This document shows, one piece after another, positions 1-64,000 of a stretch of 64,000 nucleotides of DNA. The notes beneath the pieces are model-generated. The model was given only the letters and a program-made list of their open reading frames with translations, was not told the DNA's origin and made no database searches. The position numbers and the translations under genes are program-made. Source of the DNA: an uncultured Collinsella sp. (lineage in GTDB: Bacteria; Actinomycetota; Coriobacteriia; Coriobacteriales; Coriobacteriaceae); contig CAKUGT010000007.1 in NCBI GenBank assembly GCA_934654795.1, forward strand, positions 1 through 64,000, written 5' to 3'. Numbering within the stretch: position 1 is the stretch's first letter; every line of letters begins with the position of its first letter.

Positions 1-85
1 GATGGTGTCGACGCCAATGGTATATGGATACGCCATCGGCGTCTTCAATTCAGAAGATATCAGTGCGGAGTGTTCTGGAAACTAA
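1..85 (+). CDS. Possible 3' end of an unidentified gene cut by the window edge
   Basis: Reading from base 2, an open frame runs in from the window edge and stops at TAA (83-85). Its last residues are VFNSEDISAECSGN. No family could be recognised from fewer than 30 residues. It is listed only because the next plus-strand gene begins more than 300 bases later and the frame has no internal stop. It could equally be non-coding. Confidence 0.25.
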   Translation, partial: MVSTPMVYGYAIGVFNSEDISAECSGN

Positions 86-201
86 GCCCGGCCCCTGCCT
101 GCGGTGACTCGGCTGCGAGCGGCCTGCGATGGGGCCGTTGCTGGTTGGGGCCGCTGGGCTGATGTGGGGGCACGTGGCCGTTGCAGGCCCTGGTCCCGGC
201 G

Positions 202-354
202 GCGGCCCCGGCGCTTCGCGCCTGCCGCCTTGGGGGACTGCGGAGCGCGGCCGGCAGCTGCGGCGCGTTGCGCTTGCTGCCTGCGGGGACTTTGGGGCCG
301 TGCGGCAGCTGCGGCGCGTTGCGCCTGCTGCCTTGGGTGACTTTGGGGTCGATT
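202..354. repeat. Three imperfect tandem units of about 51 bp
   Basis: Two well-matched 51-bp units start at 253 and 304 with GGCAGCTGCGGCGCGTTGCG and end in ACTTTGGGG-type sequence. A more diverged unit precedes them (about 202-252). The unit length is a multiple of three, so every frame carries a 17-residue repeat. No frame has a recognisable product or a good ribosome binding site, so I leave it as a non-coding GC-rich repeat. The rest of 86-398 shows nothing else I can name. Confidence 0.6.
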
Positions 355-410
355 GGGGTTGTCTGCACAATTCGCGGTATTATGTTGCGGAGTTTTGAAA
401 GGAGCCGCTG

Positions 411-989
411 GTGGTCACGACGACGTTTGCTTCGCCTTTGGGCGAAATCCTGCTTGCCGCTGATGGCCGCGGTTTGACGGGGCTTTGGTTTGAGGGGCAG
501 GAGCACTTTGGTTCCACGCTTCTCCGGGAAGACCCCGAACATGTTGAAGGCGCCGACGCGGTTTCCGGTACCGGTGGCATGTCGTCGGTGAGTCCGGCAA
601 ATGGTGTGGCCTCTTCGGTGCTTGAGCGTTCATGGGCTTGGCTGAATGCTTATTTTGCGGGGCAGGAGCCTCGGTTTACGCCGCCGTTGCATTTGATTGG
701 TACGGCGTTTCAGCGCGAGGTTTGGTTTGAGCTGCTTTCTATCCCGCGTGGCGAGGTCGCTACGTATGGCGAGATCGCCCAGCGTGTTGCGGCTCGACAT
801 CATGTGCCGGGAAACGAGGCCCCCGTTGTATCTCCTCGCGCGGTGGGGGCTGCGGTTGCGCGTAATCCCATTTCGATAATCGTGCCGTGCCATCGCGTGG
901 TCGCGGCCGACGGATCGCTCAACGGATATGCCGGCGGTCTCGACCGCAAGGAATGGCTGCTCCGGCTTGAGGGCGCGTACGAGGAATAG
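411..989 (+). CDS. ogt: Methylated-DNA--protein-cysteine S-methyltransferase
   Basis: Suicide DNA repair enzyme that moves the methyl group from O6-methylguanine (or O4-methylthymine) to its own cysteine. The protein is 192 residues. The active-site motif PCHRVV lies near residue 159, preceded by the helix-turn-helix-like YGEIAQRVA that inserts into the minor groove and the conserved RAVGAAVARNP. The N-terminal domain begins with FASPLGEILLAA as in Ogt/MGMT. A low-complexity insert (about residues 40-68, rich in Ser, Gly and Val) separates the domains and is longer than usual. The start is GTG, chosen because AAAGGAG (398-404) sits six bases upstream. It stands alone. The family is certain; the choice between the names ogt and mgt is not. 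Confidence 0.93.
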   Translation: MVTTTFASPLGEILLAADGRGLTGLWFEGQEHFGSTLLREDPEHVEGADAVSGTGGMSSVSPANGVASSVLERSWAWLNAYFAGQEPRFTPPLHLIGTAFQREVWFELLSIPRGEVATYGEIAQRVAARHHVPGNEAPVVSPRAVGAAVARNPISIIVPCHRVVAADGSLNGYAGGLDRKEWLLRLEGAYEE

Positions 990-1155
990 CGCCAGGGCAC
1001 TTTGCATGACGAAGGCGCCGCGAAGGGACGAGTCGCTGTCCTTTCGCGCCCGGCATGCGTCAAAGCGCTCGACACGTGCGCCTTAAGTTTGGCTAAGCCA
1101 CATCCTGCGTATTTAAAAACGCGCAGGTTGAGCAGCTAAGGCTGCGCTAAGGCGG

Positions 1156-1185
1156 TTGACGGTACGCTATCATCGGCAGTATCGA
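1156..1185 (+). promoter_or_regulatory. Candidate sigma-70-type promoter for the two-component system
   Basis: TTGACG (1156-1161) and TATCGA (1180-1185) are separated by 18 bases and lie 33 bases before the response regulator start. The -35 box is a good match and the -10 box is weak. The rest of the 990-1217 gap shows no other feature. Confidence 0.4.
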
Positions 1186-1217
1186 AACCTGTAGAGCCAT
1201 GCGCCAAAGGAGCAACT

Positions 1218-1901
1218 ATGAAGCTGATGCTTGCCGAGGACGAACCTGGTCTCTCCCGCGCCCTCACCGCGATTCTTCAACATAGCGACTACGAGGTTGA
1301 CACCGCCCTCGATGGCTTGACGGCGCTCGAGAATCTACTCACCAACGATTACGACGCCGCAATCCTGGACATCATGATGCCCGGCATGGACGGCATCGAG
1401 GTGCTCAAGCGTACACGCGCCGCCGGAAAGCGACTGCCCATCATCATGCTCACGGCAAAAAGCGAGGTGTCCGATAAGGTCGAGGGCCTGGATGCCGGTG
1501 CCAACGATTACCTGACCAAGCCGTTTGCCGCCAAGGAACTGCTTGCGCGTATTCGTGCCATGACGCGTGCCGCGACGGCAATTGACGCCACGACGCTCAG
1601 CGTGGGTAACGTGCGCCTCGACACGGCGGCTTGCACGCTTGTGGGACCCTTGGGCGAGGAGCACCTGGCCAATCGCGAGTTTCAGCTTATGGAACTCTTT
1701 ATGCGCAACGCCGGCACGCGCATGCCCACTGAACGTCTGATGCTCGAGGTTTGGGGTGAGGACGCGCCCGAAGGCGCCAACGTGGTGTGGGTCTATATCT
1801 CGTACCTGCGCAAAAAGCTGACGGCGCTTGGTGCCAACGTTGCCATTCGCGCGTCGCGTAACCAGGGCTATTCGCTCGAGGTTGTCGAGGAAGGCGAATA
1901 A
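1218..1901 (+). CDS. OmpR/PhoB-family response regulator
   Basis: DNA-binding response regulator of 227 residues. The receiver domain (about 1-115) has the acidic pair ED at 7-8, phospho-acceptor Asp51 in AAILDIMMPGMDG, the switch Thr in IIMLTAKSE and the conserved Lys in YLTKPF. The C-terminal winged helix (about 130-225) has the recognition region ending in VVWVYISYLRKKL, typical of OmpR/PhoB. It is followed two bases later by its sensor kinase gene, so the pair is one transcript. Target genes cannot be told from the sequence. Phosphorylation by the partner kinase is expected from the family. Confidence 0.95.
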   Translation: MKLMLAEDEPGLSRALTAILQHSDYEVDTALDGLTALENLLTNDYDAAILDIMMPGMDGIEVLKRTRAAGKRLPIIMLTAKSEVSDKVEGLDAGANDYLTKPFAAKELLARIRAMTRAATAIDATTLSVGNVRLDTAACTLVGPLGEEHLANREFQLMELFMRNAGTRMPTERLMLEVWGEDAPEGANVVWVYISYLRKKLTALGANVAIRASRNQGYSLEVVEEGE

Positions 1902-1903
1902 GC

Positions 1904-3283
1904 GTGAGCGCGAGCGCGTGGTGCAAGCGCATGACGGAGTGGTTTCACGCCGCCTCGAGTAGTAAGGGGCGGGCTAATTCTGTTGACGCATTGGGCCGCC
2001 GTCTGCGTCGCAAGTTTATCCTCGTTGCCATGGGCGCCGTGACCGTGGTGCTCACGCTCATCATCGCCGGCATCAACATCGTCAATTATTCGCATGTCTG
2101 CAAGATGGCTGATGCGCGTCTGGACTATATCCTGGCAGGCAAGGGCAGCATCGATTGGGAAGACGAGTCCAGGACCGATTCCGGCAATGGCGGGGATACG
2201 AGCACCGGCATGGTTGCGGATGGCGATCGAGCGGGCGCTCGCGTGGGACATTTTGAAGGCATGACGGCGGAGTCTCCCTTCGACACGCGCTACTTTACGG
2301 TGACGCTTGTCGAAGGGCAGGTGGTCGATGTCAATACCGCCCGCATTGCCGCGGTGGGCGCCAAGCGTGCCGCCCGTATTGCCATGGGGCTGGATTCCAA
2401 GGGCCTGACCTCTGGGTTTTCTGGTAACTACCGCTATACGACCACAGCTCAAGGCGAAAAGACCACCTATGTGTTCGTGGACTGTTCGCGCGAGCTTGCA
2501 AGTTTCCATTCGTTTTTGAATGCGAGTGTGGCAATCAGCTGTATTGGCTGGCTGGCGGTGCTGGCAATTGTAACGGTCGCGTCGGGTGCCGTGATTCGAC
2601 CGATGGTCGAGAGCTACAGCAAGCAAAAGCGATTTATTACCGATGCAAGCCACGAGATCAAGACGCCGCTCGCTGTGATCGATGCCGCCAACGAGGTACA
2701 GGAGATTGAGAGCGGCGAGAGTGAGTGGACGCAGAGCATTCACGAGCAGGTGGCGCGACTGACGGCACTTACGGAGCGTCTGGTATTTTTGGCGCGCATG
2801 GACGAGGGCTCGGCGGGCTTTACCATGGCGTCGATCGATCTCTCGGTGGCAGTTGACAAGGCAGCCGCGCCGTTTGAATCGGTGGCGGTCTCGCGCGGCA
2901 AGCGCCTGTCGATGTCGGTCGCGACCGGCGTGCGCGCTCATGCCGATGCTGCGGCGGTGACGCAGGTGGTTGAGTTGCTGCTGGACAACGCCACGCGCTA
3001 TGCGAGCGAGGGCAGCGTGATCGAGTTGAGTCTGCGCGCCGTTTCGCGCGGTGCGGGCAAAGGCTCGGCAGAGCTTATCGTATCGAACGCTGTAGACGAG
3101 CTGCCCGAAGGCGACCTGGACCGATTGTTCGACCGCTTCTATCGTGCGGACGTGTCGCGCAGCTCCAAGACAGGCGGCTCGGGCGTGGGACTGTCCGTCG
3201 TGCGCGCCATCGCCGAAGCACATGGCGGGAGCGCTTCTGTCTGCGGCAGCGGCAACCAAATCACCTTCACCGTCCGCCTCTAA
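1904..3283 (+). CDS. Sensor histidine kinase, two-component partner of the upstream regulator
   Basis: Membrane histidine kinase of 459 residues starting with GTG two bases after the regulator stop. A transmembrane helix lies near residues 38-60, an extracytoplasmic sensor segment spans about 62-205, and a second helix is near 206-232. The H-box ITDASHEIKTPLAVID carries the phosphorylated His (about residue 249). The N-box LLDNATRYA and the G-boxes around GGSGVGLSVVRAIAEAHGG form the ATP site. The sensor region is Asp/Gly/Ser-rich and unlike a named domain, so the signal is unknown. The TAA stop (3281-3283) lies inside the left arm of the CCTGCCAAAA repeat that follows. Confidence 0.94.
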   Translation: MSASAWCKRMTEWFHAASSSKGRANSVDALGRRLRRKFILVAMGAVTVVLTLIIAGINIVNYSHVCKMADARLDYILAGKGSIDWEDESRTDSGNGGDTSTGMVADGDRAGARVGHFEGMTAESPFDTRYFTVTLVEGQVVDVNTARIAAVGAKRAARIAMGLDSKGLTSGFSGNYRYTTTAQGEKTTYVFVDCSRELASFHSFLNASVAISCIGWLAVLAIVTVASGAVIRPMVESYSKQKRFITDASHEIKTPLAVIDAANEVQEIESGESEWTQSIHEQVARLTALTERLVFLARMDEGSAGFTMASIDLSVAVDKAAAPFESVAVSRGKRLSMSVATGVRAHADAAAVTQVVELLLDNATRYASEGSVIELSLRAVSRGAGKGSAELIVSNAVDELPEGDLDRLFDRFYRADVSRSSKTGGSGVGLSVVRAIAEAHGGSASVCGSGNQITFTVRL

Positions 3284-3337
3284 AACCTGCCAAAAAGGGA
3301 CAGGTTTATTTTGGCAGGTTTTATCTGGGGAAACGTC
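3281..3337 (+). repeat. CCTGCCAAAA inverted-repeat element, copy 1
   Basis: Perfect 15-bp arms, TAAAACCTGCCAAAA (3281-3295) and its complement (3309-3323), flank the 13-base loop AGGGACAGGTTTA. The arms are followed by the conserved tail TCTGGGGAAACG. An alternative shorter stem, AACCTG with CAGGTT, is possible. The first three bases are the stop codon of the histidine kinase. It could act as a transcription terminator (the right arm ends in TTTTA), but the same element occurs elsewhere in positions where that is less obvious. Confidence 0.85.
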
Positions 3338-3354
3338 GATGGAGGAGGCTGTGG

Positions 3355-3434
3355 GCGGAAACCGTGTCCCGGTTTGACGCCTCGGAATGGGATGAACTTT
3401 CCCCTTGGAGGGCCTAGCGGAAACCGTGTCCCGG
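3355..3434. repeat. Direct repeat of an 18-bp motif
   Basis: GCGGAAACCGTGTCCCGG occurs at 3355-3372 and again at 3417-3434, a 62-bp period. A diverged inverted version (GCCGTTTCCGG) follows near 3457. The copies sit between the end of the histidine kinase and the end of the convergent ClC gene. No function is known to me. Confidence 0.7.
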
Positions 3435-3492
3435 AATACAGCCTCAGAGTGGCATGCCGTTTCCGGTTGAGACCACCTGCTTGGACATCTTT

Positions 3493-4743
3493 CTACGCTC
3501 GCTTTTGCAGAGCGTAGATCGATTTGTCCATGTTGAACAGATAAGCCACAACGCAGACGATGAAGAACATCGGCAGATTACCGAAACCGAAGACCTCGCA
3601 GCCAATGAGGATCGGCGCGAGTAGCGTGTTGGTGGCGCTGCCAAAGACGGCGGCGTATCCCAGCGCGGCGCAGAGCTCGACGGGCATGCCGAGAATCCCG
3701 GCGAGCACGACACCCAGGCTGGCGCCGATGGAGAACAGCGGCGTTACCTCGCCACCCTGATATCCTGCGGCAAGCGTGGCAATGGTGAGTGTGAATTTGA
3801 GCGCCCAGTCCCAAGGCATGATGGCGACCTTGCCGTCACCGTTGAGCGCCGCCGATATCAGGTTGGTGCCAAGGCCGCAGTATCGCCCCTGCCACAGCAC
3901 GAACAGAATCGCCGACAGCGCAAGGCCCATAACGGCAACGCGAATGTAAGGGTTGGGGAGCAGCCACGCTGCAAGGGTCTTAGCATGGGCAAGGCACCAG
4001 GCAAAAGCTCCACCTACCATACCGAACGCGATACCCAACAGCGCCAGCCGTCCAAGACCGGGGAGGTCGAGCGCATACGAGGCGGTAATGGCGACCTCGA
4101 ACTTCTCGAGTCCCAGAGCGCCGGAGGTCATGCTTGCGGCAAGTGAAGCCGTAAGCGCGGGAAACAGCGCGCGGTATTCCATGCGTCCGGCGACCAGCAC
4201 CTCGACAGCAAAGACCGTAGCGGCGAGCGGCGTTCGAAAGAGTCCGGCAAAGCCAGCGGCCATGCCGATAAGCAAAAACGTGTTGCCGGGGTCGCGGAAA
4301 GGCAGGCGTCGGCCGATCCAATGTGAGACGGTGGCGCCGATCTGCACGGCCACACCTTCGCGTCCCGCGCTGCCGCCAAAGAGATGCGTGACCCACGTGC
4401 TCAGCATAATGAGCGGCACCAAACGTGGGGAGATGGCGTCCTCGCGTCCGTGGCCTACGTCGAACACCAGACTCATGCCGCGGTCGGTGCCCTTGCCCCA
4501 CGTGCGGTAGGCAAACACGATGGCAAGGCCCGCAAGAGCGAGGAAGGGGAGCAGCAACGCGACATGTGCGTCTCGGAAGGCGCCAATCGTCAGAAGCACG
4601 CGACCAAAGAGGGCGCAGATGGCTCCAACGATGATGCCAATAGGGATTCCGACGGCACCCATAAGCACGAGGCCACTATAGGTGTTGACCAGGCGTTTAA
4701 TCCTGCTCGATGCGCTGCTTTCCGACATTTTGCTTTCCGACAC
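3493..4743 (-). CDS. ClC-family voltage-gated chloride channel or antiporter
   Basis: Polytopic inner-membrane protein of 416 residues, the usual length for a bacterial ClC. The selectivity-filter segment GSAGREGVAVQIGA (about residues 123-136) corresponds to the family GREGP motif, with Val in place of Pro. Its Glu is the gating glutamate that defines ClC exchangers and channels. Ten or so hydrophobic helices follow. The family moves chloride or fluoride, often against protons, for acid or fluoride resistance; which ion applies here is not visible. The start may be GTG 4743 or ATG 4728. The latter has GGAAAG five bases upstream and is at least as likely. It stands alone and converges with the two-component operon. 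Confidence 0.9.
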   Translation of the reverse strand: MSESKMSESSASSRIKRLVNTYSGLVLMGAVGIPIGIIVGAICALFGRVLLTIGAFRDAHVALLLPFLALAGLAIVFAYRTWGKGTDRGMSLVFDVGHGREDAISPRLVPLIMLSTWVTHLFGGSAGREGVAVQIGATVSHWIGRRLPFRDPGNTFLLIGMAAGFAGLFRTPLAATVFAVEVLVAGRMEYRALFPALTASLAASMTSGALGLEKFEVAITASYALDLPGLGRLALLGIAFGMVGGAFAWCLAHAKTLAAWLLPNPYIRVAVMGLALSAILFVLWQGRYCGLGTNLISAALNGDGKVAIMPWDWALKFTLTIATLAAGYQGGEVTPLFSIGASLGVVLAGILGMPVELCAALGYAAVFGSATNTLLAPILIGCEVFGFGNLPMFFIVCVVAYLFNMDKSIYALQKRA

Positions 4744-4913
4744 TTGCTCTCTTGATAGAAAAAGAGCTGGAGTTGCGCATCGTTGAGAGGCTTTCCAGCT
4801 TTAGCAAAACAAACTTATAAGATGCGACGGGCCGCGTCAAGATAATTACCGGACGGCCTAGGAGGCGGCTGGTTGGCTGGCTTAAAACCTAGCGCGTGAA
4901 ATGACGCCCCACG

Positions 4914-5552
4914 CTATTCAGCGCGCTTGATAGGATGACGAACCACGGTCTTAAGTTTCTCCGGTGCGCATTTGCGTGGATCGGAGAGATAGATTTCGTG
5001 ATGTAAACGGGTGTCTGAGAAGTCGGGAACATAGCCCAGCTCGGTCGTGTATTCATGCATAGCGTCTACGGTCGCCGGTTCGTTGTCGTAGGGCCCGGTG
5101 TGCATACATTGAACGCAGAGACCCTCGTCAACTTTAAGCAGTTCGACGGCGGAAAAGTCCAGTTTCTTTTTGGTCGTGGCTTCCGCGACTGCCCAGTCAA
5201 AGTCATCTCGGGTGACGAAATCGGGCAGGCGGATGCACGAGATAAAGTTGAAATTGTCCTTGCGTACATAATCGATGTCGTCGCTCGGGGACTCTTGCCA
5301 CCAGAAACCCTCGAGCGGCGGTACCACAAAGTCGAAATAGCCCTCGATACTCCTTGAGCCTTTCTTCGACATCTTGACGGTATAGGCGATGCCGTAAAGT
5401 AGCGGCAGGGCGTTTTGATACTCGCCGCCTTCGGTATTTGGGTCACCCTTTCCGCGAACGGCAACGTAGCTCATAGGCGGGACAGTTACGATACTCGGCT
5501 TGCTTGCAGGTTTGTAGAGCTCCTTGCATTCCTTCTTGAAGTCGAACGCCAT
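4914..5552 (-). CDS. GyrI-like small-molecule-binding domain protein
   Basis: Cytoplasmic protein of 212 residues. It begins FDFKKECKELYKP and has the family pattern MSYVAVRGKGDPN, then IEGYFDFVVPPLEGFWW and CMHTGPYDNEPATVDAMHEY, followed by HHEIYLSDPRK. This is the GyrI-like/SOUL-type fold used by E. coli SbmC (GyrI) and by effector domains of AraC- and MerR-type regulators. No DNA-binding domain is present, so it is the stand-alone form. A palindrome resembling an SOS (LexA) box lies 57 bases upstream. E. coli sbmC is likewise an SOS gene, which supports a role in DNA-damage or gyrase-poison tolerance, but this remains inference. The ribosome site GAAAGG precedes the ATG. Confidence 0.85.
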   Translation of the reverse strand: MAFDFKKECKELYKPASKPSIVTVPPMSYVAVRGKGDPNTEGGEYQNALPLLYGIAYTVKMSKKGSRSIEGYFDFVVPPLEGFWWQESPSDDIDYVRKDNFNFISCIRLPDFVTRDDFDWAVAEATTKKKLDFSAVELLKVDEGLCVQCMHTGPYDNEPATVDAMHEYTTELGYVPDFSDTRLHHEIYLSDPRKCAPEKLKTVVRHPIKRAE

Positions 5553-5608
5553 GTTGGCCGCCTTTCTGCGTATTGGCCTGCTTAGATAGTTGAATCATAT
5601 CATAGAAA

Positions 5609-5622
5609 CGAACAGCTGTTCG
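5609..5622 (-). promoter_or_regulatory. Candidate LexA (SOS) box upstream of the gyrI-like gene
   Basis: CGAACAGCTGTTCG is a perfect 14-bp palindrome matching the Gram-positive/actinobacterial SOS consensus CGAAC-N4-GTTCG. On the minus strand it is followed six bases later by TATGAT, a good -10 box, so a bound repressor would cover the promoter. It ends 57 bases before the start codon. Confidence 0.7.
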
Positions 5623-5724
5623 AATGATTTGGCTGACAGATTGAGATGCGTGCGTTGTGCTTGGCGGTCGGCCTGACTCCGTCGATGATTTCTCGGCCTC
5701 CCCGGCGCCTCATCTATAGCTGCC

Positions 5725-5773
5725 GTTTCCCCATATAAAACCTGCCAAAATAAACCTGTCCCTTTTTGGTCGG
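5725..5773 (-). repeat. CCTGCCAAAA inverted-repeat element, copy 2 (reverse orientation, one arm degraded)
   Basis: Read on the minus strand it has the AGGGACAGGTTTA loop, an intact TTTTGGCAGGTTTTA arm and a tail close to the usual TCTGGGGAAACG. The other arm is eroded (ACCGACCAAAAA). It lies in the divergent gap between the gyrI-like gene and the ABC exporter. Confidence 0.75.
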
Positions 5774-5823
5774 TGGGAAATGGGTAATACTAAAGAGTTA
5801 TCCGACCAGATGGGAATTAATCG

Positions 5824-6525
5824 ATGGCTTATATCGAATTCAAAGACGTCATCAAAGCATACGGCGAAGGCGACGCCCGCATCCACGCGCTCGACGGCGC
5901 GAGCTTTACGGTCGAGCGCGGCGAGCTTGCCATCATTCTGGGTGCTTCGGGCGCCGGCAAGACCACGGCCCTCAACATTCTGGGCGGCATGGACACGGCG
6001 ACCTCCGGCACCGTGACGGTGGACGGGCGCGACGTGAGCTCCGCCAACGAGGCGCAGCTCGTGGAGTACCGCCGCGCCGACGTCGGCTTTGTCTTCCAGT
6101 TCTACAATCTGGTTCCTAACCTGACGGCGCTTGAGAACGTCGAACTCGCGGCGCAGATCTGCCCCGATTCGCTCGATGCCGAGCAAACGCTTCGTCAGGT
6201 TGGCCTGGGCGAGCGCTTGGGCAACTTTCCGGCGCAGCTTTCGGGCGGCGAGCAGCAGCGCGTATCCATCGCCCGCGCGCTGGCCAAGAATCCCAAGCTG
6301 CTTTTGTGCGACGAGCCCACGGGCGCGCTCGACTATAAAACCGGCAAGCAGATCTTGCAGCTGCTACAGGACACCTGTCGCAAGCAGGGCATTACGGTCA
6401 TTATCATCACCCACAACTCTGCGCTGGCGCCCATGGCCGATCGCCTGATTCGCTTTAAGAGCGGCCGCGTGGAGAGCGAGACGGTCCAGCAAAATCCCGT
6501 GCCTATCGAGACGATCGAGTGGTAG
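5824..6525 (+). CDS. ABC transporter ATP-binding protein (MacB/LolD type)
   Basis: Cytoplasmic ATPase of 233 residues that powers the large permease encoded next. Walker A is GASGAGKTT (about 39-47), the Q-loop is in [10 protein letters not shown], the signature is [15 protein letters not shown], Walker B is [12 protein letters not shown], and the switch His is in IIITHNSAL. The motif order and DEPTGALD are typical of the MacB/LolD/FtsE group that works by mechanotransmission rather than classical transport. The stop overlaps the first possible start of the permease by seven bases. The substrate is unknown; such pairs often export peptides or confer resistance to antimicrobial peptides. Confidence 0.93.
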
Positions 6526-9296
6526 CGCCCATGGACCAGGACCGCCAAAACAGCCAGCGCCGCGACGCGCAGAACACGGAGCGCAAGCAGGATTTTACGA
6601 CCTACCGCACCGCCCAAAGCTCAAACGATATGGTGCCGACGGTGTTTCGCCGTGGCATCTACCGCACAATCCGAGGCAGTCTTAAGCGCTTCTTATCCAT
6701 CGTGGTCATCACCGCGCTCGGTGTGAGCGTGATGTGCGGCCTCAAAGCGGGGTGCGAGGACTTGTGCGATTCGGTCGACGCTTACTTTGACCAGCAGAAT
6801 GTTTATGACATCAACGTGCAGTCGACCTATGGTCTGACCGATGACGATCTTGCTGCGATCCAAGAGGTCGATGGCGTCGAGACGGCCGAGGGCATCTATA
6901 CCGAGACCGCCTATACCGCCGTGGGTACGACGCGCGAGCGTGTCGTCGTACAGAGCCTCTCCAAAGAGAATATTGACCAACCGGTGCTAGTACGCGGCGA
7001 GCTGCCCGAGACTTCGGGCGAAGTGGCAGTGACCTCACGTTTTTTGAAGGCTTCGGGCAAGAAAATCGGCGATACGGTGAGCTTTGCCGCCAACGATGCG
7101 AGCTCGTCGAACCAAAGCGCCAAGGACCAGTTTGCCGATGGGGACTACACCATCACGGCCGAGGTTCTCGATCCCACTGATGTGAGCTCCGACTCGACAG
7201 TCAACGCCTTTCGCGCTGCTTCGACTGCGGACTACAAGTTCTACGTGAGCGAGGATGCCGCGACATCTTCTTCCTACTCCGCTGTCCACGTGGTCGTCGA
7301 GGGAGCCAAGAGCCTCAACTCCTATTCGGATGCCTACTCGGCAAAGATCAATGAGGTCAAGGGCAATATCGAGAAGATCCGCGAGGAGCGTGAGAAGGCG
7401 CGCACCCAGGAGCTGACGGTCGACACACCGGCAAGCTTGGACGCGGCTGAGCGTCAGGCGAATATGGTCTTTGGGATCGAGCAGGACAACATCAATCGCA
7501 TGGCCGAGGGCAGCGACGAGCGTGCACAGGCGCAAGCCGACCTGGACCAGCGTCGTGCCGCCACCGACCAGCAGTTTGCCGATGCCCGCGCCGAGCTCTC
7601 TGACCTGGGCGAATGCACCTGGTACATCCAGGACCGCGGCAATATCGCAAGCTACTCGAGCGTCGAGAGCGATAGTTCTTCGATCGAGGCCATCGCCACG
7701 GTGTTCCCGTTCATCTTCTTTATCGTCGCCGTGCTTATCAGCCTCACCACCGCCACCCGCATGGTCGAGGAGGAGCGCACGCTTATTGGCCTGTACAAGG
7801 CGCTCGGCTATTCACGCGGGCGTATCCTGTCCAAATATGTGGACTACTCGCTGTGGGCGTGTCTGATCGGTGGCGTGCTCGGCAATATCATCGGATTTGT
7901 GGGTCTGCCGCTGTTCTTGTTTACGGTGTTCGACGACATGTACTCGCTGCCCCAGATGTTGCTTTCGTACGACATCGTGTCCTCAATCGTCTCGGTGGCG
8001 CTGTTTGCCGTGGGCGTGGTGGGCGCCACGATTATCGCCTGCCGCCACGAGATGGCCGAGACCCCAGCCTCGCTCATGCGCCCCAAGGCCCCGCGCGCCG
8101 GCTCGCGCATTCTGCTCGAGCGCATCGGCTTTATCTGGCACCGCATGAGCTTTTTGAACAAGGTCGCTGCACGCAACTTATTCCGCTACAAAAAGCGCGC
8201 CTTTATGACCATCTTTGGCATTGCGGGCTGCACGGCGCTTGTGATTTGCGGTATGGGCATCCGTGATACGTCGGTCGCGTTGTCGCCCAAGCAGTACGGG
8301 CATATCACGCGCTATGACCTGCTGGCGGTTGCCAATCCCGATGATTTTTCGCAGACGTGCGCGGCACTGGATGAGCGCAGTGCAGCCAATGATTCCAACG
8401 TGACCGTGACCTCGACCCTGCCGATTATGACCGACAACGTCACCTTTACGTTTGGCGGTAAGAGCGAGACTGTGCAGCTGATCGTGGTGCCCGATGACCG
8501 CACGGGTGACTTGGGCGATTACGTGCGCCTGGAGGATGAGTCCAAAGAACCGCTCGCCCTGCGTGACGGGGATGTGTATTTGAGCAAGAGCTCTCAGCTG
8601 GTGCTGGGGATCAAGCCGGGTGACACGGCTCACGTCCAGGATTCGTCGCTCAATGTTGCCAAGGTCAAAGTCAGCGACATTTCGCTTAACTATCTGGGCA
8701 ACACGCTTTACATGACGCAGGGCACCTATGAGCGCGCGTTCGGTCGAAGTGCGCGCCTCAACGGCATCCTTGCGCTGCTTAAGGGTTCGTCGGCCGATCA
8801 GATTGCGTTTACCAACCGTCTTAAGAGCGATGGTTGGATTACGCTGTCGAGTACCGCCGAGCATTGGGAAAACTATGAGGCAAACTTTACGATTATCAAT
8901 TCGGTCGTGGTACTTGTGACCTTTATGGCAGCGTGTCTATCGTTTGTGGTGGTGTTTACGTTGTCCAATACCAACATCTCGGAGCGCGAGCGCGAGCTGG
9001 CGACTATCAAGGTGCTGGGCTTCCGTCGTGGCGAGGTGCACCATTACGTCAACAAGGAGACGTTGATTCTTACGGCGATCGGAGCCGCGCTGGGCGTACC
9101 ACTGGGCGGTGCGCTGGCCGAGAGCTTTACCTACATCTTGCAGATGCCGTCATTGTACTTTGACGTTGAGGTCGAGCCGCTGAGCTACGTGCTTGCCGTG
9201 GTGCTTTCCTTCGGCTTTACGATCATCGTCAACCTCGCTACCAATCGCACCCTCAATAAGATCGACATGGTCGGCGCCCTCAAGAGCGCCGAGTAA
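6519..9296 (+). CDS. FtsX-like ABC transporter permease with a large extracytoplasmic domain
   Basis: Membrane subunit of 925 residues. The first helix (about 60-82, IVVITALGVSVMCG) is followed by a roughly 310-residue outer domain holding a charged, probably coiled-coil stretch (about 275-355). Three helices follow (about 395-530), then a second outer domain, then three C-terminal helices ending near 915. This is two FtsX units in one chain, as in permeases of the YtrF/BceB-like group. Two starts are possible, GTG 6519 or ATG 6531. Neither has a strong ribosome site, so coupling to the ATPase gene is likely. The stop TAA is the first part of repeat copy 3. Confidence 0.92.
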   Translation: MVAPMDQDRQNSQRRDAQNTERKQDFTTYRTAQSSNDMVPTVFRRGIYRTIRGSLKRFLSIVVITALGVSVMCGLKAGCEDLCDSVDAYFDQQNVYDINVQSTYGLTDDDLAAIQEVDGVETAEGIYTETAYTAVGTTRERVVVQSLSKENIDQPVLVRGELPETSGEVAVTSRFLKASGKKIGDTVSFAANDASSSNQSAKDQFADGDYTITAEVLDPTDVSSDSTVNAFRAASTADYKFYVSEDAATSSSYSAVHVVVEGAKSLNSYSDAYSAKINEVKGNIEKIREEREKARTQELTVDTPASLDAAERQANMVFGIEQDNINRMAEGSDERAQAQADLDQRRAATDQQFADARAELSDLGECTWYIQDRGNIASYSSVESDSSSIEAIATVFPFIFFIVAVLISLTTATRMVEEERTLIGLYKALGYSRGRILSKYVDYSLWACLIGGVLGNIIGFVGLPLFLFTVFDDMYSLPQMLLSYDIVSSIVSVALFAVGVVGATIIACRHEMAETPASLMRPKAPRAGSRILLERIGFIWHRMSFLNKVAARNLFRYKKRAFMTIFGIAGCTALVICGMGIRDTSVALSPKQYGHITRYDLLAVANPDDFSQTCAALDERSAANDSNVTVTSTLPIMTDNVTFTFGGKSETVQLIVVPDDRTGDLGDYVRLEDESKEPLALRDGDVYLSKSSQLVLGIKPGDTAHVQDSSLNVAKVKVSDISLNYLGNTLYMTQGTYERAFGRSARLNGILALLKGSSADQIAFTNRLKSDGWITLSSTAEHWENYEANFTIINSVVVLVTFMAACLSFVVVFTLSNTNISERERELATIKVLGFRRGEVHHYVNKETLILTAIGAALGVPLGGALAESFTYILQMPSLYFDVEVEPLSYVLAVVLSFGFTIIVNLATNRTLNKIDMVGALKSAE

Positions 9297-9347
9297 CCTG
9301 CCAAAAAGGGATGTTAATTTTTGGCAGGTTTTATCTGGGCAAACGCC
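9294..9347 (+). repeat. CCTGCCAAAA inverted-repeat element, copy 3
   Basis: TAACCTGCCAAAAA and TTTTTGGCAGGTT arms enclose the variant loop GGGATGTTAA. The TCTGGGCAAACG tail follows. The first three bases are the stop codon of the permease gene. Confidence 0.85.
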
Positions 9348-9372
9348 GAGCAACCTACGGGCTACCCGGCGT

Positions 9373-9753
9373 TTATTGCTTCGACAGCTTTTGCTCGCAG
9401 GCGTGGATGAGGTCGTCGTAGTGGGCGATTTTGTAGTTGAGACGATCGAGACCGGCCTGCATTTCGGCAATACGCTCGGTGACCTGGTCGCGCTGTTCTT
9501 CGAGAATGGCTTTGCGCGCCGCCATGGTGTCATCGCCTTGCTCTAGGAGCTGCATGTACTCGATGAGCGCTTCAATCGACACGCTTGCGCAGCGCATGCA
9601 CTTGACGAACTTGATGCGCGCGCAGTCTTGTTCATCGTAGTCGCGAATGCCATTTTCGTTGCGGTGTACACGGGGCAGCAAGCCAATGCGCTCGTAATAG
9701 CGCAGCGTATCGGCCGAAATGCCATACTCCTTTGAAACCTCGGCGATCCTCAT
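9373..9753 (-). CDS. MerR-family transcriptional regulator
   Basis: Regulator of 126 residues. The N-terminal winged helix (MRIAEVSKEYGISADTLRYYERIGLL) is textbook MerR. Two cysteines (KCMRC) lie in the second helix region, and a C-terminal coiled coil (about 75-125) would form the dimer. There is no long C-terminal effector domain, so it belongs to the short group that includes AdhR/NmlR-type aldehyde or thiol-stress sensors. The ATG at 9753 is preferred over the GTG at 9759 because AAGGAG would abut the GTG but is five bases from the ATG. The CDS converges with the ABC exporter; targets are unknown. Confidence 0.9.
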   Translation of the reverse strand: MRIAEVSKEYGISADTLRYYERIGLLPRVHRNENGIRDYDEQDCARIKFVKCMRCASVSIEALIEYMQLLEQGDDTMAARKAILEEQRDQVTERIAEMQAGLDRLNYKIAHYDDLIHACEQKLSKQ

Positions 9754-9771
9754 GCCCACTCCTTAGTACGG

Positions 9772-9824
9772 AAACCTGCCAAAAGGGGACAGGTTAATTT
9801 TGGCAGGTTTTATCTGGGTAAACG
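9772..9824 (+). repeat. CCTGCCAAAA inverted-repeat element, copy 4
   Basis: AAACCTGCCAAAA and TTTTGGCAGGTTT arms enclose the loop GGGGACAGGTTAA. The TCTGGGTAAACG tail follows. It lies upstream of the merR gene, in the gap after the XRE regulator gene. Confidence 0.85.
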
Positions 9825-9899
9825 ATGACAGCTGAACCCGCCGAAGCATCAATTTAAGTTTAAAGCCTAGAGTCGACTCCAAGTCAAAGCCCATCTTCA

Positions 9900-10814
9900 T
9901 TAGTTACGATGCTTCCATTGTTTGCGGCACCAGTGCATGAGTGCTCCTACGACGGGGATGGTGACGAGGATTACCCATGCGGGATGGGGCTGTCCCAGGC
10001 AGAGCCAAATGTAGAGGAACCAGGCAATAGCAGCCGCCGGGTAGACACTGCCGATGAGCTTAGACAGGCGGCGTCGGTCGATAAAGTTGCCAATTGCGTA
10101 GTAGACGGGAATCAAAAAGACGAGAAAGAGTCCCATACCCCACGTGCCGTAAGCAATGCCAAGCGCCAGATAGGCGAGGGCGACAATCGCGGGGAAGGGA
10201 AACTTGTTCCACGCGCGTCCAAGCTTGGTGTGGAAGTGCTTGCCATGATGGTCGAGCTTGTCGTGTGCTTCCTTCCAGCTGGAAAACGTCTCGCCGTCGA
10301 TGGTGACGGTGCCGTCGTCATTGGTACGCACGCTATGTCCATCGTCCTCAAGCGTATCGATATGCACGCCGTCCGGTCCCACATGCACCTCTTCGCCCTT
10401 GCGCTCGTTGGTCACATGGATGCCGCTCCAACCAACATGGACTTCCTCGCCTTTATTGGGATCAATGACGTGGATACCGCGTGCGAGGGAAATATCGACA
10501 AGTGGTTTGTCGCCGCAATCGGCGTGCTCGGCAGAATCCTCAGCCTCGTCAGCCACATCCGCCGTCTCGGTGTCGGCGCTACCGCCCTCCAGGTCGTCGG
10601 CATCGTTGGCCGCCTCCCCGTATAGCAGCTCGTCCAACGACACGCCATACAGCGCGGCGAGCGCAATGAGGTTATCGGTATCGGGTGAGGACTCGCTGCG
10701 CTCCCATTTACTAACAGCCTGGCGGCTTACGCCCAGTTGGGCAGCAAGCGCCTCCTGAGAAAGCCCGGCAGCCTTGCGGCGATCAACGAGCCGCTGTGCC
10801 ATCGCAAGATCCAT
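9900..10814 (-). CDS. XRE-family regulator with a membrane-embedded C-terminus
   Basis: Protein of 304 residues. An HTH domain (about 5-60: LSQEALAAQLGVSRQAVSKWER) is followed by an acidic linker (about 68-105). Next comes a three-fold repeat of about 18 residues built on GIHV...KGEEVHVG (about 112-168), which looks like stacked beta strands. A His-rich amphipathic segment (KLDHHGKHFHTKLGRAW) precedes three hydrophobic helices (about 208-300). It is therefore a DNA-binding protein tethered to the membrane, perhaps sensing envelope state. Two 18-bp direct repeats upstream may be its own operators. The start has GAAAGGA upstream. Function beyond this is not known to me. Confidence 0.82.
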   Translation of the reverse strand: MDLAMAQRLVDRRKAAGLSQEALAAQLGVSRQAVSKWERSESSPDTDNLIALAALYGVSLDELLYGEAANDADDLEGGSADTETADVADEAEDSAEHADCGDKPLVDISLARGIHVIDPNKGEEVHVGWSGIHVTNERKGEEVHVGPDGVHIDTLEDDGHSVRTNDDGTVTIDGETFSSWKEAHDKLDHHGKHFHTKLGRAWNKFPFPAIVALAYLALGIAYGTWGMGLFLVFLIPVYYAIGNFIDRRRLSKLIGSVYPAAAIAWFLYIWLCLGQPHPAWVILVTIPVVGALMHWCRKQWKHRN

Positions 10815-10869
10815 GGTGGTTCCTTTCGTGTGGTGACCGTAATCGAATGAGCCGAGTATGCCGAGAACA

Positions 10870-10940
10870 ACCGGTAACGACCACCATTTCTAGTTAGAAT
10901 CTGCCCCAACCCTACCGCAACTACCGGTAGCAACCATCAT
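10870..10940 (-). promoter_or_regulatory. Paired direct repeats, possible operators of the XRE gene
   Basis: ACCGGTAACGACCACCAT (10870-10887) and ACCGGTAGCAACCATCAT (10923-10940) match at 14 or more of 18 positions, 53 bases apart. They lie 56-126 bases upstream of the XRE regulator start. Position and spacing fit an autoregulatory site, but no binding evidence exists in the sequence itself. Confidence 0.4.
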
Positions 10941-10996
10941 GACCAGCAATTATGTGACAAATGTCAGTGCGCGCAACAGCTAAGAGCCCGGGTCAA

Positions 10997-11065
10997 AAGT
11001 TGCGGTGGAATAGTTCCTAGATTCAGCCATTTGCGGGCTAAGAGGGAACTATTTCACCGCAACTT
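10997..11065. repeat. AAGTTGCGGTG long inverted repeat, copy 1
   Basis: Arms of 21 bp (10997-11017 and 11045-11065) match at 20 positions around a 27-base spacer. The left arm begins AAGTTGCGGTGGAATAGTTC. A second copy with the same arm sequence and the same spacer length lies at 29912-29978. Confidence 0.85.
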
Positions 11066-11094
11066 AATTTCAGACCAGGCACCCGCAGCAAGAA

Positions 11095-11254
11095 GACGAA
11101 TAGCCTCGGCGAGTATGTAAACGAAGGGCCCTCCGACCCCGCCCGACGATTTCGATTGGCGACCTTTGACGGAGTCAAGGGAGGAGCCAAATCGAAATAC
11201 GTCGGGCGGGGCCGGAGGGCCCGATGGGATGGATTTCGGCCGAGGCTATTCGTC
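11095..11254. repeat. Very long imperfect hairpin covering the end of the phosphofructokinase gene
   Basis: Left segments GACGAATAGCCTCGGC (11095-11110) and the GGGCCCTCCG...GATTGGC block (11126-11160) are complementary to 11239-11254 and 11186-11222. The apex CCTTTGACGGAGTCAAGGG can also pair. The outer right arm contains the last codons and stop of pfkA, so the left arm is an inverted copy of the gene end. There is no clear U-run. It may end pfkA transcription or mark an inverted duplication. Confidence 0.7.
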
Positions 11255-12325
11255 GCCGAAGCTGATGCCCAACGCCTTGGCCTCGCGCACCAGGTCGCTC
11301 TGGGGATCGACATACTTGAGCTTGCCGGCGACATCCTCGAGCGGCATGTGGCACATCTTGCCGTCACGCAGAGCAATCATGTAGCCAAACTCGCCGCGTA
11401 GGCAGCCGAGCGCTGCCTCGACGCCGCACTGGGTCGCAAAGATGCGGTCCTGGGCGTCGGGCTGACCGCCGCGCTGCGTGTGGCCGGGGATGGCGACGCG
11501 GGTCTCGCGACCGGTCTTGGCCTCGATCTCCTTGGCGATGTCGTACACGATTGACGGGCTCGTACGCTCGGCGAGCTTCTTCTTGTACTCCTTCTTGGAC
11601 AGCGCCGCGTCCTCCTTGGAGATAGCGCCCTCGGCGACGGCCACGATGGTAAAGCGGCTGCCGGTCTCCATACGATGCTCGATGGTCTTGATGACGTTGT
11701 CCATGTCGTAGGGGATCTCGGGAATCAAGATGACATCCGCGCCGCCCGCGACGCCGGCGTACAGCGGGATCCAGCCAACCTTGTGGCCCATGATCTCGAT
11801 AACGAACACGCGGCCGTGACTCGAGGCGGTGGTGTGAATGTCGTCGATGCACTTGGTGGCGACGTCGATGGCGCTCGTAAAGCCAAACGTCAGCTCGGTG
11901 CCCCAGGTGTCGTTATCGATGGTCTTGGGCAGGGCGATAACGTTGAGGCCCTCTTCGCGCAGGCGGTTGGCGGTCTTGGTGGAGCCGTTGCCGCCCAGCA
12001 TAAACAGGCAGTCGAGCTGCAGCTTGTGATAGGTGTGGACCATCGCCGGCACCTTCTCGACACCATCGGCCTCGGGGGTATCCAGACGCTTGAACGGCGT
12101 GCGGCTCGTGCCCAGGATGGTGCCGCCGCGGGTGAGGATTCCGCTAAAATCGGCGGGCGTCATGACGCGGAACCTGCTGTAGATAAGGCCCTGGTAGCCG
12201 TCCTCAAAACCATAGATCTCGATAGGTTCTTCGCTATTGGTCATAAGCGTTTTGACGATGCCGCGCATGGTGGCATTGAGCGCTTGGCAGTCGCCGCCAC
12301 TGGTAAGAAGACCGATCCTAAGCAT
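11246..12325 (-). CDS. pfkA: 6-phosphofructokinase, ATP-type of the mixed (Gly104/Lys124) group
   Basis: Glycolytic enzyme of 359 residues phosphorylating fructose 6-phosphate. The N-terminal LLTSGGDCQALNA binds the nucleotide, and PKTIDNDTWGTELTFGF holds the catalytic Asp pair. In E. coli numbering, position 104 is Gly (LGGNGS), which normally means ATP use. Position 124 is Lys (PKTIDND), which is typical of pyrophosphate enzymes. This combination is known in actinobacterial ATP-PFKs. Position 103, usually Asp, is Asn here. The chain is about 40 residues longer than E. coli PfkA, as in that group. It stands alone downstream of the amide hydrolase gene. The phosphate donor should be tested rather than assumed. 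Confidence 0.92.
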   Translation of the reverse strand: MLRIGLLTSGGDCQALNATMRGIVKTLMTNSEEPIEIYGFEDGYQGLIYSRFRVMTPADFSGILTRGGTILGTSRTPFKRLDTPEADGVEKVPAMVHTYHKLQLDCLFMLGGNGSTKTANRLREEGLNVIALPKTIDNDTWGTELTFGFTSAIDVATKCIDDIHTTASSHGRVFVIEIMGHKVGWIPLYAGVAGGADVILIPEIPYDMDNVIKTIEHRMETGSRFTIVAVAEGAISKEDAALSKKEYKKKLAERTSPSIVYDIAKEIEAKTGRETRVAIPGHTQRGGQPDAQDRIFATQCGVEAALGCLRGEFGYMIALRDGKMCHMPLEDVAGKLKYVDPQSDLVREAKALGISFGDE

Positions 12326-12363
12326 GATGAATCCTTCCGGGCAAGTTATAACATGCGCATAAG

Positions 12364-12396
12364 TTTACCCCCGCACACTGTTGATACGGGGGTAAA
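12364..12396 (-). terminator. Hairpin between the amide hydrolase and pfkA genes
   Basis: TTTACCCCCG (12364-12373) pairs perfectly with CGGGGGTAAA (12387-12396) around a 13-base loop. It lies after the hydrolase stop in its reading direction. The U-run is weak, so it may be a terminator or a regulatory hairpin in the pfkA leader. Confidence 0.5.
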
Positions 12397-12465
12397 ACGT
12401 GTTAGCTCAAATGTATAGAAATGTAAGCAACGTCAGGCGAGCGTAAGGCGGGCGGATGCGCCTCC

Positions 12466-13557
12466 TTACAGTGCGAAGGCGTCGACATCGCCCCAATGGC
12501 GGCGCAGCGTAATGGCTGCGGCGGGCTCGGTGTTGTCGAAGACGACCGACCACTGCGTGTTGCTCGTGATGTCTTCCGGATTGGGTTCTTGCGCCGCAGC
12601 GCGTAGAGCTTTCCAGGCGGTCGCTTCATCTTGGGTGCCAGCGCGGGCGTCGAGGACATCGGCGATGGCGATGGCACGTTCCTTGCCATGACCCAGCTCG
12701 CCGTTCTTTTGGTTGGGGAGCACCTCGTCCTCGTAGCAGGCATAGAAGTTTGTGACTTGCCGCACGGGCGTTGCCTTGAAAGCGCGGTCCGGATCGCGCG
12801 GATCCCACTCCACCACGCGCGCATCACCGGCGGCGTCGTTGATAAAGAAGTGGTAATCGCGCCCGGCCATGGCATGCATGTCGTAGGCAGAAAGTAGGTC
12901 GACGGCCTCCTGCGTGGTGGCCGCGCGGTCGAGCACCAGGCGGATGGCGAGCGAAGTATTGATAACAGGGCGCTGCGTGTCCTGGTCGCAAGGTTTGGAA
13001 TCCAAGGTGAGCACGGCGATGGAAACACCGCGCTCGTTAACGCCGTCGAGCTGGGCGAACGGCCCCATCAGCGCGGCGGCGCGTCCGGCGACAGAGCCCA
13101 GCGGGGCGTTGTTGCCCAGGTTATTGAGAGCCGCAAAGCCGATGGAGGCATAGCCGTCGCACGGGTGGTTGCGCACCAGCAGCGCCGAGGTGTCGTCCTT
13201 AAAGTCGTAATTGCGACCGGTGCGCACGCGGCCTTCGGCATCCACGGCAACAAAGGCGCTGCAGGCAAATTGGGGCGCCTGGACATGCACGGGAAGACCA
13301 GGCATCGCCTGCGCCAGCACGGCATCGATGTAGCCCTGATCGTCGCGCACGCCCGCGGCAATGATGGCATCGAGGTCGTAGTCGTAGGCGATATCGACGG
13401 CGTACAGGTCATAGCCATCTGCATAGTCGGTCAAGCGCTTGAGCGAAGCGGCGGTTTTTATTTGCTTACGATAGGTGACGCCGGCGACAGCGGCGAGGCC
13501 GGCTACGGCTCCGACGGCACCGCAAACGATGGCGGCGGCAACGTTGCGTGGTTTCAT
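12466..13557 (-). CDS. Membrane-anchored linear amide C-N hydrolase (choloylglycine-hydrolase-like, Ntn type)
   Basis: Protein of 363 residues. An N-terminal membrane helix (about 6-28) is followed by a catalytic domain. QFACSAFVAVDAEGRVRTGR supplies the likely nucleophile Cys99, and RNYDF carries the substrate-binding Arg/Asp pattern of the Ntn hydrolase family that includes bile salt hydrolases and acylaminopenicillin acylases. It is not a classic bile salt hydrolase: those start Met-Cys and lack the anchor. Here the nucleophile is internal and would need processing to become N-terminal. The ATG at 13557 is chosen because GAGAGGAG lies eight bases upstream. It follows the ECF transporter genes after a 94-base gap; a functional link is unproven. 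Confidence 0.8.
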   Translation of the reverse strand: MKPRNVAAAIVCGAVGAVAGLAAVAGVTYRKQIKTAASLKRLTDYADGYDLYAVDIAYDYDLDAIIAAGVRDDQGYIDAVLAQAMPGLPVHVQAPQFACSAFVAVDAEGRVRTGRNYDFKDDTSALLVRNHPCDGYASIGFAALNNLGNNAPLGSVAGRAAALMGPFAQLDGVNERGVSIAVLTLDSKPCDQDTQRPVINTSLAIRLVLDRAATTQEAVDLLSAYDMHAMAGRDYHFFINDAAGDARVVEWDPRDPDRAFKATPVRQVTNFYACYEDEVLPNQKNGELGHGKERAIAIADVLDARAGTQDEATAWKALRAAAQEPNPEDITSNTQWSVVFDNTEPAAAITLRRHWGDVDAFAL

Positions 13558-13651
13558 GGCAGCTCCTCTCAAAGCAATGCTATGGGCATTATCGCAAATG
13601 ACATGCAGGGCACTCGATGCAATCCGGTGAACGGCGCGGCTCGTTTGAGCG

Positions 13652-15190
13652 CTAGAGCAGCGCAAGTGCAACGATGCAGATTCCGAGCGTCAGAACGGCG
13701 ACGTCGGCCCGGCCAAAGCGATAGCTGCGGATGCAGGTTCTGCTGGCAGCCGGATGAGTTCCGTATTCGCGGTTGACCATAGCGAGCGCGAGCGTGTCGG
13801 AGCGACGCAGCGCGCTGCTAAACAAGGGCGTTATGACGGGGATAAAGGAACGCGCGCGCTGTAGGGGAGAGGGGCTGTCAAAACGCGCCAAGCGTGCTTC
13901 CTGAGCGGCCTTGATGCGGTCGAATTCCTCAATAAGCACGGGGACAAAACGGAGCGTAAGCTGGATAGCGATGGTGGCATCATCGGTGCGCAGACCAAAG
14001 CGGGCTAGGGGCCTCATGAGCGTCGCGGCCCCATCGGCAAGCGCGGTGGGGGAAGTGGTCGCCATGAGGGTCGAGGTCCCCAGCATAATCAGGGCAAAAC
14101 GCAGGACGCAGAGGACGCCAAAGCATAGGCCTCCCGAGGTGACCTGCACAGGTCCTGCCTGCAACAGCAAAGTACCCGAAGCAGTAAAGAGCGTGTTGAA
14201 GACCAGGACAAACCCCATGAGCCAGCGAAAGGGCTTAAGAGCGCGGAGCGCCTGGCGCACGGAGCTGCCGCTTGCGACGAGTGAGGCAAGGGCGACGACA
14301 ACGACGACGGCAAGCGCAAGGGGTCGCTGGGCAATAAAGCCGGCAATCATAAAGAGCAGGCAGAACATGAGTTTGACTGCGGGGTGTAGTGCGTGGGCGA
14401 GCGTGGACCCATGACGAAAGACGCCAAATGAGACCACCTTGGGCGTCGCCGGGACATGTCCGGAATCCGTCGGGCGTGCAGTCGACGAGACAACGGGCGC
14501 TGCCTCGGCACCCTCCGAGTTAAGCGGCAACAGCGAGCCATCCTGCAGCAGATAGGCTTCGTCGCAAATACCGAGTGCCCGGGGATCATGTGTGACGATG
14601 ACGATGCCTCGGCCGTTGCGAGCGAGTTGCCCTATATGCTCAAGCAACAACAGACATGCGTGAGGATCGAGCCCCGCGGTTGGTTCGTCGAGCAGCAGAT
14701 ACGGTGCCTCGAGTGCAAGCATGTCGGCGATGGCGATACGGCGCTGCTCGCCCCCGGAATGGGCAAAGGGGCTCGTGTTACAGATGATGGCGGGGTCGAG
14801 CCCTACGGTCAGAAGCGAGGCGTTGACGCGCTGCTCAACTTCAGTCTCGTCCAATCCAAGGTTGCGAGGCCCAAATGCAACTTCATCAAAGACGTTGGCG
14901 GCAAAAAACTGCTGCTCGGGACGTTGTTGTACCAGTGTCACGGCCATGCGGTGCGCACGAAGTTCATCTGCCGTGGGACACGCGCCAAGTGCGACCCCGT
15001 CCGCCTCGACAGACCCTGCCTGCTCGTCAAGTGCTCCGGCAAGGACGCGCAGCAGCGTCGACTTGCCAGAGCCGGAGGCGCCGCCAATGCCAATCACACG
15101 GCCGGGCATAACCTCAAGCGATACGTCATGTAAGGCGCAGGCGTCCGCCCTGGGATAGCGAACGGTTATGTTTGAGCAGATTAGCGACAC
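13652..15190 (-). CDS. Fused ECF transporter ATPase-EcfT protein
   Basis: One polypeptide of 512 residues joins an EcfA ATPase (about 1-225) to the EcfT membrane coupling subunit (about 265-512). ATPase motifs are GASGSGKSTLL (Walker A), SGGEQRRIAIADML (signature) and LLLDEPTAGLD (Walker B). The EcfT part has five or so helices and the coupling motif RRSDTLALAMVNREYG near residue 470. ECF transporters move vitamins and cofactors with a separate S component. Here that component and the second ATPase are fused in the adjacent gene, whose stop overlaps this start by ten bases. Position in the ApbE/FMN-binding cluster suggests flavin as substrate (inference). Confidence 0.9.
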   Translation of the reverse strand: MSLICSNITVRYPRADACALHDVSLEVMPGRVIGIGGASGSGKSTLLRVLAGALDEQAGSVEADGVALGACPTADELRAHRMAVTLVQQRPEQQFFAANVFDEVAFGPRNLGLDETEVEQRVNASLLTVGLDPAIICNTSPFAHSGGEQRRIAIADMLALEAPYLLLDEPTAGLDPHACLLLLEHIGQLARNGRGIVIVTHDPRALGICDEAYLLQDGSLLPLNSEGAEAAPVVSSTARPTDSGHVPATPKVVSFGVFRHGSTLAHALHPAVKLMFCLLFMIAGFIAQRPLALAVVVVVALASLVASGSSVRQALRALKPFRWLMGFVLVFNTLFTASGTLLLQAGPVQVTSGGLCFGVLCVLRFALIMLGTSTLMATTSPTALADGAATLMRPLARFGLRTDDATIAIQLTLRFVPVLIEEFDRIKAAQEARLARFDSPSPLQRARSFIPVITPLFSSALRRSDTLALAMVNREYGTHPAASRTCIRSYRFGRADVAVLTLGICIVALALL

Positions 15191-16338
15191 AGTTCCTCCA
15201 AGCCGCAGCGGATGAGCAGGTCGCGCTGGCCGGCAAGATTCTGCGCGGCGCCCAGGTATGCGATGGCACCCGCCTCAAAGACGGCGACTCGATCGGCGCG
15301 GGCGACCTCGTCGAGCAGCTGCGTGATCTGAACCACGGCGACACCGCGACGGCAAAGATGGTCGATGCGATCGTTGACGGTCATGCGGGTTGCCTCGTCG
15401 AGCATGGCGGTCGTCTCGTCAAAAATCATGAGCGAGGGGGAGAGCACGACCAATCCCGCCGCGGCAACGCGCTGCTTTTGACCGCCCGAGAGCGTGGAGA
15501 CATCGCGGGCCTCGAGCTCTGCGATGCCAAGATCAGCGAGTGCCTGCGAGACCACCGTGCGCATCTCGTCGCGGGGAACGCCGCGGTTTTCGAGCCCAAA
15601 GGCAACATCGTCTCGTACGAGCGGGGCGACAATCTGGTTGTCGGGATCCTGAAAAGCAAGGCCCACGGTGCCTTGAACGCGCACGGCGTGCTCGCTCGCG
15701 CCCTCAAGCAGGCCTGCGAGCTCAAGGGCGCAGGCGCTCTTGCCGCTGCCGTTGGCACCGACAAAGGCGATACGTTCCCCCGGCACAATGCTGGCGGCAA
15801 ATGCAGAACAGTCGACGGCGGGACGCGCATTATCGGCCTGCTCAATACCGGCGAGCGCACCTTCTGCCACCGCGCCCGTAATGCCGCCAGTGACGCAGGC
15901 GGCAACGCCCAGAACGCCCAGGTTAATAAAAACTGCCGGCGTCTGCAGCGCCATGGCGGCAACTCCTAACTGGCCCACATTGTGTAACACAGCGGCAAGC
16001 ATGCTTACCGGCACCAAGCCAACACCCGGTACGGCGGCAAGGGCGACCATGCCCACAAAGGCAAGAGCCGTGCCACCCAGGCTATAGGCGAGCATCATGG
16101 GCGAACCAAACAAAAAGCCCGATGCCAAAACCTTGACGAGCGCAACGGCGCCGGCGCTTTTAACGTCGAGCGTATAGAGTGCGACGACCACGGCCACGTT
16201 GGCGAGACCCAGCTTAATGCCGGGCACCGCGACGGGCAGCGGAATCATCGTCTCTAGATAGGACAGCACCAGCGCGCAGGCGCACAGCAGCGAAACGCGA
16301 GCCAGGCGACGGGTATGCTCGATGTCGACCGCGGTCAT
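15181..16338 (-). CDS. Fused Gx-type S component and ECF ATPase
   Basis: Protein of 385 residues. The first 170 are a membrane domain of the Gx transporter/HepS-like family (ETMIPLPVAVPGIKLGLANV is its hallmark), with five or six helices. From about 180 comes an EcfA ATPase with VGANGSGKSA (Walker A, with Ala where Ser/Thr is usual), LSGGQKQRVAAAG (signature) and MIFDETTAMLD (Walker B, Thr for Pro). It starts three bases after the NusG-II gene stop, so translation is probably coupled. With the next gene it makes a complete ECF transporter from two chains. Gx proteins accompany ApbE and NusG-II proteins in flavin-based electron-transfer loci such as that of Listeria. Confidence 0.87.
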   Translation of the reverse strand: MTAVDIEHTRRLARVSLLCACALVLSYLETMIPLPVAVPGIKLGLANVAVVVALYTLDVKSAGAVALVKVLASGFLFGSPMMLAYSLGGTALAFVGMVALAAVPGVGLVPVSMLAAVLHNVGQLGVAAMALQTPAVFINLGVLGVAACVTGGITGAVAEGALAGIEQADNARPAVDCSAFAASIVPGERIAFVGANGSGKSACALELAGLLEGASEHAVRVQGTVGLAFQDPDNQIVAPLVRDDVAFGLENRGVPRDEMRTVVSQALADLGIAELEARDVSTLSGGQKQRVAAAGLVVLSPSLMIFDETTAMLDEATRMTVNDRIDHLCRRGVAVVQITQLLDEVARADRVAVFEAGAIAYLGAAQNLAGQRDLLIRCGLEELCR

Positions 16339-16341
16339 AGG

Positions 16342-16755
16342 CTAGCGCCCAACCACGTCATAGGTGCTCTCGGCACCCTCATCAACGATGTCGACGGTCA
16401 GCTTGTGCGGAAGGCAGACGATTTGCTGCCCGGCGGCATCGATCCAACCCTGATGCACGCAGTCCTGGTTGGGACAGTCTGCCTCCTCGACGTGCACCCG
16501 TCCGTCCTTAATCTCGATAACGTTGGTCCCCAGGTCGGTCGTGACGGTCTTGGTCGCGTCTTGGCCTAAGGGGAGTTCATAGACGTTTTGCACCCCATCG
16601 CGGATGACGACCGTTGCCGTGTCGGCGTCCGTGTTCACTCCTATCAGGCGTGTGGTGACCAGGCCGGCACACGCGAGGGCCGCTATCACCACAACCAGGA
16701 TTACGTTGAGCTTTTTGCTGCCGCGCCTATCGCGCGTGTCGTTGCGCTTGGACAT
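16342..16755 (-). CDS. NusG domain II-containing envelope protein
   Basis: Small protein of 137 residues. A basic N-terminus and one membrane helix (about 16-38) put the rest outside. The C-terminal domain has the conserved pattern DCPNQDCVHQGWI, with a cysteine pair, and IVCLPHKLTVDI, with a third cysteine. These mark the stand-alone NusG_II family (EetA-like), not the transcription factor NusG. Such proteins sit beside Gx transporters and ApbE in extracellular electron-transfer loci. The role is unknown, and the cysteines could bind metal or be redox active. AGGAG precedes the ATG. It lies eight bases after the ApbE stop. Confidence 0.88.
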   Translation of the reverse strand: MSKRNDTRDRRGSKKLNVILVVVIAALACAGLVTTRLIGVNTDADTATVVIRDGVQNVYELPLGQDATKTVTTDLGTNVIEIKDGRVHVEEADCPNQDCVHQGWIDAAGQQIVCLPHKLTVDIVDEGAESTYDVVGR

Positions 16756-16763
16756 CTCGGCTC

Positions 16764-17837
16764 CTAGTCCTGCAAAATCTTGAACGCCGTGCCTTTGCTC
16801 TTGGTGGCGTGATCGTCCATATCGACCAGAACGCCGCCCTCAAAGCGCTCGTCGCTTTCGATGAGCTCCATGGCGCGGTCGTGACCGAGCAAAAACAGGA
16901 TGGTGGAATACGCATCGCCCAGCACGGACTTCTTGGTCATAATCGAGGCGCTCTTGAGGTCGGTGGCGGCGGGGTAGCCCGTTTTGGGGTCGAGGATGTG
17001 GTAGTAGAACGTGCCGTCCTGCTCAAAGCCGCGCTCATAGAGGCCGCTCGTCACAAGGGAGCGGTTGCGCGTCTTGATGGTGGCGAGCACGTCGTCCTGC
17101 GCGCCGTTGGGGTCTTGCACGCCCACGTTCCAGGCGTCGCCGTCAAAGCTCTTGCCCATCACGTAGACGTTGCCGCCCAGGCTGATGGAAGCATCTCTGA
17201 CGCCGCTCTTCTTAAAGAGTGCCACGAGGTCGTCGGTGATGTAGCCCTTGGCGATACCACCCAAGTCGAGCTTGGCCTCGGGGTCGGAGAGGGTGACGGT
17301 GGTACCGTCGACCGTGATGGTGCGATAGTCGACATGGGGCAGTGCCGCCTGGATGTCCTCATCTGCGGGCTTGACCTCGTTGTCAAAATCCCAGAGGCTC
17401 GAGACGGCGCCGATGGTGATGTCAAAGAGCCCGTCGGACTCCTCGGCGTAGCGGATGGCTGCCTCGATGACCTCGGCGGTCTCGTGTGCGACTTCCACGG
17501 GCTTGCCGCCTGCATTGTTGATGTTCCAGATATCCGAGCCCTCCACGGTGCGCGAGAACTTGTTCTCAAAGTAGGTGCAGCGGTCGGCGACCTCGTCCAT
17601 GACCTTTTTACTGCATAGGGCGCTGATATTCACGACAGTGTCGAAGACAAAGAGCGTCGTGCTCTGCACCTTGGGCGAGCTGTCGGAGCCCGCGGAGCCC
17701 GCTTTGGACGCGTTTACAGAGCCCGAGTCGCCCTGCGTGCCCGAGCAGCCGGTAAGTGCACCGGCGCAAGAGACGAGGGCCCCGCCTGCGAGGGCGATAA
17801 ACGTGCGGCGGTCGATGGTGTGGGGGGTCTGGATCAT
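16764..17837 (-). CDS. apbE: FAD:protein FMN transferase (ApbE), exported lipoprotein
   Basis: Enzyme of 357 residues that moves FMN from FAD to a threonine of FMN-binding domains. The signal region DRRTFIALAGGALVSCAGALTGCSG combines a twin-arginine-like pair with a lipobox (LTGC), so the mature protein is membrane-tethered outside. Family motifs follow in order: FDTVVNI, DLGGIAKGYITD, SLGGNVYVMG, LDPKTGYPA and the Mg-binding stretch SVLGDAYSTILFLLG. Its likely substrates are the three FMN-binding proteins encoded upstream in the same direction, which together carry at least seven candidate threonines. It lies between the NapH-like and NusG-II genes. The start has only a weak GAAAG ribosome site. 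Confidence 0.95.
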   Translation of the reverse strand: MIQTPHTIDRRTFIALAGGALVSCAGALTGCSGTQGDSGSVNASKAGSAGSDSSPKVQSTTLFVFDTVVNISALCSKKVMDEVADRCTYFENKFSRTVEGSDIWNINNAGGKPVEVAHETAEVIEAAIRYAEESDGLFDITIGAVSSLWDFDNEVKPADEDIQAALPHVDYRTITVDGTTVTLSDPEAKLDLGGIAKGYITDDLVALFKKSGVRDASISLGGNVYVMGKSFDGDAWNVGVQDPNGAQDDVLATIKTRNRSLVTSGLYERGFEQDGTFYYHILDPKTGYPAATDLKSASIMTKKSVLGDAYSTILFLLGHDRAMELIESDERFEGGVLVDMDDHATKSKGTAFKILQD

Positions 17838-17926
17838 GGTGAGCTTTCTGGTCGGTGGCGTTACGGATGAGCCTGCGCCTGCACGACTCGGTGTTGACGG
17901 AGTGCCGGGCTGCGGGTGCGCGTGCC

Positions 17927-18964
17927 CTACATGAGCAGGTAACAGAGCGCGGCGAGGATGGCAGCCTTGACGAGCGTGAGCGCAACCTCGGTCCCGCGAA
18001 TGGCGGGCCCTGCGGGCGGGCGCTTGCGGGCGTTGCCCTGCGCGAGCTCGCTGGCATCGTCGGTTGCCTGATCGCGCTTAAAGCCGTCGAGCCGGGCGAG
18101 CGTCACGTTGGCCATGGGGCAGCCATCGGCGCAGCGCCCGCAGGCGATGCACTCGCCCGATCGCAGGTCGGCGCGCTCGGGGTGGATGCGCACCGGGCAG
18201 CTGTCCTGGCAGCGGTTGCAACCGCGCGCACAGCTTTCGCGGCGGCGGTTGAAAAGCGAGACCGGCAACACTGGCAGCAGCGAGAATATGGCGCCGAAGG
18301 GGCAGAGGAACTGGCAGAAGAAACGCTCGACAAAGGCCATCCCAACCATGACCGCGCCAAGCGCGGCAAAGGCCGTGGGCGCGATGCCCTCGAGCGAGCG
18401 CGCAGTGATGCCGGCGAAGGCGACCCAGGGGCTCGCGCCCGAGACCTGGGGCCAGATACCCATCACGCAGAGGGCGCAGATGCCCACGAGGACGGCGTAC
18501 TTGACGAGCTGGAGCGCGTGCTGCACGCCCGCGGGGAGCCGGTGCGCGCCCTTGCCCTCAAGGCGGAGTGTCCGGCGCAGCGGGGTTGCAAGCGCGTAGA
18601 CGATATCGCCGAGCGTACCGAAGGCGCAGGCAAAGCCGCAGAAGAAACGGCCGAACACGCAGGTGAAGGCCAAGAGGGCCAAAAGCAGGGATAAAAAGCC
18701 GGTGAGCTCGATGGGTGCATGGCTCCCGAGCTGCGTGAAGATGTACTTGACGCCGTTGAAGGCGGCGTTCCAGGCGGCCGGGAAGCAGATGAGAAAGCCG
18801 AACTGTACGCACCAGCGCACACCGCGATGGAGGTACTGTCGGCGCAGGCGCTCCTGCATCTTGTTCTTGGGGTGCGCGATGACGTTTGCGCCGTTGCGCA
18901 GGCTCTCAAGGGTTCCCGCGGGGCGCTTTGCGCCGCGGGTCTTGGTGGATGCAGTCCTGGCCAT
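17927..18964 (-). CDS. NapH/NosR-like 4Fe-4S membrane protein
   Basis: Polytopic protein of 345 residues, with five or so helices between about 48 and 240. Two membrane-face motifs, FFCGFACAFG and FFCQFLCPFG, are the CxxxC(P) pairs of NapH/NosR/YccM proteins. Two ferredoxin motifs follow, CARGCNRCQDSCPV and CIACGRCADGCPM, each able to bind a 4Fe-4S cluster on the cytoplasmic side. A last helix ends the chain. In related systems these proteins pass electrons between the quinone pool or cytosol and flavoproteins outside the membrane. The start ATG shares one base with the stop of the preceding FMN-binding gene (TAATG), so the two are translationally coupled. Confidence 0.92.
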   Translation of the reverse strand: MARTASTKTRGAKRPAGTLESLRNGANVIAHPKNKMQERLRRQYLHRGVRWCVQFGFLICFPAAWNAAFNGVKYIFTQLGSHAPIELTGFLSLLLALLAFTCVFGRFFCGFACAFGTLGDIVYALATPLRRTLRLEGKGAHRLPAGVQHALQLVKYAVLVGICALCVMGIWPQVSGASPWVAFAGITARSLEGIAPTAFAALGAVMVGMAFVERFFCQFLCPFGAIFSLLPVLPVSLFNRRRESCARGCNRCQDSCPVRIHPERADLRSGECIACGRCADGCPMANVTLARLDGFKRDQATDDASELAQGNARKRPPAGPAIRGTEVALTLVKAAILAALCYLLM

Positions 18965-19437
18965 TACTGCGTACCTCCGGCGTTGCTCTGCTCAAGCGCC
19001 GCGTTGACGGCGTTTAGGATGCCGGCACTCGAGAACGTGGCACCCGAGACGGTGTCGACGTTGGTTCCCTGGGCATCGCAGATGGTCTGCGTGAGGCCCT
19101 CGGCCTGCGCAAAGTAGGCGGGGGTCTCGCCGGTGTGGTCCGTGACCTCGACGCTTTCGATGTATCCGTTCTCGATGGTCACGCGGCAGGTGACAGTGCC
19201 GCCGTAGCCCTGGGCGCTGCCCTCGAAGGTGCCGTCGGTGTCGTAGGCGCCGCGCGTCTGCGAGCGCTCGGCCTGGACAGCCTCCGCCTGGGTGCGGGCG
19301 TCGGCCTCTGCCGCCTGGGCGGCCCAGCTGCTGTAGCCCGCCACGATGGCGACGACAGCCGCGGCGTTGACGGCTTTGAGATAGAAATTGCGGTTGCGCC
19401 AGAGGTGGCGCCCAAGGAGGGCAAACGGGTTACGCAT
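18964..19437 (-). CDS. Single-domain membrane-anchored FMN-binding protein
   Basis: Protein of 157 residues. One membrane helix (about 18-40) is followed by a short Gln/Ala-rich linker and an FMN_bind domain (about 70-150) with DGTFEGSAQGYGG and the flavinylation motif VDTVSGATFSS, whose Thr should carry covalent FMN. It resembles the FMN-binding subunits of NQR/RNF complexes and the Listeria PplA domains. The ATG overlaps the stop of the upstream three-domain gene by eight bases and has GAGGAG about eight bases before it. It is a likely direct partner of the Fe-S protein encoded next. Confidence 0.93.
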   Translation of the reverse strand: MRNPFALLGRHLWRNRNFYLKAVNAAAVVAIVAGYSSWAAQAAEADARTQAEAVQAERSQTRGAYDTDGTFEGSAQGYGGTVTCRVTIENGYIESVEVTDHTGETPAYFAQAEGLTQTICDAQGTNVDTVSGATFSSAGILNAVNAALEQSNAGGTQ

Positions 19438-20941
19438 GGGCGCCAGCCTCCTCGGTGGCCCCGTTTGCGGCGGTCGGGTTGGCCGTAGGCTCATCGGGGG
19501 CGTTTGTCTTGTCAGAAGCGTCTGCCTTGTCGCCTTTGCTGTCGTTCGCGTCCTTATAAGTCGCGGCCGAGCGCGCGAGGGCGTCGGTGTAGGCGTTGGC
19601 GATGGCGCGGCTGGAGTAGGTGGCGCGCGCCACCACGTCGATCTTGCCAGCCTCGGTGCCCGCGAGCAGCTGCTCGGGGATGCCGGTGTAGACGGTACCG
19701 CGGAAGGTGCGGCCGTCGATGGCTTTATCGAGGTAGGGCTCGTTATCCTCGTCAAAGGGATCAAGCGCGTCGGAGAGGCTCTCGTCAGGCTTGCCGCCTA
19801 CACCCTCGATATCGTGGATACCGGTAACCTTGCCGTCCTTAACGGTGACGGTGAGCTTGACGTAGTAGGGGCTGAAGGCTTCGTCGTCCTCCTCGTTTTT
19901 GCAGAGGGCGTAGCCTGTAAAGTCGCCGTCGGCGTAGTGGACCTCGTCTGGCGTGTCGGGCGAGGGGTCCGGGTTGGGCGCGGGGTCCGGGTTGGGCGCG
20001 GGGTCGGGGCCGGGCGCGGGCTCGGGGTCCTTTGTGCCGGCTGCGGCCTGCTTAAGGCAGCCCTGGATGGCGCCCAGGATGCCCTCGCTCGAATACGTGG
20101 CTCCTGTCACAGTGTCGACATTGACGCTTTGCTTTTGCATGACGAGCCCGGGGAGTGCGTTCCAGGCGCGGCTCCAATACTCGGGCGTGTCGCCCGTGTT
20201 CACGAGTTCTATGTTGGCGATCTTGCCGTTCGCGATGGTCACGCGCACGCTGACGGGCGTGTCCTCGCTGTATCCCCAGGCGGAGTCGGTGTAGACGCCG
20301 TCTGCGTAGCCGCCGGCGGGCGTGAAGGGGTCGATGGTGTGGTGGGGCTTATTGGAGGAGCCGCCGGCCGCAGGGGCGGGGGCAACAGCCTCGGCAAGCC
20401 CGCCCGATGCCTTGACCAGTGCGTTTTTGATGGCCATGAGCAGGCCTTTTGATGAATACGTGGCACCCGAGATAGTGTCGACCGACGTCGACTGAGCGCT
20501 AATCACCGACTGGGTGATCGCCCGGGCACGCCCAAAGTAGGCTGGGTCGTCTGCAGACGACACTATGTCGATTGCCACGATCTTGCCGCCCGCGATGGTC
20601 ACGCGCACGGTGATACTGCCCCTAAAGCCGGTACCTGTGCCTTCATAGGTGCCGTCCTTGAGGTTTGCGGCGTCCATACCATAGGCCGAGGGGTCGAGCG
20701 ATTCGGTTGCCGGCGTTGCCGTCTCCTTCTGGACGTTGGAGGTGTCGACGGTCTTGAGGTCGGCGCCTGCGGCCTCTTGCGCGGGCGCGGCGGCGACCGT
20801 CTTGGCCACGAGCGGGGTGTACTGGGACACCACGAGGGCCACGGTTGCGCCCACGGCGATCGAGGGCACGATGAAGCCTGCCGTGGCGAGGCCGTGGCCG
20901 AGCGCCTTGGCTTTTGAGTGCTTGGGTTGGTAGTTGTCCAT
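19430..20941 (-). CDS. Three-domain membrane-anchored FMN-binding protein
   Basis: Protein of 503 residues. An N-terminal helix (about 19-43) anchors it. Three FMN_bind domains follow, with candidate acceptor motifs VDTISGATYSS, VDTVTGATYSS and IDVVARATYSS. The third has lost the Gly but keeps the Thr. A Pro/Asp-rich hinge (repeats of PDPAPN) separates domains two and three and probably spans the wall. The C-terminus is Asp/Lys/Asn/Ala-rich and has no sorting signal. It could act as a flavin wire between the membrane Fe-S protein and the wall-anchored protein encoded upstream. A terminator-like hairpin separates it from that gene. Confidence 0.93.
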   Translation of the reverse strand: MDNYQPKHSKAKALGHGLATAGFIVPSIAVGATVALVVSQYTPLVAKTVAAAPAQEAAGADLKTVDTSNVQKETATPATESLDPSAYGMDAANLKDGTYEGTGTGFRGSITVRVTIAGGKIVAIDIVSSADDPAYFGRARAITQSVISAQSTSVDTISGATYSSKGLLMAIKNALVKASGGLAEAVAPAPAAGGSSNKPHHTIDPFTPAGGYADGVYTDSAWGYSEDTPVSVRVTIANGKIANIELVNTGDTPEYWSRAWNALPGLVMQKQSVNVDTVTGATYSSEGILGAIQGCLKQAAAGTKDPEPAPGPDPAPNPDPAPNPDPSPDTPDEVHYADGDFTGYALCKNEEDDEAFSPYYVKLTVTVKDGKVTGIHDIEGVGGKPDESLSDALDPFDEDNEPYLDKAIDGRTFRGTVYTGIPEQLLAGTEAGKIDVVARATYSSRAIANAYTDALARSAATYKDANDSKGDKADASDKTNAPDEPTANPTAANGATEEAGAHA

Positions 20942-20971
20942 TTGTGGGTGGTCTCCCGTGGTCGAGTATGA

Positions 20972-21005
20972 GAAAAGGCCCGCAGCCCTGGTTGGGGCTG
21001 CGGGC
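20972..21005 (-). terminator. Intrinsic terminator after the giant FMN-binding surface protein gene
   Basis: GCCCGCAGCCC (20978-20988) and GGGCTGCGGGC (20995-21005) form an 11-bp stem with a six-base loop. On the minus strand this is followed by CCTTTTC. It would reduce read-through into the electron-transfer genes downstream, so the surface protein may be made in excess. Confidence 0.75.
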
Positions 21006-21041
21006 GCTTGCGTTGCGAGCGCGTGGCGCGCGTTTTAGGCG

Positions 21042-24000
21042 CTAGTGCTGCATGCGGCGGCGGATGGCGACGCCGGCGGCCGCGATGGCGGCACCGATAC
21101 CGGCGAAGATGCCGACCGTGGCGATCTGGGTATCACCGGTGCCGGGGAGGCCGCTTGCGTCCTTCTTGGATGCATTGGCCTTCTTGGTATCGGTGGTCGT
21201 CGTCGTGGTCGTCGTGGTGCTCGAGGTATTGCCCTTGGAGCTCTGGCTAGGCTTGGCGAGCGCCTCGCGGGCGGTCTTGAGCGTAGTCGTTGCGGCCTCG
21301 ACGTCGGCTGCGGAGGCGTCGTCCTTCGAAAGGACGGTCTGGGCCGCGGCCAACGCGGATTGGTATGCCTTCCAGGAGTCGGCGGTGTAGTCGGACTCGT
21401 TCAGCGCATCGGCACGGCCAATCTCGACCTTAAGGTCGGTCTTCTGGTCGGTCGTTGCGGCCTTGACGAGCGCGGCCTGAGCGTTCTGGAGCGTCGAGAG
21501 GGCGTTGGCAACCTCGTCGTCGGAAGCCGCGGGGCTTTCGTTAACGCCCTGGGCAGCGCTCAGCGCGTCCTGGAACGCAGCCCAAGATGCGGCGGTGTAG
21601 GTGCCCTGGTCGTTGCTCAACTTGGCAGCGGCCTCAATTGCGGCGTTGAGCGCCGTCTTGTCGGCCGACTTGGTGTAGGTGAAGCGCAGGTTGGTGGTGT
21701 AGCCGGTGGCCTCGACCTCAATCTGGTAGTCGCCGTTGGCATTGAACACCGGCGATTTATCCTGATTGGCGGCCGCCAGGTTAAGCGAGCCGTCGGCGTT
21801 GAAGATCTTTACCGCACCGCGGCCCTGCGCGCTGTACACGGTACCGTTGACGGTGACCTTGGAGATGTTCGCGAGGTAGTTGGCAAGATCATCGTCCGTG
21901 TCATCGTTGGCGGCGATGAGCTTAAGGTTTGCGGCGTCAAAGCTGGCAACGAGCTTGGAGGTGGTTGCCGTAAAGCTCGTGCTGATATCGGCAAACTTGC
22001 CCTTCTTGTCGATGGCGGTCAGCGTGTGGCTGCCGGGCTTAAGAGCCGAGGCGTCAAACGTGACGGACACGGAGCTGCGCGCGTTGCTGGCGAGCGGCTC
22101 GACATCCTGACCGTCAATCTGGTAGGCGGCGTCAAAGCCTTCAGGCAAGGTGACATCGGCATTGACGGTGGCGTTGGCACCGTCAAGCGAGGCATCTTTG
22201 GCCTTGATGGCGGCGTCGGCATCCTTGACGGGGACATACTGATCCATGGCCACGGTGTAGGTGCCCGTGGAGGTGTAGAACGTCACGCTCTTGATGGTTT
22301 TGCCCATCATGGACTTGTAGTACTGCGAGCTCAGCGGGCTGCCGTGAGACTCGTTGACCAGACCGCAGCTCCAAGCAATCTCCTTGCCCTTCCAGATGTT
22401 CTCGACGGCGCGCATGCCATAGCCCTCGATGGTGCCGTCCGCATCGGCGGCGTTGACCACGGCACCGTATACGGTCGCCTGGTTGCCGTCGGCGTCGACC
22501 ATCTGCTCGCGCAGGTTCTTAAAGTCAATCTCGTAGTCGCCGTACTTGCTGGAGGTCTTAAAGTCGGCTGTGACGTTTGCAAGTTCGGTGGTTTCCTTGC
22601 CCTCGACAGCGCCAAAGCTCAGGTTGCCCTCGGAATCAGAGGTGAGCTCCTTGTAATTGGTCGGAACCTCGCCGGCGGGCAGCACGTAGTAAGAGTAGCT
22701 CGCAGACTCGAACAGGGCGTTCTTGCCCGTGTAGGTTGTCGTGGACTCCTTGCCCTTGATCGAGGTGGTGATCGTAACGGAGCTGTCGTCGGTCGCGCGG
22801 GTGAACTTGGACCAATCGATGTCGCCTTCGCCCACCTTGACGGCAAACGTGACGCCCGAGATATCCGTACCGTTGGAATTGACGTGGTAGGAGCCGCTCG
22901 CCAAGCTGGAGCGCGTCTTCTGCCGCGTAGCCGAGGTCACAATGTCGGTGCCGGCGTTGTTGCTCTCGGCGGCATAGAAATCGGCGTAGGGGATGTTCAT
23001 GAGCACGTAGTCACCGGCCTGGGGATACAGGCTCACGAGTGCGTCGAGCGCGCCCTGCAGGTGGGTGATCTGCTCGGCGGCCTCGGCTTCGCCCAGGTTT
23101 TTCTTGGCGAGCAGGTCCTTGGTCTCGGCAGTTTCGGTCTCGATGGACGAGGCGGTCCAGGAGTCCTTGGTGTACTTGGACTTATCGAGGGACGTCGCCT
23201 TGTCGTAGAGCTCCTGCAGCTGGGCCTTGGTGGCGTCGGTCACCGGCTCCTTGGCGCCCACGATGTTGTCGTCAGTCGCCTGGAAGGTGTAGGTGTAATC
23301 GTTGTAACCCAAAGCGTGGACGGTAAGCTTCCAGTAGCCGGTGCCGTTGGTGTCCTCGGGCAGCTGGCAGCGCTCGGATTTAGTGAGGCCCAGCTGAATG
23401 CCCATGGACTTGTGCATCCAGTTGTCGGCCGCGAACTTGGTGCCGTAGGTGGCAAGGGCGTTGGTGTAGGTCGCATCGTCGCCGTAATAGGTCCAGGTGA
23501 CGCTTTGCATATTGGCGCCCAGGTCGCCATAGTTGCCGTTGAGATCTACGCGCAGGAACTCGCCGTAGGAGCCGCTCGCGTCCTTAACCGTGGGTTTAAT
23601 GTCCGTGGCGGTCTTGAGCTCCTGACCCTTGATACCCGAGTCGGTGCCGGTGGTGGCGGCCGAGAAGCTGAAGGTTCCGTTATTGTTGGTCACGGTCTTA
23701 ATGCCGTTGGTGTTGGCATCGACGTCCGCAACCAGGCCGGAGTAAGCCTGGAGGTTATTTTCGGTGTAGCCGCCGGCGAGCGTCTCGCCATTGGCGACAA
23801 AGCTGTGGCTCGCCTTAAAAGCCTCGAGGTCGCTGGTCTTGATTTTGACGGGAACGTACTTGAGTCCCGTGACCTCGTAGTCTTTGAGCGTGTAGCTTGC
23901 ACCGTCGCAGGTCATGGCGCCGCGGTTCCACGTTACGGTCTTGCCGTCGGTCGTGGTGAACGACTTGCCGTCGGCGGCCCAGGTGGCCAGGTCAAACGTC

Positions 24001-24872
24001 GCGCCCTCGTTGGTGTAGATGGTAGCCATGCACTGGTAGCTGCCGCGGTGCAGGCCGTGGTTGGCGGTTGCACGGGTCACCACGTCAAAAGCGCCCTTGT
24101 CGGCCTCATTGCGGGAATCGAGCTCGCTCGACGAAGCGGAGGACCCTGCCGCCTGCACTTTTTCACCAGCCCAATACTCGGCCCACGTCAGGCCGGCGTA
24201 GCCATAGGTGTACTCGTCGGTCGCAGGGGTCGACGGATTCTGCTCGTCATAGGCAGTCTGCAGGGCATTATCGACGGCAGCCTTGATGGCGTTGGACGAG
24301 ATCGTGGCGGTCGAAACAGCATCGATTGAGGTAGTGTTGCCGGCAGTCTCGATTTGCTCGACGATGCCCTTATAGGACGTGCCTTTTTTGCTAAAACCGT
24401 TAACGGCCTTGTCCATGCGGTCCCAGTCATCGTCGCCCAAGCTACTGTAGTCGGCGACTTCGACCTTGGCAATTTTGCCAGACTTGACGGTTACGCTGAC
24501 GTTGACGTCATACTTTCCATCAGCTGCGTTCCATTCGTCGCCAGCTTTATTGAGCGGGTCCTTCGAGTCGGCCGTGGCCGTGCCCTCATACGTACCATCT
24601 GCGATTTTGGTCAAATCGTAGCTGGTCGAGGAGGATGCGGCGTCGTCAGAGACGGCACTCAGGCTATACTCGGAGCTGAGGGACTTCGTTTCCTCACTGG
24701 TGGCGGAGATCGGCGCGTTGTTGGTAGCTTCGGAGCCGGTCTCCGTTGTTGCTGCTGCGGCAAAAGCGCTGGTAGGCATCATCGAGACGGTCATCGCAGC
24801 GATGAGCGCACCTCGACAGGCATTGCTGCCCACAGTGTTGAGCTTGCGCAGCACAGCGTTATCGTTGTGCAT
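21042..24872 (-). CDS. Giant LPXTG-anchored FMN-binding surface protein
   Basis: Cell-wall protein of 1276 residues. A signal peptide (about 1-39, ending TSAFAAA) leads to an FMN_bind domain (about 90-207) with motif IDAVSTATISS (Thr190). Two related domains follow, starting YAGLTWAEYWAGE and MNIPYADFYAAE (about 224 and 634), each with a further DxVTxAT motif. They resemble the penicillin-binding Tp47 domain family. One FIVAR-type helical domain lies near 545-628, and two near 1074-1207. The C-terminus is LPGTGD, a hydrophobic helix and RRRMQH, a sortase signal. The ATG at 24872 is preferred because AAGAGGT precedes it and the signal peptide follows directly. It is probably the outermost electron carrier or substrate-contacting part of the flavin locus. 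Confidence 0.88.
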   Translation of the reverse strand: MHNDNAVLRKLNTVGSNACRGALIAAMTVSMMPTSAFAAAATTETGSEATNNAPISATSEETKSLSSEYSLSAVSDDAASSSTSYDLTKIADGTYEGTATADSKDPLNKAGDEWNAADGKYDVNVSVTVKSGKIAKVEVADYSSLGDDDWDRMDKAVNGFSKKGTSYKGIVEQIETAGNTTSIDAVSTATISSNAIKAAVDNALQTAYDEQNPSTPATDEYTYGYAGLTWAEYWAGEKVQAAGSSASSSELDSRNEADKGAFDVVTRATANHGLHRGSYQCMATIYTNEGATFDLATWAADGKSFTTTDGKTVTWNRGAMTCDGASYTLKDYEVTGLKYVPVKIKTSDLEAFKASHSFVANGETLAGGYTENNLQAYSGLVADVDANTNGIKTVTNNNGTFSFSAATTGTDSGIKGQELKTATDIKPTVKDASGSYGEFLRVDLNGNYGDLGANMQSVTWTYYGDDATYTNALATYGTKFAADNWMHKSMGIQLGLTKSERCQLPEDTNGTGYWKLTVHALGYNDYTYTFQATDDNIVGAKEPVTDATKAQLQELYDKATSLDKSKYTKDSWTASSIETETAETKDLLAKKNLGEAEAAEQITHLQGALDALVSLYPQAGDYVLMNIPYADFYAAESNNAGTDIVTSATRQKTRSSLASGSYHVNSNGTDISGVTFAVKVGEGDIDWSKFTRATDDSSVTITTSIKGKESTTTYTGKNALFESASYSYYVLPAGEVPTNYKELTSDSEGNLSFGAVEGKETTELANVTADFKTSSKYGDYEIDFKNLREQMVDADGNQATVYGAVVNAADADGTIEGYGMRAVENIWKGKEIAWSCGLVNESHGSPLSSQYYKSMMGKTIKSVTFYTSTGTYTVAMDQYVPVKDADAAIKAKDASLDGANATVNADVTLPEGFDAAYQIDGQDVEPLASNARSSVSVTFDASALKPGSHTLTAIDKKGKFADISTSFTATTSKLVASFDAANLKLIAANDDTDDDLANYLANISKVTVNGTVYSAQGRGAVKIFNADGSLNLAAANQDKSPVFNANGDYQIEVEATGYTTNLRFTYTKSADKTALNAAIEAAAKLSNDQGTYTAASWAAFQDALSAAQGVNESPAASDDEVANALSTLQNAQAALVKAATTDQKTDLKVEIGRADALNESDYTADSWKAYQSALAAAQTVLSKDDASAADVEAATTTLKTAREALAKPSQSSKGNTSSTTTTTTTTTDTKKANASKKDASGLPGTGDTQIATVGIFAGIGAAIAAAGVAIRRRMQH

Positions 24873-24972
24873 AGAACCTCTTTTCCATCGGTTGATCGTG
24901 GGGTGCCGTTCTCCTTTCTGCTGGCACCCAAATGGACATGCATCATGCGTGCTCCACATGATATGTAAGCCA

Positions 24973-25008
24973 CCTATAACTTTCTTGAATGGGCTAAAAA
25001 GTTATAGG
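24973..25008 (-). promoter_or_regulatory. Perfect inverted repeat upstream of the surface flavoprotein gene
   Basis: CCTATAACTTT (24973-24983) and AAAGTTATAGG (24998-25008) are perfect 11-bp arms around 14 bases, about 100 bases before the start of the giant protein and in the gap shared with the divergent aminopeptidase gene. It could be an operator or an mRNA hairpin. No U-run or GC-rich stem favours a terminator. Confidence 0.5.
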
Positions 25009-25205
25009 CAGCAAACAAAAAAACCAGAAATTACCACGGGCTAACTTATCAATTTGATTGTCGTTTAGATGTAACGGGAGGCGTCGTGTGGTCCGCTTGT
25101 ACACAGACGTGCCGCAAACGCGACTGTCGGGTATTCGATTTGTCGGATGGACCGGTAATTGGGGGTATGCTGGAGAGGACCAGCAACCCAGCGAAAGGGG
25201 AGAGC

Positions 25206-26591
25206 ATGACGGATCAGGAAACGCCCGAGCGCGCGCACGTGACGGCCGACGATATCGAGGCGGCCAACGACCTTATCGACTTTATCGAGGCATGCCCCAG
25301 CATGTTCCATACGGCGGCGACCATTATGGCCGAGCTCGACGAGGCGGGCTTTACCTACCTGCCCGAGAACGCGGCGTGGGATATCGAGCCGGGCGGTCGC
25401 TACTACACGCAGCGCAATACCTCGAGTGTCATCGCCTTTAAGGTGGGCGAGGACCTGGCCGCAACGTGGGGCGAGGACGGCGTTGCCGGCGACTATCATT
25501 TTCAGCTCACGGCATCGCATAGCGATTCGCCGACGTTTAAGGTCAAGGCCGTGCCCGAGCTCGACGGTGCGGGCGAGACGCTGCGCCTGAACACCGAGGC
25601 CTATGGCGGCATGATCGACTACACCTGGTTCGACCGTCCGCTGGCGCTGGCCGGCCGCGTGCTGGTGCGCGAGGGTGACCGTATTGAGAGCCGCCTGCTC
25701 ACTACCGAGCGCGAGGTCGCCATCATCCCGAGCCTCGCCATTCACATGAACCGTGGCGTCAACGAGAGCTTTGCGCCCAATCGCGCCGTCGACCTGTGCC
25801 CGCTCATCAGCGTCGGCGAGCTTAAGCAGGGCGACTTTGACGCCCTGATTGCCGACGAGCTCGATGTGGAGCCCGAGCAGATCCTGGGCCGCGACCTGTT
25901 CTTGGTCAATCGTCAGGATGCACGTATTTGGGGCTGGGCCGACGAGTTCATCTCGACGCCCAAGCTCGACGACCTGGCCTGCGCCTACACCTCGCTGCAG
26001 GCGTTTTTGGGTGCCGAGAACGCGCATGATGTCTCCGTCTTCTGCTGCTTCGATAACGAGGAAGTCGGCTCCGAGACCAAGCAGGGTGCCATGTCGACGT
26101 TTTTGGCCGATGCGCTGCGCCGCATTAACGGGTCGCTTGGCTTCGACGACGAGTCGTACCATCGTGCATTGGCCGCCTCGATGCTTGTGAGCTGCGACAA
26201 TGCACATGCCGTGCATCCTAACCATGCCGAGAAATGCGATGCCCGCAACCAGGTGGTGCTCAACGGCGGCATCGTCATCAAGGAGGCTGCTAACCAGCAC
26301 TACTGCACCGATGCCTTTAGCCGCGCAGTGTTTCAGGCCATTTGCGATGACGCCGACGTGCCCACGCAGGCCTTCGCCAACAAGAGCGATATGGCCGGCG
26401 GTTCTACCCTGGGCAATCTGTCCAATATGCAGGCGAGCATGCACGCCGTGGACGTGGGCCTGCCGCAGCTGGCCATGCACTCAAGCTACGAGACGGGCGG
26501 CGTTCGCGACGTGATGTACGCCATCCGCGCCCTCACCGCCTTCTACGAGCGCAACCTAACCATCAACGGCGCCGAAAGTGTGGAGCTCTAA
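25206..26591 (+). CDS. M18-family aspartyl-type aminopeptidase
   Basis: Cytoplasmic zinc aminopeptidase of 461 residues that removes N-terminal, often acidic, residues from peptides. Metal and catalytic motifs are visible: TASHSDSPTFKVK (His ligand), DNEEVGSETKQGA (Glu catalytic and metal region), SCDNAHAVHPNH and the C-terminal HSSYETGGVRD (last His ligand). The length and motif order fit bacterial M18 enzymes. The ATG at 25206 is chosen because AAAGGGGAGAG lies just upstream; an upstream GTG would add an unrelated basic stretch. The stop TAA is the first part of repeat copy 5. Confidence 0.95.
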   Translation: MTDQETPERAHVTADDIEAANDLIDFIEACPSMFHTAATIMAELDEAGFTYLPENAAWDIEPGGRYYTQRNTSSVIAFKVGEDLAATWGEDGVAGDYHFQLTASHSDSPTFKVKAVPELDGAGETLRLNTEAYGGMIDYTWFDRPLALAGRVLVREGDRIESRLLTTEREVAIIPSLAIHMNRGVNESFAPNRAVDLCPLISVGELKQGDFDALIADELDVEPEQILGRDLFLVNRQDARIWGWADEFISTPKLDDLACAYTSLQAFLGAENAHDVSVFCCFDNEEVGSETKQGAMSTFLADALRRINGSLGFDDESYHRALAASMLVSCDNAHAVHPNHAEKCDARNQVVLNGGIVIKEAANQHYCTDAFSRAVFQAICDDADVPTQAFANKSDMAGGSTLGNLSNMQASMHAVDVGLPQLAMHSSYETGGVRDVMYAIRALTAFYERNLTINGAESVEL

Positions 26592-26636
26592 AACCTGCCA
26601 AAAAGGGATGTTAATTTTGGCAGGTTTTATCTGGGC
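26589..26636 (+). repeat. CCTGCCAAAA inverted-repeat element, copy 5
   Basis: TAAAACCTGCCAAAA and TTTTGGCAGGTTTTA arms enclose the variant loop AGGGATGTTAA, as in copy 3. The tail begins TCTGGGCAGA. Its first three bases are the stop codon of the aminopeptidase. Confidence 0.85.
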
Positions 26637-26676
26637 AGATGCAAAGGGTGAAACCGAACAAGATCGGTGATACGTG

Positions 26677-26710
26677 GCCGCCGAGGTGCAGTATGCCTCG
26701 GCGGCTTTTT
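26677..26710 (+). terminator. Intrinsic terminator
   Basis: GCCGCCGAGG (26677-26686) pairs with CCTCGGCGGC (26696-26705) and is followed directly by TTTTT. It ends the aminopeptidase transcript before the toxin-antitoxin operon. Confidence 0.9.
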
Positions 26711-26730
26711 GTGTACAGAGTACGGCTAAT

Positions 26731-26782
26731 ACTTATAAGTGCTTTACATGCTTTACGTATCTACCATAGTATTTTATGATAG
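26731..26782 (+). promoter_or_regulatory. Promoter and operator-like palindromes of the toxin-antitoxin operon
   Basis: TTTACG (26752-26757) and TATGAT (26775-26780) are 17 bases apart. An imperfect palindrome, CTACCATA...TATGATAG (26761-26782, seven of eight pairs), covers the -10 box. A perfect ACTTATAAGT palindrome lies at 26731-26740, just upstream of -35. This is the usual arrangement for repression by the antitoxin or toxin-antitoxin complex. Confidence 0.6.
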
Positions 26783-26805
26783 TTTTGAAGTACTAAGGAG
26801 GGGTT

Positions 26806-27186
26806 ATGACCACAACCGCCGCTCAGATCAACGTACGTCTCGATGCCGATCTTAAAAGAAGTGGGGACGCCGCTCTCTCCAAGGCCGGTATGACGCCGAG
26901 CCAAGCGGTGCGAGCGCTCTGGCAGCTTGCAGCGTCGCTGGCCGATCGCCCCGGTGCGCTCGAGGATATCCTGCTGCCCAGTCGTGCCCGGGCGGAACAG
27001 CGCGAGCGCGAAAAGGCCGCCAAACGTAAGCTCGAGCTCATGGATCAGGGGTCGAAGCTGTTCGCTGCCGCTTGCCGTGAGTCGGGAATCGATATGGTCA
27101 AGGCTCAGCCATCGGACGACGAAGAGCTCAAACGGAATGCCTATGCGGATCGCTATGGCGAGGAGATGAGCTGGCTCTATGAGTGA
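26806..27186 (+). CDS. RelB/DinJ-type antitoxin
   Basis: Protein of 126 residues. The N-terminal ribbon-helix-helix region (QINVRLDADLKRSGDAALSKAGMTPSQAVRALWQLAA, about 7-43) is the RelB/DinJ DNA-binding fold. A charged helical stretch (about 60-80) and an acidic C-terminus follow, which would wrap the toxin. The C-terminal half is longer than in DinJ. It has a strong AAGGAGGGG ribosome site. The stop overlaps the PIN toxin start by eight bases, so the pair is translationally coupled. The combination of a RelB-type antitoxin with a PIN toxin is not the classical pairing. Confidence 0.88.
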   Translation: MTTTAAQINVRLDADLKRSGDAALSKAGMTPSQAVRALWQLAASLADRPGALEDILLPSRARAEQREREKAAKRKLELMDQGSKLFAAACRESGIDMVKAQPSDDEELKRNAYADRYGEEMSWLYE

Positions 27187-27670
27187 GACTCCAAAGCGCA
27201 TCTTGGTTGACACCAACGTGTGGCTCGATTACTTCATTCCCTCACGACGTGGTCGTTCGGTGGCGATTGAGTTTTTACGCGATGCATGCACGGCGCAGGT
27301 GGATTTGCTGTATGCGGCGACATCGTCCAAAGACCTGTTCTATTTGATTTCAAGCGAACATAAGGCATGGTATCGGCGAGAGCACGGTTCGCTTTCCCAG
27401 AATGCCGCTGCGGCAGCGACATCGCTTGCATGGGATTGTCTTAGCGTGTTGTCGCAGCTTGCCACGCCAGTGCCCTGTGACCTGAGCGACATATGGATGG
27501 CGAGCAGGCAGCGTGAGCTCCATAGCGATTACGAAGACGATTTAATCATTGCGGCAGCGATACGCGCTCAAGCAGATCTACTGGTCACCAACGATGTCAA
27601 GCTCTGTTCGCATGCGCCCGTCGCAGCAATGAGTGTAGAAGACGCAAAAAATTACTTAGCAACGCTCTAG
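27179..27670 (+). CDS. PIN-domain ribonuclease toxin
   Basis: Protein of 163 residues, probably a Mg-dependent endoribonuclease. The acidic active-site set of PIN domains is present: LVDTNVWLDYF (first Asp, with the following Asn), an acidic residue in the middle helix region, SDYEDDLIIAAAIRAQ, and LVTNDVKL near the C-terminus. The length is slightly above VapC. It begins inside the antitoxin gene, and no independent promoter is seen. Cleavage target (often initiator tRNA or rRNA for PIN toxins) cannot be told. Confidence 0.88.
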   Translation: MSETPKRILVDTNVWLDYFIPSRRGRSVAIEFLRDACTAQVDLLYAATSSKDLFYLISSEHKAWYRREHGSLSQNAAAAATSLAWDCLSVLSQLATPVPCDLSDIWMASRQRELHSDYEDDLIIAAAIRAQADLLVTNDVKLCSHAPVAAMSVEDAKNYLATL

Positions 27671-27686
27671 CAATTTGAAGATCCCG

Positions 27687-27901
27687 CAGGTCGAATAAAA
27701 GTCAGCGAATGCCCCCAGGCAGGGCCGCGCCAGCCAGTCCCTACAGGTCGAATAAAAGTCAGCGAGAGCCCGCCGTTTGAGCCAAGGTGCCGTGAAATGA
27801 AAAGGCGCTGACCTTCTGGTCGCGCCTTTGAAATTGAACGGCAGATTGGCCAAACGGCGGGCTCGCAGCGTCGACCGGTCCGCCGTTCGTTAGAACGGCG
27901 G
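27687..27901. repeat. Direct and nested inverted repeats between the toxin and dehydrogenase genes
   Basis: A 22-bp direct repeat (CAGGTCGAATAAAAGTCAGC plus GA) occurs at 27687-27708 and 27744-27765. Then GAGCCCGCCGTTTG (27766-27779) pairs perfectly with 27851-27864, enclosing an inner hairpin AAAGGCGC/GCGCCTTT (27801-27829). A third hairpin, CCGCCGTTC/GAACGGCGG (27880-27901), follows next to the dehydrogenase stop. No coding frame is supported here. Confidence 0.75.
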
Positions 27902-27905
27902 AACC

Positions 27906-28841
27906 CTAATGCTCAATCCAGCAGCGCAGGGTCTCGCCAGCTTGCAAGTGGCGTAGGTTCTCCGCGGCAATGTCGACCACATTTTTGAGCGTAGCCTCCA
28001 AGTGGAACCAGCCCGAGACATGCGGCGTGATGAGCATGTTGGGCGCATCCCACAGTGGGCTTGTCTCAGGCAGCGGCTCGGGGTCGGTGACGTCGACCGC
28101 AGCACCGGCAAGGTGCCCGGACTCGAGTGCCGCAACCAAGTCGTCGGCGACCACAAGATCGCCGCGGCCGCCGTTGGCAAAGAAGGCGCCCGGTTTCATC
28201 GCGGCGAAGAACTCGGCGTTCGCCAGGCCGCGGGTCTCGGGTGTGCTGGGCATAAAGGATGCGACGATGTCAGCCTCGGCCAGGCGCTCGGGGAGGGCGT
28301 CCATGCCGTCCATGTCCTCAAACACGATGGGGTAGACGAGCGGATGACGCTTGATACCGCGGACGTGCGCGCCCATGCTGCGGCAGAGCGTGGCAAAGTG
28401 GCCGCCGATATCGCCCGCGCCCAGCACCAGCACGTTGGCGTTTTTGAGCGAGGTGACCGGACCTAAATCCTCCCAGCGATGCTTGCGCTGCAAGTCGTGA
28501 TAGCCGGGCAGGCGCTTGATCATGGAAAGGACCATGGCAAACATGTGCTCGCTCACGGCCTGGCCATAGGCACCCACCGAGCAGGAAAGCTTAGCGTCGG
28601 CTGGCACGGTGCCGGCGGCCAAGTAATCGTCATAGCCGGCGGTCTGTAATTGCAACAGCTGGAGATGCTCGCATGCCGTGAGCATGCCAGGGTCGATGTT
28701 GCCCAAGATCACGTCCGCATCGGCGACCTGCTTGCGCGTGGCGGCGTCGGAGCTCGTGTAGATAAAGTCCTCGCCCGGAGCGCTCGACTCAAGAATTGCG
28801 CGATGGCGGTCATTGACGGGCAGCAAAACCAGAATGTTCAC
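27906..28841 (-). CDS. NAD-dependent D-2-hydroxyacid dehydrogenase
   Basis: Cytoplasmic oxidoreductase of 311 residues. The nucleotide-binding domain (about 95-275) carries VLGAGDIGGHFA. The catalytic Arg is in ANGGRGDLV, the Glu in DPEPLPETSPLW and the His in ITPHVSGW, the standard order of the family. The substrate is not visible. The absence of an ACT or regulatory domain argues against the serine-pathway SerA, and short members of this group act on glyoxylate, hydroxypyruvate or branched 2-keto acids. It stands alone between repeat elements, with repeat copy 6 just upstream of its start. Confidence 0.9.
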   Translation of the reverse strand: MNILVLLPVNDRHRAILESSAPGEDFIYTSSDAATRKQVADADVILGNIDPGMLTACEHLQLLQLQTAGYDDYLAAGTVPADAKLSCSVGAYGQAVSEHMFAMVLSMIKRLPGYHDLQRKHRWEDLGPVTSLKNANVLVLGAGDIGGHFATLCRSMGAHVRGIKRHPLVYPIVFEDMDGMDALPERLAEADIVASFMPSTPETRGLANAEFFAAMKPGAFFANGGRGDLVVADDLVAALESGHLAGAAVDVTDPEPLPETSPLWDAPNMLITPHVSGWFHLEATLKNVVDIAAENLRHLQAGETLRCWIEH

Positions 28842-28860
28842 AAACAGTCCTCTCCGCTTG

Positions 28861-28912
28861 ACCTACCAAAAAGGGACAGGTTTATTTTGGCAGGTTTTAT
28901 CAGGCAAAACGT
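28861..28912 (+). repeat. CCTGCCAAAA inverted-repeat element, copy 6
   Basis: ACCTACCAAAA (one change from consensus) and TTTTGGCAGGTTTTA enclose the AGGGACAGGTTTA loop. The tail is shifted (TCAGGCAAAACG). It lies between the dehydrogenase and methionine aminopeptidase genes. Confidence 0.82.
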
Positions 28913-28914
28913 TC

Positions 28915-28962
28915 AAATAAAAACGCCGGATGCAAGACGGGCGTGCCCGTCAGCATCCGGCG
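28915..28962 (-). terminator. Intrinsic terminator of the methionine aminopeptidase gene
   Basis: On the minus strand CGCCGGATGC and GCATCCGGCG form a 10-bp stem. Inner ACGGGC/GCCCGT pairing extends it, and TTTTTATTT follows. It begins ten bases after the map stop. Confidence 0.9.
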
Positions 28963-28971
28963 CATCTACAG

Positions 28972-29859
28972 CTACCAGCTGAGCAGTTCGTAGCCGTCCT
29001 CGGTCACCACGAGCTGTACCTCGCACTGGGCCGAATCGCTACCGTCCTTGGTGCGCACGCACCAGCCATCGCCCTTGCTGATCTTAATGTCGGGCGCTCC
29101 GGCGTTGACCATGGGCTCGATGGTAAAGACCATGCCCGGGGCCATGATGGTGTCCACATCGGGTGCCTCGGTGGTAAAGCCCACAAATGGGTCCTCGTGG
29201 AACTCCTTGCCAATGCCGTGTCCGCCGTACTCGCGCACCACACTAAAGCCGGCGTCCTCGACGGTCTTTTGCACTGCCTCGGCCATAACGGACAACGGCA
29301 GCCATGGCTTGACGGCCGCCAGACCCGCCTCCACGCTGGCGCGGGTGACGTCGACCAGGCGCTGGCGCTCGGCCGAGACCTCGCCGATGCAGAACATGCG
29401 GCTCGAATCACTAAAGTAACCGTCCAAGATCGTGGAGCAGTCTACGTTGATGATGTCGCCCTCGTGCAGCACATCCGCATCGCAGGGGATACCGTGGCAG
29501 ACGACGTCGTTGATCGAGGTGCACACGCTCTTGGGATAGCCCTCGTAGTTAAGGTCGGCCGGCGTGCCACCGTGCTCGACGGTGTAGTCGTAGATCATCT
29601 GGTCGATCTGGTTGGTGGTCATGCCTGCGGCGATATGCTCGCCCACATAATCGAGCACGCCCACGTTGATGGCTGCCGAGCGCTTGATGCCCTCGATATC
29701 GGCGGGAGTCTTGTAGAGCGTGCGAGGCAGAACCTCCCAGCCCTCTTCCCACAAGCGTTCGAGGCGCTCATCAAAGGCGCTATGGCATTTCTTGTATTTC
29801 TTGCCGCTGCCGCACCAGCAAGCGTCGTTGCGGCCGGGCACGGGTCCTTTGTCATACAT
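28972..29859 (-). CDS. map: Type I methionine aminopeptidase with SEC-C zinc motif
   Basis: Enzyme of 295 residues that removes the initiator methionine from new proteins. The N-terminal SEC-C-type motif (CWCGSGKKYKKCH, about 14-26) binds zinc and is found in a subset of bacterial enzymes. It extends the protein beyond the usual 250 residues. Catalytic-domain metal ligands are visible: two Asp in VDCSTILDGYFSDSSR, His in GGHGIGKEFHEDPF, Glu in FTIEPMV and Glu in AQCEVQLVVTE. It has its own terminator and no operon partner, unlike the common map-secY arrangement. Confidence 0.97.
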   Translation of the reverse strand: MYDKGPVPGRNDACWCGSGKKYKKCHSAFDERLERLWEEGWEVLPRTLYKTPADIEGIKRSAAINVGVLDYVGEHIAAGMTTNQIDQMIYDYTVEHGGTPADLNYEGYPKSVCTSINDVVCHGIPCDADVLHEGDIINVDCSTILDGYFSDSSRMFCIGEVSAERQRLVDVTRASVEAGLAAVKPWLPLSVMAEAVQKTVEDAGFSVVREYGGHGIGKEFHEDPFVGFTTEAPDVDTIMAPGMVFTIEPMVNAGAPDIKISKGDGWCVRTKDGSDSAQCEVQLVVTEDGYELLSW

Positions 29860-29911
29860 GGCTAACTTCCTTTCATTCGCAGCTAGTATAGCCCGCCCAC
29901 GCGTCCATAAA

Positions 29912-29978
29912 AGTTGCGGTGATATAGTTCCGATTTAAGCGGTTTAACAGCACAAATAGGAACTATATCACCGAAACT
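29912..29978. repeat. AAGTTGCGGTG long inverted repeat, copy 2
   Basis: Arms of 20 bp (29912-29931 and 29959-29978) differ at one position and enclose 27 bases. The left arm reads AGTTGCGGTGATATAGTTCC, nearly the same as copy 1 at 10997. The GAT/GAA difference in the arm is compensated on the other side. Confidence 0.85.
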
Positions 29979-30018
29979 GATGGGGCGGGATGACGGCACT
30001 AGCTGCTGCGTGGTTTTG

Positions 30019-30795
30019 CTAGTAGCTCACCTGGCAGGGGATGCCGAGGGCTTGGACGCGCGCGGCAATGGCGTCGAGCACCTCAGGCGCCGCATTGGCA
30101 AGGCCGGCGACCGGTGTCTCGCGCGCCACCGTGTAGATGGTCGCTTCTTGTGGGCGAATGCGCTCAAGCGCCGCGAGCCAGGGGGCAACGTACTCCTCGC
30201 CGGTGTTGTCGATGAGCTTGCCCTGATACTCGCCGGTCAAAAAGATCGTCTGGATAATAACGTGACCGTCAAAGCTTGCGAACGTCTCGATCTGGTGCTC
30301 GACGTCGTAGGGGCCAACAGGCTGGTCGAGCAGCTGGATAAACGCCGGGTCGACGGTATCGAGCTTAAGAATGTTGTCGTCGACCATCATGAGCGCGTCG
30401 TGCACCTCGGGGCGGTCGGCGCGCGTGCCGTTGGAGAGCACGGCGATCTTGGAGTTTGGGGCAAGCTCGTCGCGCAGCGCGACGGCACCGGCAATGGCCT
30501 GCGGAAACTCCGGTGCGGCGGTGGGCTCGCCGTTGCCTGCGAAGGTGATCACATCGGGGAGGTCGCCCTCGGCTGCCATCTCGTGCAGCTTTGCCTCGAG
30601 CGCGTCGAGTACCACGGCAGCTGTGTTGTACGGCTCATGGCAGGGGCGCTCGGCGTTGAGGCCGTTTTCGCAGTATATGCAGTCGAACGTGCAGATTTTG
30701 CCGCTGGCCGGCATCATGTTGACGCCGAGCGAGAGACCAAGGCGACGGCTGCGAACGGGCCCAAAGATGGGGCTGGCATTCAAAAACGTAGACAT
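30019..30795 (-). CDS. Radical SAM protein
   Basis: Protein of 258 residues. The CxxxCxxC motif (CTFDCIYC, Cys35, Cys39, Cys42) binds the 4Fe-4S cluster that cleaves S-adenosylmethionine. FAGNGEPTAAPEF corresponds to the GGEP-like SAM-binding motif. The N-terminus (FGPVRSRRLGLSLGVNMMP) matches a group of short radical SAM proteins related to wybutosine-synthesis and activating-enzyme types whose function is not known. No second cluster domain is seen. The ATG at 30795 is chosen because GAGGAG is nine bases before it; ATG 30801 is also possible. Confidence 0.88.
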   Translation of the reverse strand: MSTFLNASPIFGPVRSRRLGLSLGVNMMPASGKICTFDCIYCENGLNAERPCHEPYNTAAVVLDALEAKLHEMAAEGDLPDVITFAGNGEPTAAPEFPQAIAGAVALRDELAPNSKIAVLSNGTRADRPEVHDALMMVDDNILKLDTVDPAFIQLLDQPVGPYDVEHQIETFASFDGHVIIQTIFLTGEYQGKLIDNTGEEYVAPWLAALERIRPQEATIYTVARETPVAGLANAAPEVLDAIAARVQALGIPCQVSY

Positions 30796-31020
30796 AGGCA
30801 TATGCTCCTCAAGACAATTGTGCCTAAGCATAGCATCGGCTCCAAAGCAAGGTGCGGGCTCTTGCTTTACAAGTTTCGTTTTTTCACGTCGCTCATGATG
30901 CCATGCCATGAAAAGCCTCGGGTCGGGTACAGTTAATCTGTTAACAAGGCGTAAGGCAATGCGGGTCTATCCAACCGTACTGACGTGCAACTGGATGGGC
31001 ATTGACGATGGGAACACAGT

Positions 31021-31818
31021 ATGGATTTTACGGTCGAGAATGCGGGCACCACGATCGCCTGTCGCGAATATGCCGGCCCGGATGTGTCGCCTGATGCTCC
31101 TGCCTTGGTGTGCGTGCACGGCGCCTGCGTCGACGGCGTCTTTTTTGACGCCATCGCCCGCGAGCTCGCCTGTAACTACCGCGTCATTGCCTACGACCGA
31201 CGCGGTTGCGGCGAGAGCGGCGACGCTGTAGACGGACGCTACGACCTCGCCGCCCAGGCCGCCGACCTGCAGGCCGTTATCGAGCATATTGGCGCTCCGG
31301 CAAACGTGCTCGCGCACAGTGCCGGTACGCTGGTGACCCTGGAGCTTCTCCGTGCAAACCCCGCCATAATCTCGCGTGCGATTCTGCATGAACCCGCCGT
31401 GACGGATGAGGGTGCCGGCCTGGGCGCGGCCCCGGTTTTGCTCGAGATGATCGCCGCGGGAAAGGTCTCCAGGGCATTACGGGCCTTCCTGGGCGCCATC
31501 GGCGATTCGGACCCCGAGGCCCCCAAGTTAACCGAAGCGGAAGCCAAGCATGCCCTGCGCAACGGCCGCAGTTTCATGGCAAACGAATACGGGATTACTA
31601 TGACCTGCGTTCCCGATTGGGATAGCGTTCGCGCGTCAAAAACGGTGGCCGCCGTGCTCCTGGGCGAGCTCTCGATTGGCACGCCCCGCGAGGCTGGTAC
31701 GCGAGCGGCTGCCGAATATCTCGATTGCCCCCTCGTAACGGTTCCTGGCGCGCACAACGGCCTGCGCGATCGCCCGGCAGCGGCTGCCCGGGCTGTCCGT
31801 GGCATCCTGGGGCTCTAA
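31021..31818 (+). CDS. Alpha/beta hydrolase
   Basis: Cytoplasmic hydrolase of 265 residues. The oxyanion region is CVHGACVDGVFFD, the nucleophile Ser (about residue 100) is in LAHSAGTLVTLELL, and the C-terminal His is in VPGAHNGLRDRP. YDRRGCGESG is a typical family strand. The sequence does not show whether it is an esterase, lipase, thioesterase or other type. There is no signal peptide. The ribosome site is weak. It is not clearly in an operon with the signalling gene 211 bases downstream. Confidence 0.88.
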   Translation: MDFTVENAGTTIACREYAGPDVSPDAPALVCVHGACVDGVFFDAIARELACNYRVIAYDRRGCGESGDAVDGRYDLAAQAADLQAVIEHIGAPANVLAHSAGTLVTLELLRANPAIISRAILHEPAVTDEGAGLGAAPVLLEMIAAGKVSRALRAFLGAIGDSDPEAPKLTEAEAKHALRNGRSFMANEYGITMTCVPDWDSVRASKTVAAVLLGELSIGTPREAGTRAAAEYLDCPLVTVPGAHNGLRDRPAAAARAVRGILGL

Positions 31819-31963
31819 CACCCGCAATGGCCAAAGCAGGCTTCACCCGCAAACGTTTCGGCCGTGTTAACAAATGTGCTCAAAACCTCACGTCTGCGAC
31901 TTCAATCGTGCCGCCTGTCAACTCATAAAAATGTAACAGCATTCACGTACTTACCTGCATCGA

Positions 31964-31981
31964 CAAGGTGTTACCCTTGTA
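31964..31981 (+). promoter_or_regulatory. Inverted repeat upstream of the HD-GYP gene
   Basis: ACAAGG (31964-31969) and CCTTGT (31976-31981) are perfect arms around TGTTAC, 49 bases before the start codon. It may be an operator. The remainder of the 31819-32029 gap has no recognisable riboswitch or promoter of high quality. Confidence 0.35.
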
Positions 31982-32029
31982 GCATTTGGAACCCACCGCT
32001 ACCATGCGAAACTATCGAAAGGGCCCCAT

Positions 32030-33910
32030 ATGCTCAATAATCACGAGGTCAATCTAACCGACGAGGAGGCTGCCGCCGAGGTCGCCCGCGTCGCGAAGAC
32101 CTACCCCGTGGTGCGTTTGCTGTCGGCCGATCAGATTAAGAGCGAGCCTAACTGCCTGCTCGCCGGCGATCGCTGCCCTTGTCTGCGTCAGTCGAGTCTT
32201 GAGGCCTTGGCAGATTCGGGTGAGGTGTCGGAGCAGCTGCTCAATGATGGTATTGAGTACCGCGCCCGCCTGCGCCCTCTGAAGGTCGAGGGCGAGCCTC
32301 ACGTCCTGCTGATGGTGCGTCCGATCGATGAGCAAGAGGCCGCGGAAGAGGACCTTGTCTACACCGACGTGCTGACGAGCGTGCGCAATCGCCGATATTA
32401 CGAGGAAAAGCTCCGTAGCGCCCGCATGAAGGCCGGCGTGGCGGTGATCGACCTTGATGATTTTAGGGTCTTCAACGATACGTGTGGTCGTCATGCCGGC
32501 GACCTTGCACTCGGTGCTGTGGCGACAGCCATACGCAGCGGAATTCGTTCGACTGACGAGCTTGTGCGCTATGGCTGCGACAAGTTTGTGGTCGTCATGC
32601 CCAATATTCCCTCCGATGACTTCACCCGTCGCCTACATCAGGTATCCGATGCCGTTCGTTCCACGATTGTTCCGGGCCATGAGTACGTGAGCTTGACGGC
32701 ATGTGTTGGTGGCGTTCGCATTCATGGCGAGACGGTCGATGAGGGCGTTGGCCGTGCTGTCCAATTATTGGGCCGCGCTAAGGCAAAAGCCGGTACGGTC
32801 GTGACCGATGCCGATTCCATCGAGGCCTTCCAAAGCGAAAAGCCTTTGGTGCTTATTGTCGATGACTCCGAGATGAACCGAGCCATTCTCAACGAGATGC
32901 TCAAGGACGAGTATTGCATCCTCGAGGCCGACAACGGTCGTACAGCGCTCGACATGGTCGACCGCTATGGCGATGAGTTGTCGCTCGTGATGCTGGACAT
33001 TGTCATGCCGGGCATAAGCGGCTTTGAGGTGCTAGCCGATCTGTCGCGCCGATCGGGCATCGACAATCTGCCTGTCATCATGATTTCGAGCGAAGATTCC
33101 GATGATATGGTTCTGCGCGCGTACGAGCTGGGCGCCTCGGACTATATCAACCGCCCGTTTGACTCCCGTGTCGTGCGCCGCCGCGTAAGCAACACCATCC
33201 GCCTGTACGCCAAACAGTGCCGCCTGACGAGCCTGCTGTCCCAGCAGTACAACGAGCGCGTCAAGAACAGTCGCATGCTCATCGACATCATGGCCGGCGT
33301 CATGGAGCTTCGCAACGGCGAGAGCGGCAGGCACGTTACGAACATCGAGAAGCTGACCGAGCTGCTGCTTGGCTGTCTGGTCCAGCGTAGCGGCACGGTC
33401 TCCCTCGACAATGAGGAACGCTCTACGATCGCCCTGGCTTCGGCGCTGCACGATATCGGCAAGATGTCGATTGACGATGCGATTCTCAACAAGCCCGGAC
33501 GCCTTACGTCCGAGGAGTTCGAGATTATGAAGACGCATACCACGATCGGCGCCGACATGCTGCTTGAGCTGGGTAGCCATCACGCCGGCAATGCGCTTAT
33601 GGAATATGCGTACCAGATTGCGCGTTGGCACCACGAGCGCTGGGACGGCAAGGGTTATCCCGATGGCCTTAAGGGCGACGAGATTCCCATTGCCGCACAG
33701 GTGGTTTCGGTGGCCGACGTGTACGATGCGCTGACGAGCGTGCGCGTGTACAAAGACGCTATCCCGCACAAGGAGGCGATCCAGATGATCCTGGACGGTA
33801 AGTGCGGTACCTTTAACCCGCTGCTGCTCGATTGCCTGCTCGAGGTGCAAGACCAAATTGCCGAGACGTTGGCACGCCCCGCCGACGTCGTCGCGTTTCC
33901 CACGATTTAG
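32030..33910 (+). CDS. Degenerate GGDEF - receiver - HD-GYP signalling protein
   Basis: Cytoplasmic protein of 626 residues with no membrane segment. The order is: a short N-terminal domain with a Cys-rich NCLLAGDRCPC segment; a GGDEF-like domain (about 105-255) whose active site reads YGCDKFVV, so it is probably not a cyclase; a receiver domain (about 272-390) with phospho-acceptor Asp near 322 in VMLDIVMPG; and an HD-GYP domain (about 415-600) with HDIGK and HHERWDGKGYP intact. It should degrade cyclic di-GMP when phosphorylated. The Hpt gene 23 bases downstream is its likely phosphate partner. No histidine kinase is adjacent. AAAGGG precedes the ATG. Confidence 0.9.
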   Translation: MLNNHEVNLTDEEAAAEVARVAKTYPVVRLLSADQIKSEPNCLLAGDRCPCLRQSSLEALADSGEVSEQLLNDGIEYRARLRPLKVEGEPHVLLMVRPIDEQEAAEEDLVYTDVLTSVRNRRYYEEKLRSARMKAGVAVIDLDDFRVFNDTCGRHAGDLALGAVATAIRSGIRSTDELVRYGCDKFVVVMPNIPSDDFTRRLHQVSDAVRSTIVPGHEYVSLTACVGGVRIHGETVDEGVGRAVQLLGRAKAKAGTVVTDADSIEAFQSEKPLVLIVDDSEMNRAILNEMLKDEYCILEADNGRTALDMVDRYGDELSLVMLDIVMPGISGFEVLADLSRRSGIDNLPVIMISSEDSDDMVLRAYELGASDYINRPFDSRVVRRRVSNTIRLYAKQCRLTSLLSQQYNERVKNSRMLIDIMAGVMELRNGESGRHVTNIEKLTELLLGCLVQRSGTVSLDNEERSTIALASALHDIGKMSIDDAILNKPGRLTSEEFEIMKTHTTIGADMLLELGSHHAGNALMEYAYQIARWHHERWDGKGYPDGLKGDEIPIAAQVVSVADVYDALTSVRVYKDAIPHKEAIQMILDGKCGTFNPLLLDCLLEVQDQIAETLARPADVVAFPTI

Positions 33911-33933
33911 TTTGACCAAAGGAGTTTTAATCC

Positions 33934-34290
33934 ATGATTTCCATGCGTGAGGCGTATGAGAAGATCGGCGCTAATTATGATGACGCGTGCGCTCGGCTGA
34001 TGGGCGAGGAAATGCTTGCCCGCTTTGCCCTCAAGTTTTTGGATGACGAGAGCATGGACAAGCTGGAGGCCGCCATGGCGGCAGGAGACGCCGAAGGTGC
34101 GTTTATGGCAGCGCACACGCTCAAGGGCGTGAGCCAGAACCTGGGATTCGATAATCTGTACGAGCCGGCGGTCGTGGTGACCGAAGCGCTGCGCGGCGCC
34201 GATGCCGTTGACGGCGCTCGCGAGGGAATGCACGCGCTGCAGCAGCAATATGCGGCCACGATGTCGGCCCTGCGCGAGGTGGCCGAGTAA
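33934..34290 (+). CDS. Stand-alone Hpt phosphotransfer protein
   Basis: Small helical protein of 118 residues. The Hpt motif AAHTLKGVSQNLG places the phosphorylated His near residue 60. It lies 23 bases after the REC/HD-GYP gene, with AAAGGAG upstream of the ATG, so the two form an operon. It probably relays phosphate to or from the receiver domain of that protein. The donor kinase must be encoded elsewhere. It ends before a bidirectional terminator. Confidence 0.93.
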   Translation: MISMREAYEKIGANYDDACARLMGEEMLARFALKFLDDESMDKLEAAMAAGDAEGAFMAAHTLKGVSQNLGFDNLYEPAVVVTEALRGADAVDGAREGMHALQQQYAATMSALREVAE

Positions 34291-34337
34291 GAGGCTGCGA
34301 GCCTTGGGCTGCCCCAAGTCCGTTGATGTAGACACAA

Positions 34338-34378
34338 AAGGGCGCCCCGCCGGACCATGTGGCCGGCGGGGCGCCCTT
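34338..34378. terminator. Bidirectional intrinsic terminator
   Basis: AAGGGCGCCCCGCCGG (34338-34353) and CCGGCGGGGCGCCCTT (34363-34378) are perfect 16-bp arms around nine bases. It separates the convergent hpt and GATase-like genes. Confidence 0.9.
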
Positions 34379-34399
34379 ATCTGTTGTGCGGTTCGCGAG

Positions 34400-35209
34400 C
34401 TAACGGGCCTGCTTAACCTTTGCCGCTGCCTCGACAAACGACTTCCACAGGTTAAAGTCGGTCTCGAGCGTCTTCCACGTGTACTCGGGATGCCATTGCA
34501 CGCCCAAGCAGAATGGCTGGCCTTCGACCTCGATGCACTCGGGAACGCCGTCGGTTGCCTTGGCGACCAAACGCGTGCTCTTACCCAGACGATCGACGCA
34601 GCAGTGGTGTGCGGAGTTGGTTTGGATCAGCCTGTGTCCGCCAACCGCGCGGTCGAGCAGCGAGCCCGGCACGACCTCGACGGGATGCACGGGGTCGTTG
34701 AGCACGTGGGTATGGCGCCACTGCGTGCGGCCCTCGCGAGCGCCCAGGCTCGGCACGTCCATGCACAGGGTGCCGCCAGTGGCGACGTTGAGCAACTGCG
34801 TGCCACGGCAGGTGGTAAAGAGCGGCTTTTTGGCGCGGAGTACCTCGCCGACCAGCTTAAACTCAAAGCTATCGCGGATCTCGCAGCAGAGGGTGGGGTC
34901 GTAGGGTCGATCATCGCCCCAGCGTTTGGGGTTGACATCCGGGCCGCCGGGAATAGCGATACCGTCGGCGATATCGACGTAATGGCGGATGACCTCAATG
35001 TCCTCGGTGATGGACATCTGCAGCGGCAGGCCGCCGGCGGCAAGGATGGCATCGACAAAGACGCTGGCAATCTCCTCGTTGGGGGAGAGCGTTTCGCTCA
35101 AAAACGGCTTTGCCTCTTCCCAACGCGGCGCGACGAGGATGAGTGGGCGGTCGGCGGGAGCGACGTCGACATGTGGGGTGTAGGACGATGAAGTGCGAGT
35201 TCCGATCAT
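34400..35209 (-). CDS. Class I glutamine amidotransferase-like (gamma-glutamyl hydrolase family) protein
   Basis: Protein of 269 residues of the peptidase C26/PuuD group. The nucleophile Cys134 is in FTTCRGTQLLN, and the His/Glu pair is in GVQWHPEYTW. IADGIAIPGGPDVNP is the family hallmark. PuuD-type members cleave gamma-glutamyl-GABA or related gamma-glutamyl compounds. It lies 88 bases downstream of a polar amino acid ABC operon in the same direction, which would fit release of an amino acid from an imported conjugate, though this is only context. The substrate is not known. Confidence 0.88.
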   Translation of the reverse strand: MIGTRTSSSYTPHVDVAPADRPLILVAPRWEEAKPFLSETLSPNEEIASVFVDAILAAGGLPLQMSITEDIEVIRHYVDIADGIAIPGGPDVNPKRWGDDRPYDPTLCCEIRDSFEFKLVGEVLRAKKPLFTTCRGTQLLNVATGGTLCMDVPSLGAREGRTQWRHTHVLNDPVHPVEVVPGSLLDRAVGGHRLIQTNSAHHCCVDRLGKSTRLVAKATDGVPECIEVEGQPFCLGVQWHPEYTWKTLETDFNLWKSFVEAAAKVKQAR

Positions 35210-35296
35210 AGGTGTTGCTTTCGAATCTAAAGGTGACAGGGCGCATGAGAGACGTGGGACAACACTTCCGATGGATTTGTCCCACGGGGTGGCTGG

Positions 35297-36061
<765 letters not shown>

Positions 36062-36097
36062 GGTGCTCGGCTCCTTATGACTCGAAATGGTAAAGCG

Positions 36098-36931
36098 TTA
36101 GCGGATGATGGTCGCGCCGGTCTTGTGCGAAACGTAGACAGCGGCCTTGTTGATCGCGACGTTGATGAGGATATAGATGACCGCGATCACCAGATAGACC
36201 GACACGAGCGCGTCGTAGTTGGTGATGAGCACGCGGGCATTTTGCATGAGGTCGGGGTAGCTCACCACATAGGCGACGGTGGTGTCTTTGACTACGACCA
36301 CGAGCTGCGAAATCAACGACGGAATGATAAACCGAATCGCCTGGGGCAGTACGATTTTAAAGGTGATTTTGGCCTTGGAGAGACCGAGCGCCTGGGCTGC
36401 CTCGACCTGACCGCGCGGCACGGCGTTGACGCCGGCGCGGAAGATCTCGGCAAGTACGCCGGCTGCAGCGAGCGCGACGGGAAGCGTGAGCATCCAAAAC
36501 GACGGCAGTGAAATCTTGTACTGAGGCAGCACCAAAAAGAAGAAGTAGATGAACAGCAGGCTCGGCACGCCACGGAAGAAATCGGTGAGCACGCGGCAGA
36601 CCAGTTGCAACGGCTTGATGCCGCTCGTGCGGCCGAGCATAAGGGCTAAGCCCAGCACCAGCGCAATGACGCCGGCGGTGAGTGCGACTTTAACGGTGCC
36701 CTCAAAGCCGGCAAGCAGGAACTTCCAAGTGGTGAGGTGCGTAAAGAAGTACCAGTAATGGACCGAAAGCTGACCGGTCACATAAAAGCGCTGCAGTACG
36801 ACGGCGACGAGCGCGACCACGGCAACGAGCGAGATGGCAGTGCCAATGCGGATCTTGGCGCGCATCTTGGGGCCGGGAGCCTCGTAGAGCGCGTCACGCA
36901 TGGTGAGCGCGGAGGTGGAATGCTTGCTCAT
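36098..36931 (-). CDS. Polar amino acid ABC transporter permease (second)
   Basis: Inner-membrane protein of 277 residues. The N-terminal 35 residues are cytoplasmic, then about five helices. The HisM/GlnP-type segment LTDFFRGVPSLLFIYFF and the EAA loop (EIFRAGVNAVPRGQVEAAQALGLSKAKITFKIVLP as a region, about 165-200) contact the ATPase. Its ATG overlaps the stop of the preceding permease by four bases (ATGA). It would form a heterodimeric channel with that protein. Confidence 0.93.
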   Translation of the reverse strand: MSKHSTSALTMRDALYEAPGPKMRAKIRIGTAISLVAVVALVAVVLQRFYVTGQLSVHYWYFFTHLTTWKFLLAGFEGTVKVALTAGVIALVLGLALMLGRTSGIKPLQLVCRVLTDFFRGVPSLLFIYFFFLVLPQYKISLPSFWMLTLPVALAAAGVLAEIFRAGVNAVPRGQVEAAQALGLSKAKITFKIVLPQAIRFIIPSLISQLVVVVKDTTVAYVVSYPDLMQNARVLITNYDALVSVYLVIAVIYILINVAINKAAVYVSHKTGATIIR

Positions 36932-37587
36932 CGGAGGATCCTCACCTTCTTATCGATATAGTTGCCAATGTGGCTCACCACAAAGGCCGTGCCCAGGTAG
37001 CCGAGCGCCGAGATAAAGAACGCGGCGACGCCGCCGAGCGAGCGCGTGTTGATGTAGCTCACCACGCCGGTAAGCTCTTGCGGCTTAAGCGGCACCTGGC
37101 TGCCGAGCGCGGTGGTGAGCATGACGGCGATAAAGAGGTTGGTCATGGGCAATACGCTTGAGCGCAGTGCCTGCGGAATCACGATCTTGGCGAGGATGCG
37201 GTTAAAGCTCATGCCGAGCGAGCGGGCGGCTTCGACCTGACCGACGCCGACGGTGTTGATGCCGCTCATAAAGTTCTCGGAGCCAAAGGCCGAGCCCAAA
37301 AGGACCGTGGCGACGATAACGCAGGTGCGGTAGGGCAGAACGACCTTGAGCGGCGGCAGCGCATAGACGACGATAATGAGCAGCGCGATGCCGGGGATGT
37401 TACGGAAGACCTGGACATACAGGTCGCCAAAGACGCGCAGCGGCTTGAGCGGCGACACGCGCATCACAGTGACGGCGACGGCCAGCACCATGGCGATGAC
37501 AAACGACTCGAGCGTCATGCCCCAGGTTGCTAGCAGGGCGTCGATATAGTTCTGGCCATAGAGCGACCAGAGCTCGGAGAGACTCAT
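36928..37587 (-). CDS. Polar amino acid ABC transporter permease (first)
   Basis: Inner-membrane protein of 219 residues with five helices. It has YVQVFRNIPGIALLIIVVY and the EAA loop region around GINTVGVGQVEAARSLG. The length is that of GluC-like permeases. It follows the binding-protein gene after a 138-base gap containing a hairpin that may attenuate transcription, and overlaps the next permease gene by four bases. Confidence 0.93.
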   Translation of the reverse strand: MSLSELWSLYGQNYIDALLATWGMTLESFVIAMVLAVAVTVMRVSPLKPLRVFGDLYVQVFRNIPGIALLIIVVYALPPLKVVLPYRTCVIVATVLLGSAFGSENFMSGINTVGVGQVEAARSLGMSFNRILAKIVIPQALRSSVLPMTNLFIAVMLTTALGSQVPLKPQELTGVVSYINTRSLGGVAAFFISALGYLGTAFVVSHIGNYIDKKVRILR

Positions 37588-37611
37588 GCGGACCTCCCGC
37601 CGGTAAGGAAA

Positions 37612-37637
37612 GGGGCTCCCGTGTGTACGGAAGCCCC
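37612..37637 (-). terminator. Attenuator-like hairpin between binding-protein and permease genes
   Basis: On the minus strand GGGGCTTCCGT pairs with ACGGGAGCCCC, followed by TTTCC. The U-run is short, so partial termination is likely. Such a site would give more binding protein than permease, as is common in ABC uptake operons. Confidence 0.6.
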
Positions 37638-37725
37638 GACAACTCAGTGAGGAAACAGTTTACCGCAATAAAGCGCATCATGCGTTTCCGTATGGTTTCG
37701 TAGCGGCCGTTACCAGGCTCGCTGC

Positions 37726-38721
37726 CTAGGCGCCGATCTCGGGCAGCTCGGGAACATTGGTGTCGCCCGTACGGTCGCCAATGCAGATCTGCCACAGCTC
37801 GGTCCAGGTGCCGTCATCCTCGATCTTCTTAAGGAAGTCGTTGACAAAGGCAACGCCGTCGGAATCGAGCGGCAGACCGATGCCGTAGGGCTCCTTGCTG
37901 CCGAAGGGCTTGCCGGCAATCTTGTACTTGCCGGGCTCGCGGACCAGGGCGCTCTGCTGCATGTTGTTGTCGATGACGTAGGCGTCAACGCGGCCCTGCT
38001 GGAGTGCCTGGCGGGCTTCCTCGTCGGTCTTGAACTCCTGCTGGCTGGCCTTGGGGGCAAACTCCTCCAGGATAGCGGGGCCGTTGGAGCCGGACTGGAC
38101 GGCAACGTTCTTGTCGGCCAGGTCGTCGACGCTCTTGATGTCGTCGTTATCGGCGAGTACCAGGATGGCCTGCTGGGTGTAGTAATAGGGGCCGGCGAAG
38201 GAGACGAGCTTCTTGCGCTCATCGGTGATGGTGTAGGTGGCAAAGACGGCGTCGACCTGGCCGTTCTGCAGGACGGACTCGCGCGTGTCCGAGGTCACCT
38301 GCGTGATCTCGACCTTGTTCTCGCCCAGAATGTAGTTGGACAGGAGCTGCGCGATGCCGGCGTCGAAGCCGCGGGTCTGACCGTCCTTCTCGTTAAGGAG
38401 GGAGAAGAGCGTGGAGGTCTGAACGCCACCGATCTTAAAGACACCGGTGTCCTTGACGGCGGTAGCCCAAGCGCTGGCGGCGATGGCGTCGTCATCGGCC
38501 TTGGGGCCGTCGTTGACGAGCTTGTCGAATGCCTTGGCGTCGAGCGTGGTGGAAGCCTCGGTATCCTCGGAGCTCTTGGAGGAGCCGGCGGCGGAACCCT
38601 TGTCAGCCTCGGCGCTGGTGTCGGAGCAGCCGGCAAGACCAAGGCCGGCGACGGTTGCGAAGGTGGCGGCAACGAAGCCGCGGCGGTCGAGAACGACCTG
38701 CTGGGAGAGGTTCTTGCTCAT
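37726..38721 (-). CDS. Amino acid ABC transporter substrate-binding lipoprotein
   Basis: Exported protein of 331 residues. The signal (DRRGFVAATFATVAGLGLAGC) has a twin-arginine-like pair and a lipobox with Cys near residue 32, so it is anchored by lipid. A Ser/Glu-rich linker precedes a family 3 solute-binding domain with GFDAGIAQLL, ATYTITDERKK, VSFAGPYYY and EPYGIGLP. The sequence resembles glutamate/glutamine-type binding proteins (GluB). It is the first gene of the transporter operon. The exact amino acid is not certain. Confidence 0.92.
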   Translation of the reverse strand: MSKNLSQQVVLDRRGFVAATFATVAGLGLAGCSDTSAEADKGSAAGSSKSSEDTEASTTLDAKAFDKLVNDGPKADDDAIAASAWATAVKDTGVFKIGGVQTSTLFSLLNEKDGQTRGFDAGIAQLLSNYILGENKVEITQVTSDTRESVLQNGQVDAVFATYTITDERKKLVSFAGPYYYTQQAILVLADNDDIKSVDDLADKNVAVQSGSNGPAILEEFAPKASQQEFKTDEEARQALQQGRVDAYVIDNNMQQSALVREPGKYKIAGKPFGSKEPYGIGLPLDSDGVAFVNDFLKKIEDDGTWTELWQICIGDRTGDTNVPELPEIGA

Positions 38722-38835
38722 GGTAGAATACCTTTCTCAATAAAATCCCTAGCGGTTGAGTAGAGTTATACCCCATCCCGCTCAAATGGGTCAACACGAA
38801 ATAACTCAGAAACATACTTACCTTATGGGTTATTG

Positions 38836-38890
38836 TACCTACCAAAAAGGGACAGGTTTATTTTGGCAGGTTTTATCTGGGGAAACGTCG
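38836..38890 (+). repeat. CCTGCCAAAA inverted-repeat element, copy 7
   Basis: ACCTACCAAAA and TTTTGGCAGGTTTTA enclose AGGGACAGGTTTA. The full TCTGGGGAAACG tail is present. It lies in the divergent gap between the amino acid transporter operon and the alcohol dehydrogenase gene, so here it cannot simply be a terminator for either neighbour. Confidence 0.85.
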
Positions 38891-38990
38891 GTTATTGCTG
38901 CTGAGATAGGGTTTTGCAGACGGCATGATCGCTCGCAGCGGTCGCTATAATGGCGGCAACGCGACACATATATAAGTAAGGAGATCGCGT

Positions 38991-40193
38991 ATGAACGGTT
39001 ATTCGTTTTTCGCACCGACCAAGGTGTTGTTTGGCGCGGGCAAGTTAGACGAGTTGGGCGCACAGAAGCTGCCCGGCATCAAAGCGCTCATCGTTACCAC
39101 CGGCGGCAACTCGGTCAAGCGTTTTGGATATCTGGGACGTTTGGAGGCCGAGCTCGATCGCGCCGGCGTGGCGCATGAGCTGTTCGATCGTATTGAGCCC
39201 AATCCGCTGCGCGAGACCGTCAACGCAGGCGGCTGGATGGCGCACACCCATGGATGCGACTTTGTGCTGGCGCTCGGCGGAGGTTCGGTCATGGACGGCA
39301 GCAAGGGCATCTGCGCGGTGGCGGCCAACCCGCATACCGATGCCGAGGGCAACGAATGCCCCGGTGACATTTGGGATTTTGTGAATGGCGGCACGGCGCT
39401 CGGCCTGCCTATTCCCAACGATCCGCTGCCGCTTGTTTGCGTAACCACCACGGCGGGTACCGGATCCGAGGTCGATGCGGGCGGTGTCCTCTCCTGCGAG
39501 GAGAACGACGAGAAGCTTCGCCTGGGCGACCCGCGCCTGTTCCCGGTGCTTTCGATCGTTGACCCCGAGCTTATGGTGAGCGTCCCGGCGCGTCTGACCG
39601 CCTATCAGGGATTCGACGCCCTGTTCCATTGCGTTGAGTGCTACATCTCAAATACCAACACGCCCATGGGTGACATGGTTTGCCGCGAGGGCATTCGTCG
39701 CGCAGCCGCAGCGCTGCCTACGTGCGTCAATGATGGCGATGACCTGGAGGCGCGCTCGAGCCTTGCGTTTGCCAACACGCTCGGCGGCTATGCCATGGAT
39801 GCCTCGGGCACCACGGGCTCGCATGGTCTTGAACATGGCATGAGCGCGCATCATCACGACCTGCCGCACGGCGCCGGACTCATCATGATTGCGCGCGCCT
39901 ACCATACGTGGATGATCGATCACGGCGCCGCGCCCGAGCGCTATATCGATATGGCACGCCTGATGGGTAATGCCGCCGCGGATGATCCGCACGATTTTGT
40001 AGTTGAGCTCACGCGTCTGATGGAGGCTTGCCATGTGGCAGGTCTCGCCATGAGCGAGTGGGGGATTACGGTCGAAGAGCTGCCGGCCATCGCGCACAAC
40101 GCTCTGACGACCAACGGCGTCCTGTTCAGCCACGACCCCGTGACGCTGACCGACCCCGACGTCGTCGAAATCCTCAAGCAAAGCTACCGCTAG
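38991..40193 (+). CDS. Iron-containing (group III) alcohol dehydrogenase
   Basis: Cytoplasmic NAD(P)-dependent dehydrogenase of 400 residues. The Rossmann part has ALGGGSVMDGSKG for the cofactor, and TTTAGTGSEVDAGGVLS is a family signature. The metal-binding set is in the C-terminal domain: Asp in YQGFDALFHCVE, and His residues in GLEHGMSAHHHDLPHGAG. It matches butanol dehydrogenase/YqhD-like enzymes, which reduce aldehydes formed in fermentation. AAGGAG precedes the ATG. It stands alone. Confidence 0.94.
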   Translation: MNGYSFFAPTKVLFGAGKLDELGAQKLPGIKALIVTTGGNSVKRFGYLGRLEAELDRAGVAHELFDRIEPNPLRETVNAGGWMAHTHGCDFVLALGGGSVMDGSKGICAVAANPHTDAEGNECPGDIWDFVNGGTALGLPIPNDPLPLVCVTTTAGTGSEVDAGGVLSCEENDEKLRLGDPRLFPVLSIVDPELMVSVPARLTAYQGFDALFHCVECYISNTNTPMGDMVCREGIRRAAAALPTCVNDGDDLEARSSLAFANTLGGYAMDASGTTGSHGLEHGMSAHHHDLPHGAGLIMIARAYHTWMIDHGAAPERYIDMARLMGNAAADDPHDFVVELTRLMEACHVAGLAMSEWGITVEELPAIAHNALTTNGVLFSHDPVTLTDPDVVEILKQSYR

Positions 40194-40205
40194 CAACTTC
40201 CAACC

Positions 40206-40234
40206 ACCACAAAGGGGACAGGCACCTTTGTGGT
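40206..40234. repeat. Hairpin with GGACAGG loop after the alcohol dehydrogenase
   Basis: ACCACAAAGG (40206-40215) pairs with CCTTTGTGGT (40225-40234) around GGACAGGCA. The loop recalls the AGGGACAGG loop of the CCTGCCAAAA family, but the arms differ. Probably a related element that may end transcription. Confidence 0.65.
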
Positions 40235-40271
40235 AGTTCTTGCAGATGTGGCGGCCTGCCCCGCTGTTTTG

Positions 40272-40488
40272 TCTTGATTTGTAACAGTTGGACGAGAAAA
40301 TGGACTCTAACTGTTACAGATTGAGATTTTCTCTTCAGGGGAATTCGAATGTCTCGATCTGTAACATCTGGACGGACAAAAGGTCTCTATCTGTTACAGA
40401 TTGAGACAAACAACAGGGGCAAAGACGGTTTGTCTCAATCTGTAACAGTTAGACGGGAATTCGGGCCATAGATGTTACAGATTGAGAT
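40272..40488. repeat. Array of three palindromic units with TGTAACA/TGTTACA arms
   Basis: Three units recur about every 80 bases. Unit 1 (40280-40318) has 10-bp arms TGTAACAGTT/AACTGTTACA. Unit 2 (40351-40407) has 16-bp arms with one mismatch. Unit 3 (40433-40487) has perfect 15-bp arms beginning TCTCAATCTGTAACA. The core spacers differ in sequence. Units 2 and 3 can also pair with each other through TTGAGACAAAC (40401-40411) and GTTTGTCTCAA (40428-40438). It lies between convergent genes and has no coding frame. Confidence 0.85.
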
Positions 40489-40506
40489 AATCGCGCCGCG
40501 AAAATA

Positions 40507-40545
40507 AAAACCTCCGCAGGGGTGCTTCCCTTGCGGAGGTTTTTT
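40507..40545. terminator. Bidirectional intrinsic terminator downstream of dxs
   Basis: AACCTCCGCAGGG pairs with CCCTTGCGGAGGTT with one bulged or mismatched position around GTGCTT. TTTTT follows on the plus strand and TTTTTATTTT on the minus strand. It touches the dxs stop. Confidence 0.9.
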
Positions 40546-42325
40546 ACTCGTTCAGTAGCCTTACGGCTTCAGCGGCCATGTTCTCGACCGTCATGCCGTT
40601 CTGTGCGAGCAGCTCGTTGGGGTCGTAGCGGTCGGGGAAGCCCTTGGCGATGCCGAAGGTGCGCGTGCGCAACGGCGTGCATGCCAGATGGCACGCGACG
40701 CGCTCGCCCCAGCCGCCGTCCAAGATGCCGTCTTCGATGGTCATGACAACACGATGCTCGACAGCAAGGTTATCGAGGAACTCGCGGTCGAGCTCGGTTG
40801 CAAAGCGAGGGTTGACGAGCGTGACCTCGATGCCGTACTCGGCAGCCAAGCGATTTGCCACGCGCTCGCCCAGCTCAAAGAAGTCGCCAAGTGCGAGCAC
40901 GGCCACGTCGCGGCCCTGGCGCACCACGTTGTAGCGAACGGCGCTGTAGTCGGTGTCTTCGGCAGGCGCCAGGTCGGGGCGGCTTACCAGGCCAATGCCC
41001 GGTACACGGATTGCTACAGGATGCTCGCGGTGGTCGAGCGACCAGCTCAGCATGGACAGATATTCCTCCATGCAGGCCGGCGCCAAGTAGCGCATGTTGG
41101 GAAGACCGCCAAGCATGGAAATATCAAAGAACGAAAGGTGCGTCTCGGACGTAGTGCCAAAGATTGATGCGCCAAACACTAGGATCGTCGCCGGGGCGTC
41201 GTTGAGGCACAGGTCGTGCCACAGCTCGTCGTAGGCGCGCTGCAAAAACGTGCCGTACACACCAAAGACTGGCTTGGCGCCCGAGCGCGCAAGCGCGGTG
41301 GCAAAGGTCACGGCGTGCTCCTCGGCAATGCCCACGTCAACAAACTGCTTGCCTGCCGCGGCGCGAAGCTCGGGTGTAAAGCCCATGATGTAGGGCGTGG
41401 CGGCCGTGATGCCCACGACCTGCGGATCGTGCTCGATGGCGGCGCTGAGCGCCTCGCCCGTAATGTCGGCATAGGTGCGCGGCGCAGGCTCGCTCGGATG
41501 GCCCGGGCAGAGCTTGCGCCCAGTCGCCATGTCAAACGGACCCACGTGGTGCCAGTGCTCGGGGTCGCTCTGGGCCGGCTCAAAGCCCTTGCCCTTGGCG
41601 GTGGAGACGTGCAGCACGATGGGATGATCGATATTGCGCAGTTCCTGCAGCGCGTCGACCAGGGCCAACACATCGTTACCGGCGTCCAGATAGCGGTAGT
41701 CGAGCCCCATCGCGCGGAAAACGTTGCGCTCACAGGTGCCGTTGCTGGCGCGCAGCTCGGCCAGATTGCGATACAGGCCGCCATGGTTCTCGGCAATGGA
41801 CTGGTCGTTATCGTTGACGATGATGACCAGGTTGCTGTCGAGCTCGGCGGCATTGTTAAAGCCCTCAAACGCCAGACCGCCCGAAAGCGAACCGTCGCCA
41901 ATGATGGTGATGACGTTGTACGCATCGCCCGCCAGGTCACGAGCGTGCGCCAAGCCGCAGCCCAGGCTCACCGATGTGGAGGTGTGGCCCATGGCGAACA
42001 GGTCGTGTTCGGACTCGTCGGGATTGGCAAAGCCAGAGGCCTCGCCGTAGCGTGCCGGGTCGATATAAGTGTACGCGCGCCCAGTCAGCGCCTTGTGGGC
42101 ATAGGTCTGGTGTGACACGTCAAAGACAATTTTGTCGGTGGGGGAGTTAAACACGCGATGGAGCGCGACCGTAAGCTCAACGACGCCCAGGTTGGGGGCA
42201 ACGTGCCCGCCGACGGCGGCGGAGCTTTCGAGGATTGCCTGGCGGATCTCGCCGCAGAGCAGCGGAAGCTCGGCGCGATCGAGAGCCTTGACGTCCTCGG
42301 GCGTTGTCGTTTGCGTAAGCAGCAT
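40544..42325 (-). CDS. dxs: 1-deoxy-D-xylulose-5-phosphate synthase (short, divergent form)
   Basis: Thiamine diphosphate enzyme of 593 residues that joins pyruvate and glyceraldehyde 3-phosphate in the first step of the MEP isoprenoid pathway. The ThDP motif is GDGSLSGGLAFEGFNNA...NDND. The transketolase-like central and C-terminal domains follow, with GIAEEHAVTFATALA carrying the catalytic Glu. It is 30-50 residues shorter than typical DXS and differs at usually constant stretches (DVSHQTYAHKALTGR for DVGHQAYPHKILTGR; HVAPNLGVVELTVAL for HVASGLGTVELTVAL). It is therefore a divergent subgroup, and a separate canonical copy elsewhere in the genome is possible. It has its own terminator. Confidence 0.88.
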   Translation of the reverse strand: MLLTQTTTPEDVKALDRAELPLLCGEIRQAILESSAAVGGHVAPNLGVVELTVALHRVFNSPTDKIVFDVSHQTYAHKALTGRAYTYIDPARYGEASGFANPDESEHDLFAMGHTSTSVSLGCGLAHARDLAGDAYNVITIIGDGSLSGGLAFEGFNNAAELDSNLVIIVNDNDQSIAENHGGLYRNLAELRASNGTCERNVFRAMGLDYRYLDAGNDVLALVDALQELRNIDHPIVLHVSTAKGKGFEPAQSDPEHWHHVGPFDMATGRKLCPGHPSEPAPRTYADITGEALSAAIEHDPQVVGITAATPYIMGFTPELRAAAGKQFVDVGIAEEHAVTFATALARSGAKPVFGVYGTFLQRAYDELWHDLCLNDAPATILVFGASIFGTTSETHLSFFDISMLGGLPNMRYLAPACMEEYLSMLSWSLDHREHPVAIRVPGIGLVSRPDLAPAEDTDYSAVRYNVVRQGRDVAVLALGDFFELGERVANRLAAEYGIEVTLVNPRFATELDREFLDNLAVEHRVVMTIEDGILDGGWGERVACHLACTPLRTRTFGIAKGFPDRYDPNELLAQNGMTVENMAAEAVRLLNE

Positions 42326-42553
42326 CGTTGTGGGTTACTCCATGCGAATCGTGCGCCGGCACTCCCTCGGCCGGCACAATTGCACAAGACAGTCTCGCAC
42401 ATTTTGGCGTTTGATATGTGACGGCGGCGCGGTAATTCGCCAACTGGTGGGGCAAAACGTTTTGTCCGATGCCATACTGATGTGTTCCATGATGTTTTTA
42501 TCGATTGTGCACAGGCCGTGGCTTGCCGCCGTGAGCCGCTGGAAGGAGGCAGC

Positions 42554-43111
42554 ATGTCCGATACCGTTCGTGCCGAGAAAATCGCGCGCGAGGTCGACGA
42601 TGCCGCCCGTCAGCTTGCCCAGGCGGGCCGCTTGGACCTGATGCATGAGTTTATCCAACATGGCGATGTGACGGTTTATGCACATGTGACCTCGGTGGCG
42701 CGGGCAAGTCTGTCCTTTGCCGAGTGCCTGGGTCGCGTCGGTATCTCCGTCGACCGCTTATCGCTGCTGCGCGGGGCCCTGCTGCACGATTACTTTCTCT
42801 ATGACTGGCACGATCCCGACCCAAGCCATCGGCTGCATGGCTTTCGCCACCCGTTTTTTGCCTTGGCGCGTGCGGAGGAAGATTTTGAGCTGACGCCGCG
42901 CGAGCGGAATATTATCGTACGGCATATGTTTCCGCTGGTACCGGTGCCGCCGACGTGTCGTGAGGCATGGATTGTGTGCCTGGCGGATAAATGGTGCGCG
43001 CTGCGCGAGACGATTGCCGGCCGTCTGCCGCGCAAAGGCGGCGCGAGCGATTTGAACGAGGGCTCGAGTGACGGCTCGAGCAAAGCATCGAGCGAAAAGA
43101 GGAGAGGGTAG
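42554..43111 (+). CDS. HD-domain phosphohydrolase
   Basis: Cytoplasmic protein of 185 residues. HD-type metal residues are suggested by VYAHVTSVARASLSF (first His), RGALLHDYFLYDW (His-Asp pair) and RHPFFALARAEED, with NIIVRHMFPL later. The C-terminus is Ser/Gly-rich. The exact substrate, probably a nucleotide, is unknown. The ATG at 42554 is preferred because GGAAGGAGG is eight bases upstream. The stop is three bases before the CmpB-like membrane protein gene, a pairing also common in Firmicutes, so the two likely act together. Confidence 0.85.
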   Translation: MSDTVRAEKIAREVDDAARQLAQAGRLDLMHEFIQHGDVTVYAHVTSVARASLSFAECLGRVGISVDRLSLLRGALLHDYFLYDWHDPDPSHRLHGFRHPFFALARAEEDFELTPRERNIIVRHMFPLVPVPPTCREAWIVCLADKWCALRETIAGRLPRKGGASDLNEGSSDGSSKASSEKRRG

Positions 43112-43114
43112 ACG

Positions 43115-44134
43115 GTGGGGACCGCGATCGACATGGCATTTGACGGCGCGACGCTTGCCGCCTGCCCGCTCTCGGCGCTGGTACTCTCGTTTGCCTTCTA
43201 CGGTTTTTGCGGCTGGGTATGGGAGTCGACAGTCTGCGCCATGCTCAACCACGGACGCTTTGCCAACAGCGGCTTTTTGCTAGGGCCGTGTTGTCCCATC
43301 TACGGTGCGGGCGGCATCGCGTGCTGGTTGCTGCTGCGTGGAATCCCAGACGCCTCGAGCCAGTTTGTCGCTGCCGCGCTCGTATGCAGCGTGATCGAAT
43401 ATAGCGTGGGCGTGCTGTTGGAAAAAACGACGGGTGCCCGGTTTTGGGATTACTCGCATCTGCCGTTTAACCTGCACGGACGCATCTGCCTGTACTGGGC
43501 CTGCGCGTTTGGCTTGGGTGCGTTGTGTATTTGCCGTTTAGTGGAGCCGGCATTGCTGGGGCTGCTTGGCCATCTGCCGGTGCTGATTGTGCGGCTGTCC
43601 GCTTTTATCGTCGCGGTCGCGATGATTGTCGACGCGGTGTGCTCGTTGGCCAGCTGGCGCCGCCTGTCCGATCAGCTTGAGCGTGTGCGTGCCGACCTTG
43701 CCGACCGCATCAATGAGTCGCTTGCCGACGCCTCCGACTCTATGCTCGAACGTATTCCCGATTCGGCGATCGACTCGGTGGCGCAGACGCATATCCGCGG
43801 TCGCGCCGTTAACGCTTGGCTGGCCGAGCTGGGCGACGCGGCGCTCGATGCCCTGCGCGAGAAGGCTTCGATGCCGACGTTTATCTCGGATGGTGCTCGC
43901 GGCCTGGCGCTCGCTGCCCGCCGCGTGGCCGATGCCGCGCCGAGCGTGCCCCGTCCGTCGCTCACCCGTCTCCGTACCGGCAAGCGCATGAGCCGTCCGG
44001 TGCCGAGTGTGTCGCTCAGCCGTCGTGACCTGCGCTTCTTTAACGCCTTCCCGCGTCTGCGCATCAATCGCTACGAGGGCGTCATCCGAGCTACCGACCT
44101 CCGCGACCGAGCACGCGAGCTGTTCCGCCGCTAG
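43115..44134 (+). CDS. CmpB-like membrane protein (putative ABC transporter permease family)
   Basis: Protein of 339 residues. The first 185 hold about five helices with the family signature FAFYGFCGWVWES and RFANSGFLLGPCCPIYGAGG, then FWDYSHLPFNLHGRICLYW. This is the ABC_trans_CmpB family (PF06541 as I recall it); no ABC ATPase is adjacent and transport is unproven. The C-terminal 150 residues are cytoplasmic, helical and basic, ending in repeats of Arg-rich sequence. It starts with GTG, with AGGAGAGG upstream, three bases after the HD gene. Confidence 0.82.
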   Translation: MGTAIDMAFDGATLAACPLSALVLSFAFYGFCGWVWESTVCAMLNHGRFANSGFLLGPCCPIYGAGGIACWLLLRGIPDASSQFVAAALVCSVIEYSVGVLLEKTTGARFWDYSHLPFNLHGRICLYWACAFGLGALCICRLVEPALLGLLGHLPVLIVRLSAFIVAVAMIVDAVCSLASWRRLSDQLERVRADLADRINESLADASDSMLERIPDSAIDSVAQTHIRGRAVNAWLAELGDAALDALREKASMPTFISDGARGLALAARRVADAAPSVPRPSLTRLRTGKRMSRPVPSVSLSRRDLRFFNAFPRLRINRYEGVIRATDLRDRARELFRR

Positions 44135-44331
44135 CCGGGACGGGCGTGTTTGCGGCTTCCTTGCTCGCGTATTTCCCGTTCGTTTCGCGCCCGTTGCCGC
44201 GCCGTTTCCAAGATTGCGGCACCGTTTCCATTCGACAACGCAGCGTTTAACAGCGCCGTATCTGGTCTACACCAGTTGCCCCTCGGCCGCATTATGGGCG
44301 CCGACAACGTTCATGCGACCAAGGGGGACGA

Positions 44332-45609
44332 ATGTACGATACGGGATCGACAACGTTTATGCTCATCTGCACCATGCTCGTGTTTTTAATGACACCGGGT
44401 CTGGCGTTTTTCTATGGCGGCCTGTCCAGGCGCAAAAATGTCATCAACACCATGCTTATGTGCTTTGGCGCCATTGGCCTGGTCGGCGTGCTGTGGATTG
44501 TTGCCGGCTGGTCGCTGGCCTACGGCGGCGACGGTTCCAGCCCGTTTATTGGAGGCCTTGACCAGCTGCTGTGTCTGCCGGTGCTCAATCAGGTGCTGCA
44601 GGCGGCCGAGGGCAATGCCGCGGACGGTGCCGTCTACCCTCAGATCATCAACATCGCCTTCCAGATGGCGTTTGCCATGATCACCGCCGCTATCGTTACG
44701 GGCAGTCTGGCAGGCCGCGTTAAGTTTGGTGCCATGACGGCCTTCCTGGGCATTTGGCTGCTCGTGGTCTATGCGCCGCTCGCCCACATGGTTTGGGGCG
44801 GCGATGGTTCCTTTATCGGCGACATCATCGGCGCGCTCGACTTTGCCGGCGGCGACGTGGTACACATTTCGTCCGGTCTCACGGGCCTGATTCTCTGCTT
44901 AATGCTCGGCCGTCGTCGCGGCTTTGGCATGATGAGCTACCGTCCGCATAACGTGCCGTTTGTGGCGCTGGGCGCCGGCCTGCTTTGGTTTGGCTGGTTT
45001 GGCTTTAACGGCGGCAGCGAGTTTAAGGCCGACGCCGTGGCGGCGCTCGCCATCCTCAACACCGTGACGGCCAGCGCGGCGGGCATGGTCTCGTGGCTTG
45101 CCGTCGAGCGCGTGCACACCGGTCGCCCCACGCTGGTGGGTGCCAGCACCGGTCTGGTTGCGGGCCTTGTGGTGGTCACGCCGGGTGCGGGCTTTGTCGA
45201 GCCGTGGGCAGCGCTGGTCATGGGCCTGATCGTCTCGCCCGTCTGTTACCTGGCCATCAGCCATCTTAAGACCAAGTTTGGCTACGACGATGCGCTCGAC
45301 GCGTTCGGTTGCCACGGTATCGGCGGCATCTTGGGCGGTGTGCTCACGGGCCTGTTCTGCGTGCCGGAGCTCTCGTGGACCGGTAAGGGCGGCCTGTTCT
45401 ACACGGGCGACGTGTCGCTGCTTGTCTCGCAGATCTTAGGCATTGTGGTGACGGTCGTTATTGTGCTGGTGCTCGACTTGGTGATCGCCGCGGTGGTCAA
45501 GGCACTGTTCCACGGCAGCCTGCGTGTGGACGAGGCCGACGAGGCGCTGGGCCTGGATGCGAGTCAGCACGGCGAGAGTGCATACCCCTCATTCTCCGGA
45601 CTCGATTAG
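44332..45609 (+). CDS. amtB: Ammonium transporter
   Basis: Inner-membrane channel of 425 residues with 11 helices for ammonium/ammonia uptake. Family marks are TPGLAFFYGGLSRRKNV at the start and the twin pore histidines in DVVHISSGLTGL and FGCHGIGGILGG. ALDFAGG holds the Asp of the outer binding region. The P-II gene is 208 bases downstream on the same strand, the usual amtB-glnK pairing. The long gap holds a large palindrome, so the two may be partly uncoupled. The C-terminal tail that binds P-II is present. Confidence 0.96.
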   Translation: MYDTGSTTFMLICTMLVFLMTPGLAFFYGGLSRRKNVINTMLMCFGAIGLVGVLWIVAGWSLAYGGDGSSPFIGGLDQLLCLPVLNQVLQAAEGNAADGAVYPQIINIAFQMAFAMITAAIVTGSLAGRVKFGAMTAFLGIWLLVVYAPLAHMVWGGDGSFIGDIIGALDFAGGDVVHISSGLTGLILCLMLGRRRGFGMMSYRPHNVPFVALGAGLLWFGWFGFNGGSEFKADAVAALAILNTVTASAAGMVSWLAVERVHTGRPTLVGASTGLVAGLVVVTPGAGFVEPWAALVMGLIVSPVCYLAISHLKTKFGYDDALDAFGCHGIGGILGGVLTGLFCVPELSWTGKGGLFYTGDVSLLVSQILGIVVTVVIVLVLDLVIAAVVKALFHGSLRVDEADEALGLDASQHGESAYPSFSGLD

Positions 45610-45712
45610 CAGCTTCCCCAAGCACCGCACCTTGCCGTTCAATCGTCGCTCACGTACTTAAGTACGCTTCGCCCCTCTTTCACGGCAATCTGCGGCACTT
45701 GGGAAACCTGCT
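45608..45712. repeat. Large interrupted palindrome at the amtB stop codon
   Basis: Outer arms 45608-45629 and 45691-45712 match at about 17 of 22 positions. Inner TTGCCGT/ACGGCAA arms can also pair. The centre is CGTACTTAAGTACG (45653-45666), a perfect 14-bp palindrome. The left arm begins inside the amtB stop codon. A third relative of the outer arm, TACGGCACCTGGGAAACCCG, follows near 45755. Confidence 0.7.
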
Positions 45713-45817
45713 AAGACCAGTCAGTTGAACTTTTTTGATCTCTGAGGTTGGTTTACGGCACCTGGGAAACCCGCGTCTCATGTAAAGGGATACGTTGATT
45801 ATTGAGAGGAATTCACT

Positions 45818-46156
45818 ATGAAGAAAATTACGGCGATCGTTCGTGCTGAGAAGCTTGAGGTTCTCAAAGACGCGCTGTTTGCTGCCGATGTTCGCGGCAT
45901 GACCATCAACCAGGTGCAGGGCTGCGGCGCGCAGCATGGCTGGAAGGAATACGTTCGCGGCAACGAACTGCTCGTCAATACCATCCCTAAGGTGCAGTTC
46001 ACCCTCATCTGCGCCGATGAACATGTTGACGGCATTGTCGAGATTATCTGCAACGCTGCTCGCACCGGTGCCGTTGGAGACGGCAAGATCTGGGTCGAGC
46101 CGGTCGAGGAAGTCATCCGCATTCGCACCGGCGAACACGGCCCCGCCGCGGTGTAG
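45818..46156 (+). CDS. P-II nitrogen regulatory protein
   Basis: Signal protein of 112 residues that senses ATP/ADP and 2-oxoglutarate and blocks AmtB when nitrogen is plentiful. MKKITAIVRAEKLEVLKDAL is the N-terminal strand-helix. The T-loop (about 37-55) contains QHGWKEYVRGNELL with the Tyr that is modified in many bacteria. TGAVGDGKIWVEPVEEVIRIRTGE is the conserved B/C-loop region. The T-loop sequence is shorter in charge than E. coli GlnK but complete. GAGAGGA precedes the ATG. Confidence 0.95.
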   Translation: MKKITAIVRAEKLEVLKDALFAADVRGMTINQVQGCGAQHGWKEYVRGNELLVNTIPKVQFTLICADEHVDGIVEIICNAARTGAVGDGKIWVEPVEEVIRIRTGEHGPAAV

Positions 46157-46230
46157 AACCGACCGTTTGCCATCCGCAACGTTAAAATATCGCAATGAGG
46201 CATAAGACTTGCGTTGCGGATGGGCGGATT

Positions 46231-46893
46231 ATGGGTCGCAATAAATATCCCGAAGAGACGGTCGCGAAGATTCTCGACGTGGCGCTGGAGCTATTCTGCG
46301 CACAGGGTTATGAGGGAACGAGCATCCAGGATATCGTTGACCGTCTCGATGGCATGACCAAGGGCGCTATCTATCATCACTTCAAGAGCAAAGAAGAGAT
46401 TTTTAACGCCGCATTTGATCGGGCGATGGCTCCCGTTGTTGAGCGCCGCCGCGCGACGCTCGGTGCTGGCAATATGACGGGCGCCCAAAAGCTCAAGCGA
46501 CTTTACGCACCCGAGTCCGTCATTCCGCAGATTGAGCTATGGGCGCGCATACATCCTGCGGCAGATCCGGTAAAAAGCTCACGTCTACTGGCGATGCAGT
46601 ACCAGGGCTCGTTTGACGAGTCGGCAGATGGCTATTTATTGCCGGCGATCGAGGAGGGCATCGCCGATGGCTCCATTGCGTGCGAATGCCCGCGTGAAGC
46701 GGCAGAGGCCGTATCGTTGCTGGCGAATCTTTGGCTGCTGCCATTGTTCCGTCCGCTTGAGTCTAAGGAACGAATGCTTGCGCGTGCCCAATGCTTGGCG
46801 CAGATGGCAGCTGCGGTAGGGCTCGATTTGGGGGATGAAGTGCTCCAGACAACGGACCAGATTTGGGACGTATGGAAACGCGCCGGGTGGTAA
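46231..46893 (+). CDS. TetR-family regulator of the adjacent MFS pump
   Basis: Repressor of 220 residues. The N-terminal DNA-binding domain (GRNKYPEETVAKILDVALELF, with TSIQDIVDRLDGMTKGAIYHHFKSKEEIF in the HTH region, about 1-55) is canonical. The C-terminal ligand domain is diverse, so the inducer is unknown. ATG 46231 is chosen because related proteins begin with this sequence, though its ribosome site is weak; ATG 46195 is the alternative. Two matching palindromes lie between this gene and the MFS gene, so it probably represses the pump. Confidence 0.88.
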   Translation: MGRNKYPEETVAKILDVALELFCAQGYEGTSIQDIVDRLDGMTKGAIYHHFKSKEEIFNAAFDRAMAPVVERRRATLGAGNMTGAQKLKRLYAPESVIPQIELWARIHPAADPVKSSRLLAMQYQGSFDESADGYLLPAIEEGIADGSIACECPREAAEAVSLLANLWLLPLFRPLESKERMLARAQCLAQMAAAVGLDLGDEVLQTTDQIWDVWKRAGW

Positions 46894-46898
46894 TATAG

Positions 46899-46981
46899 AT
46901 ACCAACGGTATGTAAATTGATGTTAGAGGGTGGCTACGGCTGCCCTTTTCAAGTCGTCAAATACATACTAACGGTATGTAT
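46899..46981 (+). promoter_or_regulatory. Two TetR-type operators before the MFS gene
   Basis: Site 1 (46899-46914) is ATACCAACGGTATGTA. Site 2 (46961-46981) is a palindrome with perfect 8-bp arms, ATACATAC-taacg-GTATGTAT, ending 13 bases before the MFS start codon. Both share AACGGTATGTA. Repression by the upstream TetR protein is the simplest reading. Confidence 0.75.
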
Positions 46982-46994
46982 AAGGGGCGAACCC

Positions 46995-48257
46995 ATGGAT
47001 AAAATAAGAAGCGCTCGCGTCTCGCTGGCACCAAAAACAGCGCGGTCTATCAGGCTCATTGGTCTTCTTATTGCGCAGCTGTGCACGTATTCGACGCTAT
47101 CGGCACTGTGCTTTGCGTGTCCGCTTTACCTGCTCGATCGCAGCGGTTCATCGACGTTGTATGGTGCCGTCGCGGCGATCGCGTTCATCCCGGGCGTGCT
47201 TGCGACTCCGGCTGGCGGAGTATTAGCTGATCGAGAGGGGCATCGCAGCGTTCTAGCGGCTCTCGGTATTGTTTTAATGGTTGCAGCGATGCTGTTTATC
47301 CCCATGAAGTGCTCGTTGCCCCTTGCGGCCGTTGTGGCGGTGATGCTGTGCGTTCAATACGTCGTTCAATCTATTCTGAAGCCGATACTTCAAATTGAGA
47401 CGCTGCGAATAGCCGGCAAGGAAAAGGTCGAGCGGGCCACCGCATTAGTGTCACAGACGACCATGGCGAGCAATATTCTAGGTCCCGTGGTTGGAACAGC
47501 CGTCTACGGATGCCTTGGAATTGACGTCCTTTGCGCCATCGCGGCGGTGGCGCTTGCGATGTCGTCGCTGCTGTTTTGGGCCGCACTCAAACAAAATGTC
47601 CCCTCTGAAGTGACGGGGGATGGCTCGACTCGCATGGCATGCCAAGGCGATTTTCTGTCGGCGATTCGGTACCTGCTTCAAAACACCTCGTTGCTCGCTG
47701 TGATTTTGCTTGCGGCTGTTTTGAATCTTGCGTTGGTTGGGTTAACGATTGGTGCGCCCGTTATTGTTACAAGGCATCTCGGCATGCAACCTTCCTGCGT
47801 TGGAATTATTGAGGCGGCTATGGGGCTGGGCGGCCTTGCAGGCGGTGGCCTAGTCGGTATGTGGCCGCACCGTTTTTCTTTCAATGGCATATGCCGATAC
47901 GTTGCGATGATCTGTTTTGGAGTCGTGCCGATTATTGTCACGCTACCGATCGGCGTTGACGTAATTGTGTTTGCCGCGCTTGCAGCTGGTTCGGCATGGG
48001 TCATGGTGTGGGCAAGCATTGCATCGGTCGAAATCGTCGCGTCCGTTCAGCGGGCGGTGCCAAGGGAGCTCTGCGGAAAAGTGCTTTCGGTCGTATACAT
48101 GGCGCTTTCCTGCGCAACGCCTATTGGCCAATTGGCGTACGGATTCGCGTATGATCGATGGACACCGACGGTTGTATTCGCAGCCATGCTGGTGGTGTTG
48201 GTGCTGACGACGGCGTTGTTTTACCGCATGAAAAGTCGCTCACGACAAACAATGTGA
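46995..48257 (+). CDS. MFS transporter, probable drug efflux
   Basis: Inner-membrane protein of 420 residues with 12 helices. GGVLADREGHRSVL is the MFS loop 2-3 signature (GxLaDrxGrr). The pattern resembles the enterobactin-exporter/macrolide-efflux group. The substrate is unknown. The ATG at 46995 has AAGGGG just upstream, and an operator overlaps the leader. It is regulated by the TetR protein encoded before it. Codon use is less GC-rich here than in flanking genes, which may indicate a later arrival. Confidence 0.88.
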   Translation: MDKIRSARVSLAPKTARSIRLIGLLIAQLCTYSTLSALCFACPLYLLDRSGSSTLYGAVAAIAFIPGVLATPAGGVLADREGHRSVLAALGIVLMVAAMLFIPMKCSLPLAAVVAVMLCVQYVVQSILKPILQIETLRIAGKEKVERATALVSQTTMASNILGPVVGTAVYGCLGIDVLCAIAAVALAMSSLLFWAALKQNVPSEVTGDGSTRMACQGDFLSAIRYLLQNTSLLAVILLAAVLNLALVGLTIGAPVIVTRHLGMQPSCVGIIEAAMGLGGLAGGGLVGMWPHRFSFNGICRYVAMICFGVVPIIVTLPIGVDVIVFAALAAGSAWVMVWASIASVEIVASVQRAVPRELCGKVLSVVYMALSCATPIGQLAYGFAYDRWTPTVVFAAMLVVLVLTTALFYRMKSRSRQTM

Positions 48258-48362
48258 CGTTCGCACTGCAGCGGTTTAACAGAAGCAGCCGCTGCAGTGC
48301 GGGCGCCCATACGAGAACGCGCCTCTCCTTCGTCTACAATATCGTGCAGACGAAGGAGAGGC

Positions 48363-49226
48363 ATGCCCATGATCAAGATGTTTGCGAGTGACTTAGACGG
48401 AACGCTGCTTAACGCCCTGCACGAGGCCGACGGAACCATCCGCCGCGCCATTCGCGAGTTGACCGAGGCCGGGCTGCACGTGGTTCCCGCAACGGGTCGC
48501 TCGACGCTGCCGATCGGTGAGCATGGCTTTACAGGCTTGGCGCTCGATGCCTGCTGCTCCAACGGGTCCATCGTTCGCGACAGCCATGGCGAGGTGCTCA
48601 AGACCTGGACCATCGACCCCCAGATTACCGAGGAGCTGCTCAAGGCGTTCCCGGACATTTGCTTTGATTGCTCCACGCCCGATGGCATGTTCTCGAGCGG
48701 TTCGTTTGAGATGCACCAGGCGGGCTTTAAGAAGGACAGTCCCATCAAGCGCATTGTGATGCGCGGCATGCGCGCCCGTGGCGGCTATCACGAGGAGCAG
48801 TATTTTGACCAGTCGATCGGCGACATCTTGCGTCACGATGTCTGCAAGATCAACTGCCGCGTGACCTCGCCCGAGCTGGAGCGCGACCTTAAGGCGTATC
48901 TTGCCGAGCGCTCGGACCGTGTGGTCAACGCGCCGTTCGACCCGGTGATGTTCGAGATTACCGACGTGGCGTGCAACAAGGGCGAGAGCGTGGCGTGGCT
49001 GGCGGGCTACTACGGTATCGCCGAGGACGAGGTCGCGGTCTACGGCGACGGCGGCAACGACATCGCCATGCTTAAGCGTTTCCGTCACAGCTATGCCACC
49101 AAGAATGGTAGCGATGCGGCTAAGGCTGCTGCGAGCGCGACTATTGGCAGCTGCATGGCCCACGCCGTTCCCAAGCACATGCTCGCCACCATGCGCAAGC
49201 AGAATTCCCACACCGTGATCGAATAA
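48363..49226 (+). CDS. Cof-type HAD-IIB phosphatase
   Basis: Cytoplasmic sugar- or cofactor-phosphate phosphatase of 287 residues. The HAD motif I is FASDLDGTLLN, with nucleophile Asp and acid/base Asp. VVPATGRS is motif II, and VAVYGDGGNDIAMLKRF is the C-terminal motif. A C2-type cap lies between. The substrate is unknown. Two starts, ATG 48363 and 48369, both use AAGGAG. The stop TAA shares its last base with the following ATGTGACAAAGGG hairpin. Confidence 0.92.
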   Translation: MPMIKMFASDLDGTLLNALHEADGTIRRAIRELTEAGLHVVPATGRSTLPIGEHGFTGLALDACCSNGSIVRDSHGEVLKTWTIDPQITEELLKAFPDICFDCSTPDGMFSSGSFEMHQAGFKKDSPIKRIVMRGMRARGGYHEEQYFDQSIGDILRHDVCKINCRVTSPELERDLKAYLAERSDRVVNAPFDPVMFEITDVACNKGESVAWLAGYYGIAEDEVAVYGDGGNDIAMLKRFRHSYATKNGSDAAKAAASATIGSCMAHAVPKHMLATMRKQNSHTVIE

Positions 49227-49256
49227 TGTGACAAAGGGACAGTCCCTTTGTCACAT
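49226..49256. repeat. ATGTGACAAAGGG palindrome, copy 1
   Basis: Fifteen-bp perfect arms (ATGTGACAAAGGGAC and complement) flank a single base. It directly follows the HAD gene. A second 31-base copy lies at 49948-49978, and a diverged one near 49538-49565. Confidence 0.88.
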
Positions 49257-49310
49257 GAGGGTACCGATTTGGGCGTTGAGTCGGTTGTGCTTTGTCGCCA
49301 CCAACAAAAA

Positions 49311-49503
49311 TCGAGTTGCGCGGTCTGCTGGAGGTCGCTCGGAGGCAAAAGGCGCGGCACCGGGATATTTTATGCCCGTTTTGGTGTTTGATTCCGTGGG
49401 GTATGTGCGCAGATAGGCGTGATTGCGCCCAAATAAGGACAAAAACTTTCAAATAGCCTCAGCAGCGCTTTCATAAAAACACCAGTGCGACCGCGCAACT
49501 CGA
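49311..49503. repeat. Distant inverted repeat with 15-bp arms
   Basis: TCGAGTTGCGCGGTC (49311-49325) is perfectly complementary to GACCGCGCAACTCGA (49489-49503), 163 bases apart. No transposase-like frame lies between. The 49257-49580 stretch shows no convincing gene. Confidence 0.6.
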
Positions 49504-49587
49504 AAAATGTAGGTGGGGATTCAACGGCAAGAACGCCAGTGCGACAAAGGGATAGTTCTTTTGCCAAATTGCCCTGGTTTTCCTAGA

Positions 49588-49607
49588 ATACGAACATACA
49601 TTCGTAT
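49588..49607 (+). promoter_or_regulatory. Candidate LexA (SOS) box upstream of the small membrane peptide
   Basis: CGAACATACATTCG (49591-49604) differs from the SOS consensus CGAAC-N4-GTTCG at one base and sits in a perfect 7-bp inverted repeat ATACGAA...TTCGTAT (49588-49607). TAGAAT (49625-49630) follows as a possible -10 box. It ends 87 bases before the peptide start. Confidence 0.55.
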
Positions 49608-49694
49608 ATATAACTGAGTTTTGATAGAATCGGTATCGTTGACGGCAGTTCCATGTGCCGGGCAGCGCCCTCCATCTGATGGGAGGTGATGCCC

Positions 49695-49820
49695 ATGACC
49701 GATTTGATTGATTTCGTGAAGTTCCTGACCGCTTTGGTCTCGCTCCTCACGGCGCTCATCGGACTTTCCGAGGCACTTAAGCAGCGCTCGAAGCGTAACA
49801 GAAGGGGTCGCCGCCGCTAA
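49695..49820 (+). CDS. Small hydrophobic peptide, type I toxin-like (holin-like)
   Basis: A 41-residue peptide with one membrane helix (IDFVKFLTALVSLLTALIGL) and a strongly basic tail (LKQRSKRNRRGRRR). The layout matches holin-like/type I toxins. GGGAGG is eight bases before the ATG at 49695. The gene ends in a hairpin (AAGGGGTC/GACCCCTT) overlapping its stop. A LexA-like site lies upstream, as with E. coli tisB. No antisense RNA could be proved by eye. It lies in a gene-poor gap of 840 bases and would be missed by length cut-offs. Confidence 0.6.
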   Translation: MTDLIDFVKFLTALVSLLTALIGLSEALKQRSKRNRRGRRR

Positions 49821-49834
49821 GGCGTTGACCCCTT
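49802..49834. terminator. Hairpin overlapping the small peptide stop
   Basis: AAGGGGTC (49802-49809) pairs with GACCCCTT (49827-49834), with GCC/GGC inside. There is no U-run, so it may stabilise the mRNA 3' end or belong to an antisense RNA rather than act as a terminator. Confidence 0.45.
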
Positions 49835-49947
49835 AAACCGTATAACGGCGCTGCCCAGCTAGCTACAACTTGGGCTGCCGTCGACACTATTCTACCCACG
49901 AATGACATTTCGGACAATCGGTAATGCCGATCCAAAAACTAGGCCGA

Positions 49948-49978
49948 ATGTGACAAAGGGACTGCCCCTTTGTCACAT
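49948..49978. repeat. ATGTGACAAAGGG palindrome, copy 2
   Basis: Perfect 13-bp arms ATGTGACAAAGGG and complement flank ACTGC. Same length as copy 1 (31 bases), with two changed central pairs. It lies 91 bases upstream of the TetR/activase operon. Confidence 0.88.
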
Positions 49979-50069
49979 CCCAAATATTGCCTTTACGTGT
50001 TGATGCACACGGTGTGCAATAATACTCGCACTGTGCAATAGCGCACAGGTTGAGTAACAAGGAGGACGC

Positions 50070-50780
50070 TTGTCCCAGCTCGAGAAATGCGACCGCCGGT
50101 CTCTTCGCTCGCAGCGTGCCCTTCGCCAGGCACTTGCCAGCGAGCTTGCCGAAGGCGGCGATCTTTCGCGCGTTAACGTCGCGTCGCTTACCGAGCGCGC
50201 TGGCCTCACGCGCCGTACGTTCTATTCGCACTACCGCGATATTCCCGACTTTATCAACCAAATCGAGGACGGCCTGCTGACTGAGATTCGCGAGCGCGTT
50301 GAGCTCATCACCGCAGCTCAACTGCCCGATCTTTACCGCAATATCGATGAGCTCGAGCCGGCACCCGGTTCGGTTGAGTTGCTGCGTTATCTTGCGGCCA
50401 ATCGCGATCTTATCGGTGCCCTGCTGGGCTCTGGCGGCGACCAAGCCTTCATTAAAAAGATCATCGATACCGCACGCGAGGCCGTGGTGCCGCGTGCGCA
50501 GACAGGCATTTTGGGCCTGGCGCTGGGCACGTTCTTCGATTATTACGTCACCTATGTCGTGAGCGCCGAGGTCGGCATGATCCAGCGTTGGTTTGAGCGC
50601 GGCCTTGCCGAATCACCCGAGACCATGGCACGCATCATGACAGTCATCGCCTTCGTTCGCCCGGGCGACCTGTATGGCCAGCCCATTGATATCAACGTGC
50701 CGGAATACGGCATGAAGCTATTGAATCTGCAGCTCGAGGACGCGGTCGACACCGCCGCAACCGTCGAGTCCAACAACTAA
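50070..50780 (+). CDS. TetR-family regulator in operon with the dehydratase activase
   Basis: Protein of 236 residues. The HTH region is VNVASLTERAGLTRRTFYSHYRDIPDFINQIEDGLL (as two helices, about 33-68). The C-terminal part resembles the TetR_C domain of DhaS-like regulators. The start is TTG at 50070, chosen because AAGGAGG is five bases before it. The stop is 12 bases before the activase gene, so the regulator and enzyme are co-transcribed and the regulator may respond to a related metabolite. An unusual N-terminus (LEKCDRRSLRSQRAL) is typical of this subgroup. Confidence 0.88.
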   Translation: MSQLEKCDRRSLRSQRALRQALASELAEGGDLSRVNVASLTERAGLTRRTFYSHYRDIPDFINQIEDGLLTEIRERVELITAAQLPDLYRNIDELEPAPGSVELLRYLAANRDLIGALLGSGGDQAFIKKIIDTAREAVVPRAQTGILGLALGTFFDYYVTYVVSAEVGMIQRWFERGLAESPETMARIMTVIAFVRPGDLYGQPIDINVPEYGMKLLNLQLEDAVDTAATVESNN

Positions 50781-50792
50781 GAGGAGAAACAG

Positions 50793-53700
50793 ATGAGCAA
50801 ACTCGTCGAAGGCATTAAGGACCGCATGGTCGCTGCCGCGCGCGAGGCCGTGCCCGCCGTGGCAGACGCCGCGCAGAAGGCCGCGACCGCCGCTGCCGAG
50901 AAGGTTGCCGGGGCTGTTGCTGAGGCCAAGAATGCGGCGGGAGAGACGCTTGCCGCCGACGCAGCCACGCCCAACGTTGCCGAGTCCGTAACCGCTACCG
51001 CCGCCCACGCCCCCGAAGGCGCAATCTTCAACCCCGAGGCCGCCCGCGGCAACCTGCACCTGGGCATCGACGTGGGCTCCACCACCGTCAAGCTTGCCGT
51101 GCTCAACGACGACAACCAGATCGTCTACGCCAAGTACCAGCGCCATCACACCGATGTCCGCGCCTGCGCCCGCGACCTGTTCGAGGGTGCTGCGACCGTG
51201 CTGCCGACGGCCCAGATGACCTGCGCCATCACCGGATCGGGCGGCCTGCTGCTGTCCCAGTGGCTCGACCTGGAGTTTGTCCAGGAGGTCATCGCCAGCA
51301 AGCGTGCCGTCGAGACCCTTATCCCGGCCACCGATGTCGCCATCGAGCTGGGCGGCGAGGACGCCAAGATCATCTACTTCGACAACGGCATCGAGCAGCG
51401 CATGAACGGCACCTGCGCCGGCGGCACTGGCGCGTTCATCGACCAGATGGCCACTCTGCTGCACACCGACGCCAGCGGCCTCAACGAGCTCGCGGCCAAC
51501 GCCACCACCATCTATCCAATCGCCAGCCGCTGCGGCGTCTTTGCCAAGACCGACGTCCAGCCGCTGCTCAACGAAGGCGCCCGCCCCGAGGACGTGGCGG
51601 CCTCCATCTTCCAGGCTGTCGTGACCCAGACTATCTCGGGCCTGGCGTGCGGCCGTCCCATCCGCGGCAACGTCGCCTTCCTGGGCGGCCCGCTGCAGTA
51701 CCTCTCCGAGCTGCGCCACCGCTTCTACCTCACGCTCAACCTGGACGAGGAGCACCGTATCGTGCCCCAAAACGCCCACCTGTTTGTGGCGAGCGGCGCC
51801 GCTATGGCGCACGAGTCCAACAAGCTCAGCACATTCCCGCAGCTTATCGAGGCCATCGACAGCCTGGGTGACACGCAGGGTGCCGAGGTCGAGCGCCTGG
51901 ATCCGCTCTTTGCCACCGACGAGGACTTTGCCGAGTTCAAGGGTCGCCACGACCAGGAAGTCGTCCCCAAGGGCAAGCTCGACGGCTACACCGGCCGCGT
52001 GTTCATCGGTATCGACGCCGGCTCCACCACCATGAAAGCCGCGCTCGTGGGCGAGGATGGCCAGCTGCTGCACACTTGGTACGGCAACAACAACGGCGAC
52101 ATCCTGGGCACGGCCAAGGTCATCATGGCCGATTTCTACAATCACATCCCCGCCGGCTGCACCATCGGCCACGTGACCACCACGGGCTACGGCGAGGCGC
52201 TGCTCATCGAGGCCCTCAAGGCCGACTCCGGCGAGATCGAGACCGTTGCGCACCTGCGCGGCGCCAAGGCATTCCTGCCCGGTGTCGAGTTCATTCTGGA
52301 CATCGGCGGCCAGGATATGAAGTGCCTGCGCGTCAAGGACGGCGTCATCGAGCACATCATGCTCAACGAGGCCTGCTCGTCGGGTTGCGGTAGCTTTATC
52401 GAGAGTTTCGCCGTGTCTATGAACATGGACGTGCGCGCGTTCGCCGATGCCGCCATCCATGCTAAGGCTCCCGTCGACCTGGGCAGCCGCTGCACAGTCT
52501 TTATGAACTCGCGCGTCAAGCAGGCGCAAAAGGAAGGCGCCACGGTGGGCGACATCGCGGCCGGCCTGTCCTATTCCGTCATCAAGAATGCCCTGTTCAA
52601 GGTCATTAAGCTGCGCGACCCCAAGGAGATCGGCAGCCAGGTGATCGTCCAGGGCGGCACCTTTATGTCCGATGCCACGCTGCGCGCGTTTGAGCAGCTC
52701 ACCGGCGTGCATGCCGTGCGTCCCGACATCGCCGGCTGCATGGGCGCCTACGGTGCGGCCCTGCTCGCCCGCGATCGCGCTGGCGCCGACGGCACCTCGA
52801 CCATCCTTTCGGCCGAGGACATCGCGCACCTCACCGTGACGCAAAAGCATGTCCGCTGCGGTCGCTGCTCCAACAACTGCCAGCTCACCGTTAACGACTT
52901 TGGCGGCGGCAGGCGCTTCATTACCGGCAACCGTTGCGAGAAGGGCGCCGGCCACAAAAAGCAGAAGACCGAGGCCCCCAACCTCTTCAAAAAGAAAAAC
53001 GAGCTGCTCTTTAACCGCGAGGTCCTGAGCCCCGACGAGGCCCCGCGCGGCACCGTGGGTATCCCGCGCGCACTCAACATGTACGAGAACTACCCCTTCT
53101 GGCACGCGTTCTTTACCCGCCTGGGCTTTAGCGTGCAGCTGTCCGACCAGTCGAGCAAGAAGACCTACCAGGCGGGCATCGAGTCCATGCCGTCCGAGAG
53201 TGTGTGCTATCCGGCCAAGATGAGCCACGGCCACGTGATGAACCTTATCGACCGCGATGTCGACTTCATCTGGATGCCGTGCGTGCGCTGGGAGCGCAAA
53301 GAGGACCCGACGGCTGGCAACTGCTATAACTGCCCCATCGTCATGAGCTACCCCACGGCGCTGGCGCTCAATATCGACGAAATCCGCGAGCAGAACATCG
53401 AGTTCCTGTACCCGTTTGTGCCCTATCACGACAAGACCGAGCTCAAGCGCCGCCTGTACCAGGTGCTCGCCGCCGACCGCGTGGCCGATGCCGAGGCTGG
53501 TCGCGGCCGCGTGCGCGGTCCCAAGATCACGCGCTCCGAGGTCGATGCCGCCGTCAACGCTGCCTTTGAGGCCGATGCGCGTTTCCACGAGGACATCCAG
53601 ACCATGGGCGAGGAGGCTCTTAAGTGGGTCGAGGACCACGGCGGCCACGGCATTGTGCTCGCCGGCCGCCCCTACCATAACGACCCCGAGATCAACCACG

Positions 53701-55583
53701 CCCTGCCCGAGCTTATCTCGAGCTTTGGCTTTGCGGTCTTTACCGAGGATTCGCTCGCGCATCTGGTAAAGCCTGAGCGTCCGATTCGCGTCGTCGACCA
53801 GTGGATGTACCACAGCCGCCTGTACGCCGTCGCCCGTTTTGTGACGATGCGCAACGACCTGGACCTGATCCAGCTCAACTCTTTCGGCTGCGGCCTGGAC
53901 GCTCTGACCACCGACCAGGTGCAGGAGATTCTGGAGGCCAGCGGCAAGATCTACACCGTGCTCAAGATCGACGAGGTGTCCAACCTGGGCGCCGCGCGTA
54001 TCCGCATCCGCTCGCTCATGGCCGCGCTTAAGGACCAGGAGGCCGAGCGCTTGGCCGAGGCCACGGCCGCGGGCGAGGCTTACGAGCAGGGCGACGCCGC
54101 GCCGGTGGCACCCTCCACGGATGCCCCCGCGTTCGCGAGCCGCAAGTACACGTTTGAGGCGCAGCGCGAGAGTGCTTCGACCGCGTGGCCCAAGGTGCCC
54201 TTTACCGAGCAGATGCGCGAGGAGGGCTATACCATCCTGTGCCCGCAGATGGCACCGATCCACTTTGACCTGGTCAAAGAGGTGTTTCGCGGTGCCGGCT
54301 ACAACTTGGAGCTGCTGCCCTCGACCGATCACGATGCCGTCGAGGCCGGTCTGCGCTATGTGAACAATGACATTTGCTACCCGTCGATTCTGGTAACGGG
54401 TCAGATTATGGAGGCCATCGAGAGCGGTCGGTACGACCTCTCCAAGACGGCCGTGGTTATCAGCCAGACCGGCGGCGGCTGCCGTGCCACAAACTACATC
54501 GCACTCATCCGCAAGGCCCTGCGCGAGAGCGGCCACCCCGAGATCCCGGTGATCTCGCTTTCTGCCGTGGCGCTCGGCGAGGACAACCCCGGCTTTAAGA
54601 TTACGCCGGCGCTGCTTAAGCAGGCCGTGTACGCGGTGCTCTTTGGCGACGTGATGATGCAGATGCTCTACCGCTGCCGCCCGTACGAGGCTACGCCCGG
54701 TGCGGCGAACGCGCTCTACGAGGAGTACATGGCGCGCGCCCGCAAGCTGGCGCCTAAGTTCAACAGGCACAACTACACCAAGCTGTGCCGCGAGGCCATT
54801 CGCGCGTTCGACACCATGCCGCTCGTGGGCGAGGGCACCAAGCCGCGCGTGGGCGTGGTCGGCGAGATCCTGGTCAAGTTCCACCCTACGGCCAACAACC
54901 ACGTGGTCGATGTTATCGAGCGCGAGGGCTGCGAGGCCGTAGTGCCGGGCCTGCTCGACTTCTTCCTGTACTCCATGAGCAACGCCGAGCTGCAGAAGGA
55001 CGAGCTGGGTAGCTCTGCTACAACGCGTGCGGGCATGCAGGCGCTTATCAAGCTCGTGGACTGGATGCGCACGCCGGTGGAGGAGATGCTCGAAAAGTCC
55101 CGCCGCTTTGAGGCGCCCGAGCGCATCGGCACCATGGCCGACAAGGCCCGTACGGTGCTGTCGGTGTGCAACAACATGGGCGAGGGCTGGCTGCTCACGG
55201 CCGAGATGCTCGACCTGATCGACCATGGCGCACCCAACATTATCTGCACGCAGCCTTTCGCGTGCCTGCCTAACCACGTGGTGGGCAAGGCCGTGATCAA
55301 GGAGCTGCGCCGTCAGCACCCCGAGAGCAATATTGTCGCGGTGGACTATGATCCTGGTGCGTCCGAGGTCAACCAGCTCAACCGTATTAAGCTCATGATC
55401 AGCGTGGCCAAGGAAAACATGCGCGCCGGTAAGGGCTTTAAGCTCGAGAAGGTGGCGCCGCTCGCGATGGACGAGGTTACCGGCCAGATGCGTGCTCATG
55501 ACGGGTGTGTGAGCTGCGGGCCGGCCAGCGAAGAGGCCGTGGCATCGGTCGCCAAGCGTCTGGGACGCGGTATTAAGAAGTAG
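50793..55583 (+). CDS. Giant 2-hydroxyacyl-CoA dehydratase activase-related protein
   Basis: Single chain of 1596 residues. An Ala-rich helical N-terminus (about 1-85) is unusual. Two BcrA/BadF/HgdC ATPase domains follow: GIDVGSTTVK with NGTCAGGTGAF (about 90-345), then GIDAGSTTMK with NEACSSGCGSF (about 403-665). The second has the Cys pair that bridges a 4Fe-4S cluster at the dimer interface. A cysteine motif CGRCSNNCQL, a DUF2229-like domain (about 750-980) and an HgdB-like region (about 1110-1590) with CPQMAPIHFD and GGGCRATNY complete it. ATP-driven low-potential electron transfer is inferred. The true substrate is unknown. GAGGAG precedes the ATG. Confidence 0.92.
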   Translation: MSKLVEGIKDRMVAAAREAVPAVADAAQKAATAAAEKVAGAVAEAKNAAGETLAADAATPNVAESVTATAAHAPEGAIFNPEAARGNLHLGIDVGSTTVKLAVLNDDNQIVYAKYQRHHTDVRACARDLFEGAATVLPTAQMTCAITGSGGLLLSQWLDLEFVQEVIASKRAVETLIPATDVAIELGGEDAKIIYFDNGIEQRMNGTCAGGTGAFIDQMATLLHTDASGLNELAANATTIYPIASRCGVFAKTDVQPLLNEGARPEDVAASIFQAVVTQTISGLACGRPIRGNVAFLGGPLQYLSELRHRFYLTLNLDEEHRIVPQNAHLFVASGAAMAHESNKLSTFPQLIEAIDSLGDTQGAEVERLDPLFATDEDFAEFKGRHDQEVVPKGKLDGYTGRVFIGIDAGSTTMKAALVGEDGQLLHTWYGNNNGDILGTAKVIMADFYNHIPAGCTIGHVTTTGYGEALLIEALKADSGEIETVAHLRGAKAFLPGVEFILDIGGQDMKCLRVKDGVIEHIMLNEACSSGCGSFIESFAVSMNMDVRAFADAAIHAKAPVDLGSRCTVFMNSRVKQAQKEGATVGDIAAGLSYSVIKNALFKVIKLRDPKEIGSQVIVQGGTFMSDATLRAFEQLTGVHAVRPDIAGCMGAYGAALLARDRAGADGTSTILSAEDIAHLTVTQKHVRCGRCSNNCQLTVNDFGGGRRFITGNRCEKGAGHKKQKTEAPNLFKKKNELLFNREVLSPDEAPRGTVGIPRALNMYENYPFWHAFFTRLGFSVQLSDQSSKKTYQAGIESMPSESVCYPAKMSHGHVMNLIDRDVDFIWMPCVRWERKEDPTAGNCYNCPIVMSYPTALALNIDEIREQNIEFLYPFVPYHDKTELKRRLYQVLAADRVADAEAGRGRVRGPKITRSEVDAAVNAAFEADARFHEDIQTMGEEALKWVEDHGGHGIVLAGRPYHNDPEINHALPELISSFGFAVFTEDSLAHLVKPERPIRVVDQWMYHSRLYAVARFVTMRNDLDLIQLNSFGCGLDALTTDQVQEILEASGKIYTVLKIDEVSNLGAARIRIRSLMAALKDQEAERLAEATAAGEAYEQGDAAPVAPSTDAPAFASRKYTFEAQRESASTAWPKVPFTEQMREEGYTILCPQMAPIHFDLVKEVFRGAGYNLELLPSTDHDAVEAGLRYVNNDICYPSILVTGQIMEAIESGRYDLSKTAVVISQTGGGCRATNYIALIRKALRESGHPEIPVISLSAVALGEDNPGFKITPALLKQAVYAVLFGDVMMQMLYRCRPYEATPGAANALYEEYMARARKLAPKFNRHNYTKLCREAIRAFDTMPLVGEGTKPRVGVVGEILVKFHPTANNHVVDVIEREGCEAVVPGLLDFFLYSMSNAELQKDELGSSATTRAGMQALIKLVDWMRTPVEEMLEKSRRFEAPERIGTMADKARTVLSVCNNMGEGWLLTAEMLDLIDHGAPNIICTQPFACLPNHVVGKAVIKELRRQHPESNIVAVDYDPGASEVNQLNRIKLMISVAKENMRAGKGFKLEKVAPLAMDEVTGQMRAHDGCVSCGPASEEAVASVAKRLGRGIKK

Positions 55584-55611
55584 CTGGCCTGCCATGGGCT
55601 AGATATGAGAC

Positions 55612-55648
55612 AAACGGGTGGTGGCCGTACCGGCCACCACCCGTTTTT
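55612..55648 (+). terminator. Intrinsic terminator of the activase operon
   Basis: AAACGGGTGGTGGCCG (55612-55627) and CGGCCACCACCCGTTT (55631-55646) are perfect 16-bp arms around three bases, followed by TT on the plus strand. It lies 29 bases after the activase stop. Confidence 0.9.
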
Positions 55649-55668
55649 GCTGGACATATGTTGCGCAA

Positions 55669-55889
55669 ATGACCTTGCTACAGCCTTCCGTGGGCTCGCC
55701 AGAGTTTTGGGCCGGTTCGGGCTTTGAAGACAAGTTACTGCAGGCCCAGGGCGATTTTTCGCTCAACGCGGGCCAGCACAGCGTGACGTATCTGCCAAAC
55801 GACGAGATGATCGCTGCGGACTGCCCATCGCCACCTACGAGATGGAAGCCGGAAAGTATATCTACCGCGTGTACAAGTACGAGCTGTAG
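55669..55889 (+). pseudogene. Frameshifted remnant of an unknown gene
   Basis: An open frame reads GSPEFWAGSGFEDKLLQAQG and continues as HSVTYLPNDEMIAAD. A one-base shift near 55820 is then needed to continue as LPIATYEMEAGKYIYRVYKY and stop at 55887-55889. Both halves look protein-like and belong together. There is no ribosome site at the first ATG, so the 5' end is probably lost too. The family is not recognised. Confidence 0.55.
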
Positions 55890-56039
55890 GGCCGCGCTTA
55901 GGTTTGACCAATGGAGTATGAAAACACGCCGTTCGCCGATGCCCCTTCCGCGAGTGGCGGCCATATGGTTTGATGTCAGAAACATATAGTTGTCGCCTGC
56001 CTGCTGGCGATGTTCCCCCTGATATCGGAGGTTCCAGGT

Positions 56040-56528
56040 ATGTTTCACGCTCCGTTAAACAACTATCGGGTGGGCGACATGAGCCCGCGTGTTATCCCGG
56101 TTGCTATTGCAGTGGTCTGCCTGGCTGTGCTCCTGGGCGCTACAGGGCTGTTTGCTATAAGCCGAGAAACGTCCTATATGCAGGAATGCGCTTCCGAAGG
56201 GTTTGCCATTGATGGTTTCTATCGGGATGACAAAACGAGTCGGGAAACCCTGGCTTTTCTTGAGGAGGATGGCTGTCGATGGCAACTGGTCAACAAAGAC
56301 GGAATCTGCACAGACGGGCAGTTTAAGCGTACGGATGCCCCCAACATCCTGATATTAAAGAAGGAAAACGGCGAAGAATTCGGTACGGTCCACGTGGCGT
56401 ATATGTCACGCCGACGCGAGCAGGGCCAGCTCTATCTATTTAGAGATAGCAAGGTGACCCGATTTTATCTTGTGAGCACCGATCCGGCGTTTACGGTGGA
56501 GTCTGGCGATGTCAATGCGGACGTCTGA
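56040..56528 (+). CDS. Hypothetical membrane-anchored protein
   Basis: Protein of 162 residues. After a short N-terminus, one hydrophobic helix (about 18-38: VIPVAIAVVCLAVLLGATGL) anchors an outer domain of about 120 residues with two Cys (EDGCRWQL, DGICTDGQ) and beta-rich spacing. CGGAGG is eight bases before the chosen ATG. I do not recognise the family. It follows the pseudogene and has lower GC than its neighbours, so the two may derive from the same acquired segment. Confidence 0.65.
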   Translation: MFHAPLNNYRVGDMSPRVIPVAIAVVCLAVLLGATGLFAISRETSYMQECASEGFAIDGFYRDDKTSRETLAFLEEDGCRWQLVNKDGICTDGQFKRTDAPNILILKKENGEEFGTVHVAYMSRRREQGQLYLFRDSKVTRFYLVSTDPAFTVESGDVNADV

Positions 56529-56653
56529 TTCACGGCAATAAAACAGCGAGCGGGGCTCGGGTGTGAACTGCACCCCGCAATTTGCTCGTGTCCGTATCGC
56601 GTCTGCGCCTCGTTGTAACTTGCGTCCGTGCGAGCATTCATCCCGCGCCGGCA

Positions 56654-57793
56654 TCACTTCACATCGAACTCCACGCGATCGAGCTCGGACACGTTGAGGT
56701 CGATGAGCTTGCGGGCGACGTGGCGGTCGTGCGCCCCGAGCGCCTCGCTTGTCGTCACATGGGCGACAATCTCGCGCTCGACAAGGCCCTCCTCGTCCCC
56801 TTCGGTAGTCGAGGTCTCGACGGCGACGGTGTAATCCTTAAAGCCTGGCAGCACCGCCGCAAGCTCGCGCGTGGTTTCGGTGACGCCGTAGCCGTCCTGC
56901 ACGCCGGCCTGCGCCGAGCCAATGGAACCCGCCGTCATAACAATGCAGGGGATGGCAAAAATCACCGTGCCCACGATGATGCGGCGGCGCACCTTGCGCG
57001 ACAGCTCGTCGACCTCGGCGTCTTCCTCAGCGGTCACAATGCCGTCGCCGTTCAGGTCGCGCTTGAGCGGCACGCGCAAAAGAAGCAGCACGGCTTCGGC
57101 AGCCAGTGCGATAAAGACCACGTTGATGCCAAACTCGTAGAGCGCCGAGAGAAACAGCGATCCGCTTGCGATGGCGATGCCGTAGCCTGCTGCGCACAGG
57201 GGCGGCATCAGCGCGGTTGCCACGGCCACACCGGCGATGAGCGTTGCGGGCTCCTGGTCGCGTGAGTTGCCTAGGCCGCCCGCAAAGCCGCCGGCGAGCG
57301 CGACAGCGAGGTCCCACACGGTGGGCGTCGAGTTGTCGATAATGGCGGCTGTGGTGGCGCCAAGGGGCGAGAGCTTAAAGTACAACGTGGAGGTGACCAG
57401 GCAAAAGGCCATTTGCAGCGCAAGGCTGGCGACGGCTTCGACGGTAATCTCGCGGTCGAGCGTGGCGATGCCGTATGCCATGGCAAGGACCGAACCCATG
57501 AGCGGGCAGATGAGCATGGCGCCCACGATGGCGATGTCCGAATCGATATCGAGGCCAATACTTGCGATTAACATGGCGATGATGAGGATGCATAGGTGGG
57601 AGCCAGTCAGACGCGCCCCGTTTACAAAACGCTTGCGGATCACGTGATAGGGCGCGCGTCCCTCGCGAATGTTGAACGCGCGCTTGAGGAAGCGACCAGC
57701 CTGCTCGGCAGCCTCGCTATGGGCGGGACGGATGCCGTGGCGCCGGTGATGGCGTTCGCGTAGTCGCTTGATCTGTTGTTTGTCGAGTTCCAT
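56654..57793 (-). CDS. DUF389 membrane protein with an EF-hand-like loop
   Basis: Inner-membrane protein of 379 residues with about six helices. The family pattern is clear: FVNGARLTGSHLCILIIAMLIASIGL, MLICPLMGSVLAMAYGIA and GNSRDQEPATLIAGVAVATALMPPL regions (about 60-215). DUF389 proteins have no proven function. Between helices a loop reads DLNGDGIVTAEED (about 262-274), which fits the calcium-binding DxNxDGxxxxxE loop of EF-hands and dockerins. The soluble C-terminal part (about 310-379) is acidic. The ATG at 57793 is preferred because GAGGTGG precedes it. Confidence 0.87.
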   Translation of the reverse strand: MELDKQQIKRLRERHHRRHGIRPAHSEAAEQAGRFLKRAFNIREGRAPYHVIRKRFVNGARLTGSHLCILIIAMLIASIGLDIDSDIAIVGAMLICPLMGSVLAMAYGIATLDREITVEAVASLALQMAFCLVTSTLYFKLSPLGATTAAIIDNSTPTVWDLAVALAGGFAGGLGNSRDQEPATLIAGVAVATALMPPLCAAGYGIAIASGSLFLSALYEFGINVVFIALAAEAVLLLLRVPLKRDLNGDGIVTAEEDAEVDELSRKVRRRIIVGTVIFAIPCIVMTAGSIGSAQAGVQDGYGVTETTRELAAVLPGFKDYTVAVETSTTEGDEEGLVEREIVAHVTTSEALGAHDRHVARKLIDLNVSELDRVEFDVK

Positions 57794-58023
57794 GTCCACC
57801 TCGTTCCAGCGCGGTCCGCGCAACGCGCCCGTTGTCCTAACTCTACACCGTGGCGGGCGGGGTGTCTGTTGGATGCGGAATCCGATAGGACGGATGACGC
57901 GGGAGCAAATGCAAATCACAGGCTCAATTCCATCACGCGAAAATATGATGCACCAGCTCCTTCAAATGTGACGAAATTGTGAAGCACAGGAGCATGAATT
58001 TCAAAAAATACGCTGGTCGCCAA

Positions 58024-58035
58024 TGTTGCGCAACA
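58024..58035 (+). promoter_or_regulatory. Perfect 12-bp palindrome upstream of the CAP surface protein
   Basis: TGTTGCGCAACA lies 66 bases before the start codon in an AT-richer leader. It may be an operator. No clear promoter boxes were assigned. The remainder of 57794-58100 shows nothing else. Confidence 0.35.
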
Positions 58036-58100
58036 GAATTCAAAAATCAGCTCCTACATTTTGAAGCGTATGGATACATCCGTGTCAAAGGGAGAAAGCC

Positions 58101-61100
58101 ATGGCAAACTATAGTCCACAGCACTTTGAGCCTCGGGCCAAGGCCGTCAACGTCAAGGGCGTTGCCAACCGCGCCGTCGCAACCGTTTTGACGGCGGGCC
58201 TCATCGCTCAGCCGCTCATGTCGCCGCTGGCGGCAATCGCCGCACCGTCAACCGGTAACGGCGATTCTGTTCAGGGGGGGGGTAGTTCTGTAGAGAATAC
58301 CGTTGCCGCCGGTAACCAAGCGGTCGTAAAGACGGCTGCCCAGCTGGCCGAGGAGTCGGCAAAGCAGCTCAAGGACGCTCAGGCCGCCTACGATGCCGCC
58401 CAGAAGAACGCCGATGCGGCGGGCCAGTCTCAAAAGCAGGCGCAGCAGCAAAAGAATCAGGCCTCGCAGGCTGTGAGCGACAACGAAATCGAGCAGAACG
58501 CAGCAGAAGTCGCCGCGCTCCAGGAGAAGATTGACGAGCTCAAAGCCGCCGTCGAAAAGACCGAGCAGCAGCAGAAGAAGCTGGGCGACCTGAACGATCA
58601 GCTCGATCAAGCCAACAAGAGTGTCGAGGATAAGACCCAGGCGCTCAAGGACGCCAAGGCAAAGCAGGATGAGGCCAAGAAGGCCCTCGACGATGCCCAG
58701 GCCAAGCTCGAGGCCATGGGTATGGACGAGTACGAGGCCGCCAAGAAGGCCGTCGAGGACGCGCAGGCAAAGCTCGATGACGCCAATAAGGCCGTTACTA
58801 CTGCACAGGCCAATCTGGACCAGGCCAAGGCTGCCGAGGCCAGCGCCCAGCAGGAAAAGCAGAATACCGAGGCAGCTTTGACGACTGCCCAGGCCAAGAA
58901 GCAGGAGACTGCTGCTGCTCTCGCAGCCGCAACCACCGCGCGCGATAACGCCCAGCAGAAGCTCGACCAGGCGCAGGCTGCACTCGATGCAGCTGTCTCG
59001 GGCACGGGTATCGATTTGAACGCGCTCAAGGCTGCCAAGGTCACTGCTGCCAGCGAGCTCGCGACCGCGCAGGCCGCGCTCGATGCCGCGACGACTGCAG
59101 ACGCCACCGCACAGGCGAACCTGCAGGCTGCGCAGACTACCGTCACCGCCGCGCAGGAAAAGGCCAACGCCGCCAACGCTGCTGTGGCATCTGCCCAGTC
59201 TGCATACGATGCGGCAAACAAGGAGTACAAGGACGCGGCCAGTAAGCGTGACGCCGCGAAGACGGCATACGAGCAGGCCCAGCAGACCGAAGCCGACAAG
59301 AAGGCGGAGTACGACCGACTCGTCGAGGTTCGTCAGCAGAAGCGTGCTGAATACGATGCAATTTGCACCGAAGTTACATCGGCAAAGAGCGCTTATGATG
59401 CCGCGAGCGCTGAAGTCGACAAGCTTAACCAGCAGATTGCCGACCTCAAGTCGAACATGACCGTAGACCAGAATGTCATCAGCCAGGGTATGTTCGGCTT
59501 CATGAACTACATCATCGGCGGCAGCCAATTCACAGCCACGCAGAAACAGAACGCCCAGGACGCCGTATCGATGCTGACCGGTGCCGATGACAAGGCCGAG
59601 TGGTATGACAAGTACGTCGATCATGACATGTCTCGCGACACCAATCCACTTTCCTTGGAGCAGATGCGCAACGCCCTGACATATCTCGACACCCAGAACA
59701 ACCTCCGCAAGGCGAACGGTCAGTCGGCACTCAGCGTCAGCCTCCGCATGACTGTGGCAGCCGCCCTCAATACATCGTATTCATCGAACATCTGGGGACA
59801 CTCTGGCTGCTACTATGATAACGGTGAAAATCTTGCCGGCGGCGGCGGCGCATATACCGGCGGCGAGACTGAGGACACTCTCGGATGGCCCTATACCGGT
59901 CTCTACACTCAGGAGAAGGTTAATTACGAGAATTGGATTAAAAAGTACGGTGTGGATAGCGAGGCCGGCAAAGATCTCATGGCTCATCGCTATGATTCGT
60001 ACTATATCTCCCAAAACTATTACGATGTGTATCACGGTACAAAAGATGAGAACGGTAAGGAAAGAGGAGACAAGTGCGGGCACTATCTCAACATTATCGA
60101 TTCCGCCACGGTGGCTATCGGTATCGCAACCGGTAGCGGAAGGAACACCGATTCCGAGGTAACCGTATTCGATTACAGCGCTGATGACACTCAGGCTGAT
60201 TTCACTGTCTCCGAGTTCAAGAAGCTCCTGAACGACTACATCGCTTCCGCCTACAATGCAGGCGGCACGCAGGAGCAGAAGGAGCAGCTGAAGCAGCTGC
60301 AGAATAAGCTGGCAGAGGCGCAGAAAAATTACGGTTCAACCAGCAATGCCTACTACGCTGCCGTCAATAAAAAGGATTCCGCACGCGACGCCTATACCGC
60401 GGCCGACACGAATGTGAACACCGCCAAGGGCGAGTACGAGAAGGCTAAGTCCGGCACCGCCGCCGCGAAGACGGCATACGACGCCGCCGAAGCCAAACTC
60501 AAGGGTATCGACGTCAAGACGCCCAAGACCAAGCTCGACGCCGTCAAGAGCGAGGCCGCTACTGCCCAGGCAGCTCTCGATAAGGCAAACGCCACGCTTG
60601 CTGACAGCAAGACGAAGGCAGCCGATGCCGCTGCTCACAAGGCGAAGGCTCGCAGTGCCCGCGATGCCGCCAAGGCAAAGTCCGACAAGGCCAACGAGGC
60701 GTATGGCAACGCCACGGCTTCGGTTAAGGACCTTACTGCCAAGCGTGATGCTGCCAAGACGGACCTTACGAACAAGCAGGGCGCCCTTGACAAGGCCAAG
60801 AAGGCCGATGACGCCGCCCAGGCTGGCGTAGGCAAGGCCCAGGCCGCGGATGCACAGGCCGCGACCGCTCTTTCGGACGCCAAGCAGGCAGTTGCCGCCA
60901 AGAAGCAGGCTGTGTCCGACGCGCAGGCCAAGGCCAAGGCTGCCGAGGGTGAGCTGGCCACCGCACACAAGGCCTTCGAGCGCTTTGCCGGCGCCCAGAA
61001 GGCGGTCGACGACGCCAAGGCCGCTTATGACGCTGCCGTCGCCGGTGTCGCCGATGCCCAGAAGCAGCTCGAGGCCGCCAACGAAGCCGTTGTCGATGCG

Positions 61101-61610
61101 AACCTCGATATCGTCAAGGCCAAGGCCGAGCTTGCCAACGACGAGGCACTCAAGGCCGATCTTGAGGCTGTCGACCACAAGGCATCCCTTGCTGCGGGCA
61201 CGACGGGCAACGAGAAGCTGGTCAAGCTTAACGCTGCCTACGCTCGCTATAAGGTTGCCGTCGATGCCGCCGCTGGTCTCAAGGCTGCTCTGAGCGATGC
61301 CGATGCCAAGCTGTCCGATGCCAACGACGCCTATGCCGCCGCGCTGGCCGAGCTTGGCGATGCCAAGGATGCCCTGGCTGCCGCGCAGGCCGAGTACGAC
61401 AAGTATCATCCCAAGGCTGAGCCGCAGGCCAAGCCTCAGGTTGCGCAGGCTGCTGCAAAGGCCCCCGTTGCCAAGAAACAGGCCGCGCCTGCCGCGCTCG
61501 CCCAGACCGGTGATGACTCTGCGCTTGCGGGCGAGGTCTTCGTTATCGGCGGTATTACGCTCGTGGCTGCGGGCGTGACGCTGGGCGATCGTCGTCGCAA
61601 GCAGATGTAG
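58101..61610 (+). CDS. Cell-wall protein: coiled coil - CAP domain - coiled coil with LAQTG anchor
   Basis: Exported protein of 1169 residues. A signal peptide (about 1-48) precedes a long Ala/Lys/Gln coiled coil (about 80-460). A CAP/SCP-type domain follows (about 520-697), with NIWGHSGCYYDNGENLAGG, SEAGKDLMAHR and CGHYLNIIDSATVAIGIA, the usual CAP motif order with His and Glu. A second coiled coil (about 725-1115) leads to LAQTGDDS, a hydrophobic helix and DRRRKQM, a sortase signal with Ala-Gln in place of Pro-X. It likely projects the CAP domain from the wall. The ribosome site AAAGGGAG is strong. A terminator pair follows. Confidence 0.9.
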   Translation: MANYSPQHFEPRAKAVNVKGVANRAVATVLTAGLIAQPLMSPLAAIAAPSTGNGDSVQGGGSSVENTVAAGNQAVVKTAAQLAEESAKQLKDAQAAYDAAQKNADAAGQSQKQAQQQKNQASQAVSDNEIEQNAAEVAALQEKIDELKAAVEKTEQQQKKLGDLNDQLDQANKSVEDKTQALKDAKAKQDEAKKALDDAQAKLEAMGMDEYEAAKKAVEDAQAKLDDANKAVTTAQANLDQAKAAEASAQQEKQNTEAALTTAQAKKQETAAALAAATTARDNAQQKLDQAQAALDAAVSGTGIDLNALKAAKVTAASELATAQAALDAATTADATAQANLQAAQTTVTAAQEKANAANAAVASAQSAYDAANKEYKDAASKRDAAKTAYEQAQQTEADKKAEYDRLVEVRQQKRAEYDAICTEVTSAKSAYDAASAEVDKLNQQIADLKSNMTVDQNVISQGMFGFMNYIIGGSQFTATQKQNAQDAVSMLTGADDKAEWYDKYVDHDMSRDTNPLSLEQMRNALTYLDTQNNLRKANGQSALSVSLRMTVAAALNTSYSSNIWGHSGCYYDNGENLAGGGGAYTGGETEDTLGWPYTGLYTQEKVNYENWIKKYGVDSEAGKDLMAHRYDSYYISQNYYDVYHGTKDENGKERGDKCGHYLNIIDSATVAIGIATGSGRNTDSEVTVFDYSADDTQADFTVSEFKKLLNDYIASAYNAGGTQEQKEQLKQLQNKLAEAQKNYGSTSNAYYAAVNKKDSARDAYTAADTNVNTAKGEYEKAKSGTAAAKTAYDAAEAKLKGIDVKTPKTKLDAVKSEAATAQAALDKANATLADSKTKAADAAAHKAKARSARDAAKAKSDKANEAYGNATASVKDLTAKRDAAKTDLTNKQGALDKAKKADDAAQAGVGKAQAADAQAATALSDAKQAVAAKKQAVSDAQAKAKAAEGELATAHKAFERFAGAQKAVDDAKAAYDAAVAGVADAQKQLEAANEAVVDANLDIVKAKAELANDEALKADLEAVDHKASLAAGTTGNEKLVKLNAAYARYKVAVDAAAGLKAALSDADAKLSDANDAYAAALAELGDAKDALAAAQAEYDKYHPKAEPQAKPQVAQAAAKAPVAKKQAAPAALAQTGDDSALAGEVFVIGGITLVAAGVTLGDRRRKQM

Positions 61611-61678
61611 CGTTTCGGGCGTAGATTCTGCAAACGAACTTCGTTTCATAGCAGGAACGTTTCGATAGCTAAACCAAT

Positions 61679-61720
61679 AAGGCCGGCGCGCTGTTAAACG
61701 CAGCGCGCCGGCCTTTCTTT
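61679..61720 (+). terminator. Intrinsic terminator of the CAP surface protein gene
   Basis: AAGGCCGGCGCGCTG (61679-61693) and CAGCGCGCCGGCCTT (61701-61715) are perfect 15-bp arms, followed by TCTTT. Confidence 0.9.
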
Positions 61721-61731
61721 GCGTTGGTATC

Positions 61732-61771
61732 AAAAAGCCCGGTCGGTAGCCGCGAAAGCTACCGACCGGGC
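61732..61771 (-). terminator. Intrinsic terminator of the OPT transporter gene
   Basis: On the minus strand GCCCGGTCGGTAGC and GCTACCGACCGGGC form a perfect 14-bp stem followed by TTTTT. It lies 42 bases after the transporter stop. Confidence 0.9.
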
Positions 61772-61812
61772 AAATCGTAGGCAATATGGTTGCTGTCGAG
61801 CAGCTGCTCAGC

Positions 61813-63516
61813 TTAGCCCAGCAGGCTTAAGCCCACGGAGACAAACGCCAGGATAACGCCGACGATGGACTCGCCGCCGAGCAGGCCGCTGGCGACAACC
61901 AGGCCCTGTTCCTGGAAGGCGGCGTCCTTGGCAGCCCTCTCCTCGTCAGAAAGACCAGCGGTGGCGTCGCGGTGGGCGGACCACTTGTCGTAGGCGAGCT
62001 TGACGCAGGAGCCCAGGAATGCCGTGAGTGACATGTAGAACGGCAGGTACACGCCCAGGCCGATCATCATGGCTGGAATGCCGAGCCAGTACATGACGAT
62101 GCCGGCGATAAAGCCGCCAACGAACCACGGCACGCTCGGGATGCCCGAGACCATGGTGGCGACCACACTTGCCTGCGCGGCAACAAAGCTCTTGTCGGGG
62201 CCAAAGGCGTCCGGGCCATAGGCGGTGACGAGCGCGACCATGACGGCTGCGGCGACCAGGGCGCCCACGATGCCGCCAATAGCTTGGCCGATCCACTGCG
62301 CACGCGGGTTGGTGCCCAGCACGGCGCCGGCCTTAAAGTCGTTCATGACGTCGCCCGCAAGGCCGCACGCCACGGCTACGATGCCGGCGATAAAGAACAG
62401 CTTGACCTGAGCGATCTGTGCGAAGGCAGCCACGATGAGCATAACGATGAGGCCAAAGATTTCCATGGGGTCGATGCCCGTCTGGCCGCAGCTCTGTGCG
62501 CTCATGATGGTGGTGACAAAGGTGAACAGCGTGACGATGACGGCCGGAACGGGGCCAAGGTCAAGCACGATGGCGATGACCACGGCGATGGCGGCAGCGC
62601 CTAGGCCGATGATGCCGGCGTCGAGCTTAAGGGAGCCCGAGATGAGCGACTGCTCGTCGGTGTCGGTGGAGCTGTCGGCGGCAAGACCGCGGACGATGCC
62701 GGCGACCTGCGGCAGGATGTCCTTGAGGACGACGGCGACGCCAAAGCCCATCATAAGGCCCATGCCGAGGGACTTGACGATGCCCTGCGCAGTCACAACG
62801 TCGAACAGACCGGCAGCGGTGCCGCCCACGATGATGCCAAAGTTGCCCAGCAGCGCGCCGGCAAACCAGAAGGCGACCGGGGCGAAGCCCACGAGGAAGC
62901 CGACGGAGAGCAGCATGGGCGAGTTGTAGATACCAAAGGTCACGCCGGGGATGTTGAGCGTGCACAGCATGCTGGGCACCACGCCCAGGGCGTCGCGCAG
63001 CACGCTATAGATGCCGGCGATGGCCATGGAACCAAAGAGCTGCTTGCCGGTTTTGCCGCCAGCCTCGGTCGCGCGCAAAGTCTGAGCTGCGGCGTTGCCG
63101 GTGGGGAACTCAAGCGCGGCGTCCACGATAAAGTGACGGTGGATGAGCGCGGTGGCCAGCAGGCCCAGGATGGTGCCGGCGAGTGCCACGATAAACATGT
63201 CGAGCCAGCTGATCTGGTCGGCATAGCCCAGCATCCAGGCGCCCGGGATGGTAAACGCCAGGCCGCCGGCGACCATGGCGCCCGCGGACATGATGGTGTG
63301 GGTGACGTTTGCCTCGTTGAGGCTGGCGTTGCCCATGAGCTTAAGGAAGAACAGCGAGATGACGGCAGCGAAGACGATCGGCCAGGGGAGTGCGCCCATC
63401 TTGAGGGCGGTGTAGGCCGAGCTTGCCGTGATGATCACGCAGCCAAGGGCGCCGATGACGACGCCGCGCAGCGTGAGTTGCCCGCGCATCGAAGCGCGGT
63501 TCAAGGGATTGCTCAT
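61813..63516 (-). CDS. OPT-family oligopeptide transporter
   Basis: Inner-membrane protein of 567 residues with about 14 helices. The sequence begins LTLRGVVIGALGCVIITASSAYTALKMG and has ALEFPTGNAAAQTLRATEAG near residue 135, both hallmarks of bacterial OPT proteins. Members import peptides or, in some cases, metal chelates. The substrate here is unknown. AAAGGAG precedes the ATG. It is monocistronic with its own terminator and is divergent from coaX. Confidence 0.92.
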   Translation of the reverse strand: MSNPLNRASMRGQLTLRGVVIGALGCVIITASSAYTALKMGALPWPIVFAAVISLFFLKLMGNASLNEANVTHTIMSAGAMVAGGLAFTIPGAWMLGYADQISWLDMFIVALAGTILGLLATALIHRHFIVDAALEFPTGNAAAQTLRATEAGGKTGKQLFGSMAIAGIYSVLRDALGVVPSMLCTLNIPGVTFGIYNSPMLLSVGFLVGFAPVAFWFAGALLGNFGIIVGGTAAGLFDVVTAQGIVKSLGMGLMMGFGVAVVLKDILPQVAGIVRGLAADSSTDTDEQSLISGSLKLDAGIIGLGAAAIAVVIAIVLDLGPVPAVIVTLFTFVTTIMSAQSCGQTGIDPMEIFGLIVMLIVAAFAQIAQVKLFFIAGIVAVACGLAGDVMNDFKAGAVLGTNPRAQWIGQAIGGIVGALVAAAVMVALVTAYGPDAFGPDKSFVAAQASVVATMVSGIPSVPWFVGGFIAGIVMYWLGIPAMMIGLGVYLPFYMSLTAFLGSCVKLAYDKWSAHRDATAGLSDEERAAKDAAFQEQGLVVASGLLGGESIVGVILAFVSVGLSLLG

Positions 63517-63708
63517 ATAAAACTCCTTTGCGTATATCCGCTTCCCCCGGGAGCGCCGCTACGGATACGGCGCGGGAAGTCGGGTTACCAAGGGCCGCCG
63601 CGTGAGCTCGCGCACGACCGCGCACCAGTATAGCCGCAAGCTAGTCATTTTGGGATGACTGGTTTAGGTAGGCGATATACTGCTGGGCAGACGAAAGGAG
63701 CGCCGACG

Positions 63709-64000
63709 ATGCTTAATGGGTGCGCATATATATTGACGGTCGACGTGGGCAACACGTTCATTCGCTTTGGCCTGTTTGCAGAGGATTCGGCCGCGGCGCA
63801 GGAATGCCCGCTTGCGACGTGCGAGATCACGACGCCGTCGAGCATTACGGCCGATGAAGCGCGTATGCGTCTCGCTCAAGTCATGGCCGCGCTGGCGGCC
63901 GATGCGGGCATGCCGGGCACGCTTGCACCCACGGCTGCCGTGCTGAGCTGCGTGGTGCCGGCACTCGAACGCCCGTGGAAGGCGGCGCTTTCCCGTACCT
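63709..64000 (+). CDS. coaX: Type III pantothenate kinase, 5' part (cut by window end)
   Basis: First 97 codons of a CoaX-type kinase catalysing the first step of coenzyme A synthesis. The N-terminal phosphate-binding motif TVDVGNTFIRFGLF is diagnostic, and LSCVVPALERPWKAAL fits the second region. GAAAGGAG is eight bases before the ATG. The gene continues beyond the window. Gap 63517-63708 has a short palindrome AGTCAT...ATGACT (about 63642-63659) but no riboswitch I could identify. Confidence 0.93.
   Translation, partial: MLNGCAYILTVDVGNTFIRFGLFAEDSAAAQECPLATCEITTPSSITADEARMRLAQVMAALAADAGMPGTLAPTAAVLSCVVPALERPWKAALSRT

Follow-up and report, generated by a model that had tools for sequence, protein, structure and literature searches.

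Gene content of the island

The window (the whole stretch of DNA analysed, 64,000 nucleotides) derives from a gut bacterium near Collinsella aerofaciens. The eight consecutive minus-strand genes listed by the initial annotation are all present with the domains assigned to them, and their reading frames were confirmed (Table 1). The gene for the smallest FMN_bind protein (1xFMN) starts at the ATG at 19437 and encodes 157 aa, the listed 266-aa reading frame being a TTG over-extension. The overlaps at 15181-15190, 18964 and 19430-19437 were likewise borne out. The tight coupling read from them does not extend to the gene for the large surface protein, which is set apart from the gene for the protein with three FMN_bind stretches (3xFMN) by a 100-nt gap holding a hairpin; strong hairpins occupy the equivalent position in four homologous loci (L001, L002, L003 and L028). 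An inverted repeat further upstream (24974-25007) was dropped as a candidate operator, since it is not conserved in L001.

Table 1. Features of the island (positions in the window).
Feature	Position	Strand	Evidence or remark
Whole island	13571..25161	.	close relatives: about 104 bp at the same site
Second ECF ATPase fused to EcfT (CbiQ), EcfA'-EcfT	13652..15190	-	ABC_tran 1.4e-24, CbiQ 1.7e-35
EetB (ECF S component) fused to ECF ATPase EcfA	15181..16338	-	PF07456 2.4e-32, ABC_tran 4.3e-17
EetA-like NusG_II protein	16342..16755	-	PF07009 5.4e-30
ApbE FMN transferase	16764..17837	-	PF02424 8.9e-82
NapH-like membrane Fe-S protein, two four-Cys clusters	17927..18964	-	PF12801 3.5e-14; Cys motifs
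1xFMN_bind protein, 157 aa	18964..19437	-	PF04205 1.8e-16; motif DTVSGAT at 19036-19056
3xFMN_bind protein, N-terminal membrane segment	19430..20941	-	PF04205 5.8e-37, 3 stretches; hydropathy
Terminator-like hairpin, large gene / 3xFMN gene interval	20978..21005	-	
Surface protein, 1,276 aa	21042..24872	-	signal region, FMN_bind, Tp47 module, second Tp47-like module, Shr-like HID, FIVAR x2, LPGTG tail
LPGTG sortase-type signal, then hydrophobic stretch and RRR	21135..21149	-	sequence
FIVAR domain (better of two stretches)	21258..21443	-	PF07554 9.2e-15
Shr-like HID domain	21690..21896	-	PF07550 2.7e-8
Diverged second Tp47-like (type-2) module	22233..23021	-	motif DIVTSAT at 22926-22946
Tp47 domain C	23253..23717	-	PF14888 5.2e-75
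Tp47 domain A	23739..24218	-	PF14889 3e-63; flavinylation-like motif DVVTRAT at 24066-24086
FMN_bind domain of the surface protein	24258..24509	-	PF04205 3.7e-9; motif DAVSTAT at 24303-24323

The NusG_II protein (PF07009) is presumably EetA. At its N-terminus the ApbE protein carries RR plus a lipobox-like stretch, as read from the sequence. NapH models match the NapH-like protein with values down to 4e-17, yet under their cut-offs. The motifs of the 3xFMN protein are DTISGAT, DTVTGAT and DVVARAT; together with 1xFMN there are four FMN_bind domains in these two proteins, of which three carry the canonical ApbE motif. Both proteins are predicted to be flavinylated.

The core of the large surface protein is Tp47: it has both domains A and C and the fold of PDB 1o75. 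This core, the notable part of the locus, had been overlooked by the initial annotation. Tp47 is a long-used syphilis antigen, the structure of which has been solved and the enzymatic role of which is disputed. The Treponema pallidum protein (47-kDa lipoprotein, PDB 1o75) has 434 aa and stands alone, whereas in the island the module is duplicated and lies, together with FMN_bind, inside an LPGTG protein. That this is a sortase-anchored flavoprotein agrees with its tail and its FMN_bind domain, but the anchor is not a defining trait, as only 9/29 of the Tp47-containing homologues end in a sortase-like tail.

Relation to known flavinylation systems

A PF12801 NapH-like gene lies between the ApbE and FMN_bind genes, the arrangement by which NapH-like clusters were operationally defined (PMC8238504). 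The locus is therefore a NapH-like flavinylation cluster, a class already published: Meheust et al. (2021; PMC8238504) described 2465 such clusters, and in 539 FMN binding is encoded by a separate gene. With these systems the island shares the NapH-like PF12801 protein, ApbE and the separate FMN-binding gene in one cluster; it differs in its own four-part ECF exporter, its Tp47 surface protein and its close carriers without UbiA. Large FIVAR-type wall proteins were also reported in 2021 from multi-flavinylated clusters (PMC8238504), and the island resembles these clusters in that a multi-FMN_bind protein adjoins a large FIVAR-bearing surface protein. The latter is recognised here as Tp47-based, whereas Tp47 is absent from the main text of that paper.

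The proposed kinship with the flavin-based extracellular electron transfer (EET) of Listeria holds in part. By homology and gene context, EetB, EetA, ECF subunits, ApbE (FmnB) and an extracytosolic FMN protein are common to the island and to the Listeria system with its EetB-FmnA ECF exporter (PMC9973259), and the Listeria-type placement of an EetB/ECF exporter beside apbE is found (PF07456+EcfA, EcfA'+EcfT). However, none of the eight genes encodes a type-II NADH dehydrogenase with a membrane helix, which marks Listeria-type systems in PMC8238504. In contrast to Listeria, the island is without Ndh2 or demethylmenaquinone genes and has a NapH-like protein instead, and its EetB is fused to EcfA. 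The exchange of Ndh2 for NapH, which had been taken to distinguish this locus, is not new (PMC8238504, PMC9973259); both the fusion of EetB to EcfA and the occurrence of eetB next to NapH-like systems were reported in 2023 (PMC9973259). We found no report of flavinylation in Coriobacteri- taxa in the open-licence literature, and the supplement of PMC8238504 may list the locus.

The island is gained or lost as a single block

The eight-gene block is missing in all 19 close Collinsella relatives, where the C45 gene adjoins M18. Its break points are at 13570|25162, with a 104-bp gap in 6/6 aligned relatives, and the island is thus a discrete unit that is gained or lost as a single block. A plasmid search gave no match. 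The same gene set was found at many other loci, with a gene order that varies by lineage. Because the set recurs in this way and the 19 relatives lack it as a block, the grouping of these genes reflects more than chance.

UbiA was found in none of four carrier genomes and in 14/14 controls, the four carriers being relatives of the genome to which the window belongs. Carriers without UbiA may use scavenged quinones.

Tp47 and the flavin genes occur together

NapH and FMN genes are present at 25 of the 29 Tp47 loci as against 1/44 loci that were retrieved with the same query and have no Tp47 module (Fisher 2.4e-14), and any FMN_bind domain at 27/29 as against 3/44 (1.9e-14), p values that are too small since the rows are related. 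The Faecalibacterium loci L011, L013, L014 and L021 have Tp47 beside FMN and NapH genes. At L025, FMN_bind occurs only within the Tp47 protein itself. No FMN or NapH neighbours were found ~10 kb upstream at L007 and L009, the contigs of which end 0.8-1.7 kb downstream, nor within ~9 kb on either side at L096, the genome of which has NapH and ApbE on a different contig. Nine T. pallidum-like Tp47 proteins (P0122-P0130) stand outside these gene-context counts.

Among 299 Lachnospiraceae genomes, 11 contain PF14888 and 30 contain NapH of the island type (E<=1e-25); all 11 fall within the 30 (1.5e-12, a p value likewise too small because of related rows). As 19 of the 30 NapH-positive genomes are without Tp47, the latter appears to be an accessory part of the system. 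Tp47 is rare in the groups surveyed with the Pfam model, the samples including the centre genome itself: 2/296 in the class Coriobacteriia, 3/341 (2 above the cut-off) and 1/247 in the classes of G002 and G004, and 2/148 (1 above the cut-off) and 1/65 in the families of G003 and G001, respectively.

Such co-occurrence would also be expected if the island were a NapH-like multi-flavinylated cluster of the ordinary kind, its wall protein being large and variable, and if the link with Tp47 came from the common ancestry of a few gut lineages and had no functional meaning. The cluster class is indeed a published one (PMC8238504), and the Tp47 loci come mostly from a few gut groups (Coriobacteriia, Lachnospiraceae, Ruminococcaceae and Erysipelotrichia) and are not independent. 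However, gene order differs between lineages, and Tp47-FMN_bind fusions exist in both orders, FMN_bind preceding Tp47 in 11/31 proteins (Pfam) and following it in P0151. Moreover, Tp47 has a different membrane partner at L008, where a hydrophobic FMN_bind protein and ApbE precede the Tp47 gene and NapH is absent. These three observations argue for repeated functional pairing, and we consider an explanation by descent unlikely.

A candidate electron conduit

Our best explanation, to which we assign as a whole a probability of roughly 0.75, is that the island is a horizontally variable, complete flavin conduit of the NapH type. The two ECF proteins, EetB-EcfA and EcfA'-EcfT, would together export FAD, from which ApbE, outside the membrane, would transfer FMN onto the 1xFMN, 3xFMN and large proteins. 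The Fe-S clusters of the NapH-like protein would accept electrons, most probably donated by a cytosolic carrier, for instance ferredoxin, and not by quinol. The electrons would then pass to the 1xFMN and 3xFMN proteins, both tethered to the membrane, and from these to the wall-anchored large protein, where the Tp47 modules may be the outermost element, either redox-active or in contact with the acceptor. The lack of UbiA in four carrier genomes suggests that NapH-like proteins do not require an endogenous quinone. In Listeria, EetB binds FAD and is required for flavinylation; deletion of EetA, however, gave no EET phenotype (PMC9973259), which counts against the explanation given here.

The island might instead serve iron or haem acquisition, the surface flavoprotein reducing haem or ferric iron that the Shr-like HID has captured rather than acting as a respiratory electron sink. 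This HID is found in 12/31 proteins, and some flavinylation clusters are known to include iron transporters (PMC8238504). Nevertheless, 19/31 proteins are without HID and the domain search revealed no iron or haem transporter in the island, so that we regard such a role as quite improbable. As a conduit, the island is a candidate for the apparatus by which gut fermenters, including those with the Faecalibacterium Tp47 loci, carry out extracellular electron transfer.

Possible flavinylation of Tp47 domain A

The fusion of the Tp47 fold to FMN-binding domains and the flavin module that tracks with it, both seen in harmless gut bacteria, provide a concrete, testable redox hypothesis for the family. 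All 30 aligned Tp47 modules have D-x-V-[S/T]-R-A-T in domain A. Tentatively, and with rather less than an even chance of being right, domain A could be an overlooked ApbE flavinylation domain: every Tp47 module, that of the abundant T. pallidum lipoprotein included, would bear covalent FMN on the Thr of this motif and act as an extracytosolic flavin redox module, and in gut Firmicutes and Coriobacteriia it would form the outer end of a NapH conduit independent of the cell's own quinones. No link of Tp47 to FMN binding or flavin was found in the open-licence literature searched; the potential functions named for it are peptidoglycan synthesis and beta-lactamase activity (PMC11057208). Like DUF2271 and DUF3570, ApbE substrates other than FMN_bind, Tp47 is a domain of unknown function beside apbE with a short conserved Ser/Thr motif (PMC8238504). 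These two families, however, keep [S/T]GA[S/T] and their flavinylation was demonstrated (PMC8238504), whereas in Tp47, a putative substrate, Arg takes the place of Gly.

The heptad could instead belong to a catalytic or binding site, with the Tp47 modules being ligand-binding or structural wall modules that present FMN_bind or capture the acceptor; we give this non-redox role an even chance. Domain A departs from the canonical motif D-x-x-[S/T]-G-A-[S/T] in having Arg at the Gly of the ApbE consensus (PMC12052999), and P0122 has Pro instead of Ala. The conserved block of type-1 modules exceeds the heptad (H272, G273 and R276) and resembles an active or binding site, and Tp47 has been termed an enzymatically characterised penicillin-binding protein and penicillinase (PMC11057208). 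Comparison of domain A with FMN_bind by hhalign matched just nine motif columns (probability 7.5%), and the motif loop was modelled at pLDDT under 50. A permuted FMN_bind fold was rejected: domain A alone, domain A doubled and the whole module doubled matched the nine motif columns only (7.5, 3.5 and 1.7%, respectively), and FMN_bind chains were absent among the structure matches listed, so that the motif alone was retained.

Two observations run against the non-redox role. At the Gly position, the 129 FMN_bind domains of the same loci have G in 107, R in 10, E in 4, T in 4, S in 3 and H in 1, and the ten with Arg are themselves putative flavinylation targets. Furthermore, the diverged type-2 modules are without H-G-R, yet they have kept D-x-V-[S/T]-S-A-T in 11/11 rows.

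Gene content and layout

The initial annotation had proposed eight consecutive minus-strand genes, all of which are present, filling window positions 13652–24872. We consider it about 75% probable that they form a flavin electron-transfer island. The two fusion proteins, EetB-EcfA and EcfA'-EcfT, constitute a four-part ECF transporter on two polypeptides. A terminator-like hairpin lies 3' of the surface-protein gene, and at the same position in loci L001 (Collinsella aerofaciens), L002, L003 and L028 strong hairpins fold despite differing sequence. Because this hairpin follows the gene at a position kept in four loci, the surface-protein gene is probably expressed at a different ratio from the remaining island genes. 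An inverted repeat upstream of the same gene is not conserved in L001. Elsewhere in the window, two long ORFs (1,625 and 1,169 aa) gave no Pfam match at 1e-5.

Features of the window and of loci in other genomes (island genes in order of transcription)
Feature	Position	Strand	Description
Island gene 1		-	surface protein, 1,276 aa
Island gene 2		-	3xFMN_bind protein
Island gene 3		-	1xFMN_bind protein
Island gene 4		-	NapH-like membrane Fe-S protein
Island gene 5		-	ApbE
Island gene 6		-	EetA-type NusG_II protein
Island gene 7		-	EetB-EcfA fusion
Island gene 8		-	EcfA'-EcfT fusion
Hairpin	20978-21005		terminator-like
Inverted repeat	24974-25007		CTATAACTTT-N14-AAAGTTATAG
Break points	13570 / 25162		empty site 104 bp (6 relatives aligned)
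C45 gene	12466-13671	-	C45/AAT/choloylglycine-hydrolase-like Ntn hydrolase, abuts island
ORF pair	26806-27670	+	overlapping RelB-like and PIN-like, assigned by eye from sequence
ORF	50718-55595	-	1,625 aa; overlaps 1,596-aa ORF on opposite strand
ORF	58101-61610	+	1,169 aa
L008	7230-11374		Tp47 gene behind ApbE and hydrophobic protein
L026	3590-11983		Oliverpabstia flavin locus
L102	349-2310	-	654-aa ORF, natural NapH-ApbE fusion

Association of Tp47 modules with flavin genes

A search of 84,980 species genomes seeded with the large protein resulted in 73 loci, 29 with a module of the Treponema pallidum 47-kDa lipoprotein (Tp47) family and 44 without one. NapH and FMN genes are present in 25 of the 29 Tp47 loci versus one of the 44 others (L026), and any FMN_bind domain in 27 versus three (L026, L039 and L073). 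A second survey, by Pfam model, covered 299 Lachnospiraceae genomes: Tp47 domain C (PF14888) occurs in 11 and a NapH like that of locus L004 (E ≤ 1e-25) in 30, with all 11 falling within the 30; five of the 11 were already among the 29 Tp47 loci. The Fisher values for these three associations (2.4e-14, 1.9e-14 and 1.5e-12, respectively) overstate the significance, as the rows are related. In the 11 Lachnospiraceae neighbourhoods (ten newly inspected, the eleventh being L004), NapH lies near Tp47 in ten and FMN_bind in nine; the L092 neighbourhood is cut off by the end of its contig, and in L096 both are missing near Tp47, the NapH and ApbE of that genome being on another contig. Since NapH commonly occurs without Tp47 (19/30 Lachnospiraceae NapH genomes), Tp47 is an optional outer component.

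The Tp47 loci without NapH are four. No NapH or FMN gene was found in ~10 kb upstream in L007 and L009, whose contigs end 0.8–1.7 kb downstream; L025 is a 9.4-kb contig with FMN_bind inside the Tp47 protein itself. L008 encodes a 470-aa hydrophobic protein with a C-terminal FMN_bind and no other Pfam match, which could possibly be another membrane electron donor for Tp47. ApbE is out of reach in eight of the 29 loci; it was found in all ten genomes searched (seven of these eight loci and three others) and in 7/14 control genomes. FMN_bind is fused ahead of Tp47 in 11 of 31 proteins (Pfam) and after it in the protein P0151.

L026 is a complete flavin locus with a large protein devoid of a type-1 Tp47 module; the outer protein is thus exchangeable. 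In L102 (genome G175, of the class of G001), a NapH-like Fe-S part (Fer4_5, 1.7e-12) is joined to ApbE (3.5e-67) and adjoins an FMN_bind ORF.

A flavinylation-like motif in Tp47

ApbE targets D-x-x-[S/T]-G-A-[S/T], with FMN on the last residue, and a Gly-to-Ala change in the motif cuts the reaction by half (PMC12052999). Tp47 domain A (PF14889) carries D-x-V-[S/T]-R-A-T in 30/30 aligned modules, in 10/10 Tp47 ORFs of another set (four from loci already counted), in 120/120 close homologues and in 35 of 36 matches to the T. pallidum query, including T. pallidum itself; the exception, P0122, has R-P-T. In a set of 40 sequences, D, V, R and T never vary and A is kept in 39; H272, G273 and R276 are fixed to the same degree. 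The H-G-R part is gone from the diverged type-2 modules, which retain D-x-V-[S/T]-S-A-T (11/11). In 327 aa, the relaxed pattern D..[ST].AT, picked only after the motif had been noticed, would be expected 0.01 times, as estimated on other ORFs totalling 435,054 residues. Among 129 real FMN_bind domains from the surveyed loci, ten likewise have Arg at the Gly position, their flavinylation being putative; they come from the multi-FMN protein of nine loci, in each case its last domain or, in L024 (one of the nine), its last two. Both structure models put the Tp47 motif in a low-confidence loop. This would be in keeping with an exposed site of modification, or could simply be an effect of shallow alignments. 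Flavinylation of the Tp47 modules themselves is a tentative proposal that we doubt rather than favour, because of the Arg-for-Gly change and the lack of recognisable FMN_bind homology.

Proposed electron path

In Listeria, EetB binds FAD and, together with the ECF subunits, is required for flavinylation (PMC9973259), so the ECF pair should supply ApbE. NapH-like proteins are thought to move electrons, quinol-derived in some cases, across the membrane (PMC8238504). In the island, electrons would pass from NapH to the 1xFMN and 3xFMN proteins and on to the surface protein. The known routes to menaquinone and ubiquinone depend on a UbiA-family prenyltransferase. UbiA is present in 14/14 control genomes and absent from 4/4 carrier genomes examined (Collinsella, Faecalibacterium, Fusicatenibacter and Thomasclavelia), and because of this absence the donor to NapH would be a cytosolic carrier such as ferredoxin. 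Quinone biosynthesis is missing in T. pallidum too (PMC7512555).

NapH-like clusters and multi-flavinylated proteins with FIVAR-type wall partners (PMC8238504), as well as EetB-EcfA fusions (PMC9973259), have been published. Searches of open-licence literature retrieved no link between Tp47 and flavinylation, and the word Tp47 was not found in the main texts of PMC8238504, PMC11334425 and PMC12052999.

Gain or loss of the island

The nearest locus, L001, is 90–94% identical to the window at the DNA level in aligned blocks; protein identity reaches 99% for NapH and 98% for the M18 aminopeptidase, the right-hand neighbour of the island. M18 at ≥97% identity was found in 20 of 59 genomes sampled from the family of L001, and the 19 remaining after G001 was left out were examined for the island. 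In all 19 the M18 gene directly adjoins the C45 hydrolase gene, and no island gene was found (≥50% identity over at least half of the query); the eight genes were therefore gained or lost as a single block. The C45 gene is outside the island, since it is kept in all 19 island-free relatives. In 18 relatives the gene beyond the PIN-like ORF is in view; 7 of them gave no match to that ORF. The G+C content of the island is 62.5%, that of its 5-kb flanks 58.7 and 59.9%.
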